Notes under the pieces: model-generated
Databases searched by the model: none
What the model was told of the DNA's origin: nothing
What the model saw: the letters and a program-made list of their open reading frames with translations, nothing else
NCBI GenBank assembly: GCA_014584465.1
Contig: JACTMU010000063.1
Span: 1-41,348, forward strand
Direction of reading: 5' to 3'
DNA length: 41,348 nt
Source of the DNA: Pseudomonadota bacterium
GTDB lineage: Bacteria > Bdellovibrionota > Bdellovibrionia > Bdellovibrionales > JACTMU01
Made by a program: the position numbers and the translations under genes
Shown: in pieces, positions 1 through 41,348 of the stretch
Layout: each line of letters opens with the position of its first letter
Numbering within the stretch: position 1 is the stretch's first letter

Positions 1-453
1 CATGTTCGGATTAGAGGGGGCATAGGCAATCCCCAATATCATCTGCTGCCCCTCACCCCCAGCAAGCCCCGCAGTCTTCTGGGCTTGCGTTCTTTTTGCA
101 ACTTGTCGCCACTGATTTGTAGGAAATGCGTCCTCATCGACAGGAGGTGCTACAACACCACTATCATCAGGAGACCCCGTACTGACATCGCCGTCACCGG
201 GAGTGGATGAAGCATCACGATCTACAAGCGGATCCTTGTTGCTCACATCGCCCTCGTCGCTTTCAGAAGGCTGAGGAGTCTCGTCACCCTCATTGGTCTC
301 CGTCACACACTCTCCTTCGCACGAAGAACTGCTTGTTCTGTTAGCGGTATTCAGTGCGGTGAGTGATCCTCCGCAATTCTGATAGGAAACTAAAAGAAGG
401 AGTAGTGAGGATATTGTAGAGAGTGCAATCACGAAAGAACGTTTTTTTTTCAT
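1..453 (-). CDS. Putative lipoprotein, 3' end outside the window
   Basis: The reading frame is open from an ATG at 453 to the window edge (151 codons), so only the N-terminal part is seen. The protein begins MKKKRSF, then a hydrophobic stretch (about residues 8-24) ending in YQNCGG, so Cys27 is the likely lipidated residue. Asn at -1 is atypical for a lipobox. After the signal comes a low-complexity acidic linker (about residues 36-90) rich in Asp, Glu, Ser, Thr and Pro, typical of a tether between a lipid anchor and an exported domain. A G-rich Shine-Dalgarno-like run (469-477) is far from this ATG but close to an in-frame GTG at 465, so the true start may be four codons earlier. The domain after the linker is not visible, so function is unknown. 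Confidence 0.7.
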   Translation of the reverse strand, partial: MKKKRSFVIALSTISSLLLLLVSYQNCGGSLTALNTANRTSSSSCEGECVTETNEGDETPQPSESDEGDVSNKDPLVDRDASSTPGDGDVSTGSPDDSGVVAPPVDEDAFPTNQWRQVAKRTQAQKTAGLAGGEGQQMILGIAYAPSNPNM

Positions 454-921
454 TTTATAAAACACGGTCCCCCCTTTGATCTTCTATTTCATGCTACACT
501 TCAAACTGGAATCAACTCGGTGACCTAGGATTTCTTTACAGACTGAAAGCTCGCAGCTTTTCCTCGAGCACCCTTAATAAAGCTAACATGAGAACGGGTG
601 CATTTCAAATATCATCGATGAACCTATCTCAAATTGAATCAGATCTTCTGCAGAATTCGCAGCTACTGGTTGAACCACTACTTTATTACTTATCGTAAAA
701 ATGGTGAGAACCCCACGAAGCCGACCTCGAGCGTGATTTTTTTGAGTTTGAAGGAATTCACCTGCTGCCTGCATTTGAGCGAGCTGTGGAAATTTTAACA
801 AACTCATGAGTAAAGAAAGAAACCCTAAAATGACCTTGGTCCTAGATTTTCAATGAGATCAGCTTGTTAGGAAATTTCCTCAAAATACCCTTGGGTAAAT
901 TGGAGCGAGAGACCATCTCTC
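454..921. other. Intergenic stretch with no convincing gene
   Basis: Apart from the start region of the lipoprotein gene I see no firm feature. A minus-strand open frame at 583-807 (74 codons) has a hydrophobic lead-in (KVILGFLSLLMSLLKF) that resembles a signal peptide, but there is no Shine-Dalgarno site before its ATG. It may be the remnant of a small exported protein next to the duplicated block that begins at 922. Confidence 0.4.
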
Positions 922-1179
922 CATGAGTTTTCCTCGGTCACACTCTACAGAGAGTTTCAATCCACTGAACGTTTTCAATGGGCTTGAAAGTAGAATCTTC
1001 GTTCGAAGACCGCTTGTTTGAATCGAAAATTCAAATGTAGATAGGGATGACCCTTTTCCACAATCTGTAGATCGCGGTGTCAGTTGTGCCAAGTTCCTTC
1101 TGCTAGTTACGGCAGCCTCAAGACAATTTCCTACTGTTGTGACTTGATGCGTCCAGCATTCGGAACCTGGCACCTGCAC
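922..1179. repeat. Dispersed duplication, copy A (carries NUDIX gene tail)
   Basis: This 258-bp block matches 5033-5290 without gaps, with 13 mismatches by my count (about 95% identity), same orientation, 4111 bp apart. The first 60 bases encode the last 21 residues and the stop of the NUDIX hydrolase at 4595-5098, here detached from the rest of that gene. The right end coincides with a CCTGGCACCTGCAC motif related to the REP-like elements of this window. The sequence outside both ends is unrelated between the copies. Confidence 0.9.
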
Positions 1180-1292
1180 CCTGCAGAGACTTTAGACCCG
1201 TAAGAATCCATATCGCCTTTCGGACGATTGACTTACACAGAACAAGGAGTCTGCTGCTTAAGCAGGGAGGCGATTGGTCCGATAAGGTCAAG

Positions 1293-3437
1293 ATGAATAA
1301 GTTCTGTCGCTTTAGTTACAGACTAAAACCACTCTTCTTTTGTCTGTTTTTTCTTTTGAGCTTAGGAGCTCCCTTGTTTTTGCTGCAAGGGTGCTCCACT
1401 TCTACTCGACGCACAGGCGAAACCACCCCGACCTCGTCGTCTGCCACAATGAGTGCAGTTACCTTAGAAAGGTTGAGCGCGAGCATATTTGAGGTGGTCG
1501 TGCAATCCAAACCGAACCTCAATGTTCGCTATGATCCTCCTATCTCTTTGGCGGGCAAATTTGGTGAGACTGGCTTGAAGACAAAATACCAAGGTATTGG
1601 CACGGCCTTTATGATTGCGCCAAATCGCTATGTTTCCGCCGCTCACGTTATCCCGGGAGAGATGAGTTCCCACGAGAGCTACTTTCTTCAAGACGAGTCT
1701 GGCCGAATCTTCAAAATTTGTAATGTCTATCGCTACTCTTCGCCTCAACTGAAGGATTTTATTGAATTTGACATCTCTTCAAAACCGATCGCTCAAATCC
1801 AACCAAATGGAAATGCTAAAGCAGCGCGCCCACACTCCCCACTTAAGGTCCAAACACATGTATCTCTGGCTGAGACGGTCTATACTGTTGGCAATGCCTA
1901 TGGCCAAGGAATCGCCATACGAAGTGGAATTGTTTCTGCAATCCGACCCATTCCCGAGTTGGGTAACGAGAAACAGATCGTCTATTCAGCTGGAACCTCA
2001 CCAGGAAATAGCGGAGGTCCTCTTCTTAACAGCGGAGGTGAGGTTGTCGGAATTGTTCAAAAGGGAATCCGTTCTGATACTCTCAATTATGCTCTTCCAA
2101 TTTCAGAGTTTCTTAATTCAAATGAGAATGAGGCTTATCTGTACGATACAGAGGTTCTTGATGGTGCGCAAATGACGGGAGAAAAGAGAGCTTGGAGTCA
2201 CACACTCAGGCTCCCCTTGGCATGGGAGTCCTTTAGCTCGAAAGCCTCTAAGGCCTTTGGCAAAGAAATTCTAAGAAGAATAAAGGCCTCAGGTCACAAT
2301 TATGATGCCCAAAGCTATGCAAAGGCGCCCCATCTTCGAAGTTACCTTGTGAATCAGAATTATTCGCCTAGACCAATTCTACTTACCGAGCTTCGCACAG
2401 GCCAGTGGATTTCATACAAGGTCGAACGCGTTCGCGAATTCGACGTCACCGGAAACCAACATCTCACTGTTGGATTCTTTGCAGTTGAACCCAAAGTTAT
2501 GTGGTTTTCACTACAGTTGCCTCAAGGAGTTGATGGCCCGCCTTTACTCCTCAACCCAAAGGTCCTTATGGATTCGTATCTAGCACCAGGATTTATCGGT
2601 CAGAAATTCTCCGATAATGGCCCCGAACACAAGATCCGTTCTCTAGGAGAACCCAACAAACGAAAGCACATCACAGACTCCTTAGGACGACCATGGGAGT
2701 TCTACTCTTGGCAAGGCCCTAACTTGCAGATGATCTACAACATGATTTGCACGTTGACGCCCTCAGAAATTCACTGCTTTGTTGAAGACACGACGTTGGC
2801 GGAGCAAAAACTCTTTCACGCCGAACGATTGAAGAATCTTTCTCGTCGACTGGCCTTCTCCTACATTGGATCCATAGATCACTGGAACTCCTGGCTTAAA
2901 ATCCACCGTAAGTACAAACCCGATTTTCTTGCTCGCTCAAGTCTATCTAAAATGGAAAATGGAGGTCTAAGACTCAAATTCAATGACTATGACCTTGTGA
3001 TCAATCCGGGGGATTTTTCACAACCTCGCATTGGAGACGATACAGGATTTGAACCAAATTACCCACATAAAATGGCCGTTCACGGGATCACTGTTCTTGA
3101 TCGATCCAGATTCGTATCATTGCGACGAAGCGATGCTCCGGATGTTGACTCCACTGTCCATTTCAAGAAGCAGTGGTACCTCATGGTGAATTCCGCAACA
3201 CCATATGATCGCCATCCAATTGAAATTAACGGTAAGGAGCGGGCATTGATCAGTGTGACGACATTACCCATCTCAGCTGGGAGGCAACCTGCAAACCAGA
3301 TTTCCAAAAGATACCCAGAATCCTTGTATGTCTTGAAATGTCGTACATCCGGCGTCAATTCAAAGAGCGAACACATGGAGTTCTGTGATGGAATTCTGAG
3401 AAGGTTCAACCCAGATCCACACTCCAGACCAAAGTGA
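1293..3437 (+). CDS. Trypsin-like serine protease lipoprotein with large C-terminal domain
   Basis: Starts at ATG 1293 with AAGG five bases upstream. Residues 12-33 form a lipoprotein signal ending in LLQGC, so Cys34 is the expected lipid anchor. Residues about 60-275 are a chymotrypsin/HtrA-like protease fold: GTAFMIAPNRYVSAAHV gives His118, the aligned Asp is probably Asp155 (KDFIEFD; Asp160 possible), and SPGNSGGPLL gives Ser240. No PDZ domain is evident. Residues about 290-714 form a long extra region with no motif I recognise, containing several Cys and Trp residues. It probably acts in the periplasm or at the cell surface. It stands alone, with no close same-strand neighbour. Protease fold is confident; substrate unknown. 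Confidence 0.85.
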   Translation: MNKFCRFSYRLKPLFFCLFFLLSLGAPLFLLQGCSTSTRRTGETTPTSSSATMSAVTLERLSASIFEVVVQSKPNLNVRYDPPISLAGKFGETGLKTKYQGIGTAFMIAPNRYVSAAHVIPGEMSSHESYFLQDESGRIFKICNVYRYSSPQLKDFIEFDISSKPIAQIQPNGNAKAARPHSPLKVQTHVSLAETVYTVGNAYGQGIAIRSGIVSAIRPIPELGNEKQIVYSAGTSPGNSGGPLLNSGGEVVGIVQKGIRSDTLNYALPISEFLNSNENEAYLYDTEVLDGAQMTGEKRAWSHTLRLPLAWESFSSKASKAFGKEILRRIKASGHNYDAQSYAKAPHLRSYLVNQNYSPRPILLTELRTGQWISYKVERVREFDVTGNQHLTVGFFAVEPKVMWFSLQLPQGVDGPPLLLNPKVLMDSYLAPGFIGQKFSDNGPEHKIRSLGEPNKRKHITDSLGRPWEFYSWQGPNLQMIYNMICTLTPSEIHCFVEDTTLAEQKLFHAERLKNLSRRLAFSYIGSIDHWNSWLKIHRKYKPDFLARSSLSKMENGGLRLKFNDYDLVINPGDFSQPRIGDDTGFEPNYPHKMAVHGITVLDRSRFVSLRRSDAPDVDSTVHFKKQWYLMVNSATPYDRHPIEINGKERALISVTTLPISAGRQPANQISKRYPESLYVLKCRTSGVNSKSEHMEFCDGILRRFNPDPHSRPK

Positions 3438-3525
3438 CGCAGATCAAAGAGATCAAGACTGCTCCAAACATTTCCAGTCCCATCCTTTCATCAAGGCTGT
3501 GATAGGATTCACGCCAAACTCTAAG

Positions 3526-3543
3526 TAGTGCCTGGCGCAAAGC
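3526..3543 (+). repeat. REP-like element, partial
   Basis: TAGTGCCTGGCGCAAAGC matches the left arm of the hairpin at 10921-10963 with small changes. It lies between the protease gene and the convergent DUF2007-like gene. Confidence 0.5.
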
Positions 3544-3655
3544 TTCCATACGAAGAATGAACTATCTGTTATCACTATAACACTTGAAATGTTTCTATTT
3601 TTCGATGAATTCAGTCATGGAGCCTGAGCTTTAGCCGCCTCCACCTGTGTATAAA

Positions 3656-4096
3656 TCAGTCCCGATCAGACTCAGATCCAAAAACCAGCCAATGGGTAAT
3701 TATAGCTGAAAACGTAACAATGAAAGCAATACCCGCCCATGTGTTTCCGCCAAAATACTTAACTATTGCTGCCAAGACACCAGCAACGATCAGTGCTAGG
3801 TCGTACCTTAGCCAATATTTCGAGTTTCGAATTCTCAAATTGGGATTGTGGAGTTCACAGATGTCATTGCCTGAGGCTACCGGCAGACACAAAAACTCAT
3901 CAACTATTTGACGTGCTCTTTCAAAATCAGAGGCTTCGTGTATGACCACCTGATAGTTCCCAAGGCCGAAAGTATTTCCAGAGGACGTCAGGCTAGCTTT
4001 TATACCGTTATCTTGGAGGTGAGCCGCAACTGCACTAGCCGCAACCATATTTTGGGACTCAAATAGAAATGGCATAAAGAAAGAATATAGAGTCAT
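3656..4096 (-). CDS. DUF2007-like membrane protein
   Basis: The N-terminal 65 residues look like the DUF2007 'putative signal transducing protein' fold: an early segment on filling a gap with sequence variants (AAHLQDNGIKASLTSSG), then YQVVIHEASDFERARQIVDEF, the usual beta-alpha pattern with D-x-E-x-A. It is followed by two hydrophobic segments (about residues 98-115 and 120-138) that probably span the inner membrane. No Shine-Dalgarno site precedes ATG 4096; Met8 (4075) is an equally good start by family alignment. The gene is alone and convergent with the serine protease gene. Function is not established for this family. Confidence 0.55.
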   Translation of the reverse strand: MTLYSFFMPFLFESQNMVAASAVAAHLQDNGIKASLTSSGNTFGLGNYQVVIHEASDFERARQIVDEFLCLPVASGNDICELHNPNLRIRNSKYWLRYDLALIVAGVLAAIVKYFGGNTWAGIAFIVTFSAIITHWLVFGSESDRD

Positions 4097-4594
4097 GGTC
4101 TATTTGTCACGCCGTCAAGGAAATGAATTCGCTAATGCGCCTTGTTGTCAGGTGAGTTGCTATCCTACATTTTACGACCTGAACACTGGCCATTAAAGTT
4201 TGCTCTTAACCTCCGACAAATAACTTACAATTTTCACGTGACCCTATCGTAGTAGCTCCAATTCGTCGGGCGTTGCGCTTGATGTTTCTGGATTTCACTT
4301 AAACCAAGAGGTGGTTCAAGGTATCGATCCTACGATTTAATCCTTGAGTTCGGTTTCCCCGGCTCCTGTCGATCCTGCCCATGTGTGGTGGCCTTCCTTA
4401 TTTCACGCTCCCGACTTGAAACACAGTATGTCCAGTTCTAGCCGTTCTTGGCAAAATCGAACTTGACTGAAAACCTACGTTATTTCAATATATTCCGTGC
4501 GAATGTAGAAGGTGTTGGTGTTATTTGAAACACAACAGGTAGTCCATATTAAGACTGAACCAAGGAACGCCAGTTCCAGCGATGTAGGAACTTT
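4097..4594. other. Intergenic region with a weak promoter candidate
   Basis: No coding frame is convincing here. A possible sigma-70 promoter for the NUDIX gene is TTGACT at 4463-4468 with AATATA at 4487-4492 (18-bp spacer), about 100 bp before the start codon. Nothing else was recognised. Confidence 0.35.
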
Positions 4595-5098
4595 ATGGCC
4601 AAGCTCCAGTTTAGGGAATCTTACTTAGGAAAGCTTCGCACTTTAGTTGGATCTCAGACTCTGATCGTTCCTGGTTTTAGAATTCTCATTGAAGACGGAC
4701 AGAATAGATTTCTCTTGATCAAACGATCCGACAATGGACTGTGGGGATTTCCTGCTGGCTCCCCGGAGCTTGGTGAATCTCTCGAAGAGTGTGTTCGGCG
4801 CGAAGTTTATGAAGAAACCGGTTTGAGAGTAGAACAATTCGATTGCTTCGGATTCGCATCAAATCCTTTGCGCGAATCACATACGTACCGTAACGGCGAT
4901 CGAGTCCAATATTTCACGTCGTTGCTTGTAAGTCGCAGGTGGGAAGGTCAACCTCGCCTGAATGATGGCGAAGCCACCGAAGTCCGGTTCATGAGTGAAC
5001 ATGATTTTCCTCCTTCAAATCAAATTCTTTCACATGAGTTTTCCTCGGTCGCACTCTACAGAGAGTTTCAATCCACTGAACGTTTTCAATGGGCTTGA
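4595..5098 (+). CDS. NUDIX hydrolase
   Basis: A 167-residue NUDIX pyrophosphohydrolase, which cleaves nucleoside diphosphates linked to another group and needs Mg2+. The Nudix box is perfect: GX5EX7REVXEEXGL at residues 55-77, with the metal-binding glutamates in REVYEE. The preceding strand LLIKRSDNGLWGFPAG is typical. TAGGA lies five to six bases before ATG 4595. Its last 21 codons fall inside a 258-bp block that is duplicated at 922-1179. Substrate cannot be told from the sequence; house-cleaning of damaged nucleotides or nucleotide-sugar hydrolysis are both possible. Confidence 0.9.
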   Translation: MAKLQFRESYLGKLRTLVGSQTLIVPGFRILIEDGQNRFLLIKRSDNGLWGFPAGSPELGESLEECVRREVYEETGLRVEQFDCFGFASNPLRESHTYRNGDRVQYFTSLLVSRRWEGQPRLNDGEATEVRFMSEHDFPPSNQILSHEFSSVALYREFQSTERFQWA

Positions 5099-5290
5099 AA
5101 GTTGAATCTTCGTTCGAAGACCGCTTGTTTGAATCGAAAATTCAAATGTAGATAGGGGTGACTCTTTTCCACAATCTGTAGATCGCGCTGTCAGTTGTGC
5201 CAAGTTCCTTCTGCCGGTTACGGCAGCTTCAAGACAATTTCCTACCATTATGACTTGGTGCGCCCAGCATTCGGAACCTGGCACCTGCAC
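5033..5290. repeat. Dispersed duplication, copy B (source copy)
   Basis: This is the partner of 922-1179. Because it contains the 3' end of the intact NUDIX gene plus about 190 bp of downstream sequence, it is the likely parent and 922-1179 the derived copy. Thirteen scattered mismatches imply that the event is not recent. Confidence 0.9.
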
Positions 5291-5297
5291 TCCGCAC

Positions 5298-5588
5298 TTA
5301 AAAACGACGTTTCTTCCATTCATCGAGCTGTTGTCTAATCTTGGATTCAACTTGATGAATTGCCGCTACGGGACTGTTGCATACCGCTTCAGCGACAAAT
5401 ACACCCGCTTGCGATGCAATCCTGCAGGAAGCCTCCACAACATCGCCTCCCTTTTTCATTGCAACCTTCATAAATGAATCACTCGGCGCAAGACTCTGCA
5501 CGCGATCAGCAGCTGAATTTATGAATCTTTTCGCTTCGTATTCTGGGTCAAATCCAATAAATTCAAAATTTATATTGTGGTTCAGCAT
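5298..5588 (-). CDS. HPF/RaiA-like ribosome hibernation factor
   Basis: A 96-residue protein preceded by a very strong Shine-Dalgarno site (GAGGAGGGG, six bases before ATG 5588). The pattern fits the short HPF/RaiA (S30AE) fold: strand, helix (EAKRFINSAADRVQSL), two strands (VVEASCRIAS, GVFVAEAVCN), then a C-terminal helix with the typical AAIHQVESKIRQQLDEWKKRR and basic tail. These factors bind the 30S decoding centre and silence ribosomes in stationary phase or stress. It is divergent, so the assignment comes from the fold pattern, not clear motif identity. Position beside an Hsp20 gene on the same strand supports a stress role. Confidence 0.6.
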   Translation of the reverse strand: MLNHNINFEFIGFDPEYEAKRFINSAADRVQSLAPSDSFMKVAMKKGGDVVEASCRIASQAGVFVAEAVCNSPVAAIHQVESKIRQQLDEWKKRRF

Positions 5589-5957
5589 AAAGCCCCTCCT
5601 CTAGTTCTGGTTTCGAATTTCGTGGGTACGCAATCGCTCTTCGGACACTACAAATTATCACTAATTCGGATTGGCTAGCTGAACTTGTTTGGTGGGATAC
5701 CCGTCGATCTCACTTTGCACCTCCTTTAATACGTTTCAGGGCACGATTTATATAAAGAAGTTACAAGTTTTTTGTTCCTGCCCTGTTGTTATTCTTATTC
5801 TGGGTCGAGTGGACAAAATGTCAAGTGCCATTGCCTTAAAAACTGGACCATTAAAAAATTCTACGGATTTTCAAATATTTAGAGCGAAGCAAAAAAGATT
5901 GGCCGTTTCATTACAAAACAGCCATCTTGCTTTGCTTCATTTGAAGAGGACTGATCA
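5589..5957. other. Leader region of the HPF-like gene
   Basis: On the minus strand there is TTGACA (rc of 5815-5820) with a weak AGAATA 17 bp on, then an excellent Shine-Dalgarno AAAGGAGGTG followed by a GTG that opens only a 13-codon frame (5675-5713) before TAG. The same AAAGGAGGTGCA string precedes the gene at 7013. It may be a leader peptide or the start of a deleted gene. A plus-strand open frame over this area is judged spurious. Confidence 0.35.
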
Positions 5958-6125
5958 AGAGATTTTTACATCATTGGTCTCTTTGATGTCATCCCTTTTG
6001 GACCTCAAAAGTTTGCTAAGAAATCCACTCTGACCCGTGTGAATTTGAATAGTACGCCCTTTGGCAGTCTCGGTCTTTGGAAGGACCACTTTCAAGACAC
6101 CATCTTCATATTGAGTCAAAAAATG
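5958..6125 (-). pseudogene. C-terminal remnant of a second hsp20 gene
   Basis: Immediately after the TGA of the intact hsp20 gene, in the same frame, the sequence goes on coding for YEDGVLKVVLPK and then GRTIQI, the hallmark end of a canonical alpha-crystallin domain with its C-terminal I-x-I motif. It runs to a TGA at 5955-5957. The intact gene already has its own equivalent beta-strand (EKDKIVLKFLK), so this is not simply a premature stop. The best reading is a tandem hsp20 pair collapsed by deletion, leaving the tail of the second gene. Stop-codon readthrough giving a longer protein is a less likely alternative. Confidence 0.6.
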
Positions 6126-6791
6126 TCAAGCCTTCACCTTAAGAAACTTCAGCACGATTTTGTCCTTTTCTGGAAGCATCTCCATCTTATTAGGATCGAC
6201 GTACTCTGGGATTGGAAATGTTCTATTGAAGGTCGATTTAAGGTAACTCTCTCCATTTGAGTTATCGCCATCGCTCTCATCAACAGATCCAGTCTTCTGC
6301 TCTTGTGTGCCTGTAATAGTTAGGTATCCATTTTCAACCCTGGTACTGATCGAGGTGGATTTCACTTTATCAATTTGAATATCGTAGTAGATGTAATCAT
6401 CATCTTCTCTTTTTGAAATCTCATTTATTGACCCACCACCAAACTTATTAGTGACCCATGAGTCAAACGGGTTCGTAATAGAAGGCGAGTGACTTTCGAA
6501 CTCCTTCATACGTTTCTCCATCTGCTCTCTCATCTGTTTCATTTCTGCCAATGGATCAGCCCGACCAAAAAGTTCCTCATTAAATAGGTCATTAAAATGG
6601 TGATATATTCCATTCTGTTCCTTGATCATGTTGTCGTAAACTTGGCCCCGGCTTTCGCCTTGCTTGTTGGAGGTCGAGCTATCGAGGTTTGATCTCAGCT
6701 CTGGACTTATCTTAAGGGCAGCTACCACCGCGATCCCCCCGATGACTGCGCTTACAGACGGAATAACCATGTTCTTTAGATATGGTTTCAT
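6126..6791 (-). CDS. Membrane-anchored Hsp20/alpha-crystallin small heat shock protein
   Basis: A 221-residue small heat shock protein, an ATP-independent holdase. The N-terminus (residues 1-30) has a basic start and a hydrophobic stretch (MVIPSVSAVIGGIAVVAAL) that looks like an uncleaved signal anchor, so the chaperone domain probably sits in the periplasm; ordinary Hsp20 proteins are cytosolic. A Met/Glu-rich coiled segment (about 75-95) precedes the alpha-crystallin domain (about 120-221: DDDYIYYDIQIDKV, GYLTITGTQEQ, FNRTFPIPEYVDPNKMEM). AAGGAGGAATT directly precedes ATG 6791. It ends without the usual I-x-I tail, which appears in frame beyond the stop. Confidence 0.88.
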   Translation of the reverse strand: MKPYLKNMVIPSVSAVIGGIAVVAALKISPELRSNLDSSTSNKQGESRGQVYDNMIKEQNGIYHHFNDLFNEELFGRADPLAEMKQMREQMEKRMKEFESHSPSITNPFDSWVTNKFGGGSINEISKREDDDYIYYDIQIDKVKSTSISTRVENGYLTITGTQEQKTGSVDESDGDNSNGESYLKSTFNRTFPIPEYVDPNKMEMLPEKDKIVLKFLKVKA

Positions 6792-6827
6792 AATTCCTCC
6801 TTCTCATTTGCTTCCATTTCCAAAAAA

Positions 6828-6856
6828 TAAATTGTGCCCTCACTTTACAATGTCAA
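6828..6856 (-). promoter_or_regulatory. Probable promoter of hsp20
   Basis: On the minus strand, TTGACA (6856-6851) is followed after 17 bp by AATTTA (6833-6828), about 37 bp before the hsp20 start codon. The -35 is a perfect sigma-70 hexamer and the -10 is a partial match. I see no CIRCE element. Confidence 0.45.
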
Positions 6857-7012
6857 GTTTCCTACTTCAGAACATCAAATCGTCAATGGATTTTGAAATG
6901 TTGTTTATCTGAACTTGACAAAATGGAAGCAAAAAACACTTTTGTAATAGTTGACATATTATCCGTTTAGGATTCGGAGCTATAGGCTTCGCGTTTTGAA
7001 AGGAGGTGCATT

Positions 7013-7243
7013 GTGAAAACGAATTTACAAGGCAAGACAAATCTACGACTTGACCCTACAGCAATTAAGATTCTTTTCTCGACGCTGGCGATTCTAGGTG
7101 CAAGCCTATACATCACGGCTTTCGCTGCAACCGGTCCAATTCAGTTTGTGACGAGCATCCATTCGGTGTTGACCGAAAACGTCAAAACCTTTCCGGCGCT
7201 GTATCTTATTGGCTGGCGCGAAACCTGCTTTCGAATTTTATGA
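7013..7243 (+). CDS. Small membrane protein, 3' end replaced by REP-like element
   Basis: A GTG start follows the strong Shine-Dalgarno AAAGGAGGTG. Residues about 18-39 (IKILFSTLAILGASLYITAFAA) form one membrane span or signal peptide, then a short polar region. The last 12 codons or so (from GWRETCF) are encoded by a REP-like element at 7211-7234, so the original C-terminus has probably been lost or extended by that insertion. It is divergent from the hsp20 gene across a region with two TTGACA hexamers (6915 and 6951), suggesting common stress control. Function unknown. Confidence 0.5.
   Translation: MKTNLQGKTNLRLDPTAIKILFSTLAILGASLYITAFAATGPIQFVTSIHSVLTENVKTFPALYLIGWRETCFRIL
7211..7234 (+). 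repeat. REP-like element inside ORF end
   Basis: The 24 bases contain CTGGCGCGAAACCTGCTTTC, nearly identical to the hairpin core at 10928-10947 and to 31686-31704. Confidence 0.6.
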
Positions 7244-7606
7244 CGCACGATTGAACTTGTTATGCCCAATGTTGAACTCCTCCAAAAATCACAGTAGCGA
7301 GCCATGACTCTCAGGGTTGGCGAGGTGGTAAGAATGAAGGTGCCATGGGTGTTCAAGGTCATTGTGGATGAATAAGTCCACCACTGGTATCCTGACCCTC
7401 ATCCCTACTTACTTGAGTGATCGGCACCTCCTGCCAGTGAAAATCAAATTGTGATGTGTCCATACATTCAGTATGATAACGACATTAGAATCATCCAATC
7501 TTTTTTACTAGGGGTTCAAATTGCATTATGGCGGGACTGCGCGCTTGGTTGCTGAAGAACTGATGAAGCATCTTATTGCGAGATTACCCAAGGAGAAGAG
7601 ATAACT
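7244..7606. other. Intergenic region, possible gene remnant at its end
   Basis: No complete gene is seen. From about 7513 to 7602 there is an open plus-strand frame of 30 codons (ending HLIARLPKEKR, TAA) with amphipathic, coding-like character just upstream of the acetyltransferase gene. It has no start codon and may be the tail of a deleted gene. Confidence 0.3.
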
Positions 7607-8521
7607 ATGCATAAAGTTTTTCTACCTGAAACCATTTTCTCTGATCGCATAACATTAAAGAAGCACAAAGTAGAGATTGCTGAGCTCATGTTTCAGTTCG
7701 TCGACAAAGATCGTGAGAGACTCCGTGAGTTTCTTCCTTGGGTTGGCCATACAAAAACAGTTCAAGATGAGATCGACTACATCAAGATGACCCATAGAAA
7801 ATGGGACACCTTTGAACTTTTTGACTTTGGGATCTATCGAAATGATGACGCCCAGTACATGGGCAATGCCGGGATTCACACTGTAGCATGGGACCATGAC
7901 CGCTGTGAAATTGGCTACTGGATTCTTGGAGACTATGAAGGCAAGGGCTACATGTCAGAAGCCGTTTTGGCACTCGAACAAGTTTGTTTTGACCTAGGCT
8001 TCAATCGCATAGAGATTCGATGCTCGTCACGAAATCGCCGATCCGCAAAAGTCCCCATTCGATGTGGATACAGACTTGAGGCATCTCTGACTCAGGATTC
8101 AATTGAACTTGGCAGCTATAGAGACACTCTTATCTTTGGCAAAATTAAGGGCATGAGTGCCTCAAAGAAGGTCCCAATGGTTGCTCTCGATTTTGTTTTT
8201 CTTTTTACTCCAGACGTTAACGCCAGCAGAGATTGGTATGAAAAAGTATTGGCAATTAAACCCGTAATCGAAATGGAGAACTACTTTGAGTTTCGACCTG
8301 GAGGACTTTGCGGCCTCTGCCTCCATCCCGCAGACAAAAAATCTCCACAAACGACAGGTGGTTCCGTTGGATACTGGCGAGTCCTCAATTTTAGAGACGC
8401 TGTGGCGCACTTTGAGAAACATGGCGCCAAAGTGTACCGTGGGCCGATTGACCTAGGCAACGGCCAGAGCATTTGTCAGATGCTTGACCCTATCGGCAAT
8501 GTCATCGGATTTGTGGGTTGA
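7607..8521 (+). CDS. RimL-type GNAT acetyltransferase fused to a VOC domain
   Basis: Residues 1-183 form a RimJ/RimL-like N-acetyltransferase: LFDFGIYRNDDAQYMGNAGIH, then EIGYWILGDYEGKGYMSEAV (acetyl-CoA loop region) and a short NRRSAKVPIRCGY near the usual N-x-x-S-x-x-v-x-x-k-x-G-F motif. Residues about 190-304 form one glyoxalase/bleomycin-resistance-type (VOC) domain: DFVFLFTPDVNASRDWYEKVL, EFRPGGLCGLCLH, ending DPIGNVIGFVG. VOC proteins bind metals, antibiotics or small substrates. The junction has an in-frame ATG (MSASKK) with only a weak ribosome site, so this is read as one 304-residue protein. AGGAG lies about eleven bases before the start. Both halves are common in resistance or modification of small molecules. 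Confidence 0.8.
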   Translation: MHKVFLPETIFSDRITLKKHKVEIAELMFQFVDKDRERLREFLPWVGHTKTVQDEIDYIKMTHRKWDTFELFDFGIYRNDDAQYMGNAGIHTVAWDHDRCEIGYWILGDYEGKGYMSEAVLALEQVCFDLGFNRIEIRCSSRNRRSAKVPIRCGYRLEASLTQDSIELGSYRDTLIFGKIKGMSASKKVPMVALDFVFLFTPDVNASRDWYEKVLAIKPVIEMENYFEFRPGGLCGLCLHPADKKSPQTTGGSVGYWRVLNFRDAVAHFEKHGAKVYRGPIDLGNGQSICQMLDPIGNVIGFVG

Positions 8522-8537
8522 ACCCACTTGAGTTGAG

Positions 8538-8572
8538 ATGGACCTTATCCACAATTCATAGACAAGGTCCAT
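8538..8572. terminator. Bidirectional inverted repeat between convergent genes
   Basis: ATGGACCTT (8538-8546) and AAGGTCCAT (8564-8572) form a perfect 9-bp stem with a 17-base loop, between two convergent genes. T-runs after the stem are weak, so intrinsic termination is likely but not certain. Confidence 0.45.
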
Positions 8573-8578
8573 GCAACT

Positions 8579-10192
8579 TTACTCTACTGACTGCGGATTT
8601 CGCATGATCAATATTGCTGCCATGAGCTTAGGCAAGTAATCCCTATCGCCTTCATACCCATTTCGGATCAGTGTCCAGGCGTCTCTTGAATCAAGAGCAT
8701 CTATCCCTTTTTGGACGGCACCTTCACCCATGTTGTAGGCAAGGACTGAGAGATGCCAATCTTTGAACCTAAGGTGATTTGATTGCAAGTATCGCATGGC
8801 TGCGTCGGTTATCCGCAGTACATCGAGGCGTTCATCCTTTTGACTGTCCACACGAAGACCGTAGTTACGAGCCGTTGCAGGAACGAACTGCCAAAGTCCG
8901 GCCCCCTTCATCGCAGTTTTGCTCTGCTCTTCACTTAGATTTTGATAGCCAGACTCGATGATAGGGACCGCCATGATTGCTTCTGGCATGTCATACTTTT
9001 GCAAGTAATTCCCAATGACCGCCTTGTAGTTCTCCATTCGTGCAAGAGAGTGTTTCATAAACTCACGCCCCTCTGGAGTCCCTATGTACCGGTTGAGTTG
9101 CTTGACCACGAGGTCATTGACCACGACCGGGAAGTCATCTGCACCTTTCACTCGAGCTGCCATCGCCTGTGCCTGAGCTAGGCTAACTCTTCTGTCTTGA
9201 ACCAAGCCGTTGGATGCAAAGGCACTGACACCCATAACGGCTGCAAGCAGAAGTCCGACCGCAACGCTGACCGACCTTCCAATTCTCGTTGATGATTTTG
9301 ATAACATTCTTTCTACCCTCCTCTTGAGTAAATTACGTTCAACCAAAAACGTGAGACCTGTCGCGCATACAGGCACATGCTTCTGATCAAACGCGCTTTG
9401 AGCCACCTCAACGAGGCAGCGGACGTATGCCTGAGACTCGACTTTATTTTGGTCGACCAGCGTCTCATCACAGGCAAATTCTTGAATCTCCGAGATCCAT
9501 CGATTCCATAAATGAATCAGAGGATTGATGATACAAAGTAGTCTCAATCCCCACATGACATACACCCACTTTGTATCACCGTGTCTGTGATGTTGAATTT
9601 CATGGGCAATGGCAATTTTGAAGTCCTCACGTCTGTTCAAAAATGACGACGGCACAACAATGTTGGCTTGACCCGGAACCCAATAAGAAAATGGCACAGA
9701 GATGGTGTCGCTTACAAGGACACGAGCCGAGCCAATCTTTCTCACCGAAAAGGAGTCGCGCTTTATCTTGAACAACGACCATAAGTCTCGTCCTATAAAA
9801 AAACCACCGAAAATCAAGAGTATGAAACTCAATAGCGCCCAAGTAACAGCCACCTGATCAGCTTGAAGAGTGGATGTTCCCATTGGGGTTGGTAGACTCA
9901 AATACCCACCTTTATCTGGAGCAGAGTAATCTTGTCCAAAACTCTTAATTGATTGAGCCGACCAAACTTTCGCGGGCGGCGAGAAGAACTCCTTCTTTGG
10001 GATTAGCGGTTGTATGAGTGTTAGCCCCAAAATAAGCGTCATCACGGTGTAATGAAGTTCTAATTCCACTTTAGAGCCAAGACGAAGATTGGATTTTTTA
10101 ATAAGAAATGAAAAAAGACCTAACCCCATCACTGCAATCAGAATCAAAAGGTTCAGATTCACATAAGTTGAAAGAACTTGTGCCAAGCTCAT
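8579..10192 (-). CDS. BlaR1/MecR1-like M56 metalloprotease fused to lytic transglycosylase
   Basis: Membrane spans lie at about residues 12-31, 48-65, 113-133 and 307-327. The M56 zinc protease motif HEIQHHRHGD is at 197-206, with the downstream EIQEFACDE at 235-243, as in BlaR1/MecR1. After the last span, where BlaR1 has its penicillin-binding sensor, there is an SLT/MltD-type lytic transglycosylase (about 370-537): VPIIES with the catalytic Glu413, GAGLWQFVPATARNYGL at 430-446, and AYNMGEGAV at 485-493. The outward-facing domain would bind or cut peptidoglycan, while the cytoplasmic protease loop could cleave the repressor encoded just upstream. The ATGA overlap (10189-10192) with the BlaI gene shows co-translation. 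The architecture suggests a cell-wall damage sensor. Whether the transglycosylase is enzymatically active or a pure sensor is unknown. Confidence 0.88.
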   Translation of the reverse strand: MSLAQVLSTYVNLNLLILIAVMGLGLFSFLIKKSNLRLGSKVELELHYTVMTLILGLTLIQPLIPKKEFFSPPAKVWSAQSIKSFGQDYSAPDKGGYLSLPTPMGTSTLQADQVAVTWALLSFILLIFGGFFIGRDLWSLFKIKRDSFSVRKIGSARVLVSDTISVPFSYWVPGQANIVVPSSFLNRREDFKIAIAHEIQHHRHGDTKWVYVMWGLRLLCIINPLIHLWNRWISEIQEFACDETLVDQNKVESQAYVRCLVEVAQSAFDQKHVPVCATGLTFLVERNLLKRRVERMLSKSSTRIGRSVSVAVGLLLAAVMGVSAFASNGLVQDRRVSLAQAQAMAARVKGADDFPVVVNDLVVKQLNRYIGTPEGREFMKHSLARMENYKAVIGNYLQKYDMPEAIMAVPIIESGYQNLSEEQSKTAMKGAGLWQFVPATARNYGLRVDSQKDERLDVLRITDAAMRYLQSNHLRFKDWHLSVLAYNMGEGAVQKGIDALDSRDAWTLIRNGYEGDRDYLPKLMAAILIMRNPQSVE

Positions 10193-10590
10193 TTGCGACC
10201 TCCCGCTTGGTCGATCAAGTTCTTGAGTTCTTTCAGATCATTTTCATTCAATTTGACCGTATCAAGGAGTTGGCGAACCAGGGCCATGGGAGTGCCATCA
10301 AACACACGGTCCACGACATGTTGAACCGTTCTCGCTTCGTAGTCTGATTTCTTAACTCGTGGGATGTAGATATGACCGCGGCCCTCTTTACGAGCAATCA
10401 AAACTCCCTTTTGTTCCAGGATCCGAAGTATGGTTGAAACCGAGGTGTAGGCCAGCTCCCTCTCTTTTGGGAGTTGTTGAAGGACGTCAGATACGGATCC
10501 CTCCCCCAATCGCCAAAGAATGGTCATCAGCTCAAGCTCTGTTTCAGTTAGCAGTTTGCCTTCGAAACCTTTAGCTTTCTTTTTTTTCAT
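10189..10590 (-). CDS. BlaI/MecI/CopY-family transcriptional repressor
   Basis: A 133-residue winged-helix repressor: LTETELELMTILWRLGEGSVSDVLQQL and AYTSVSTILRILEQKGVL give the typical MecI/BlaI helix-turn-helix, followed by the wing (RKEGRGHIYIPRV) and a C-terminal dimerisation helix region. In known systems the dimer binds dyads in its own promoter and is cut by the BlaR1/MecR1 protease on antibiotic stress. Here it heads a two-gene operon, overlapping the M56 protease by four bases. A 38-bp palindrome lies 24 bp upstream of its start codon, the expected place for autoregulation. A G-rich Shine-Dalgarno site precedes ATG 10590. Confidence 0.92.
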   Translation of the reverse strand: MKKKKAKGFEGKLLTETELELMTILWRLGEGSVSDVLQQLPKERELAYTSVSTILRILEQKGVLIARKEGRGHIYIPRVKKSDYEARTVQHVVDRVFDGTPMALVRQLLDTVKLNENDLKELKNLIDQAGGRK

Positions 10591-10613
10591 TGATCCCCCA
10601 TCTTCAAAAGATT

Positions 10614-10651
10614 AACTAAGAATTTAGTTGTTAACAACTAAATTCTTAGTT
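10614..10651. promoter_or_regulatory. Perfect 38-bp palindrome, predicted BlaI operator
   Basis: Each half contains its own dyad AACTAAGAATTTAGTT (10614-10629) or its mirror AACTAAATTCTTAGTT (10636-10651), joined by GTTAAC at the centre. Two dimer sites side by side is the arrangement expected for BlaI/MecI repressors. On the minus strand TTGTTA inside the palindrome and TAATCT 17 bp later form a candidate promoter, so repressor binding would block it. Confidence 0.8.
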
Positions 10652-10920
10652 GTATTATGCGTCATGAGATTTTTATCACATGATCCTATGCTTATCCAAT
10701 TGACTCAACTCAACGTTGGTGAATTGCACACAAATGCCACTTCAAATGCAACACCCAGAATGCAGTACGCTTTTGGTCGCTATGATATTGCCGCGCGCCA
10801 AACGATCTGCAGTGTATGCTCCACGTAAGACCGTTGAGTTTGATTCTTGACCAAGAATGGGTGCCTACGTAAGTATGGTGTTGGTGCATTCATCTGATGG
10901 TGAAGATGATCTTTCATGCC

Positions 10921-10963
10921 TAGTGCCTGACGCGAAACCTGCTTTCGAGCCAGGCACCACTTA
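10921..10963. repeat. REP-like hairpin element, most complete copy
   Basis: Outer arms GTGCCTG (10923-10929) and CAGGCAC (10951-10957) enclose inner arms CGAAA (10933-10937) and TTTCG (10943-10947) around the loop CCTGC. Partial copies occur at 3526, 7211, 26840 and 31679, and related GGCACCTG strings at the ends of the duplicated blocks. This copy lies 20 bp before the start of the next gene. Confidence 0.7.
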
Positions 10964-10982
10964 GGCAGATTGGTAGTTTGAT

Positions 10983-11720
10983 GTGAATTTGATCTATGAG
11001 GAAAAAAGTAGCTCTGAAGTTCTGGCAGACCCTGTTCTGTTAGAAGAACTGGTGCAACTTTTGACAAAAAGTTGGAATGATCCCCGGACGCTTTTAACTA
11101 AAGATCTAGCTCAGGTGGAACGGGTTCTGTTGGCAAAGGACACCGATGGAAGGATCTTGGGATTTGTCACATGGATTCTACATAAGCTTGAACCTCCCTA
11201 TTTGGAAGCTGCCTATTTTGGATTGGGCTCAGTGCTCAATGAGTTTCAGAGAAGAGGTATTGGTACTATTTTGACCTTCCATGGCTTTAGAAGAGCCCAG
11301 ATTGAGTTAACGGAAAAATATGGTGACCGCCCCGACTCGTTTTTTCTTTGGAGCACGACCATCTCACCTCTTTCACATTTTGGTCTTTACAGTTACCTTT
11401 CAAGCCATTTTGTGCCAGGACCAGATGGTGCTTACAACAAGAAATGGGAAAGGGTGCTTCCTCAACTGAAGGCGTTTTTGAATGTAAAGAAGGATCATGA
11501 GGACCGGCAACACCCTTTTGTCCTGCGCAGCCATGCTCACGCTAGGTTTCTTGAAGATCAGTGGCCAAGTCTCAATCGTGCCCGAGAGTTAGGGAAGCTT
11601 CCGATGTATGATGAAATGAATTTGATTCATGAAAAAGGTGATCTGATCATCATTGCCTTTGAACCCACTCTGGCTGAGATCGACCAAGTTCTAAGCAAGT
11701 TTTCTGAGCAAGCCAATTAA
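10983..11720 (+). CDS. GNAT-like acyltransferase
   Basis: A 245-residue protein with GNAT features in the first half: GRILGFVTWIL (strand beta4), then VLNEFQRRGIGTILTFHGFRRAQ, the acetyl-CoA-binding R/Q-x-x-G-x-G/A loop and helix. The second half (about 130-245) is less typical and may set substrate choice. A GTG start at 10983 is forced by an upstream in-frame stop; the ribosome site is weak. A REP-like hairpin directly precedes it. Its stop overlaps the stop of the convergent gene by four bases. Substrate unknown. Confidence 0.65.
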   Translation: MNLIYEEKSSSEVLADPVLLEELVQLLTKSWNDPRTLLTKDLAQVERVLLAKDTDGRILGFVTWILHKLEPPYLEAAYFGLGSVLNEFQRRGIGTILTFHGFRRAQIELTEKYGDRPDSFFLWSTTISPLSHFGLYSYLSSHFVPGPDGAYNKKWERVLPQLKAFLNVKKDHEDRQHPFVLRSHAHARFLEDQWPSLNRARELGKLPMYDEMNLIHEKGDLIIIAFEPTLAEIDQVLSKFSEQAN

Positions 11721-12790
11721 ACGAAACCAAGATCAATGTAGGTCGAAATACCTTTAGGACAGAGATAGGGCTCTCGCTTGTGCCTACCATAACTCATAAG
11801 CGTCAGGTTGGTTTTGTATCCAAGACCAGTAAGGTTAAGAGATGGTGCATTCCCCCCTAAGCCATCTGCGATAGCTGTAACGCCAAGACATCCCATCTTC
11901 CAAGCTGTGTAACTGATGATCTCCTCAAAATCGGAAACGGCATTTGACATATTTACAAATACCACCTCAGCGGTCTTGATCGGTGCATTTGCTGGAGGAA
12001 ACTCATGAGCTTTCGAAAAAGATCGGCATGTATTCCACGCTTGCCTGATGATTTTAAACTGAATTGGCATCCACGCAAACCCCACCCGCCGAAAGGCCGA
12101 CTGCTCCCAAAGAGCAAAGGCGATTTTCCCAGGCTCAGAAGTGCTTTGATAAAAACGTATGTTGGGATGATCTGAGATAAAGTTGGTAAGATCCTCGCTG
12201 ACCATGGCAAGCCCCAAAAACCTTGTTCTCAGGGACTCGCACAGTTGTTCTAGAGCCACCACCGAGGGACGAAACCGAGTGTAGCTGGGATTTTTTGGAA
12301 ACGTTGGCCTGCGCAAAAGAAGTGATGTTTTGACGGAGTATTTGAGGACCGGCCTAAAAACTCCGTCCATGGGCAAAGTAAGTTTAAATGCGGGTTCGTT
12401 GTTGGATACAATAATTCCAAAGCCATAATAGACTCCGCTTTCATCCAATGCGCTTCCAACTTGATCTAGAAGTCGTTTTGCAATACCTCGATTTTGAAAA
12501 TCTCTAGTGATTCGAAGATCTCCTCCATAGGACATCAACTTTGGGTGTAATGAATTTCCTTCCCAAACCATGCGTTTTTCTACTCTGCTGTGCACGAAAC
12601 CTACCACACGATTCTTAAAGAGCGCAACAAAGTTGAGCGCCTTTGTATGAAAGGAAGAATAGGAATTTTCCAAAGTGTTCGGACGGGACACAACGATCGG
12701 CAGTGTTGTGCTGAAAGGCACCGTCGCCAAAAGATTCTGCACTTGAGGCCAATGTTCTTTACTCTCTAAAGGTCTAATCTCAACGTCCAT
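11717..12790 (-). CDS. GNAT acetyltransferase with second C-terminal domain
   Basis: The N-terminal half (residues 1-150) is a GNAT domain: FVALFKNRVVGFVHSRVEKR, then GGDLRITRDFQNRGIAKRLLDQV with the acetyl-CoA loop RNRGIA-like. The C-terminal half (about 160-357) has no signature I recognise but may be a degenerate second GNAT lobe, as in two-domain acetyltransferases. AGAGGA precedes ATG 12790. It is transcribed alone, convergent with the neighbouring GNAT-like gene. Substrate unknown. Confidence 0.65.
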   Translation of the reverse strand: MDVEIRPLESKEHWPQVQNLLATVPFSTTLPIVVSRPNTLENSYSSFHTKALNFVALFKNRVVGFVHSRVEKRMVWEGNSLHPKLMSYGGDLRITRDFQNRGIAKRLLDQVGSALDESGVYYGFGIIVSNNEPAFKLTLPMDGVFRPVLKYSVKTSLLLRRPTFPKNPSYTRFRPSVVALEQLCESLRTRFLGLAMVSEDLTNFISDHPNIRFYQSTSEPGKIAFALWEQSAFRRVGFAWMPIQFKIIRQAWNTCRSFSKAHEFPPANAPIKTAEVVFVNMSNAVSDFEEIISYTAWKMGCLGVTAIADGLGGNAPSLNLTGLGYKTNLTLMSYGRHKREPYLCPKGISTYIDLGFV

Positions 12791-12934
12791 TCAATCCTCT
12801 TTTATCCAATTCGCTGGCAGCCGCACCTTACAAAGCAATCCCATAAATTCCAACCCGCCTCAAACGGAACCCTTTAGAAACACTATCAAAATCTAATTCA
12901 AATTGCTACCTTCCCAGGAGCAAGATTCTTATCT

Positions 12935-12960
12935 CCATTTCTAATTTCAGATCTGGGTTA
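12935..12960 (-). repeat. 26-bp repeat, copy 1 (downstream of trypsin gene)
   Basis: On the minus strand it reads TAACCCAGATCTGAAATTAG and continues AAATGG; it differs by one base from 13921-13946. Its first three bases are the stop codon of the trypsin gene. Related GAAATT-GAAATGGGCCA sequence is at 36021-36039. Confidence 0.65.
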
Positions 12961-13799
12961 AAAGGGACTGATCTTACCAGCAAGAACGTCTTTCACCCAA
13001 AGACCCAGTAAGGAGGTACTTGTGATGATGGAAAAATTAATCTCAGAATTGACCTCATCTCCACTCTCTTTGGTCTTATGGAAATTGTTAATTCCAATGA
13101 TCTCGGTGTAAGGAGCCTCACCTACATAAACAGGTCCTCCTGAATCACCTTGGCAAAGCGACTGCTGGACAACCCCATCGTAAGTGGGACCTTGTGCCAC
13201 AAGAGGGGTCAATTCACCCACAGCACCCTCTGCGTACTTTAAACGGGGATCCAATTCTGGCGGAAGTTCCCCCGGTCGCTTGAACTGTTCGCATCCATAA
13301 CCCCCAAAGCGAAACACAATCCCCTTTGTGACTATGCCTGATGATAGCGTGCCAACTGCAACATTCAAAGGGATGTGATCTTCAAGCTCAATGACCGCCA
13401 CATCATGAGCACTCTCTACTCCGGGCACAGACCATCTTTTATGGGTCTCAAGAAAGGCAACCGCCTCTTCCGGCAGATAAACTGATTTTATATCGGCGAT
13501 GACATGGTGGTCGGCATGGACACCATATGAGTAAAAGAATGTTCTGCCAAACACCTTCTGGACACCATCAATGTACCTGAAGAGACAGTGTGCTGCCAGA
13601 AGAATATCTTTTTTGATATCGGGATGGCCGTACAAATCGTGATTGTTTTTCCTCGCTCATCGGGCCCCCTATTGACTTGGATTGTGGCTGGGTACTCTCC
13701 GGGTTCCGCGACTTGGCCGCCTACAAGAGCAAAGCCTAACCCTGGCATCAAAGCTATGGTCCACACGAGCCATTTGAAGAAAAAACTGGGCAATCTCAT
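12958..13799 (-). pseudogene. Secreted trypsin-like serine protease, frameshifted
   Basis: Start at ATG 13799, with GGAGGAATT directly upstream. The first frame encodes a signal peptide (MRLPSFFFKWLVWTIALMPG) and the mature-like N-terminus LVGGQVAEPGEYPATIQV, then TICTA. The match then moves to another frame: DILLAAHC (His), HDVAVIEL (Asp) and LCQGDSGGP (Ser), ending at 12958. The break is at a run of six A on the coding strand (T-run 13609-13614); seven A would restore ISKKDILLAAHC. All catalytic residues are otherwise intact. It could be a recent mutation, a slippage site, or a sequencing error. It lies downstream of the nucleoside-type operon after a 158-bp gap and may be a separate unit. 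Confidence 0.85.
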
Positions 13800-13920
13800 A
13801 ATTCCTCCAAGGCAACGACTGTACAACATCACATTCATCACTTCCACTAAGATTTGTCCATTCTCACCCTTTTGAAACTTTTTCATTTCTGCTTTGGTGG
13901 AGCCTTTCATAGTTTTTGGC

Positions 13921-13946
13921 CCATTTCTAATTTCAAATCTGGGTTA
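13921..13946 (-). repeat. 26-bp repeat, copy 2 (upstream of trypsin gene)
   Basis: It matches 12935-12960 at 25 of 26 bases and sits 11 bp beyond the stop codon of the MFS gene. The two copies bracket the trypsin gene in direct orientation, 986 bp apart. Confidence 0.65.
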
Positions 13947-13956
13947 CAATAATCCC

Positions 13957-15198
13957 TCAAGTGGAGGGGCCACTTGACGATTCTGCACACGAAAATAACG
14001 AAGAACTTACCTCCTTCGGTATCTTTCGGACATACCAAAAGAAGAGAACCATACACACAATTGGTAAAATGCCAAGCACGCTCAATGAGTAAGGTTTTGA
14101 GAAATGGTCCATTCCCAAGCCCACACCAAGATACAATAGGCTGGCCATGGCAGCCTCCATCATGCTTTTCAGGGATATGAACGAAGCACGAATCGATGAA
14201 TCCAGATTTTCATGAATGAAATTGGAGAAGAGAGCGTTTACAGGACCCGGCACCAGAGTTGCCCCAAAGAAAGCAACGATTGCCATCGTGGTTGACCCGA
14301 CAAAGTCGCCGAACATTAAAAGACTCGAAAGAGTAAGTGAAATAAGAATAAGAGCGTGAAGAGAGATCTTACTGCCTATCTTGGGAGCCAGTGAGTAGCC
14401 GAGGCCTGACAAAAATCGACTGACTGTGTAAAGACTCGCAATCCAAGCAGCACTTAGACCAAGTGAACTAAATAGTGCCTGGTTAAACATAAAAAAAGTT
14501 AAAAGCGAACTGTCAAACATCCCCCAGATCAATATCAAATGGAACAGATGTCTCCCTCGCCCGCCTCTGCAGAAGTGCCAAACTCTGTTAAATTGATGGG
14601 TCACACCCTTAGCGCTCCCATTCAACCTCTCCAACCTATTGCAAGGCCGACTTTCAACCAAACCCACCGCGAGCATGAATGCAATCGCCATTGCAACCGT
14701 GTAACTCACATAGACGGACTCCCATGAAACTAACTGCAAGATACCTCCAAGAAACGTTGAGATACCCAGAGCAAAGTATGAAACCGCATAGGACTTTGAA
14801 GAAACCTTAACAAAGTCACTTCCCCTCCCCTCATGCTCCAATTGATCGAAAAGTAAAGCGTCATCCGAACCACTCATGAAGGCCATCGCCAAGCCCTCAG
14901 CTAAAAACAAAAGCAAAAAAAGCTCAAAGCTTTGGCCAACCAGGTATCCTGCCGCCGAAAATACCATAAGCCCAGCTCCAACAAGCAGACTCAATCGACG
15001 ACCAAAACGATCCCCAAACATCCCCGTCGGAATTTCTGCCAGGACAGAGGCCAAAAATAAGACAGCCTGCAGCGTGCCGATTTGCACCCCGGAAATTCCA
15101 TGAGAGGCTAGATATAACATGAAAATTCCTCGTGGAAACACCAAGCTACGAAAAAAACAATAGGCTGGAAATATTATGGCAATATTCCTAATTCTCAT
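13957..15198 (-). CDS. Major facilitator superfamily exporter, last gene of the nucleoside-type operon
   Basis: A 413-residue MFS permease with about twelve hydrophobic segments and the family loop GDRFGRR at residues 62-68, between spans 2 and 3. MFS proteins of this kind are proton-driven efflux pumps. Its ATG overlaps the stop of the upstream CHAT-protease gene (ATGA, 15195-15198), so it is translated with the biosynthetic operon. By context it is the best candidate for export of, and self-resistance to, the operon's product. Transport direction and substrate are inferred, not shown by the sequence. Confidence 0.85.
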   Translation of the reverse strand: MRIRNIAIIFPAYCFFRSLVFPRGIFMLYLASHGISGVQIGTLQAVLFLASVLAEIPTGMFGDRFGRRLSLLVGAGLMVFSAAGYLVGQSFELFLLLFLAEGLAMAFMSGSDDALLFDQLEHEGRGSDFVKVSSKSYAVSYFALGISTFLGGILQLVSWESVYVSYTVAMAIAFMLAVGLVESRPCNRLERLNGSAKGVTHQFNRVWHFCRGGRGRHLFHLILIWGMFDSSLLTFFMFNQALFSSLGLSAAWIASLYTVSRFLSGLGYSLAPKIGSKISLHALILISLTLSSLLMFGDFVGSTTMAIVAFFGATLVPGPVNALFSNFIHENLDSSIRASFISLKSMMEAAMASLLYLGVGLGMDHFSKPYSLSVLGILPIVCMVLFFWYVRKIPKEVSSSLFSCAESSSGPST

Positions 15199-17000
15199 AG
15201 AACCAACTGAAAATGCTCACGGCTTGTAGATATCGCGAGATCTTGAACACAGAATGCAGTGAAATAATATGCTTGTGCTGGTGTCTCATCAGAAAACATC
15301 AGGTTAAATTCAAAACGTGTTTCCTCGCCTGCCTTTACTTTTCTCTTTTTCAGAACGGGTTTTTGACTGATGTAAGTGCGGATATAGAGCGGTACAAACA
15401 ATCCGACATGCACTGGTCCGTCCTCTTTGGCAATGACCCGAACTGAAATCGTGAGACACCCACCCGCACGGACTCTCGTCAGACCAAAAGTGTCGATCCT
15501 TGGACCTCTACTCAAAAGAAACTGTTTGTCCCCACAACGAAAGCAAGTCACCGCATCAGTGTCCAAAATCGAAGAAATAATTCCCTTGCGTTGATATCGA
15601 AAGGCTTTGTGCCCACAAGTACATAAAATAGTACAAGCACTTTCCTTCCACAAAACGCTTCGGTCGGCATAGTACTTCTCGAAGTTCATCACGTCGTCTT
15701 CAGGATTCCTCATCACTTGACTTGCGATTGCAAAATCAAGCGACTGTAGATCCGAATCAAGTTCTTTCAAAATGCCTAGTTCACCTAACTTCACTTGGTG
15801 ACGACTTTTCCGTCTAAGCAACCCATTCATCTTTTGATTCAATGAACTGAGTCGGTTTCTAAGCCAATGTTTCGGATTAATAAAAGAGTGGACTAAATAA
15901 CTTTGAGCTCGTGATTGAATATCCAAATATCTTCTTTCTGGAATGAGATCTACGTATTTTTGCACATTCAAAAACTTAGGCACCCCAAACGTCCAAAATG
16001 CGGGATATGGATGTCGCACTCTTAGAGATTCGTTCAATAAATGTGATGAAGAAACGCCGGTATGTACTTCTCGTAACCACAAGTCGTTCTCAGGAAAATC
16101 GGAATCATGCACCGTTAATCCTGCAGATATTGTACGAGCAAATCCATCAATTGCACTTAAGAGCAACAGATACTTAGAGTCATAGAGACCCATATCGGAC
16201 ATTGGAGCACTATTGCAAGCACTCAAGACAATCTCATCGGCTCTCACTTTGGCCAGTGGAATTAGTTTCTCTTCATCCTTATAGCATTTCTGACCACCGT
16301 AGCCACATCGAGGCAACGCATCTCCTATCGATGCCACCTCGGCTCGACCACAAATTGTGTAGTCTGCCAAATTAATACTGTCGTCTTTGCCGTGACCTTG
16401 AAACACTATTTTCTTCCACGATCGACTTAGAATAGTTTCACGAATATTTTCTTCTTCCATTTGGTCTACGTCGAAAACATGGACCCCAGCAACATTGTCT
16501 GGCATCTCTTCTGTGGAGAAAAATCCGATCTCTCCACTTTCCACAAAATGACTTTCTGCAAACTGTTTCGCTAATAACCAACTGAGTGAATGAATATCTC
16601 GACCTGAAACAAATCCAATAGATATGCTATTGTCTTCGAACGAGCTCATTAGTAACCCAAGCACTGAAGATGATTTAAGATCCTGGTAAAGTCCAACAAC
16701 AAGGAGTCTTTCAGAATCCTGAAGTCCTTTGGTCTCATCAATTGATATCCAACGATCACAAACCAACTCTAGCAATTTCCAAATAGGATTCTCAACAAGA
16801 TTTGGTGTCAAAAGCACGCCAACGTCGCCCCTTTCAAACTCGCGCCGTCGCCTATAAAACGACGATGCCACTTTCACCGTATTTTCAATATCCCCGCGTT
16901 TGCCAACAAACACTGGAATCGGCGCACATGGCGTCATAATGAATTGGTATATATGCTCAGAAAAGTCGGATGTACTCTCACTAACTATAAATGTGTTCAT
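15195..17000 (-). CDS. CHAT-domain cysteine protease with zinc ribbon, in nucleoside-type operon
   Basis: I choose ATG 17000 (GGGAG seven bases upstream) over an in-frame GTG at 17027, giving 601 residues. A CHAT (caspase-like) protease fold is seen: KKIVFQGHGKDD gives His203 and EIVLSACNSAP gives Cys262, followed by the family helix-strand pattern LLLLSAIDGFARTISAGLTV and the S-x-x-L-L-N-E-S-L helix. The N-terminal 190 residues have no recognised domain. A zinc ribbon follows (Cys460 and Cys462 in CTCGH, Cys486 and Cys489 in CFRCG), then a beta-rich C-terminus. CHAT proteases are known from separase-like, HetF-associated and CRISPR-linked systems; I know of no role in nucleoside antibiotic synthesis. 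Here it could process a peptide, release a product or confer immunity. Confidence 0.78.
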   Translation of the reverse strand: MNTFIVSESTSDFSEHIYQFIMTPCAPIPVFVGKRGDIENTVKVASSFYRRRREFERGDVGVLLTPNLVENPIWKLLELVCDRWISIDETKGLQDSERLLVVGLYQDLKSSSVLGLLMSSFEDNSISIGFVSGRDIHSLSWLLAKQFAESHFVESGEIGFFSTEEMPDNVAGVHVFDVDQMEEENIRETILSRSWKKIVFQGHGKDDSINLADYTICGRAEVASIGDALPRCGYGGQKCYKDEEKLIPLAKVRADEIVLSACNSAPMSDMGLYDSKYLLLLSAIDGFARTISAGLTVHDSDFPENDLWLREVHTGVSSSHLLNESLRVRHPYPAFWTFGVPKFLNVQKYVDLIPERRYLDIQSRAQSYLVHSFINPKHWLRNRLSSLNQKMNGLLRRKSRHQVKLGELGILKELDSDLQSLDFAIASQVMRNPEDDVMNFEKYYADRSVLWKESACTILCTCGHKAFRYQRKGIISSILDTDAVTCFRCGDKQFLLSRGPRIDTFGLTRVRAGGCLTISVRVIAKEDGPVHVGLFVPLYIRTYISQKPVLKKRKVKAGEETRFEFNLMFSDETPAQAYYFTAFCVQDLAISTSREHFQLVL

Positions 17001-17014
17001 ACAGCTGCTCCCAT

Positions 17015-18007
17015 TTAATACCACCACCCCATATCCCTAGGCAAATATTGCCCTATTTCGTTGCTTGCGCCCGCAGCTGTAGTAGAACATCCCGTACATA
17101 CCAGGGGTCCATAAGATCGAAAAAACTCTGCTTGTGCTCTCGTCGACTCGTTATCAAGATCGAACTTGGAAAAATCTTCACAAGATGCTGCCCATGCCTG
17201 TGCTTCAAGACGGTGAGGTATTAGGCTACAAGCAAAGAGTTGACCTCGCTTCGCATCAAGATACCGAACCCTATCAACTATATGACATTGACCATCTGGT
17301 CGTGGAGTAACTCCTGTCTTGAAATACTCCTCGCGTTCCTTTTTTGTATTGCCACACCAAATCTTTCCAAATGGAACAATGTAGTTGTTCTTGCGACCCT
17401 GAACATAAACACCGTCTATTACTGCTTCAACATCGATTTGATCTTCAATCGAATAGTCCAATGGTCTTTCCAGTTTCAAAGAGGACAACTCCCATTGGTG
17501 GACCCCTAGATCTGAAATTAACTTCTGAATCAATGGCATCTCGCGAAAATTTCCTGGTCCACAGACAGTGTTTACTCTCGTCATCATACCTTCTCCAATT
17601 GCCAACTCTAGACCTTCAATCGCACGACGAAAAAGACCTGGTGTATTTCTCAGTTTGTCATGAATTTCTGCGTTCGAGGCATCAATACTAACGATAACCT
17701 GGTCCAACCCTGCTACCTTTAGTCTTCCAACGTTTCTTGAAAGTAATGATCCATTCGTAATAATTGAGGACTTGAGTCCTGCCTCACGAATTGATTCAAT
17801 GAATCCCAGCAGACTTCGATGCAAAAGTGGCTCACCACCTGTAAATCGAATGCAATTGACACCTATATTCTTTGCGGCCTTTAGAACATACTGGAAGTCG
17901 CTTTCCGAAAGACGATACTTATCAGAGGAACGAGCAAATCCACACATAGAACAGCCTGCATTGCAGCCTTCTAAAAGACGAATGAATAGATAGTCAATCT
18001 GACCCAT
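17015..18007 (-). CDS. Radical SAM enzyme, cytosylglucuronate decarboxylase (BlsE/MilG) type
   Basis: Start ATG 18007 is set by GGAGG six bases upstream (an earlier in-frame start lies within the preceding gene). The 330-residue protein has the radical SAM cluster CNAGCSMC (Cys15, Cys19, Cys22), GGEP at 57-60 and late cysteines (241, 260, 276, 304, 307) that may hold a second cluster. The sequence LFIRLLEGCNAGC and QWELSSLKLER resemble, from memory, the blasticidin S enzyme BlsE, which removes the carboxyl group of cytosylglucuronic acid. The gene overlaps its upstream neighbour by 14 bp and ends 14 bp before the CHAT gene. Radical SAM is certain; the decarboxylase role rests on similarity plus context. 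Confidence 0.8.
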   Translation of the reverse strand: MGQIDYLFIRLLEGCNAGCSMCGFARSSDKYRLSESDFQYVLKAAKNIGVNCIRFTGGEPLLHRSLLGFIESIREAGLKSSIITNGSLLSRNVGRLKVAGLDQVIVSIDASNAEIHDKLRNTPGLFRRAIEGLELAIGEGMMTRVNTVCGPGNFREMPLIQKLISDLGVHQWELSSLKLERPLDYSIEDQIDVEAVIDGVYVQGRKNNYIVPFGKIWCGNTKKEREEYFKTGVTPRPDGQCHIVDRVRYLDAKRGQLFACSLIPHRLEAQAWAASCEDFSKFDLDNESTRAQAEFFRSYGPLVCTGCSTTAAGASNEIGQYLPRDMGWWY

Positions 18008-20363
18008 AAAGATCCTCCACAATATATCGAGCTATTTGATTTTGACCCGGTTCAAAATCATCGAACTTTATGAGATCACTAAGCAGAATCTGTTTCCCAT
18101 CTTCTAAGAATCGATGGATGAAAGATCTGAGATCAGCCTTCTTTTCTTCCAAAATACGCCCAACACAAAACGATACATGGGCGACTCCGGCATCTTCATC
18201 AAGATTCTCATCAACCACAAATTCAGCACCGAACCGACTTAGTGCCATGACCTTCTCGAATCCCCTCTTATTAAAATAACATTCGCTCATGAGTGCCTGA
18301 CTGTAATTTTGGGGCACCAGAAAACCTACATCGACTTTATGGACGATTGCTTCGAGTGTGGTTGTAATGCCTGCCGTCGTCAGAACTTTCCGCGCTGTGC
18401 ATAATTCATCAATAAATGCGTCATGGTCAAAGTGATTCATTCGAACCACTATGTCAGAAGTAATAAGATGATCCTGGAGGTATTCTATTAGTCTGTTATT
18501 GCACGCGAAAACAATCTCCTCAAAACGACCGATAGACTGTTCTAAGATCAATTCTCCTAATATCAGTACATATCTCTTAAAAAATTCCTCCGCTACAAAT
18601 GGGTTACCCGCACCAGAAAAATTGACTAACAACCTATTTGCTTTTTGACGAACGATATATTTAGACTCCGTGATCGGAGCGACCAATGAAACTCCCACTT
18701 TTCCTTTAAGATCTTCAAGTTGATCCTCTGAAACAAGATAGTCTTGTACGAAATAGTGCATTACATTCTCTATGCCAAGAGGAGCGCATTGCCACATCCA
18801 TGCAAGACTGTCAATAATTACCATTTTTAGTTCTGAACACCACAATGGCAACAAAGCAAAATTCATTACATTCACAACAAGATCATGTCCTTCTAGCAAC
18901 TCACAGGTACGTACAATATCTCGATCAACATCGACATCTACAATATTTTCAAATGCAGATTCCCTGAGAACATAATCAAATGCAATCCCTGATCCAAAAT
19001 AGCAGAGCTCACCACTCTCGCCAATTATCGATTTAAGCTGTTTTGCTATATAGACTGCCTTTGCGACAGGACCAAATCCAAAACTTGTAGCGACAAAGGC
19101 TATCTTCATTCTTCGGCAACGAACATTCTCATTCGTCTTAATCACAAAGCATTTCATGATTTCTCTCATACGACTTTCGACTTCACTTACAGATCCGCCA
19201 ACCACATGAACTACGCCGCTCGAACTATGCGAAGCACGGACCTTCGTTATATAATTGCCTTCGGTCACCTTCATTTTTACGTTAACTACACCAGGCAAAC
19301 ACTCAAGATCCTTCTGTGAAGTGATGTTTGTTACATAGCCCGTAGCTGTTGGCAACATAAGATCGCCTGCACATAGATCTTTCGAAAACTTTATATGAAC
19401 TGTGCGGTGTAGATGGATATCTGTAAGTACCTCAAAGATATCAAATCCGTAAGCCAACGCGTGATTTCGCGGAATTTCGCATCCTGCCAATCGTAATCCA
19501 ACTTCGCCAAACGTAATCATACCATCCGAAGAAAGAAAGAACTCCATATGTAGATAACCATGATCCAGCTGAAAACCAGATACAATATTTTGGACAACTT
19601 CATGCAAATCTGCTGGAAGTTGACGGACTTCAGCATCTCGAAGTGTAATATTGGCATTCATACCGCCCTCAACAATCTCAATGGGACTCTCAGGCATATA
19701 GGAAATAAAAGTAGAAAGTACCTTTTGGTTCTGTATGAGAGCGCAACACTCATACTCTCTACCTAACTGTAACTCCTCTGCCATCCACTTACAGCTTTCC
19801 TTGATTACGTGACTTACGGCTTGTACACGTGAAAGTTTGAAAGTGTTGATCGTGGCAAATCCATCCACTGGCTTGAGTATGACTGGCCATCCAACGGCGT
19901 CACCAAATCTAAGGAGCTCCTCTTTACTTGAAATCGGCGTAAATTTTGCTGCCGCAATTCCTATTTCGGCCAACTTTGATTTCATTATGATTTTATTGCG
20001 AACCATTAGGACCTGTTCATCAGAAAGCGCCGGAAGCCCAAGAGCACGCGCAAATGTCTGTGTGATATATTGAGCTGGCTCTGATGGGTTCAGAAAATAC
20101 TGAGGGAGTACGTTTCTAGCTGAGGACCAACTCCTAAAGCGCTCGACCTCATCAACAATATCGATATTGCGGTCTAAGTAAAACGAGGGCAGATGTTCGG
20201 TTTCAGTGATGTATTCGCTTGGTAGAGGGTTGCCCTTGAATCTGAGAAGAACCAGAGAAACATCGCTTCTTTTCAATAGATGTTCAGACAAAGAACACGG
20301 CCGGTCATCAACATACAAGAGTGTAGGCACATCTTTTGAATTAAGATCGTTGAACGATTTCAC
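17994..20363 (-). CDS. ATP-grasp ligase fused to cytosylglucuronate-synthase-like glycosyltransferase
   Basis: A 789-residue two-enzyme fusion with a GTG start one base after the preceding stop. Residues about 1-410 form an ATP-grasp amide ligase: VRNKIIMKSKLAEIGI, WPVILKPVDG (Lys164), GREYECCALI and the metal-binding end HMEFFLSSDGMITFGEVGLRL (Glu274, Glu287). Residues 419-789 form a GT-B type glycosyltransferase beginning MKIAFVATSFGFGPVAKAVY, with DSLAWMW and YFVQDYLV, features I associate with cytosylglucuronate synthases (BlsD/MilC), which join cytosine to UDP-glucuronate. Such enzymes are normally separate. The fusion would couple formation of the nucleoside core with amide-bond formation to an amino acid. 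Domain types are confident; substrates are inferred. Confidence 0.78.
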   Translation of the reverse strand: MKSFNDLNSKDVPTLLYVDDRPCSLSEHLLKRSDVSLVLLRFKGNPLPSEYITETEHLPSFYLDRNIDIVDEVERFRSWSSARNVLPQYFLNPSEPAQYITQTFARALGLPALSDEQVLMVRNKIIMKSKLAEIGIAAAKFTPISSKEELLRFGDAVGWPVILKPVDGFATINTFKLSRVQAVSHVIKESCKWMAEELQLGREYECCALIQNQKVLSTFISYMPESPIEIVEGGMNANITLRDAEVRQLPADLHEVVQNIVSGFQLDHGYLHMEFFLSSDGMITFGEVGLRLAGCEIPRNHALAYGFDIFEVLTDIHLHRTVHIKFSKDLCAGDLMLPTATGYVTNITSQKDLECLPGVVNVKMKVTEGNYITKVRASHSSSGVVHVVGGSVSEVESRMREIMKCFVIKTNENVRCRRMKIAFVATSFGFGPVAKAVYIAKQLKSIIGESGELCYFGSGIAFDYVLRESAFENIVDVDVDRDIVRTCELLEGHDLVVNVMNFALLPLWCSELKMVIIDSLAWMWQCAPLGIENVMHYFVQDYLVSEDQLEDLKGKVGVSLVAPITESKYIVRQKANRLLVNFSGAGNPFVAEEFFKRYVLILGELILEQSIGRFEEIVFACNNRLIEYLQDHLITSDIVVRMNHFDHDAFIDELCTARKVLTTAGITTTLEAIVHKVDVGFLVPQNYSQALMSECYFNKRGFEKVMALSRFGAEFVVDENLDEDAGVAHVSFCVGRILEEKKADLRSFIHRFLEDGKQILLSDLIKFDDFEPGQNQIARYIVEDLYGSD

Positions 20364-20364
20364 T

Positions 20365-21513
20365 TCAAAGACACCTTAAAACTCTGGCATATGCTTCTGC
20401 TTGACGACATTGTTCATCCCTACCAATTTCTGGCGATATTGAAAGACAGATCGTCCGTAGAAGACGATCATGAGTTGATCTAAAGACTTCGGAATTTACT
20501 CGATGGTCTGCAGCAAGACTCCAAGGAAACCCATCGGAGTAGATAGAATTCCTCCCCGTCAGAATTGGATGTTCAGGTAAAAAATATCGTTCAAGCGTCC
20601 AAAACGGCATTCCAGTGGCTTTTAGCGACTCTTCAAGGTTTCTCCGAGCTTCGATAGTCTCCAACTCAATACGGAGACTGATCTTTACATCACCATCCTT
20701 CCGAGGCCTCACAATAAACTTTCCGCTAGGGTTAATCGAACCAATAAGTGCATCGTAACCATTCTGAAGATCACCAAGAATGTGATCAAGGTGCCCTAGC
20801 TGTTGAAGCTGAACTGATGCGACAAGTTCTGATGTTGTAAAGTTCTCACCATAAAATGCGCCTGCATGCCACTTTGGATACTGACCATGTATTCGTGACG
20901 AACCGTGATCATGATATCTTCGCATCAACTCCCACACTTCTTCATCGTGAGTCAATACGAGTCCCCCCTCACCGCTTGTCAAAACTTTATTGTGATGAAA
21001 GCTGAAGGTTCCTGCAAAGGATCTCGTTCCAACATGGGTCCCATCAGCATGACGCGCCCCCATCGCCTGAGCGCAATCTTCTACAACATACTGAGCACTA
21101 GGAAGTGGGCCTACAGACCCCTCCATATGGGCCACTACAATCCGCTTTGCATCCTTAGGAATTTTATTTGGGTCTAGTGCAAAATTCTCGTCAACATCAC
21201 ATAGAACCGGAATCATTCCACATGAGAGAATGGCTCCAGCAACGGCTATGAAGGTGACAGCTGGTATGTACACCTTGTCACCGATTGCTGGACGAGTGGC
21301 AAGAAGTGATACACGCAAGGCTTCTGTGCCGTTGTGACATGCAAGTGCCCTTCGGACGTCAAATCGACGTTCACAGGCCCGTTCAAATTTAGTCGCAACA
21401 CTTTCACCGAGAGTTTGATATCTGAAAAGAATTTTATGATTGATGGAAGACTTCAGATCATTCATTTCATTTAGATCAAGATAGTTTGCCCCATAAGGTA
21501 GTTTTCTTAGCAT
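20365..21513 (-). CDS. DegT/DnrJ/EryC1/StrS-family PLP enzyme (BlsH-like)
   Basis: A 382-residue sugar aminotransferase-type protein. Features of the family: NGTEALRVSL near residue 61, PAVTFIAVAGAIL, VVEDCAQAMGA with Asp146, and SFHHNKVLTSGEGG with the PLP-binding Lys176. These enzymes transfer an amino group to a keto-sugar or, in some cases, dehydrate it. In blasticidin S clusters a DegT-family enzyme acts on the decarboxylated cytosyl sugar, so this one probably installs the 4'-amino group that is later acylated. Its ATG (GGGGA eight bases upstream) overlaps the preceding gene by seven bases. Confidence 0.85.
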   Translation of the reverse strand: MLRKLPYGANYLDLNEMNDLKSSINHKILFRYQTLGESVATKFERACERRFDVRRALACHNGTEALRVSLLATRPAIGDKVYIPAVTFIAVAGAILSCGMIPVLCDVDENFALDPNKIPKDAKRIVVAHMEGSVGPLPSAQYVVEDCAQAMGARHADGTHVGTRSFAGTFSFHHNKVLTSGEGGLVLTHDEEVWELMRRYHDHGSSRIHGQYPKWHAGAFYGENFTTSELVASVQLQQLGHLDHILGDLQNGYDALIGSINPSGKFIVRPRKDGDVKISLRIELETIEARRNLEESLKATGMPFWTLERYFLPEHPILTGRNSIYSDGFPWSLAADHRVNSEVFRSTHDRLLRTICLSISPEIGRDEQCRQAEAYARVLRCL

Positions 21514-22628
21514 TGCTCTGTCCCCATATAAGATGTGATATCAGAAATTTCTTTCTTGTAATTGCGAATTATCGTTTTACCCTCATCTGTACATTGGAAA
21601 TAGATCGGTGTGATTGGAATCTTTCCCAATCTCGTAGCAACAACGTATTGCGGCACCGAAAATCCTGTCTCAAATCCAGTAAGCCCCTCCATGATCTCAG
21701 TGCCTAACCCTATAGATGTACGAAAATGTGAAACTCCTACAATATTGTCGCAATGATACAAATAGTAGGGACGGACCTTAATCTTTACCAGTTGCTTTAT
21801 TAAAGCTCGCATAACATCAAGGCTGTCATTGATTCCCTTCAGCAAAACACTCTGATTTTGTACAGGAATTCCATGCCGAATAAGGCTCTCAACCGCAGCA
21901 GCCGATTCTTGCGTGATCTCACTGGGGTGATTAAATTGTGTATTGACCCAAATTGGGCCATAGGTGCTTAATATCAATAACAGTTTCGGTGTGATTCTCT
22001 GTGGAAGCACCACTGGAAATCGACTGCCGATCCTGATAATATTTATGTGAGGAATAGAACGCAGACGCGAGATAAGAAACTCGAGCTTGGCATCACCTAA
22101 CGATAACGGATCCCCACCTGTCAAAAGAACATCGTCGATTTCCGTATGTGATCGAATATACTCCAAGTCTCTATCCATCGAGTGATCGACTTCTGGACCA
22201 AAATAGGTGCCATCTCTGCTTGTGGTGTGATACTTGCGAGTGCAATGCCGACAATAGACTGGACAGATATCAGACACCAGGAAAGCAACTCGATTGGGAT
22301 ATTTGTGGATCACACGTGCCGTTTTCAGGTTCTGACGATCTCCCACGGGGTCAACACTAGAGCCTTCAAACTTTAGACTCTCTTTTTGACTCGGAATCGC
22401 CTGAAGTCGAAGTGGACAACGAAGATCCGTTTTATGCATCAACGATGCATAGTAAGGAGAAATTCGAAATTTATAGATGTCTTTCAAGGCCTGAATCGCT
22501 TCGCATTCCGAGTCCGAAAGATTGATCCATTGTGCGAGACCATCCACAGTAGTGATAGAGTTTCGTATTTGAAACTCATACGAATTCCACATTTCTTCTG
22601 GAAACGAGCTTTTGGTTAAGTATGCCAT
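21507..22628 (-). CDS. Lysine 2,3-aminomutase (KamA)-family radical SAM enzyme, BlsG-like
   Basis: A 373-residue aminomutase that needs a [4Fe-4S] cluster, SAM and PLP to move an alpha-amino group to the beta carbon. Seen: CPVYCRHC (Cys122, Cys126, Cys129), DVLLTGGDPL, QFNHPSEIT, LYHCDNIVGVSHFRT, and GKIP with the PLP lysine Lys334. The first substrate-amine-binding aspartate of lysine 2,3-aminomutase is kept (Asp292), but the second, in the usual YVVDAP-GGGGK segment, is replaced (YVVATRLGK, Ala at 329). So lysine may not be the substrate; arginine, as for BlsG, is a natural candidate. GGGAG lies eight bases before ATG 22628. It overlaps the preceding gene by 53 bp. Confidence 0.88.
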   Translation of the reverse strand: MAYLTKSSFPEEMWNSYEFQIRNSITTVDGLAQWINLSDSECEAIQALKDIYKFRISPYYASLMHKTDLRCPLRLQAIPSQKESLKFEGSSVDPVGDRQNLKTARVIHKYPNRVAFLVSDICPVYCRHCTRKYHTTSRDGTYFGPEVDHSMDRDLEYIRSHTEIDDVLLTGGDPLSLGDAKLEFLISRLRSIPHINIIRIGSRFPVVLPQRITPKLLLILSTYGPIWVNTQFNHPSEITQESAAAVESLIRHGIPVQNQSVLLKGINDSLDVMRALIKQLVKIKVRPYYLYHCDNIVGVSHFRTSIGLGTEIMEGLTGFETGFSVPQYVVATRLGKIPITPIYFQCTDEGKTIIRNYKKEISDITSYMGTEQC

Positions 22629-23175
22629 CGGTTGACTCCCTGTTCAATTGAGAAAATGTCTTGTTCGTTTTCTGATCTAGTAGCTGTAGATCACACATTC
22701 TAAGTTGCTCTTTGATTTGAGGAAACAACTCAAATCTCCACACTTCTCTGGTTGGAAGAACTTGAGGTGATGAATATCGAATTGTATGCACCCTTGTAAC
22801 GGTTGAAAGACCTTCTACCAAGGGAGTCTTTTCACCGACCCTGTCGTTGATCAAGAGAATGATCGGCTTTCTCATTGCGCTTGCCCAACCTAATTCAAGA
22901 TGAACTCCAAAACTACTATCGGGCAAGGCAATGATAACATCAGATTGTTCCATTCCAATCTTATCAAGTTTTGTGCATTCGGTTCCGACCATGAGTTCTT
23001 GACCATACTTCTCTCTCTCAATCGCGCAGAACACCTCAAGATTCAGATCCGTTCTAAGCATTGAGAGAATTGACTCAATCGAACTCTGCTCTATTGGATC
23101 GAAGAAATCGGGTTTGATCATCAATGAAGTAATTGGAGTGGCAAGAAACACTCTATTGAGTTCTTGGAAGCTCAA
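22576..23175 (-). CDS. CMP N-glycosidase-like enzyme (BlsM/MilB, nucleoside deoxyribosyltransferase fold)
   Basis: First gene of the operon. A TTG start at 23175 fits a G-rich Shine-Dalgarno run five to six bases upstream; no ATG is nearby. The 199-residue protein has the nucleoside 2-deoxyribosyltransferase fold: VFLATPITSLM at the N-terminus, SDVIIALPDSSFGVHLELGWASAMRKPIILL with the expected nucleophile Glu94. In blasticidin S and mildiomycin pathways, homologues (BlsM, MilB) hydrolyse CMP or hydroxymethyl-CMP to the free base that feeds the glycosyltransferase. A general deoxyribosyltransferase is the alternative, but the neighbouring cytosylglucuronate-type genes favour the CMP hydrolase reading. 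The last 30 residues look like an extension beyond the fold. Confidence 0.78.
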   Translation of the reverse strand: MSFQELNRVFLATPITSLMIKPDFFDPIEQSSIESILSMLRTDLNLEVFCAIEREKYGQELMVGTECTKLDKIGMEQSDVIIALPDSSFGVHLELGWASAMRKPIILLINDRVGEKTPLVEGLSTVTRVHTIRYSSPQVLPTREVWRFELFPQIKEQLRMCDLQLLDQKTNKTFSQLNRESTDGILNQKLVSRRNVEFV

Positions 23176-23566
23176 TGCGATCCCCCCGCAATTAAGATAT
23201 TTGACAACTGTCCATGCAATCTACTGCTCAAGTGCTGAAATAGGACCTGGCAACTGATCCTGTTTAAAAGCATAATCTATGCCTAAAAATTCACGCCAAA
23301 CTTTTTAGCAATGATTGACTGAGGCTGACGAACATCCAGATAAAGATATGCGAGAATATCTCTAATTTCAGATAGTTATGTGACCCTTGTCCCAAGGGAC
23401 ATTTTGAGGAATTTCAATAAACCGAGTCAAACTAGATTCGTCGTCTGTCTCTTTTCTTGGAAAATGGAAATGACCCCTCTCTTTTCATGGACTCGCACGC
23501 CTGTAAACATAGGATCGATGGCCGTATTAATAGGTGTTCTTCGATCAGCCAATGCAGCGCAAGATT
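23176..23566. other. Divergent intergenic region upstream of the nucleoside-type operon
   Basis: This lies between the minus-strand operon and the plus-strand MarR gene and should hold promoters for both. A weak minus-strand candidate is TTTGGC then GATTAT with a 17-bp spacer (around 23267-23296). TCTAATTTCAGAT at 23361-23373 matches part of the 26-bp repeat at 12935. Open frames on either strand at 23380-23613 lack ribosome sites and look spurious. Confidence 0.3.
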
Positions 23567-23587
23567 TTACTTTACTTAGTAAAGTAA
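23567..23587. promoter_or_regulatory. MarR-type palindromic operator
   Basis: TTACTTTACT and AGTAAAGTAA form a perfect 10-bp inverted repeat around a single central T, 36 bp before the MarR gene start. Size and symmetry fit a MarR dimer site. Confidence 0.65.
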
Positions 23588-23622
23588 TTGCTTTAGAAAG
23601 TGAGGTCATTTGAGGTGTACAG

Positions 23623-24084
23623 ATGGATTTGGATCAGCTTCACAAACAACTCTCTCTGTTGGCGCGACGATATCAGTTGCGGGGACCACGGGAACCTCTT
23701 GCCTTGGGCCTGACGGTTTCAGAAGGGTATGCCCTTGGGATATTGACAGAGGCCTCTTCGCTAACCATGGGACAGTTGGCAGCAGAGCTTCGTCTATCTC
23801 TGGCGGCTGCAACCAAGATCGTTGCGAGGCTTTGCAACCTGGGGTTTACCAAGAGAGCCGTCGACCGATTGGACAAGCGAGTGCAGCATGTCTTGGCGAC
23901 CCAGAAAGGTCGAAAGGCCTATTCCAAGCTTCAGGTTCAATTCAAAGATCATCTCAAAAACTCTTTGGAGGGCTTCACGTCGAAGGACATTGCCACCATG
24001 GTCAAAGGGATCGAAAATATCAATTTATCTATTGATCAGTGGCGAGCAAAAAAATCGAGAGAGGTTGCAAGAAGTACTTCATGA
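23623..24084 (+). CDS. MarR-family transcriptional regulator
   Basis: A 153-residue winged-helix regulator: LTVSEGYALGILTEASSLTMGQLAAELRLSLAAATKIVARLCNLGFTKRAV, then the wing DRLDKRVQHVLATQKGRKAY, in the expected order. MarR proteins usually respond to small molecules and repress their own operon. The start is supported by GAGGTG about six bases upstream. A 21-bp palindrome lies upstream, and a GNAT gene follows after 72 bp in the same direction. It faces away from the nucleoside-type operon and could in principle regulate it across the shared intergenic region. Confidence 0.85.
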   Translation: MDLDQLHKQLSLLARRYQLRGPREPLALGLTVSEGYALGILTEASSLTMGQLAAELRLSLAAATKIVARLCNLGFTKRAVDRLDKRVQHVLATQKGRKAYSKLQVQFKDHLKNSLEGFTSKDIATMVKGIENINLSIDQWRAKKSREVARSTS

Positions 24085-24156
24085 CCGAGATTGGATACAT
24101 TAAGTCAAGCAGAAAGATCTACGAACTTTTGCACAAGGAAAGAAGATGAGGGATCT

Positions 24157-24612
24157 ATGAATTTTCGAAGAGCCCACAATGCAGATGCCTCTGCCATTCA
24201 AGATGTCGTATTTTCCACATTGAGAGAGTATGGGTTAAAACCCGACCCGAAAAAGACAGATTTAGATTTAACCGATTTGGATCGATCTTACTTTTTAAAG
24301 GGCGGCTACTTTGAGATATGCGAATGGCAGGGAGAGGTGGTTGGGACCTGGGGCCTGCTGCCCTTATCAAAGGATAGCTGTGAACTAAGGAAAATGTATC
24401 TAAAGTCTATGCACCGGGGCAAGGGCCTCGGGAAGACAATGATTGAAAGAGCTCTAAAAAAGGCAAGAGAACTTGGATTTAAACGCGTTGAACTCGAGAC
24501 TGCATCCGTTCTCCGTGAAGCCCTGGACCTTTACCAGAAGTATGGTTTTAAACCGGTTACGGGCAAACGCCTGGCCCACCGCTGTGACCAGGCCTTTGAG
24601 CTCTTTCTCTAA
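24157..24612 (+). CDS. GNAT N-acetyltransferase
   Basis: Start ATG 24157 is chosen because GAGGG lies five bases upstream; a longer frame from 24091 has no ribosome site. The 151-residue protein is a clear GNAT: GEVVGTWGLLPL, CELRKMYLKSMHRGKGLGKTMIERALKKARELG with the R-G-K-G-L-G acetyl-CoA loop, then LYQKYGFKPV. It is probably co-transcribed with the MarR gene. Regulator-plus-acetyltransferase pairs often serve in drug inactivation; whether this protects against the neighbouring operon's product is speculation. Confidence 0.85.
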   Translation: MNFRRAHNADASAIQDVVFSTLREYGLKPDPKKTDLDLTDLDRSYFLKGGYFEICEWQGEVVGTWGLLPLSKDSCELRKMYLKSMHRGKGLGKTMIERALKKARELGFKRVELETASVLREALDLYQKYGFKPVTGKRLAHRCDQAFELFL

Positions 24613-24625
24613 GGTGATCCTTCAT

Positions 24626-24796
24626 TTAAAGAAACTTCTCGGGCGATTTCATAAATCGCTCTTTACACTTACGAGTGCAAAAGTAGAGTCTCTTCCTCTT
24701 GTGAATGAGTGTGTTTGAGCACCTCTCAGGGTTTTTAATCTCCCAATCTCGACAAATTCCGCAATGCACCTTTTTAGTTTGAGTCTTGGTCGCCAT
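24626..24796 (-). CDS. Small YHS/TRASH-like zinc protein (56 aa)
   Basis: A 56-residue protein missed by length cut-offs. It starts at ATG 24796 after a strong Shine-Dalgarno (AAGGAGGAGATGAC). Five cysteines are placed as in a YHS/TRASH-type metal finger: HCGIC (Cys12, Cys15), ERCSN (Cys26), then LYFCTRKCKERF (Cys40, Cys44) and a final SPEKFL, very like the Y-F-C-S-x-x-C-K-x-x-F-x-x-x-P-x-x-Y/F ending of YHS domains. These bind zinc or heavy metals. The ribosome site overlaps the stop of the GNAT gene upstream, so the two are co-transcribed. Confidence 0.75.
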   Translation of the reverse strand: MATKTQTKKVHCGICRDWEIKNPERCSNTLIHKRKRLYFCTRKCKERFMKSPEKFL

Positions 24797-24813
24797 GTCA
24801 TCTCCTCCTTAAT

Positions 24814-25554
24814 TTAATCTCGACGAAACAGAGTCGTCGTAAAAATTCTTTCAAAGCCAAGATGTCTGTAGAACTCTTCCACATAGGAATCTTGCTTCAC
24901 CTGCAAAGTGACCACGCTCGACCCTCGATCGTGGGCCTCATGGATCGCACAGTTGATGATCGTCGTGCTTATCCCCTTTCTTCGATGCTCACTCAGAGTT
25001 GCCACAGCATAGATTCCGCAGAAACTCCCTTCAAAAACAGAGAGCACGGTCCCCACCGGAACTCCGTTCAAACTTCCAACATAGAAGATCTGATCTTGGT
25101 TTTTCAGATTGCGATGGTTGGCCGCCGACAGCCACGGGTGCCACTGAGCAAAACTCTCCGATGTCTCATTGAAACCCTTGCCTTGCACAAGGCTGAAGGC
25201 GTCCATTTGATCAGGGCGGACGACCTTCACGACATCAAGGTCATCCCTAAGTCTCCACTGCTCGATGGCCCCCTCTTCAAGAACCATGTAGGAGAAGCCC
25301 ACAATGGGTTGAAATCCCTGGCTCTGAAGCTCGGCCGCACTCATGCCACTCCAAGGAAAATGCTGAACGACCTTTGTACCAGGTCGAAGATCCTCCATCC
25401 TGGAGGATGGTCCCAACAGGGCATAGGCAAACTCGGGGCGATCACTCTCAATGTAGGTTAGGTCGCCAACTTGCTGGACCAACCCCCGGTGGGTGGAGAG
25501 AAATGCCAAGTGGTTCCGCACCAATGCTTGTTCCAACTGCCCTATTTTGGCCAT
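24814..25554 (-). CDS. GNAT N-acetyltransferase
   Basis: I choose ATG 25554 (AGGAGG about seven bases upstream) over 25575. The 246-residue protein has a divergent N-terminal half and a C-terminal GNAT domain: YVGSLNGVPVGTVLSVFEGSFCGIYAVATLSEHRRKGISTTII with the R-R-K-G-I acetyl-CoA loop, then FYRHLGFERIFTTTLF. It is followed after 17 bp by the small YHS-like gene. Substrate unknown. Confidence 0.78.
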   Translation of the reverse strand: MAKIGQLEQALVRNHLAFLSTHRGLVQQVGDLTYIESDRPEFAYALLGPSSRMEDLRPGTKVVQHFPWSGMSAAELQSQGFQPIVGFSYMVLEEGAIEQWRLRDDLDVVKVVRPDQMDAFSLVQGKGFNETSESFAQWHPWLSAANHRNLKNQDQIFYVGSLNGVPVGTVLSVFEGSFCGIYAVATLSEHRRKGISTTIINCAIHEAHDRGSSVVTLQVKQDSYVEEFYRHLGFERIFTTTLFRRD

Positions 25555-25599
25555 TATCTGCCTCCTTGCGTCCAATTTTGATCCAAATCAAAAATAGAC

Positions 25600-25628
25600 T
25601 TGAATCATTCTAGTTAGATTGATATATA
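25600..25628 (+). promoter_or_regulatory. Promoter giving near-leaderless ArsR-like mRNA
   Basis: TTGAAT (25600-25605) and TATATA (25623-25628) are 17 bp apart. Transcription would start about 25635, next to the GTG at 25638, which has no good Shine-Dalgarno site. Confidence 0.5.
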
Positions 25629-25637
25629 ACTGATCAG

Positions 25638-26837
25638 GTGAAAACGCAAGCAGAAAGTGACTTTCGAAACAGATGCGCATTTGAGGTGAGCTGCCGCTAC
25701 GATCTCTTTTACTCTCTCAATGTGCTCTTAGACCCAAACTCACGGATCCACTCCCGATGGCGTAGCTCTACGACAAGGTTGCTTGGCCATGAATTCCAGA
25801 GGCTCATGACTCAAATTGGTGGGTCTTGGGAGATTTGGCCGGTCCTTGCCTCTCTCCTTCCTGGGGATCTTGCAAACCCCACCTTTAGCGAAGTTACCGC
25901 AAGCATTCGCGAACTTTCGATCGAAGACTTTCAGGGAAAAATCCTGTTAGGCTTACTTCACAAAAGTGACATTGTTGAGTCTCTGCTACAAAAAAGGCTC
26001 TCCCTCAAGAGCGCCATCACAAAACTACCCAAGACCAAACGTGAATGGATCAACCACATTGGGCTCTACCCTTACGATCCAAAATCACCTCAAATCCTCG
26101 CTGTTGAAAACCTCCTTTTAGACCCTGAGATGTTTCGCAAACTTGTGCTTCAGATCCTTGAAATCTATTGGAAGCAAAGCTTTCAAACCACATGGAACAG
26201 ACTCCTGCCACAATTGCAACGCTCTCGCGAGATGCACGAAAGATTGTTTCACTCCTGCTCCTGGGAAGAGTTCTCCAAGCAATCACTTCTTCGAATTGAT
26301 GTTGATTCTTCTAAATCCGAAATGGTTGCGATTCGAGGAGGATTTCGTCTCCCCTACTCGAAAATCAAAAGGTGTTACTTCATTCCCTCGGCCTTCAATG
26401 ACCGAAGGTTTTGGAGCGCCTTTGAAGACAATGATGGTGGCACCATTGTTTTTTTCCCCTACTTTGATCCCTCCATCGCTCTAGATCTTCAGCCTGCAGC
26501 TTCTGGCCCATCTCTTGAGGAGCCTCCTTTAGACCCAGCCCTCATCTTTAAAGCACTGGGTGACACTACGAGATTTGCCATCGCCACAATCCTTGCACGA
26601 ACTCCAAAGAGTTCGGTGGAACTTGCAAGGATTTTGTCAGTCTCAAAACCCACCATCTCCCACCACATCCACCTTCTTCGCCAGGCGGGACTCATCCAAG
26701 AGACCTTTATAGGCGGAGCTCTCCAGCTTCAGCTCAAACGGACAACGATTGAGATCCTTTCGCAAATGACGATCTCCAAACTCTTTGAATCCAATGACCC
26801 GATGGACCTGACTCGAACTCGAAGCACAAAGAGCTAA
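25638..26837 (+). CDS. ArsR-type HTH regulator with long N-terminal (DUF5937-like) region
   Basis: A 399-residue protein. The C-terminal part (about 295-375) is an ArsR-like winged helix: ALIFKALGDTTRFAIATILARTPKSSVELARILSVSKPTISHHIHLLRQAGLI. The N-terminal 290 residues resemble the DUF5937-type region found before such domains in other bacteria (FEVSCRYDLFYSLNVLLDP at the start). No metal-binding cysteine pair of the classical ArsR kind is seen, so a small-molecule or protein signal is likelier. The start is GTG 25638 by promoter position. It is divergent from the GNAT/YHS pair. Confidence 0.75.
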   Translation: MKTQAESDFRNRCAFEVSCRYDLFYSLNVLLDPNSRIHSRWRSSTTRLLGHEFQRLMTQIGGSWEIWPVLASLLPGDLANPTFSEVTASIRELSIEDFQGKILLGLLHKSDIVESLLQKRLSLKSAITKLPKTKREWINHIGLYPYDPKSPQILAVENLLLDPEMFRKLVLQILEIYWKQSFQTTWNRLLPQLQRSREMHERLFHSCSWEEFSKQSLLRIDVDSSKSEMVAIRGGFRLPYSKIKRCYFIPSAFNDRRFWSAFEDNDGGTIVFFPYFDPSIALDLQPAASGPSLEEPPLDPALIFKALGDTTRFAIATILARTPKSSVELARILSVSKPTISHHIHLLRQAGLIQETFIGGALQLQLKRTTIEILSQMTISKLFESNDPMDLTRTRSTKS

Positions 26838-26839
26838 TG

Positions 26840-26861
26840 AGTGCCTGGAACGAATGACACT
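26840..26861. repeat. REP-like element, variant
   Basis: AGTGCCTGGAACGAATGACACT has AGTG/CACT ends and shares AGTGCCTGG with the other REP-like copies. It starts three bases after the ArsR-like stop codon. Confidence 0.45.
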
Positions 26862-26922
26862 TGGACAAAACGTTGCGGTCCCAAGAGATCACAGAACTTA
26901 AGCATCACTCTCGCAAATAGGA

Positions 26923-27834
26923 CTACACCATCTCCAAGAAGGTCTCAATCACCTTCTGGACACGTCGAGGCACATGCCCACGGTCAAGCGTGACGATGTA
27001 AATTTGATTTGAAACCACTCCTCCAAGACTTCCAACAAATCTTTCCAACGTTCCACTGGACAATTGGGACTTCACACAATGCTCTGGCACAACGGTCAAA
27101 CCCATTCCACCTTCGACCATTTGGATCGCCCTGTCCAAACTGTTCATCGAACCCACAACATTCAAAGAGCCCCAAGTGAGATGGTGTGCCTTTGGAAACT
27201 GAGATCTTCTCCAATGGTCAAATAAGACGTCGACACCAGGATGGTCAATGAACCCAAGCTCTCGGATCCCTTGGGTAGAGACACTCTTCAACGCAGTTTT
27301 GTCTGAACCGATCAACAGATAGTTTTCCATGCAAAATGGCAGCAGCGCAACTCCTGGAGCATCCGTCTTTTTTGTCACAAAACCAAACTGAATCTCATTC
27401 TGAATGAGCATCTCAATGATCTCATCGTTCGAGCCCAATGTGACCTTCAACTGCACATCTGGAAACTCAACCCTTCGTCGTTTTAAAAGAAGAGAAAAAT
27501 GGGGACTCATCAAACAACTCGCAGGCATCGCATAGGAGACCACACCCGACAAGGAGACCTCCTGAAGCCCAATCTCCTCTTTCAAACGCTCGACTCGGTC
27601 AAGATGCTCGTCAATGTAAGAACGTAGCATCTTCCCGGCCTCCGTCAGAAAGACCCTCTTGTTGATTCGTTGAAAGAGCGGCACGCCCAGCTGCTGTTCC
27701 AGACGGGACACATGTTGACTGATTCCCGATTGAGTCAAGCCAGACTGCTTGGCCGCCTCTGTAAAATTGAGGTGCTCACTTGCAGCCCAAAAGGCCTTAA
27801 AGGAATGGGCGTCTAACAGATCAAAATCTCTCAC
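26923..27834 (-). CDS. LysR-family transcriptional regulator
   Basis: A 303-residue regulator with the N-terminal helix-turn-helix FWAASEHLNFTEAAKQSGLTQSGISQHVSRLEQQLGVPLFQR (about 14-54) and a periplasmic-binding-like effector domain (about 90-300). It starts at GTG 27834 behind a G-rich Shine-Dalgarno run. A 15-bp palindrome containing the -10 region lies about 50 bp upstream, a likely site for autoregulation. The divergent neighbour is a small exported protein gene, which may be its target. Confidence 0.9.
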   Translation of the reverse strand: MRDFDLLDAHSFKAFWAASEHLNFTEAAKQSGLTQSGISQHVSRLEQQLGVPLFQRINKRVFLTEAGKMLRSYIDEHLDRVERLKEEIGLQEVSLSGVVSYAMPASCLMSPHFSLLLKRRRVEFPDVQLKVTLGSNDEIIEMLIQNEIQFGFVTKKTDAPGVALLPFCMENYLLIGSDKTALKSVSTQGIRELGFIDHPGVDVLFDHWRRSQFPKAHHLTWGSLNVVGSMNSLDRAIQMVEGGMGLTVVPEHCVKSQLSSGTLERFVGSLGGVVSNQIYIVTLDRGHVPRRVQKVIETFLEMV

Positions 27835-27879
27835 TTCTCCCCCTTTTCTCCGCCGTTTCCATACTTCTATTAAGATACA

Positions 27880-27894
27880 TGATTATTATAATCA
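27880..27894. promoter_or_regulatory. Palindrome with bidirectional -10, predicted LysR site
   Basis: TGATTATTATAATCA is a perfect dyad about a central T. It contains TATAAT on both strands, so regulator binding could affect the divergent genes on each side. Confidence 0.45.
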
Positions 27895-28065
27895 CATCAA
27901 ATAATTTTAGTAATGATCTAAGTTCATGTAGATAGGACCTCAGAAACAATAGATGTCCCTTTCCAAATTCGAATCCGGATTGAAGAAAAAAAAATGTAAC
28001 CAAGACCAACCGGCACCTGGCCTTAACACGACCTAGCGGTTGCAAATACAAATGGAGGTCCTCAA

Positions 28066-28536
28066 ATGGAATTTTTCAAATGGTTGCGAACCAAGAGTGG
28101 TTTGCTCAATTCGCTCCTCGCAATAGTCACAATCACTTTTCTTCTTGCAGTACACCCAAACGCCCTTGCAAAAGAGACCGAGATGGTGGCCTCCATCCAC
28201 TCGGTGCCAGAAAACAGACTCGCACAGACAGAACATCGACCAGAGGCACCTCAAAGCGATTCAATGCAGAATGTGACGTCAGATCCATGGACATTTGCAC
28301 AGCAATCGACATACACCTTTGCCGAGGATTCATCTGACTCCACCCCTTTCGGCGTCTATGGATGCCAATCACCAATTGGGAGTTCTAGAGATCTCTCGAT
28401 TGAATGTCAGGCATTTTTCACAATCTTAGTGTTCGGTGGCCAGGAAGTCACTGTCCAATCTACTTGCACCTTTGCCTTCAAACGAATGCCAGACGGAGCC
28501 CATCTGCTGTTGTCTCAAGGTGAAACTTGTGAATAA
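28066..28536 (+). CDS. Small exported protein, unknown function
   Basis: A 156-residue protein with GGAGG seven bases before ATG 28066. Residues about 12-35 form a signal peptide (GLLNSLLAIVTITFLLAVHP, cut near NALA). The mature part is polar with a Ser/Thr-rich middle and four cysteines (YGCQSP, IECQAF, QSTCTF, GETCE) that could form two disulfides. Its stop overlaps the start of the next gene by eight bases, so they form an operon. I do not recognise the family. Confidence 0.7.
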   Translation: MEFFKWLRTKSGLLNSLLAIVTITFLLAVHPNALAKETEMVASIHSVPENRLAQTEHRPEAPQSDSMQNVTSDPWTFAQQSTYTFAEDSSDSTPFGVYGCQSPIGSSRDLSIECQAFFTILVFGGQEVTVQSTCTFAFKRMPDGAHLLLSQGETCE

Positions 28537-29353
28537 ACTTAAAATCTTTTTCTTCGTACTCCCTATTCTTGTCCAAAGTGCAATAGCCTCAGCCGAAGTT
28601 CGAGAGATCCTTTCTATAAAGAAAGCCCTCAGCGTGGTCACTGGGGGCGACATCGTAGTTCTCGACATTGACAACACGATTTTGAGACCCATGCAAACAC
28701 TTGGAAGCGACCAGTGGTACGGGTATCTCGTTAATAAATATAAGCAGTCGGGACTCTCAGATGACCACGCCATCCACAAAGCCATTCGCGAGTGGCTGCA
28801 GGTTCAGCTCGTCACTGCCGTTCAGCCAGTTGAGAAAGTGACGCCCCCACTGATTGAGGCCATCCAAGCTAAAGGCATTATGGTGATTGCTCTAACTGCA
28901 AGACCTATCGATCTAAAATTTACAAGCGCAGATCAACTCTCATCTATTGAAGTTCATTTTAGAGATTACAACCTCTCATACAACGACGGCCAAGAGGTCG
29001 AATTCTATCGTGGAATACTTTTTGTTGGTCCCAAGAACAACAAAGGGGTTGTTCTCAACCAGTTCTTTAAAGCACACAATCTCACCGCCAAGAGGCTCAT
29101 CTTTGTCGATGACAAAGAGAGACACGTTAGAAATATGGATTCTGTCTTCACGCCCATTGGCATCACAAATATCAATTTCAGATACGGAGGAGCCGACGCT
29201 CAGGTAAAGTCCTTCAACCCAAGGATTTCCGAGGTGCAATGGAGTCACTTTCAATGCGCAGATCGGGACTTATGGACCGATGAGGAAACCGAAGAGTTTA
29301 TTGGCGCTGAGTCCGATCAACTCGACGACCTTTTCTATAGCTGCACAAAATAA
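28529..29353 (+). CDS. Exported HAD-like phosphatase (DUF2608 family)
   Basis: GTG 28529 is preferred: AAGGTGA precedes it and it gives a proper signal peptide (NKLKIFFFVLPILVQSAIASA); a longer frame from 28436 would read through the upstream gene. HAD phosphatase motifs are all present: VVLDIDNT (Asp46, Asp48), IALTARP (Thr123), a lysine near 172 (NNKGVV) and IFVDDKERH (Asp194, Asp195). This set fits DUF2608, exported HAD-like proteins found in Legionella and predatory bacteria. It would act as a phosphatase in the periplasm or outside the cell. Substrate unknown. Confidence 0.8.
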   Translation: MNKLKIFFFVLPILVQSAIASAEVREILSIKKALSVVTGGDIVVLDIDNTILRPMQTLGSDQWYGYLVNKYKQSGLSDDHAIHKAIREWLQVQLVTAVQPVEKVTPPLIEAIQAKGIMVIALTARPIDLKFTSADQLSSIEVHFRDYNLSYNDGQEVEFYRGILFVGPKNNKGVVLNQFFKAHNLTAKRLIFVDDKERHVRNMDSVFTPIGITNINFRYGGADAQVKSFNPRISEVQWSHFQCADRDLWTDEETEEFIGAESDQLDDLFYSCTK

Positions 29354-29654
29354 AGTGTAGCGCCCACTCAAAGAAGAGAGCTTGGACTTCAACGCCCAAA
29401 CTGCGAGGTCCTGGTAGCGGCTGAACTCGTGCGGATTCTTTGACAATTTGATCTTTTACGACGGTTAGTTCATTTAGGTTGAATGAAGTGTGTATTTTTT
29501 TCAATCACGCTCAAAAGTGATTGAAATCCTCGGATTTCAGACCTATGGTTCGCTCGCAAGAAAAATGCTTCTTGGGTCTACCTTCCAGAATGGAATATGA
29601 TTTGATTCGAGAATCTTTTAGATTTGATCTATTTAGACAAGGAGAAGTGATTTT
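29354..29654. other. Intergenic region with two adjacent hairpins
   Basis: TTTCAATCAC (29499-29508) and GTGATTGAAA (29517-29526) form a perfect 10-bp stem with an 8-base loop. TGAAATCC (29522-29529) and GGATTTCA (29532-29539) form a second stem that shares bases with the first, so the two are mutually exclusive. On the plus strand the T-run precedes rather than follows the stems, so this is not a standard terminator for the upstream gene. It may be a leader structure for the gene at 29655. Confidence 0.5.
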
Positions 29655-29972
29655 ATGAAGAATTTTGTGGTCTCTATTATCTTTTTCAGCTTTGCCAGTT
29701 CGGCGTTTGCATCGGTTAAGTGCCCAGACGTAGCAGCGACTCATGTCGCCGAAAGTGCTGCAGTCCTTTATTACTTGAACCACTTGGACAACGATGAGGT
29801 TCCAAAGTCAATTTCATCGACAATTTTAGGACAAGATTCAACCTCTTTCCTAGTGGCGGTTCATTTTGAGGGGCTCACCAGTGACGCTGGGGACGCAACG
29901 ATGGAAGTCTGCGTGTTGAAGAAAGATTGTGTTGTCCCCGAAGATGGCGTCGTTATTGTAGAGTTGGAGTGA
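29655..29972 (+). CDS. Small exported protein, unknown function
   Basis: A 105-residue protein with AAGGAGAAG before ATG 29655. Residues 1-19 are a signal peptide (MKNFVVSIIFFSFASSAFA). The mature part has three cysteines and an acidic C-terminus. I do not recognise the family. Spacing and ribosome site resemble the unrelated small exported gene at 30484. Confidence 0.65.
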   Translation: MKNFVVSIIFFSFASSAFASVKCPDVAATHVAESAAVLYYLNHLDNDEVPKSISSTILGQDSTSFLVAVHFEGLTSDAGDATMEVCVLKKDCVVPEDGVVIVELE

Positions 29973-30483
29973 ATGCGCTTCTAAATTCAGTTTCAGGTGT
30001 GATCCTGTAATTAAAGACGATCGTTCATCAGAAAGGCACCGTTCTGCTTAGGTCTTGATCCTCATTCGCGCCCGCTTTGGTCAGGGCGTGGACCACGGAC
30101 AGGCCCAATCCTTGAAAACCCTCGCAGCTTTCAGATTGATACCTTGCAAATAGGTCTTTCCTGATTCCGATCGCCCATCACCTTCGATATTGCCAAAGTG
30201 GTGGGCTCCTGAGGAGTCCTGCTTCGTCTTAGGTGTTTAAGAAAGTGCCAGTTTTCCTTCCTATTTTCCAACAAGTTTGTAACGCGAGTTAGAATCGATG
30301 CACATTTATGAACTGATTGCATTGTTCAAACTTGTAAAGCTTTCGTGAGTCCTCAAAGTTCCTTCTCAGCGCTCATTATTTCAAATAATTTTGAGATCGT
30401 TGTGTGTTCTGTTAATGATGATTCCGTTTCGATGCGATGTTCATTGGAATATGAAACATTCTTTTATACAAGGAGATCAAGTT
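29973..30483. other. Intergenic region with decayed coding remnant on minus strand
   Basis: Between 30218 and 30028 on the minus strand, one frame reads GNIEGDGRSESGKTYLQGIN and onward to a TGA at 30081-30083, and the next frame continues QGLGLSVVHALTKAGANEDQ to a TGA at 30028-30030. The two together look like the end of a lost gene with one frameshift. The family is not identified. Nothing else was seen in this stretch. Confidence 0.3.
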
Positions 30484-30906
30484 ATGAAAACATTAGTGTC
30501 CATGATCGCGGTTTTAGGAATAACTGGCATTGCACTTGGCAGTTCAAGTCCACTTCCTACAGGCCCACTTTTAGTAAAAAAGATCGGTGGAATAGCCCAT
30601 AGTGGGACAGTCACGACATGTGAAATTTTTCCTAACAACCCCAAGATAAGTCAGAGGTTAGATGCAATCATAGATCTTATTGCTCGTGCGCACGTTAATG
30701 GTGACTTGGAAACGATTGCTCAGTTTGCAATCGCTCAGATACCAACTGAAGAAGTTTACGCAAACCGAGTCGTCTCATTTGGTCCAATGGAGGGCGCCAT
30801 TGGCGTTCAAAAGGTTGAGCTCGTTGAGGCCTTCGGATCTATGAGAGCAAGAACGAGCGATGAAGCCAAAGAGTTGATTAAGCTTGTCGATGAACTTTGC
30901 CAATAG
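30484..30906 (+). CDS. Small exported protein, unknown function
   Basis: ATG 30484 is chosen because AAGGAGATCAAGTT precedes it and a signal peptide follows (MKTLVSMIAVLGITGIALGS); the longer frame from 30391 has neither. The mature protein of about 120 residues is helical in the C-terminal half (ISQRLDAIIDLIARAHVNGD, SDEAKELIKLVDEL) with two cysteines. Family not recognised. Confidence 0.65.
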   Translation: MKTLVSMIAVLGITGIALGSSSPLPTGPLLVKKIGGIAHSGTVTTCEIFPNNPKISQRLDAIIDLIARAHVNGDLETIAQFAIAQIPTEEVYANRVVSFGPMEGAIGVQKVELVEAFGSMRARTSDEAKELIKLVDELCQ

Positions 30907-30964
30907 TTCGCTCTCATCTGGCAAAATGATCAAGTGGAAATAGGTGCGCTCTTCAACAGTGCAC

Positions 30965-31675
30965 CTATCTCATTTGAGCTCCGAGCCATTTCTTCATTGT
31001 GGAAATGTACTGGGCGTAGTCAGGAGCAGATACATCGTGACTTGAGTCTGGAAAGATTACAGTTTGAGATCTCTGAAATACTGTTTCCATCTTCTCCAAA
31101 TCATCGATGCCAATCATGCTGTCCTTGCCAGCCTTGATGATGAGAACGGGAGTCCTTGAAAACCTCGTACATAAGGGCAGTAGATCCACGTCTCTGGATG
31201 AATCAACAATTCCTCGAAGGACACCTTCGCGAGTATTGAAATCAGGGTGCTGTTTTGCCCTTTCTAGCCATCCCTCACTCATCTTGTGTTGAGCCAGATT
31301 CCTATCTTGGATGATCATGCCCTCAATTTTTTCAGGATACTCCAAGGCATAGGCCATTGAGTACAACACCCCTTGGCTAAAACCGATCAGAATGCATCGC
31401 TGAATTCCAAAATGATCGATAACTGTCGCAATATCTTGAGCATGATCTTGTATGGAAAATCCAGAACTAGGATAGTCTGATAGACCTCGTCCTCTTAAGC
31501 TGATTGCAAATGTGGACCTGGGTAAGAGTTGTTGACAATCGTTGATCCAATCTTCTGCCCTACCCAACATGCCATGAATAAAAATAAGTGGCGGTGTCAA
31601 ACTTCCGCCAGATTTTATCACGTGAATCTTTCCGTAAGCGGCTGGGACAAAAACGCTCTCAATCTGGTCAGCCAT
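30965..31675 (-). CDS. Alpha/beta hydrolase
   Basis: A 236-residue alpha/beta-hydrolase with the complete triad: IGFSQG (Ser100), KAGKDSM (Asp185) and SSHDV (His213). IFIHGMLGRAEDW supplies the oxyanion HG motif and ISLRGRGLSDYP the usual strand-3 sequence. No signal peptide, so cytoplasmic. Substrate cannot be named; esters or lactones are possible. A REP-like element ends four bases before the ATG, and the only ribosome site (AGGCAC) lies within it, so translation may depend on that element. Confidence 0.85.
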   Translation of the reverse strand: MADQIESVFVPAAYGKIHVIKSGGSLTPPLIFIHGMLGRAEDWINDCQQLLPRSTFAISLRGRGLSDYPSSGFSIQDHAQDIATVIDHFGIQRCILIGFSQGVLYSMAYALEYPEKIEGMIIQDRNLAQHKMSEGWLERAKQHPDFNTREGVLRGIVDSSRDVDLLPLCTRFSRTPVLIIKAGKDSMIGIDDLEKMETVFQRSQTVIFPDSSHDVSAPDYAQYISTMKKWLGAQMR

Positions 31676-31678
31676 ATT

Positions 31679-31707
31679 TAGTGCCTGGCGCGAAACCTGC
31701 TTTGGAG
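31679..31707 (-). repeat. REP-like element abutting a start codon
   Basis: It begins TAGTGCCTGGCGCGAAACCT on the plus strand and continues GCTTTGGAG, the closest match to the hairpin at 10921. It forms the 5' leader of the hydrolase gene. Confidence 0.65.
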
Positions 31708-31834
31708 TGAATTTACATAAGATTTTCTCTTTGGCAACGAACCCATTCTCCCCTGGTTCTGCACATGAGCGAATTCTGCCTTTGATTTTTTATCGGCACT
31801 TTTCGCTCATGCAACTGAAACCCCAAATATGGAT

Positions 31835-32326
31835 CTACTGACCACCACCAAAGGAGTATTCCACAAGTTCTTGCTCTGACGATGAGTTTTCATCTTGAGA
31901 GGCCATCTTCACCACACCAAATGGAACCCTCCCATACCATGTTGTGGTTTGAGATCCTCCCTCTTCGTAGAAGACTTTACATACTTCAAAAGTTCCAGCC
32001 CCAACTTGGATGGTTCCTTGCTCACCGATGGTGTCACAATCGTTTAAGATCTCTTCCACTCTTTGGTCGCTTAAAAAATCACCCCGGCTCCTTAGAGTGC
32101 TTTGGACCATCTTTTGCCCACCAGCCCAAAGGACGACTGTATCTACAAATTCATCGGTCTCGGGAAGGTATTCTCCCAGAGTTCGCTCCAGGACCCACGA
32201 AAGAGGGCCTCCCTCTTTCGGCGTAGATACTCCCTCGAATTTGGCAAAGTCGTGAACCTCCGGCATAGCCAAAGCCATGCTGGCGAAAAATGGAACAAAA
32301 AATACAAGTTTGCTTAATGTTTTCAT
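31835..32326 (-). CDS. Exported protein, unknown function
   Basis: ATG 32326 is preferred (AAAGGAGAGCAGT upstream) over 32377, giving 163 residues with a clean signal peptide (KLVFFVPFFASMALA, cut near AMPE). The mature part is acidic, with two cysteines (NDCDTIG, FEVCKVF) that may pair, and a Ser/Glu-rich tail. Family not recognised. Confidence 0.65.
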   Translation of the reverse strand: MKTLSKLVFFVPFFASMALAMPEVHDFAKFEGVSTPKEGGPLSWVLERTLGEYLPETDEFVDTVVLWAGGQKMVQSTLRSRGDFLSDQRVEEILNDCDTIGEQGTIQVGAGTFEVCKVFYEEGGSQTTTWYGRVPFGVVKMASQDENSSSEQELVEYSFGGGQ

Positions 32327-32504
32327 ACTGCTCTCCTTTATATCCAAGATTCCATCGAGCTCTGAGTGAAAAGTCAAAGTGAATTTTTTGGCCAGGATAG
32401 AGTGCCCTTAAGATGCCTACTTGAAGGAAAATTTCACAACGCCTTCTGTAATATCTACAAGCCATCGTTGATTCAACTCTCATTCCAATGAGGAGGACCT
32501 GGCG

Positions 32505-32708
32505 ATGGTGCTCAGTTTTTTTCAAAAAAACGCAGAGGCGCCTCTTCAAGGTTACATGACTTTTGAGGCCAAATCTTGGGACTGCATTAAGGCCTTGGAG
32601 TCTCGGTTTCTAGTAGGACATTTTCAGATTGAGTTTGATCAGGAGGTTCACCTTGAATCTACAGAAGTCGTGATTAAGAAGCTGATCATCGACTTCGAAA
32701 CTCAATGA
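32505..32708 (+). CDS. Small hypothetical protein (67 aa)
   Basis: AGGAGG lies eight bases before ATG 32505. The 67-residue product has no signal peptide or membrane segment; its second half alternates hydrophobic and charged residues in a beta-like pattern (FQIEFDQEVHLESTEVVIKK). It has no recognised family. The ribosome site is the main support. Confidence 0.4.
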   Translation: MVLSFFQKNAEAPLQGYMTFEAKSWDCIKALESRFLVGHFQIEFDQEVHLESTEVVIKKLIIDFETQ

Positions 32709-32757
32709 GACTTTATACCCAAAAAGATCGAGATTGAGCATAGATTCACGACTTCAC

Positions 32758-33141
32758 TCACCTCTTCTTGACCATCTCTTTGGGCATCAACTGTTTCATA
32801 GATGTACGCACCGATTTCCAAAACCCCGTCTCAGAATCTGAAATCTGTTCGGAAAACTCGAGAGGTGTGTACACCAAAATATCGAGTTTTGGGTAAATAT
32901 CGTAGAGATCCTTAAACAATAGTGGGCGTAGAGGAAAGGCACCCCTGTAGTCCCCCAATTCTTCTGTTATTAGAATCAAGTCGATATCACTTTCCGGTGA
33001 ATACTCACCAGTGCTTGCGCTACCGAAAACATAGGCTTCGTCCACACGCCCTCGGAGAGATTCCCGGATGTCCGACAAGATCGTCTCCAGCTTGTCCGAA
33101 CTGAGGCGGAAAACCGTAGAATCGTATCCAAAGGAACTCAT
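32758..33141 (-). CDS. MNT-type nucleotidyltransferase (antitoxin of HEPN/MNT pair)
   Basis: A 127-residue minimal nucleotidyltransferase. The signature G-S-x10-D-x-D is exact (Gly40, Ser41, Asp52, Asp54), followed by LILITEE. In HEPN/MNT type VII toxin-antitoxin pairs this enzyme adds AMP to the HEPN RNase and silences it. Its ATG overlaps the HEPN stop by four bases; unusually the toxin gene comes first. Confidence 0.85.
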   Translation of the reverse strand: MSSFGYDSTVFRLSSDKLETILSDIRESLRGRVDEAYVFGSASTGEYSPESDIDLILITEELGDYRGAFPLRPLLFKDLYDIYPKLDILVYTPLEFSEQISDSETGFWKSVRTSMKQLMPKEMVKKR

Positions 33142-33527
33142 GTTCCAATCTCCTCCCGAACCCTTTCCAAAAAGGATTTCCCCATCTCGAGCGCATCGCG
33201 AGCAATCTCTTCTCCAAAAAACTCAGATGGCACTGCGCTTTCTGGCAAGGCGTCTGGATATCTCGAGGATAGATAATACAAATCGAGCTTGATTGCAAAG
33301 TTGGCAAGTTCACCGTTGATCTTAAGGTCCTTGGCAATGGTCGCAAGCGAGTGAGATTTGACCAAATCGGCCCCGCGAAAAAAGGCCAGTGCCTTGAGAG
33401 CTTTCTCGCTGGACTGCTGTGCGCTGAAACAGGCCTGGGCATAGTGACCATCCCTGAGCAAATCTTCAGTGCATCGCAAATCACTCTCTGCCTGTAAAAG
33501 CCACGAAATGTATTTGGGTCTTTTCAT
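33138..33527 (-). CDS. HEPN-domain protein (toxin of HEPN/MNT pair)
   Basis: A 129-residue helical HEPN protein with GGAGGAGG before ATG 33527. Typical segments: ISWLLQAESDLRCTEDLL, YAQACFSAQQSSEKALKALAFF, then KSHSLATIA and DLYYLSSRYPDALP, as in HEPN proteins paired with MNT nucleotidyltransferases. HEPN toxins are usually RNases. The classic R-x4-6-H motif is not plainly visible, so activity is uncertain. Confidence 0.82.
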   Translation of the reverse strand: MKRPKYISWLLQAESDLRCTEDLLRDGHYAQACFSAQQSSEKALKALAFFRGADLVKSHSLATIAKDLKINGELANFAIKLDLYYLSSRYPDALPESAVPSEFFGEEIARDALEMGKSFLERVREEIGT

Positions 33528-33602
33528 GAGACCTCCTCCATCCGGTCTTTTTTTACCATGTCAAAGAAGGATGGGGCAATGAATTTTCTGATCGTTCTCA
33601 GC

Positions 33603-34490
33603 CTAATGAACTCCTATGAGCTTTACAGCCGCTTTGAGCTGAAGATCCTCATCGAGTCGCCGAGACATTGAATATCTCAAACGCAACTCGCGAGGATCAA
33701 TCTCGTCGGCGAGAGCCACCTCAAGGTCGGGACGAATTCCAACGTTCTGGTAACTTTTGCCTTTAGAGGAATGAAACTCCTTCACGGTAAATTGAATGGC
33801 AAACTGATTGGGCAGCGTCTCAACGGTTTGAACATTCCATTTACCAAAGGTGGGCATCCCCACAACCTTTGCATTTCTATGTTCCATGAGAGCCACGACA
33901 AAAAGTTCGGTACCTGAAGAGGTTTCAGAATTGACCAATGTCACGATCTCTGGGGTCCCTTGCAAGACATTCCGCATGGATTGAGCCCTATGAGAATTGC
34001 CATTGCGGTCTTTTGTAACCACAATGGTTGCATCCTTAGGTAAAAAGAGTTCAGAGACCTTGATGGCTTGCTCCAATGCACCACCTCCATTGCCTCTCAC
34101 ATCCACGATCATTTTTTTGACCCCCCTTTTGTTCAACTCCTTAACCCACCCCTCCACCATCGAAGATGTCTTTTCATTGAAAAAATCGATGGTGAGAAGT
34201 GCAACGTCCTGATCCACCATTTCGAACTGCCCTGGCTCCCAAGGAATGACCTCACGTTTGATTTTATAGGTAAGAATTTGATCTTCCCTCAAAACCTTAA
34301 GAGTCACATCCATTCCAACCTCTCCCCGAATGGATCTCATCAGATCCGTTTGCTCTTTCCCTTTGAATTTTTGCCCATCCACACTCAAAATCTGGTCACC
34401 CTCTTTAAGGCCAGCCTTATCTGCAACAGATCCGTAGACGGGCTTCATAATGTACCCGTAGCCTGTCGTCTCATCAAATCGAATGACCAC
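33603..34490 (-). pseudogene. S41-family (CtpA-like) protease lacking its N-terminus
   Basis: The 295-residue frame contains a PDZ domain (about 1-80: GSVADKAGLKEGDQILSVDG) and the S41 protease core (90-270): VDVRGNGGGAL, LVNSETSSGTEL with likely Ser192, FGKWNVQ with Lys217. Known relatives begin with a signal peptide and 60-100 residues before the PDZ domain; here both are missing and the frame begins at a GTG inside the usual GIGVVI strand. Upstream, the same frame reads coding-like sequence but meets a TGA. So the gene is probably decayed, unless GTG 34490 (AGGA upstream) makes a shortened cytoplasmic form. Confidence 0.65.
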
Positions 34491-34639
34491 ACCAATTCCT
34501 CTAACTATTCAGTAACATGTTCCGTAAATCCCCCTGGTTTGAGTGGAACTGATACCCATAGAAACACCAATACCCGAACGTGTTCCATGACCTATCCTGT
34601 TGTGATTACAGCGGAAGTTCATGTGGAAGATGATCAAAT

Positions 34640-35137
34640 ATGAGATTCGCAATCTTGTTGGCGGCCCTTGTGTGGCCGCCTTTGGTTTTACCCATCTCCC
34701 ACGTTGGTGGCGGAAAACTCATGAGCGAGGACTCGGGCTTTAGTGTTCGTCTGCCAGAACCCTATTTTGGAAACATTCGAGAGCTCGATTCGGACAGTAT
34801 CTATGCAGCCGTTCTTCCCATCGTGCCTTTTGAATTTTCAAACCGAGGTGATGCCTTCTTCTTTGAACTTGGAGATCGTCTGCCAAAAACTCGCTCACTG
34901 ACGTTGTCGGAGCTCACCCAACAGTTGACCGAGCATGGATGGCAGGAGGTTGATATGCGCCTGAACTGTGGAGTGGTCTTTCGAAAGGACCAAGAGCGCG
35001 ATGTGAACTGGATTGTAACGTGGTCACCGGGATTGGGGCTCTACTTTGTTTCGCCAAACAGATCAGATCTTGAGCAGATCCATAGGATGCTCATCCATTC
35101 GATTCAAGTGAACCGAGAGGTATGCCAGTGGAGATAA
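34640..35137 (+). CDS. Exported protein, unknown function, paired with TIGR02147 regulator
   Basis: A 165-residue protein with a short signal peptide (MRFAILLAALVWPPLVLPIS). The rest is globular with two cysteines (RLNCGVV, REVCQWR) placed to form a disulfide. Its last codons overlap the start of the TIGR02147 gene by 16 bp, so both are in one operon. The ribosome site is weak. Family not recognised. Confidence 0.6.
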   Translation: MRFAILLAALVWPPLVLPISHVGGGKLMSEDSGFSVRLPEPYFGNIRELDSDSIYAAVLPIVPFEFSNRGDAFFFELGDRLPKTRSLTLSELTQQLTEHGWQEVDMRLNCGVVFRKDQERDVNWIVTWSPGLGLYFVSPNRSDLEQIHRMLIHSIQVNREVCQWR

Positions 35138-36000
35138 TGACTCATGAGGGGGCGCCTCGATACCGACGCCCCCCAGAGATCCTTCGTTATCATGATTATC
35201 GTCTCTTTTTGAAGGATTCCTATTTGCACCGAAAGTCATTGAGAAATGGTTTCTCGTTTCGACAATTTGCAAGCCTTGTCGGTTTGAAGAGCCCCAACTA
35301 TTTGCAACTTGTCATCCAGAGCAAGAGAAACCTCACAGTTGAAACAGCTGAGCGCATCGCCAAAGCCCTTAAACTCAATGCAAATGAGACACTCTACTTC
35401 TTGGCTCTGATCAAAGAGAGTGTAGCAAAAAGTGAGGAGGAGCTCACCGAAGCCAGACGGCAAAAGATGATCGCCATCAAACGCCTCACCGTCAGCACAG
35501 TCCCAAAGGCCCAACAAGAGGTTCTCACCAAGTGGTATCATCTTTTGGTACGAGAACTGGTCTTGTTTTCAGATTTTCAGCCTACAGGAGATTACATTTC
35601 ACGCCGTTTGGGTGGTCTCATAACTCCTGAGGAGGCCGAACTCTCGCTTCGATACCTCATTGAAGCAGGATTTGTTGCCGTCTCAGAGAATCAAACTTTT
35701 GCACTCGCAGAGCCTGTTCTCAGTACAGGTGTTTCGACGTTCAGTCGCCTGCAACTTCAAAAACTTCACGCCCAAATGCTCTCAGTTTGGGCCAAGAACA
35801 TAGAGCGCCTGAACTTTGATCGACAGGAGGTTCACTACTTGAACATCCCAATACGCGAGGAAAAAATTGACGAACTCAAGAGACGAATTCAAACTTTTCA
35901 GGAAGAGATCATCGGATGGCTTCAAGATGAAACCGATCCCGATCGACTGGTTCAGCTGGGAAGTTACCTCATGGCCTACCCCTCAATCAAAGATCTCTGA
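35122..36000 (+). CDS. TIGR02147-family regulator
   Basis: A protein of 292 residues with the features of TIGR02147, a family found mainly in Fibrobacter and Bdellovibrio relatives: an early YHDYRLFLKDSY, an HTH-like FRQFASLVGLKSPNYLQLVIQSKRNL, then a long helical region (SKEE..., WYHLLVRELV) with a wHTH-like LITPEEAELSLRYLIEAGFV. ATG 35122 has GAGAGG close by; ATG 35137 with TGGAG is also possible. It is the strongest taxonomic marker in the window. Target genes are unknown. Confidence 0.85.
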   Translation: MPVEIMTHEGAPRYRRPPEILRYHDYRLFLKDSYLHRKSLRNGFSFRQFASLVGLKSPNYLQLVIQSKRNLTVETAERIAKALKLNANETLYFLALIKESVAKSEEELTEARRQKMIAIKRLTVSTVPKAQQEVLTKWYHLLVRELVLFSDFQPTGDYISRRLGGLITPEEAELSLRYLIEAGFVAVSENQTFALAEPVLSTGVSTFSRLQLQKLHAQMLSVWAKNIERLNFDRQEVHYLNIPIREEKIDELKRRIQTFQEEIIGWLQDETDPDRLVQLGSYLMAYPSIKDL

Positions 36001-36104
36001 TCCTTTCTGGAATCTGAATCGGAAATTTGAAATGGGCCACAAGCCATAAGACCCCTTTGTGAGGGCAATCACCCAAAATTCCGAAGTGGCAGTGGTCTAG
36101 CTAT

Positions 36105-36167
36105 ATGCATTTTATGCGCATAAATAGGCCATTTTACCTCATATTCGTGCATTCTGTTGCATATTAT
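36105..36167 (+). promoter_or_regulatory. Promoter/operator region of argGH with TGCAT repeats
   Basis: ATGCAT (36105), a perfect TTTATGCGCATAAA palindrome (36111-36124) and two TGCAT sites ten bases apart (36148, 36158) cluster just before TATTAT (36162-36167), a likely -10. Arginine-box operators bound by ArgR are built from similar AT-rich imperfect palindromes, so control by arginine is possible. Confidence 0.4.
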
Positions 36168-36208
36168 CTACAGCACGGGTACGAACTCCTGCGACTAAAG
36201 GAGTGAAC

Positions 36209-37338
36209 ATGAAATCTGAGATCGTACTTTTGGCCTACTCGGGAGGACTTGATACCTCAGCCATCATCCCGTGGCTGATCCATGAGAGAGGCTATCAGGT
36301 CGTAGCCTACTGTGCAGACCTAGGCGGTGGCACTTTGGATCCCAAGGTCTTAAGAGATCGCGCACGGGTGGCGGGAGCCTGTGACCTTATTTTGGAAGAT
36401 CTTCAAGAGACCTTCGCAAGTCAATTTCTCTTTCCTCTTGTTCGCGCCGGGGCCATCTATGAAGAGGAGTATCTTCTCGGAACAGCGATCGCACGCCCTC
36501 TGATTGCTGAGAGAATGGTTCACTTTGCACATCAATTGGGCGCCAAAATTCTCGGACATGGAGCCACAGGCAAGGGAAATGACCAGATTCGATTTGAAAA
36601 ATCTTGGGCCTATCTTGCCCCAGAACTCCACATCCTTGCACCTTGGAAGGAGTGGAACTTTTGCACACCTCCTACGAGGGAGGACCCCTTGAAAGAGTCG
36701 ATCGATCAGACTCACCCGAGGAACTCAATGGCAACCTGATTTCCAACTCGAAATTGCTATCATCTCCTTCACCACTTCATTTGAAACTGGGTTTTCATCA
36801 TGGAATCCTCACATCCATGAATGAAGAAGAGAAGTCACCAGCTCAGATGATCCATCACCTCAACCAAATTGGAACCCACCACTCCATTGGAACTGTGGAC
36901 ATGGTGGAAAATCGAATCAACGGAATCAAGAGTCATGCAATCTATCAAACTCCCGGAGCCACCATTTTGATGAAGGCCCTTCGCGCGCTCAAGCAGATCT
37001 GTTGGGATGCCAACACCTATCAAACAGCCATTCAAATTGGTCGAATCTATGCACAAAGAGTCTACTGTGGAGATTGGCACAGTCTTGACCGCTCGGCCCT
37101 AGAGACCTATGTGTGCGAAGCCTCACAGGTTCTCCATGGTACCATTGAACTTTTGATTCACTCAGGGTGGGTTCAAGTGGTTTCAAGAAGTTCAGATTTT
37201 TCTCTCTATGAAAGTGATCTGGTCAGCTTTGAATCGGACCAACAGATGCTGAACAAAATGGCCTTGGGTTATGTGAAAACGCTCACCTACCCCATTCAAA
37301 TTCAAGGAGGACAGTTTCAAAAGAGGATGAAATCGTGA
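36209..37338 (+). pseudogene. argG: argG, argininosuccinate synthase, internal deletion with frameshift
   Basis: Start ATG 36209 (AAAGGAG upstream). The first frame carries the ATP-binding motif AYSGGLDTS and HGATGKGNDQIRFE, up to APWKEW. Here the expected R-E-D-x-I-x-Y-A-x-x-x-G-I...Y-S-x-D segment of about 30 residues is missing. The match then resumes in another frame with LLHTSYEGGPLE and goes on through IGTVDMVENRINGIKS to the end at 37338. The first frame instead runs out at 36739. A deletion not divisible by three explains both facts. The enzyme that joins citrulline and aspartate is therefore almost surely lost. It is followed directly by argH with a four-base overlap. Confidence 0.85.
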
Positions 37339-38708
37339 GAATGATCCATTCATCGGTCAACCCAGAGGGAGATCCACTTCTTTATGAGTTTACTCAAGGC
37401 ATCGCCTTTGATGCGCTGATGTTCGAAGAGGAGATCTCTGTTCAGAAGGCGTGGGCCCAAGCACTTCACTTATGCGGCACATTGAGTGAAGATGAGCTTC
37501 AAACAGCTGAGCGAGCCTTTGATGAAATTGCGCAACTCATGAAAGAGAATCGTTTTCCGTGGAACCTTGAAGATGAAGACATCCATCTCAACATCGAGAA
37601 TTGGATGACCAACCGCTACGGAGCTCTCGGCAAGAAGATTCACCTCGGCCGCTCACGAAACGACCTTGTGGCCACCACGCTCAGACTCTATGTCGATCGC
37701 TCCCTGAACCGCATCGAAGGCCTCGTGGTGGAACTCATGAAGGCGATCACCGGTCAAGCCTCACTCCACCACCACACACTTGTACCGGGAATGACCCATC
37801 TGCAATTTGCCCAACCGCTGCGCCTGAGCCACATCCTCTACGGCTATCTTAACAGTTTTAGGAGAGATCTCGCACAACTCCACGCCTGCCGAAGGAGCTG
37901 CATGGAGACCATGCCACTTGGATCTGCTGCATTTGGTGGGACTCACATCAACGTCGATCTCACCCAACTTGCACAGACCCTCGGATTTGAGAGCCCACCC
38001 ATCAACTCCTACGACAGTGTGGGGGACCGAGATTTTCTTCTTCAAGCTCTGAGTTGTTACGCCCTTATCTCTGCCCATCTGGCTCGCATCAGCCAAGAGC
38101 TGATCTACTGGGCCTCAACTCCCATCAGGATCGTGACACTCCCCCAAAGGTGGGCCACGGGAAGCTCCATCATGCCCAACAAACAAAATCCAGATCTCTT
38201 AGAGATCTTGCGCGCTCGAACGGCACGAATTGGATCAATCTGCAGCGAAGGGCACTCCATCTACCGTGCCATCCCGATGAGCTACACCTCGGACCTTCAC
38301 GAACTTAAGAAGAGCTACTTTACAGCTCAAGAGGAGCTCTCTTTGTCATTGAAGGTCTTCAGCCATTTTTTCAAAGAACTCAGTTTTTCTAACGAGAGAG
38401 CTCAATCGCTCTTACAATTTGGCCACATTCTGGCAACCGATGTTGCCAATCAGATGTGCGAAGCCGAAATGCCCTTTCGAGAGGCTTACCTGAAAACGGC
38501 CCAATGGGTTGCAGATGCAGATGCTCTAGGAAAACAGGTTCATCACATGATGGGTGAAGGTGACACCCAACATTTAAAAGAGACAGATCAGCGGGTTGAT
38601 GACCCTAAACCCTTCATCGACTCTGTGGAGAGGCGCTCCCAAGCCGGTGGGACCTCTCTTGACAATCAAAGCAGTCAAGCGGAATACTGGCGCCTACTCC
38701 TTCGGTGA
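37335..38708 (+). CDS. argH: Argininosuccinate lyase
   Basis: A 457-residue lyase of full family length, starting at GTG 37335 (overlapping argG) or ATG 37341. It splits argininosuccinate to arginine and fumarate, the last step of arginine synthesis. The superfamily signature GSSIMPNKQNP is at 276-286, LGRSRND at about 104-110 and THLQFAQP at 154-161. All key residues look intact, although the argG partner is broken. This gene could serve only if argininosuccinate is supplied otherwise, or it is in an early phase of decay. Confidence 0.93.
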   Translation: MRMIHSSVNPEGDPLLYEFTQGIAFDALMFEEEISVQKAWAQALHLCGTLSEDELQTAERAFDEIAQLMKENRFPWNLEDEDIHLNIENWMTNRYGALGKKIHLGRSRNDLVATTLRLYVDRSLNRIEGLVVELMKAITGQASLHHHTLVPGMTHLQFAQPLRLSHILYGYLNSFRRDLAQLHACRRSCMETMPLGSAAFGGTHINVDLTQLAQTLGFESPPINSYDSVGDRDFLLQALSCYALISAHLARISQELIYWASTPIRIVTLPQRWATGSSIMPNKQNPDLLEILRARTARIGSICSEGHSIYRAIPMSYTSDLHELKKSYFTAQEELSLSLKVFSHFFKELSFSNERAQSLLQFGHILATDVANQMCEAEMPFREAYLKTAQWVADADALGKQVHHMMGEGDTQHLKETDQRVDDPKPFIDSVERRSQAGGTSLDNQSSQAEYWRLLLR

Positions 38709-39499
38709 GGCCACGCTCTCGGTGAGCCCCCCTTTTTATTACCAAACGAGTGGAACACCAAGCTCTTTGGGTGATCTCCTTTGAAAATCTTCAAGTTTCC
38801 TTCCGCAGCTATAACACAATTTCTTAATACACTGATCCAGCTATTTATTTCCTAAACTGGACGAGATCTTCTGAGACTCCTCCCACAGTCTCTTTGAAAG
38901 ACCTTTTTCAGAACTTTAGCTAAGACTGTTTGTTGAGTTACCTTTGGATCTTGAAACTTCTGGCAAATCGACAGGGGGACTGCTTTACCAGTTGCCTTGT
39001 TACGAAATCTGATGCCATCACCACTACTTTGCCCATGCACCGTCACTGTGCTCACAACTAGATTCACAAAGCTCATTCAAAGAACTGATCTCGAATTTTA
39101 ATCAGATAGGTTCGCGGACTGACGGATTCGTTTCACGAACACGGGCACGTTGATGGACATTGGGAGGTCGTTCTTAAAAAACGGTGAATCCAGCCCGTTC
39201 AGCGAGCCCGTTTTGAGAAGATGAATTCATTGAGTGTGCCGCTTGTGCCTTCATCCTGGAGAGGCTCTTTCTGTTCCCATCTCAAATTGCTCGTCACTAC
39301 AGATTAATGCATTGCATATTCATTGATATCGACTGATAAATTAAAAATTTCAATTTATTTTCCAGCCTCTAAAGAAGGTTCTCAAAAATAACAGTTTCTA
39401 GCTAATATTAGAGATTTTTAGGAGTTAAGGGCGAGCAAGCGTGTCGCCGAACTCGATGAGACCCGAGTAAACAGGAGTAGACGTCGGGAGACTGTGGCC
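38709..39499. other. Gene-poor gap before the AbiE pair
   Basis: No supported gene was found. A 74-codon minus-strand frame (38852-39076) lacks a ribosome site and has a basic C-terminus; it may be a remnant. From about 39290 to 39420 the sequence is very AT-rich. GC rises sharply after about 39480, at the end of the AbiEii gene, so this gap probably holds the left boundary of an acquired segment. No integrase or tRNA gene was seen. Confidence 0.4.
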
Positions 39500-40471
39500 T
39501 CAAAGCCGATCGAGGTCCTTACCCATACGAGCCAAGATCTCGGCAAGGGTGGGGCGCCCCTGGAAGTAGAGACTGGCGCTTCGGTCGTACTCCTTCTGGA
39601 AGAGTGCGAGGTCGTCTTGGTTCGTGAGCTTCAGCGAGTCGCTGCTTGAAACCTTGGTGTCGTCACCACCGAAGCGTTCTTTCTTGAAGTCTTCGTACTC
39701 CTGAGTGCCGATGAAGTCTTGGACGTCCGCACGGTCGATGAGTTGGTAGAGATCGTAGTAGTGACGGATGAAGTTTGCGGGTAGGTTTGCGCCCTGCTTG
39801 CCTTCCTTGTAGAAGCGAAACTTGCGGACGACCGCCTGGAGCTTCTCGACGAACGTGAACTTGGGTTCGTAGCAAAGAACGTCCTTGGCGCGGGTGTCGA
39901 CGACTGTGACTCCAGACGTGCCAGCAGCACGATCGTAAGCCCATGAGGTGATGAGCCTGGGCTGGTTTGGCGCTGTTCGGTCAAAGCCGACCTCCAGAAG
40001 GAGGCCATCCTTCAACCCTTGAGCCGAGAAGTGCGAGTTGTAGAAGAGCCTGATCCCGCCGTTACGTAGCTTCTGGGTATCGTCGAAGGTGGTGTCGCGC
40101 TTGACGTCCGCGATGCCTGGAATCTTTCCGCTCAAGAAGTCGGCGATCCAGTCGAAGTACTGGCGTCTTGATTCACGATGCTTCTGATCGTCGTGGTTCT
40201 TCCCAGCGTAGACCTTGAACCCACAGAGCTTCTCGTCGGGTTCGATCTTGACGTCGATGTCTTCTGAGAAGCGGTGGATGCAACCATATCCCTTCGAGAG
40301 CGACGTGCCGCCCTTGATGTGGAAGCTCAGCTTCTGCTGTTGGAGTCCCCACAGGACGTGCATCAACCAGTAGTCCTTCTCGACGAGTGCAGAGTCTTTG
40401 ATGTTCATGGCGTTTGCCGTGATCTCGATGAGGTCTTTGAAGTCGCTACGCTCGTGAAGGAACCCGCTCAT
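39500..40471 (-). CDS. AbiEii/AbiGii-type nucleotidyltransferase toxin
   Basis: A 323-residue member of the AbiEii family, the toxin of type IV abortive-infection pairs. The nucleotidyltransferase motif is HIKGGTSLSKGYGCIHRFSE, followed by DID (Asp71, Asp73), plus the KDYW motif near residue 32. KFTFVEKLQAVVRKFR and NFIRHYYDLYQLI are the usual helices of the family. These enzymes modify nucleic acid or use GTP and stop growth on phage infection. ATG 40471 overlaps the antitoxin stop by four bases. Codons are clearly richer in G and C at third positions than elsewhere in the window. Confidence 0.9.
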   Translation of the reverse strand: MSGFLHERSDFKDLIEITANAMNIKDSALVEKDYWLMHVLWGLQQQKLSFHIKGGTSLSKGYGCIHRFSEDIDVKIEPDEKLCGFKVYAGKNHDDQKHRESRRQYFDWIADFLSGKIPGIADVKRDTTFDDTQKLRNGGIRLFYNSHFSAQGLKDGLLLEVGFDRTAPNQPRLITSWAYDRAAGTSGVTVVDTRAKDVLCYEPKFTFVEKLQAVVRKFRFYKEGKQGANLPANFIRHYYDLYQLIDRADVQDFIGTQEYEDFKKERFGGDDTKVSSSDSLKLTNQDDLALFQKEYDRSASLYFQGRPTLAEILARMGKDLDRL

Positions 40472-41091
40472 GGAATTTGGTCTCCACCCACTTGCGTCTG
40501 GTCGTTATCTTTTTCAAGAAGGAGTTTGAGCTTCTTTTGTGTGGACAGTGTTCCATAACGAGAAGCCGCCAGTAAAAGCCGTCGGCGGTTGAACTCTGGG
40601 AGCTTGTCCTTGAGTCTCATTAGGACTTGATCACGGTCTTCTGCCAGCTCTTCAAGCCGGTTGAGCAGCTCAACGACGAGGAACTCGGGCGTGAGCTGCT
40701 TAGGGGCTTCACGCCAACGATAGAAGGAGTAAGTGCGTCCGCCCAACGTGAACTCGCCAACGCGCTTGCGGTTGAAGACGACGAGGCGGTTGTAGAGCTG
40801 TGTGGTACCCAAGCCTAGCGAGTTGAACTGGCTTGGTCCATAGACGACGAAGTGGTCGTCTTTGAGGAAGGTCTTTAAGAGAGAGTCGGCATCCGGCGGA
40901 GCCTCTCCGAACGCGGTAGTCTTGGGTGCCGTGTACATCCCCTGGGACAGCTTCTTGAGTCGTCCTTCAGCCACCAGCTTGGCGAGATGGCGGTCGACGT
41001 TGGAGGAGTGGGCCGCTAGGTCCGCACGACGATACACCTGTCCCGGAACCAGGGACGCCTTGAGTTTGTTGAATGTCTCAGTCTGGCGCAT
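40468..41091 (-). CDS. AbiEi-type antitoxin/transcriptional regulator
   Basis: A 207-residue antitoxin with an N-terminal winged helix (GQVYRRADLAAHSSNVDRHLAKLVAEGRLKKLSQGMY) and a C-terminal domain, as in AbiEi/DUF6088 proteins that bind the promoter and neutralise AbiEii. GAGGAGG lies about seven bases before ATG 41091. It shares the high GC of its partner. TTTTAG repeats just upstream (41130-41181) are plausible binding sites. Confidence 0.88.
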   Translation of the reverse strand: MRQTETFNKLKASLVPGQVYRRADLAAHSSNVDRHLAKLVAEGRLKKLSQGMYTAPKTTAFGEAPPDADSLLKTFLKDDHFVVYGPSQFNSLGLGTTQLYNRLVVFNRKRVGEFTLGGRTYSFYRWREAPKQLTPEFLVVELLNRLEELAEDRDQVLMRLKDKLPEFNRRRLLLAASRYGTLSTQKKLKLLLEKDNDQTQVGGDQIP

Positions 41092-41129
41092 CGACGCACC
41101 TCCTCATACAAAGTATCGGCGATCAGGCC

Positions 41130-41181
41130 CTAAAAGTAAAGCGTTTTAGTAACAATTCATGTATTTAAAACATTTTAGTAA
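41130..41181. promoter_or_regulatory. AbiEi operator repeats
   Basis: CTAAAA (41130-41135) and TTTTAG (41144-41149) form an inverted repeat, and GCGTTTTAGTAA (41141-41152) is repeated as ACATTTTAGTAA (41170-41181), with a weaker ACATTTTAGAATAA at 41264. They lie 40-90 bp upstream of the antitoxin gene, as expected for autoregulation. Confidence 0.5.
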
Positions 41182-41348
41182 TAAAATTCAACAAGTTACA
41201 TCACAGTATGCATTAAAACATCGGTATCAACCCATCCGGCCCATGGCGGTGCTTCGAATTGAGACATTTTAGAATAAATCGCGCACAATTTCGTCCGCCT
41301 TTAAGTTTTCGATTGAGTTTAGAGGTACAATGGGAACTCTTCGCTTTA

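Follow-up and report, generated by a model that had tools for sequence, protein, structure and literature searches.

A truncated second hsp20 gene, very probably a deletion remnant, lies in frame behind an intact hsp20 gene in a Bdellovibrionales genome

The window analyzed here, a 41,348-nt stretch of contig JACTMU010000063.1, carries the 3' end of a second, different hsp20 gene (hsp20-B) directly behind an intact one (hsp20-A). We conclude that this piece is very probably an ordinary pseudogene remnant, a second hsp20 truncated by partial deletion that falls in the frame of hsp20-A by chance. The hsp20-A protein ends in ...KIVLKFLKVKA at a TGA (6126-6128, minus strand), past which the frame stays open for 56 codons (5958-6125, minus strand), reads HFLTQYEDGVLKVVLPKTETAKGRTIQIHTGQSGFLSKLLRSKRDDIKETNDVKIS and reaches a stop at 5955-5957. 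The original prediction had described this stretch as a second alpha-crystallin tail in frame after the hsp20 stop, and it indeed encodes an Hsp20 C-terminus with the I-x-I motif that was pointed out there (GRTIQI). The features of the locus are listed in the table.

Features of the hsp20 locus in the window
Feature	Position	Strand	Basis
hsp20-A, alpha-crystallin-like, intact, 221 aa	6126..6791	(-)	ORF; end-to-end alignment with 7 relatives sharing the end point
Putative junction scar CTTGACATTTTTTGA, overlapping the A stop	6116..6130	(-)	By-eye comparison of five A-B spacers and upstream regions; inference
hsp20-B remnant, final ~51 codons plus stop	5955..6115	(-)	Identity to L003 B; B-family profile match
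Intrinsic-terminator-like hairpin and T run	5900..5924	(-)	Scan; fold of 5870-5945
S30AE (HPF-like) ribosomal gene	5298..5588	(-)	PF02482, E 2.3e-6; synteny with L003 and L005

A search of the window's genome with the B protein of a relative recovered the remnant at E 3.7e-15, with 59% identity over B residues 124-182 and on the minus strand; judged by this alignment, the match is far beyond chance. Compared with the B protein of L003, a locus from a Bdellovibrionales MAG (L043), the remnant is 67% identical across the last 51 residues and shares the final residue, and a B-family profile matched it at E 2.6e-20 within the loci searched. C-terminal homology, the place behind A and a conserved downstream gene thus mark it as a truncated hsp20-B orthologue. 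The Pfam HSP20 profile (PF00011) aligned to the remnant only at positions 75-102 (E 0.0052, 17.3 bits against a curated cut-off of 20.8), and a complete alpha-crystallin domain of about 100 profile positions was not found in it. The same profile aligned to hsp20-A at positions 4-72 (20.0 bits against 20.8) and matched the L003 orthologue of A with 26.3 bits. Side by side, the two matches look like a single split domain, yet by sequence the stretch repeats the last-strand part instead of completing it, because hsp20-A has its own last strand (KIVLKFLK) past its Pfam-aligned portion, in agreement with what had been read from the upstream gene.

The end of hsp20-A appears native. Searching 140 genomes of the order at E<=1e-15 gave 10 A matches in 9 genomes, including the window's own, and in all nine other A proteins the C-terminal end point is the same within a few residues; by this comparison the TGA lies at the native end of the family. 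The A protein also has an N-terminal hydrophobic segment by eye. Near the C-terminus, the window protein has FLK where the nine others have a conserved FPK. In a search of genome contigs, A alone recovered no relative, and an alignment of A proteins recovered 16 loci; two distant ones (L055 and L056) encode proteins that extend ~20 residues beyond the FPK motif, with extensions unlike B by eye. Far from Bdellovibrionota, anammox planctomycetes (Scalindua/Brocadiaceae; L048, L050-L054) have A-like Hsp20 proteins that break off in the same abrupt way. One of these, a Candidatus Scalindua rubra contig, carries a 30-residue Hsp20 C-terminal fragment (L054 2034-2123) ~650 nt before the A-like gene, perhaps a similar, independent loss.

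The original prediction had proposed looking in relatives for two tandem hsp20 genes, and had named a single gene with no homologous sequence downstream as the finding that would speak against it. Five of the eight other genomes (L003, L018, L019, L005 and L023) do not show this: in them an intact B lies directly downstream of A on the same strand, has 178-186 codons, starts 78-124 nt past the A stop and is preceded by its own ribosome-binding site (AGGAGG). B was not found directly behind A within the sequence stretches covered in the remaining three (L020, L004 and L022), nor behind the second A copy of one genome (L021 in G096); in L022, B is located ~650 nt off on the other side of A, on the same strand. 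A B search of the 140 genomes (E<=1e-40) gave 19 matches in 18 genomes, and among the best 11 of these 19 (L024-L034), A is directly upstream in 5 and absent upstream in 6. No other full B was found in the window's genome by protein search with B; it contains two distant hsp20 paralogues of 154 and 149 aa (41% and 40% identity, contigs C45 and C93).

The A and B stops lie 171 nt apart in the window and 618-672 nt apart in the five tandem relatives, indicating that about 450-500 nt are missing. Our model is that an ancestor carried A and B as two different hsp20 genes in tandem, with the S30AE gene after B, and that a deletion of this size would have removed most of the A-B spacer together with the ribosome-binding site, start and first ~130 codons of B. 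What would have been left behind the A stop is the end of B with its stop codon, in the frame of A through a one-in-three coincidence. Tandem collapse, put forward earlier as the likely cause, therefore stands as far as the tandem arrangement goes, the stretch being the 3' end of a second gene that relatives keep intact. However, exact matches between B and A plus spacer do not exceed 12 nt in any of the five tandem relatives, which argues for deletion of the front of B and not for a merger of two like copies. All other genomes listed for comparison are from the same order and none from the same genus or family, so the deletion can be dated no more closely.

The putative scar (6130-6116) sits between the KVK codons of A and B codon ~130. 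It appears to resemble two pieces of the promoter-like CTTGACA...ACATTTTTT element of the relatives, with the TGA of A inside its CTTGACA. The TGA may thus be the old stop of A or may have been supplied by this element; the length of A would be native either way. By eye, such an element, CTTGAC(A/G) followed ~13-17 nt on by a CACATTTTTT-like sequence, is present in the window at 6830-6857 (minus strand), and recurs upstream of A and within most of the A-B spacers (L003, L018, L019, L005 and L023). It is possibly a heat-shock promoter.

Downstream, the S30AE protein is 54% identical to that of L003 (3162-3536) and 46% identical to that of L005 (2545-2889), both encoded behind B. The terminator-like hairpin begins ~30 nt past the remnant stop, and its region folds strongly (-28.3 kcal/mol, z -5.7); no such hairpin was found behind B in the scanned stretches of L003 and L005. 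Because it comes after the remnant (5924-5900), the remnant is probably within the A transcript. Translation of A would then end at its own TGA, as it does in relatives, and the remnant would most likely be transcribed as the 3' untranslated region of A. Elsewhere in the window, a direct repeat of 264 nt (922-1185 and 5033-5296, 94% identical) occurs in full nowhere else in the genome; its second copy overlaps a NUDIX gene (4595-5098) at that gene's 3' end, and one end of the repeat matches 19 further short places in the genome, mostly of about 25-40 nt and REP-like.

The remnant shows no visible decay. It differs from L003 B at 8, 7 and 29 sites in the first, second and third codon positions, and its mean pN of 0.226 falls within the range of nine intact B tails (0.171-0.257), in a comparison in which synonymous sites are saturated. 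Fisher tests on codon positions found no excess relative to two intact pairs (p 1.0 and 0.47). The remnant departs at 3 of the 14 columns that do not vary among the other nine B tails, while intact tails depart at 0 to 4, and its stop codon is still in place. This coding-like pattern suggests that the loss was recent or, less likely, that the piece is still used or constrained.

Readthrough of the TGA, which would give A a 57-residue extension bearing the I-x-I motif, draws on the open frame and on an extension that retains both GRTIQI and a coding-like pattern. The original prediction had seen in it a source of a proper oligomerisation tail, but this finds no support: all nine other A proteins of the order stop at the same place, and a structure model of A extended through the TGA (mean pLDDT 59.5, weak overall) closes the A domain with its own last strand at 211-218 and gives the added part block means of only 41-60. 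Nor did we find an in-frame extension conserved in relatives, as expected of programmed readthrough; in five of them the homologous tail forms part of a separate gene that has its own start. Folding of the RNA around and downstream of the TGA is no stronger than that of shuffled sequences (z +1.2), and no tRNA-Sec (RF01852) exceeded the cut-off in the window's genome (best 43.5 bits versus 47). We therefore regard readthrough as highly improbable. A selenoprotein made by UGA recoding was likewise given low odds, as no tRNA-Sec passed the cut-off.

Separate translation by termination-reinitiation at a TTG (6117-6119), six bases past the A stop, would yield a 54-residue peptide. The ORF (5955-6119) exists, lies in the likely A transcript ahead of the terminator and is coding-like, but the start is weak, the AGGAGG site of the relatives' B is lost, the peptide would lack nearly all of the alpha-crystallin domain, and none of the A and B loci examined has such a short gene immediately after A; this reading is scarcely more than nominal. 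Equally hard to credit is a misjoined contig in an organism with an intact B. The genome is a draft of 120 contigs and the remnant looks undecayed, but the join is internal to one contig, the exact matches noted above are too short for the usual k-mer collapse, and no loose 5' part of B was found elsewhere in the genome. A further reading, co-option, holds that low-level TGA readthrough or TTG reinitiation equips an Hsp20 family with an oligomerisation tail that it natively lacks. It would account for the constraint still apparent in the remnant, and the coding-like pattern, the sole result of this kind, keeps it alive; we consider it very unlikely.

Taken together, the interpretation as a deletion remnant removes one candidate for stop-codon readthrough and points to a two-gene small heat shock protein locus that seems to have been simplified recently in a lineage of Bdellovibrionales. 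Were the tail in use, the locus would capture a protein in the act of acquiring a domain through deletion. We found no literature on this A-B locus by title. Pseudogene remnants formed by partial deletion in bacteria are 3' fragments of once intact genes, without a start and with intact orthologues in relatives. The startless 3' fragment of B, whose orthologues in relatives are intact genes in the corresponding position, resembles them, but unlike the usual remnant it happens to share the frame of the preceding gene. IbpA and IbpB are encoded by adjacent genes, and one partner has been lost in one family. Two papers describe them as a pair of diverged bacterial small heat shock proteins, with later simplification to one protein in some lineages (PMC6834283, PMC10708888). 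The locus in the window is similar in having two diverged small heat shock protein genes and a simplification to one. It differs in that A, an Hsp20 from Bdellovibrionales, is atypical, having a hydrophobic N-terminal segment but lacking an I-x-I tail, and in that a piece of B persists.

Follow-up and report, generated by a model that had tools for sequence, protein, structure and literature searches.

Blasticidin-family antibiotics have been studied almost only in Streptomyces. A set of genes resembling those of the blasticidin S pathway in a genome assigned to Bdellovibrionota therefore raises the question of whether a relative of Bdellovibrio could make a peptidyl nucleoside of this type. 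The window, that is, the whole stretch of DNA analysed here, comprises 41,348 nucleotides (contig JACTMU010000063.1), and the product of one operon within it is very probably a blasticidin S-family antibiotic. A previous sequence-only reading had described a blasticidin S/mildiomycin-like operon in a Bdellovibrionota-type genome. Both parts of this description were supported: the best matches of the proteins are the bls and mil families themselves, rather than unrelated ones, with the gene set conserved in more than 20 other genomes, and Bdellovibrio-specific primer sites occur in genomes of the same order, placing the order with Bdellovibrio.

Organization of the operon

The operon spans positions 13957-23175 of the minus strand and consists of seven genes, all of them present as open frames. 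They are listed below together with the codons of the putative catalytic pair of the CHAT-fold protein.

13957..15198, minus strand: MFS exporter, 413 aa (PF07690, 4e-21)
15195..17027, minus strand: CHAT-fold protein at the blsK position; ATG 17000 is the likelier start
16392-16394 and 16215-16217, minus strand: codons of H212 and C271, respectively, the invariant residues of the CHAT-fold protein
17015..18022, minus strand: BlsE-like radical SAM enzyme; ATG 18007, preceded by GGAGG, is the likelier start
17994..20363, minus strand: fusion of an ATP-grasp ligase (BlsI-like) and a cytosylglucuronate-synthase-like (BlsD-like) protein in a single open frame, 789 aa
20365..21513, minus strand: BlsH-like DegT/DnrJ PLP aminotransferase, 382 aa
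21507..22628, minus strand: BlsG-like arginine 2,3-aminomutase, 373 aa
22576..23175, minus strand: BlsM/MilB-like CMP N-glycosidase, 199 aa, TTG start

The successive intergenic gaps are -53, -7, +1, -29, -13 and -4 bp, so that the genes form one compact operon; the tight packing described earlier was confirmed, with neighbouring genes overlapping or spaced by 1 bp. The alternative starts preferred for the BlsE-like and CHAT genes do not affect this arrangement. Eight bls functions have counterparts here, namely BlsM, BlsG, BlsH, BlsI fused to BlsD, BlsE, the blsK-position protein and the MFS exporter. A 21-bp perfect palindrome at 23567..23587, within the divergent promoter region, is a candidate operator of the MarR regulator encoded at 23623-24084. 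No dedicated resistance gene was evident. A broken serine-protease gene lies directly downstream of the operon.

Gene content, family identity, catalytic-residue conservation and cluster-level conservation were all observed directly. The columns that are invariant in homologues are retained at 11 of 11 positions in BlsM, 50 of 51 in BlsE, 69 of 73 in the CHAT protein and 122 of 145 in the DegT aminotransferase. Three proteins matched TIGR equivalog models at levels that chance does not explain: TIGR04466 (BlsE, 1e-100), TIGR04468 (arginine 2,3-aminomutase, 5e-167) and TIGR04467 (cytosylglucuronic acid (CGA) synthase, 1e-11). It must be noted that the three scores are below the curated cut-offs, as are those of the CGA-synthase and BlsE homologues in the related clusters of an Ardenticatenales genome (L012) and of Mesobacillus (L013). 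Of the matches to core blasticidin steps proposed from the sequence, those to BlsM, BlsG, BlsH and BlsE were upheld by the Pfam, TIGR and PDB searches; that of the BlsD-like domain is weak (44 bits).

BlsM-, BlsE- and BlsG-like enzymes

Among solved structures, BlsM and MilB are the closest to the BlsM-like protein, which matched the CMP N-glycosidase 4jen (1e-18) and BlsM 5vto (4.5e-18), and 2'-deoxynucleoside 5'-phosphate hydrolases only at 1e-3. Its score for Pfam PF05014 is slightly under the cut-off, and the invariant E55, D71 and E94 are retained.

The BlsE-like protein reached 337 bits with TIGR04466 (cut-off, 400 bits) and is 48% identical over 315 aa to the crystallised cytosylglucuronate decarboxylase (PDB 7vob, E 3.8e-88). 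It keeps C20/C24/C27, E64 of the GGEP motif and C309/C312. A generic radical SAM or MoaA identity, at 93 bits against 337, was dismissed. The previous label of cytosylglucuronate decarboxylase-like needs correction, as the more recent description of BlsE is that of a 1,2-diol dehydratase, not a decarboxylase (Lee et al. 2022, as cited in PMC11117688).

The KamA-family protein is best read, from its sequence, as an arginine 2,3-aminomutase. Its TIGR04468 score of 555 bits (cut-off, 600; Streptomyces and Saccharothrix orthologues, 651-654) exceeds those of the lysine (395) and glutamate (372) models, the margin over the lysine model being 160 bits. A lysine aminomutase or EpmB identity was rejected on the TIGR search. 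The CxxxCxxC motif (C122/C126/C129) and K336 are retained, and the identity to actinobacterial blsG is 53-57%. The BlsH-like aminotransferase (PF01041, 5e-46), with the invariant K176 of the SFHHNK motif, shares 51-55% identity with its blsH counterparts in actinobacterial clusters.

The ATP-grasp/CGA-synthase fusion

The BlsI-like part of the fusion extends from residue 1 to about residue 410, and the BlsD-like part covers residues 419-789, with an internal ATG at 19109. The former matched LAL_C2 in Pfam (1.4e-7) and an L-amino acid ligase in the PDB (6e-20), and is 39-44% identical to blsI. The latter gave a weak match to TIGR04467, of 44 bits over residues 426-694 (cut-off, 300). The CGA-synthase homologues adjoining blsE in L012-L014 also reach just 60-93 bits, and this part of the fusion is 42 and 35% identical to the CGA synthases of L012 and L013, respectively.

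The 44-bit score leaves some room for another cytosine nucleoside of this class, with a different acyl group or sugar, if the ATP-grasp part took another amino acid or the CGA-synthase-like domain another base or sugar donor. In addition, the related clusters of Mesobacillus and Lactococcus nasutitermitis (L052) lack the aminomutase and ATP-grasp genes, which indicates that the class is chemically diverse. We consider such a product rather unlikely, however, as the aminomutase, the aminotransferase and the ATP-grasp part, at the identities given above, are each clearly nearer to blsG, blsH and blsI than to anything else found.

The CHAT-fold protein at the blsK position

The CHAT protease gene recognized earlier in the operon indeed encodes a predicted CHAT fold. 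It is not an extra gene, but the conserved gene at the blsK position. Neither Pfam nor the PDB gave a sequence match to this protein, and a Pfam search of 28 members of its family yielded no match in any of them. Nevertheless, the predicted structure of its N-terminal part (pTM 0.90) matches the folds of separase and of the Craspase TPR-CHAT protein (Csx29). The fold search with the whole protein was uninformative because the C-terminal beta-sandwich dominated it; the N-terminal half alone was informative. The 30 homologues found in blasticidin-type clusters have the GHG motif (H212) and C271 invariant. The protein shares the predicted caspase-type fold and the His/Cys pair with Csx29 and separase. 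Unlike these, the protein has no recognised TPR repeats and has its own Cys-rich stretch (pairs C469/C471 and C495/C498), the C-terminal beta-sandwich and a biosynthetic-cluster setting.

Judged by sequence comparison, the gene is the positional homologue of blsK, which is annotated as "hypothetical". BlsK has been linked to leucylation, a link that was not used as evidence here. By exclusion, the protein may be the unassigned aminoacyl (leucyl) transferase of the blasticidin pathway. Our more specific proposal, which is tentative and put at somewhat less than even odds, is that the blsK-position family consists of caspase-fold aminoacyltransferases, whose cysteine would be loaded with an aminoacyl group, either by a tRNA or by a carrier protein, and would cap the nucleoside amine with it. 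The predicted fold would be equally compatible with acyl transfer and with peptidase activity. Since all significant fold matches are proteases and the His/Cys pair is invariant, a protease, either a cap-removing peptidase or a protein-processing enzyme, is the rival reading, though less likely than not. Against it, S. lividans carrying the blasticidin S cluster at first yielded only leucylblasticidin S, and leucyl removal was traced to the host PepN (PMC4664946). Removal by a host enzyme, not by a cluster gene, implies that the blsK product present there did not remove the leucyl group. Furthermore, the leucyl-adding enzyme had no assigned gene as of 2017 (PMC5572114). A catalytic role of the caspase/CHAT fold in antibiotic assembly does not feature in the 2026 review PMC12945691, which covers biosynthetic enzymes dependent on aminoacyl-tRNA.

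CHAT proteases are also known in bacterial immune systems such as Craspase (PMC9729208), and weak pVip matches were obtained with the radical SAM protein. It is nonetheless very improbable that the genes form a defence or signalling system in which a modified nucleoside and a caspase-like effector would act against phages: apart from the generic radical SAM core, PADLOC matched nothing, a search of viral contigs found no relative, and the clusters in which the CHAT family occurs are of antibiotic type and include an exporter.

Related clusters

More than 20 actinobacterial clusters contain this combination of genes. Such clusters had been referred to as known from Streptomyces, but the type extends beyond that genus, with relatives in Pseudonocardiaceae, Micromonosporaceae, Bacillota and Chloroflexota. 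For the bls cluster of Streptomyces griseochromogenes and its roughly 25 actinobacterial relatives, the window has counterparts of the genes blsD, E, G, H, I and M, of the CHAT gene at the K position and of an MFS exporter, and the aminomutase, aminotransferase and ATP-grasp genes are contiguous in the same order (G-H-I) in both. In an annotated Kitasatospora plasmid cluster, the order is CGA synthase-blsE-blsF-blsG-DegT-ATP-dependent ligase-MFS-hypothetical-methyltransferase-N-glycosidase. In contrast to bls, the window has BlsI and BlsD fused, lacks blsF and blsL, and has blsM first in the operon.

The Bacillota/Chloroflexota clusters L012, L013 and L052, the closest relatives of the CGA-synthase domain and the MFS protein, share a blsM-CGA synthase-blsE-CHAT-MFS block with the window, except that no blsM was found adjoining the block in L012. 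By sequence, the exporter is of their type, not of the actinobacterial blsJ type, and its identity to the MFS gene that immediately follows the CHAT gene is 39% in L012, 32% in L013 and 31% in L052. Unlike the window, L013 and L052 carry a more distant DegT gene and a probable carrier protein. A 220-aa protein of L013 resembled class II aminoacyl-tRNA synthetases by eye, which no library or PDB match supported. The mildiomycin (mil) cluster has in common with the window the CMP N-glycosidase, CGA synthase, BlsE/MilG and DegT aminotransferase; the window contains neither a MilA-type CMP hydroxymethylase nor the MilM/MilN arginine-modifying genes (PMC11784345).

The nearest BlsE relative is the L012 protein (52%), beside which the window's BlsE is placed in the tree, outside the actinobacterial clade, with long branches that make its exact position unsure. 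A recent transfer from Streptomyces is therefore unsupported. The cluster is deep-branching and mosaic, with the ATP-grasp/CGA-synthase fusion.

Genomic setting

Among the 369 genomes of the phylum searched, the cluster is present only in this one. Its G+C content (0.432) is lower than that of the flanks (0.45-0.49) and its tetranucleotide agreement is weaker. These features, the single occurrence in the phylum and the broken gene downstream could suggest a decayed, silent or mis-binned cluster. This is improbable, as the seven frames are open and retain nearly all invariant residues. Moreover, the tetranucleotide pattern of the contig resembles the rest of the genome, not foreign loci, and for the argininosuccinate lyase-like gene in the flank, genomes of the same order contain clear relatives (42-46%).

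Proposed pathway and product

We put at roughly 0.8 the probability that the operon produces, and also exports, a blasticidin-type peptidyl nucleoside lacking the N-methyl group. By analogy with characterised relatives, from which each reaction, the product, the CHAT role and a toxicity exerted via the ribosome are drawn, the BlsM-like enzyme would release free cytosine from CMP, and the CGA-synthase domain would join it to UDP-glucuronic acid to give CGA. A UDP-glucose-dehydrogenase-type gene elsewhere in the genome could supply UDP-glucuronate. The BlsE-like enzyme would dehydrate CGA to a 4'-keto-3'-deoxy sugar, and the aminotransferase would place an amine on C4', yielding cytosinine. Beta-arginine, formed from L-arginine by the aminomutase, would be linked to cytosinine through an amide by the ATP-grasp domain, giving demethylblasticidin S. 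The CHAT-fold protein would most likely add or exchange an aminoacyl cap via its Cys/His pair, and the MFS protein would export the product. Two full-length M1 aminopeptidases are encoded elsewhere in the genome; in blasticidin S maturation, the leucyl cap is taken off by an enzyme of this class (PMC4664946).

The BlsL guanidine N-methyltransferase is absent from the operon and had no match across the whole genome, and neither did blsF (CGA synthase-related, TIGR04469). Therefore, no N-methyl group is expected, and the product is likely demethylblasticidin S or an aminoacylated form of it. As blsF is present in actinobacterial clusters and was not seen in the non-actinobacterial ones, it appears lineage-specific and not defining.

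If the transferase proposal is true, the caspase/CHAT fold would gain a catalytic role in antibiotic assembly, filling the leucyl-transfer step of blasticidin S. In any case, for a protein annotated as "hypothetical" that almost every complete cluster conserves, the comparison provides a concrete and testable enzyme hypothesis. The compact seven-gene version, with two fused steps, is a convenient minimal set for reconstitution in a laboratory host. Together with the Bacillota and Chloroflexota relatives, the cluster suggests that blasticidin-type biosynthesis is widespread and modular, and with it a classical ribosome-inhibitor pathway reaches the phylum of Bdellovibrio. A predatory life style and the earlier idea of a weapon used on prey are speculative. 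Should the organism prove to be predatory, the role of small-molecule translation inhibitors in predation could be tested with this operon.

Operon organization and gene identities

The seven minus-strand ORFs proposed in the sequence-only reading were all found within 13957-23175, separated by successive intergenic distances of -53, -7, +1, -29, -13 and -4 bp, and two starts are better placed slightly inward, at ATG 18007 for the BlsE-like gene and ATG 17000 for the CHAT gene. In PDB sequence searches, the best solved relatives of the 199-aa BlsM-like protein were CMP N-glycosidases (4jen, 1e-18; BlsM 5vto, 4.5e-18), the 2'-deoxynucleotide hydrolases reaching only 1e-3. With the arginine 2,3-aminomutase model the KamA protein reached 555 bits (lysine model, 395; glutamate model, 372), and two actinobacterial blsG proteins reached 651 and 654 bits; the DegT protein was 51-55% identical to actinobacterial blsH. 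The ATP-grasp half of the 789-aa fusion matched LAL_C2 and an L-amino acid ligase in the PDB (6e-20). Its other half gave 44 bits with the cytosylglucuronic acid (CGA) synthase model and was 42% identical to the CGA synthase adjoining blsE in L012, a locus of Ardenticatenales (Chloroflexota). The radical SAM protein matched TIGR04466 (337 bits) and cytosylglucuronate decarboxylase 7vob (3.8e-88, 48% identity), while the final gene encodes an MFS exporter by family match.

Integrity was measured on columns invariant in homologues, of which the window proteins kept 11/11 (BlsM), 50/51 (BlsE), 69/73 (CHAT), 34/40 (ATP-grasp) and 40/45 (CGA-synthase domain); DegT (122/145) and the aminomutase (153/213) were scored against close-knit actinobacterial sets. 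The radical SAM cysteines and the aminotransferase PLP lysine are among the residues retained. With these bls-family matches and the conservation of the cluster, the blasticidin-type assignment stands with corrections and, as judged from sequence, the operon is real and new for its phylum.

Surroundings and placement of the contig

The neighbours of the operon are oppositely directed or unrelated. On the upstream side lies a MarR/GNAT pair, and on the downstream side are GNAT genes and a broken trypsin-like gene.

Features around the operon
7607-8521, 10983-11720, 11717-12790, 24091-24612 and 24814-25575: GNAT acetyltransferase-type genes, on both flanks, one of them fused to a glyoxalase-type domain
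8579-10192: SLT transglycosylase domain fused to a BlaR1-type M56 peptidase domain, an unusual sensor-like architecture
12958-13910: trypsin-like serine protease gene directly downstream, apparently split across two reading frames
23567-23587: perfect 21-bp palindrome, TTACTTTACTTAGTAAAGTAA
23623-24084: MarR-family gene, which together with its GNAT partner is divergent from the operon
37335-38708: argininosuccinate lyase-like gene

The palindrome, just upstream of the MarR-family gene, is a candidate operator; none of 100 shuffles gave one, even allowing 3 mismatches. The split trypsin-like gene is apparently a pseudogene or an assembly error. Acetylation can inactivate blasticidin S; no specific match backing a resistance role was found for the flanking GNAT-type genes. 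That the argininosuccinate lyase-like gene shares a contig with an arginine-consuming operon is probably coincidence. Three genomes of the window's order encode relatives of it at 42-46% identity. Compared with eight pieces from elsewhere in the genome, the operon flanks showed tetranucleotide correlations of 0.30-0.56 (foreign loci mostly <0.3); the operon itself was intermediate (0.23-0.41) and lower in G+C. Mis-binning of the contig is unlikely.

Distribution and origin

A family-profile search detected the CHAT protein in only 1 of the 369 genomes searched from the phylum, the window's own, and none of 98 order relatives searched for BlsE exceeded generic radical SAM scores. A Bdellovibrio-specific 16S primer site was present in 10/10 tested genomes of one family of the order and in 0/8 others, the window's genome among these; the hit-locus primer site occurs as well in two species of that family's main genus. 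Since such sites occur within the order, the label "Bdellovibrionota-type" given earlier is right at that level, the genome itself belonging to a different family.

A scan of genome contigs gave 48 BlsE-related loci, mostly in Actinomycetota and also in Bacillota, Chloroflexota, Thermodesulfobacteriota, Pseudomonadota and Cyanobacteriota.

Gene content of BlsE-related loci in other phyla
L013 (Mesobacillus selenatarsenatis), 8423-17416: blsM-CGA synthase-blsE-CHAT-MFS-DegT, a probable carrier protein and two uncharacterised proteins
L052 (Lactococcus nasutitermitis), 8433-17225: same content as L013
L014 (Paenibacillus helianthi), 6337-13769: blsE, CGA synthase, ATP-grasp, DegT, blsM and a GNAT-type (Acetyltransf_6) gene, without CHAT
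L022 (Anoxybacillus), 732-7012: same content as L014
L041 (Desulfatitalea MAG), 7595-12021: BlsE, DegT and CGA-synthase-like genes, then a GT9-type glycosyltransferase
L047 (Lysobacterales MAG), 9956-14333: same content as L041

ATP-grasp and aminomutase genes are absent from the L013 and L052 clusters. The gene sets of L041 and L047 suggest that these loci make BlsE-derived compounds or glycans of another class.

The BlsE tree groups the window with L012 and sets the pair outside the actinobacterial clade, and in the CHAT tree the window sits between the actinobacteria and a group of L012, L013 and L052, both placements being tentative because of long branches. The operon looks mosaic in gene content: its BlsM, CGA synthase, BlsE and MFS are L012/L013-like, and its aminomutase, aminotransferase and ATP-grasp actinobacterial-like. 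The fusion stands at the seam of both groups, where it may have arisen.

The CHAT protein and the expected product

The CHAT gene (15195-17027, minus strand) has homologues of 28-40% identity in almost every complete actinobacterial blasticidin-type cluster that was found, as well as in L012, L013 and L052, and is thus a core cluster member, not an oddity. A CHAT-like fragment, apparently in pieces, also lies at 6355-6870 of L067, a 15-kb plasmid of Bombilactobacillus folatiphilus (stingless bee source). The annotated order in Kitasatospora sp. NBC_00039 is CGA synthase-blsE-blsF-blsG-DegT-ATP-dependent ligase-MFS-[CHAT homologue]-methyltransferase-N-glycosidase, the homologue being annotated "hypothetical protein". 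Since bls lettering tracks gene order, its position points to blsK.

Pfam gave no matches on 28 CHAT-family members, and no meaningful match to the window protein was found among PDB sequences. Its predicted model is confident (pLDDT 87, pTM 0.90), and the N-terminal half has significant fold matches to separase and Craspase TPR-CHAT only, so that the original CHAT call was correct. H212 and C271 are retained; the main rival to the role favoured below is that the protein is a peptidase. Demethylblasticidin S has been demonstrated to undergo leucylation as an intermediate step, to which no enzyme had been assigned by 2017 (PMC5572114); PepN removes the leucyl group, and S. lividans carrying just the cluster at first yielded only the leucyl form (PMC4664946). 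By our reading of gene content, blsF and blsK are the sole cluster genes without an obvious role. Where the flanks of BlsE loci were long enough, the CHAT and ATP-grasp genes tended to occur together (both in 26, neither in 8, one alone in 3 and 3; Fisher p = 2.7e-4, which takes no account of shared ancestry). The exceptions include L013 and L052, with a probable carrier protein, and L014 and L022, where a GNAT-type transferase stands in place of CHAT; aminoacyl-tRNA-dependent enzymes include GNAT-fold transferases as a known class (PMC12945691). Taken together, these points lead us to favour an aminoacyl-transfer role for the CHAT protein, with a probability of about 0.4.

Neither blsL nor blsF was found across the window's genome, so demethylblasticidin S or an aminoacyl derivative would be the expected product. 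A UDP-glucose-dehydrogenase family gene and M1 aminopeptidases are encoded elsewhere in this genome. A 1,2-diol dehydration by BlsE agrees with a pathway retaining the carboxylate. This reaction is named in the title of recent work on BlsE cited in PMC11117688. The most novel question that the operon sharpens is what the CHAT-fold protein in the blsK position does.
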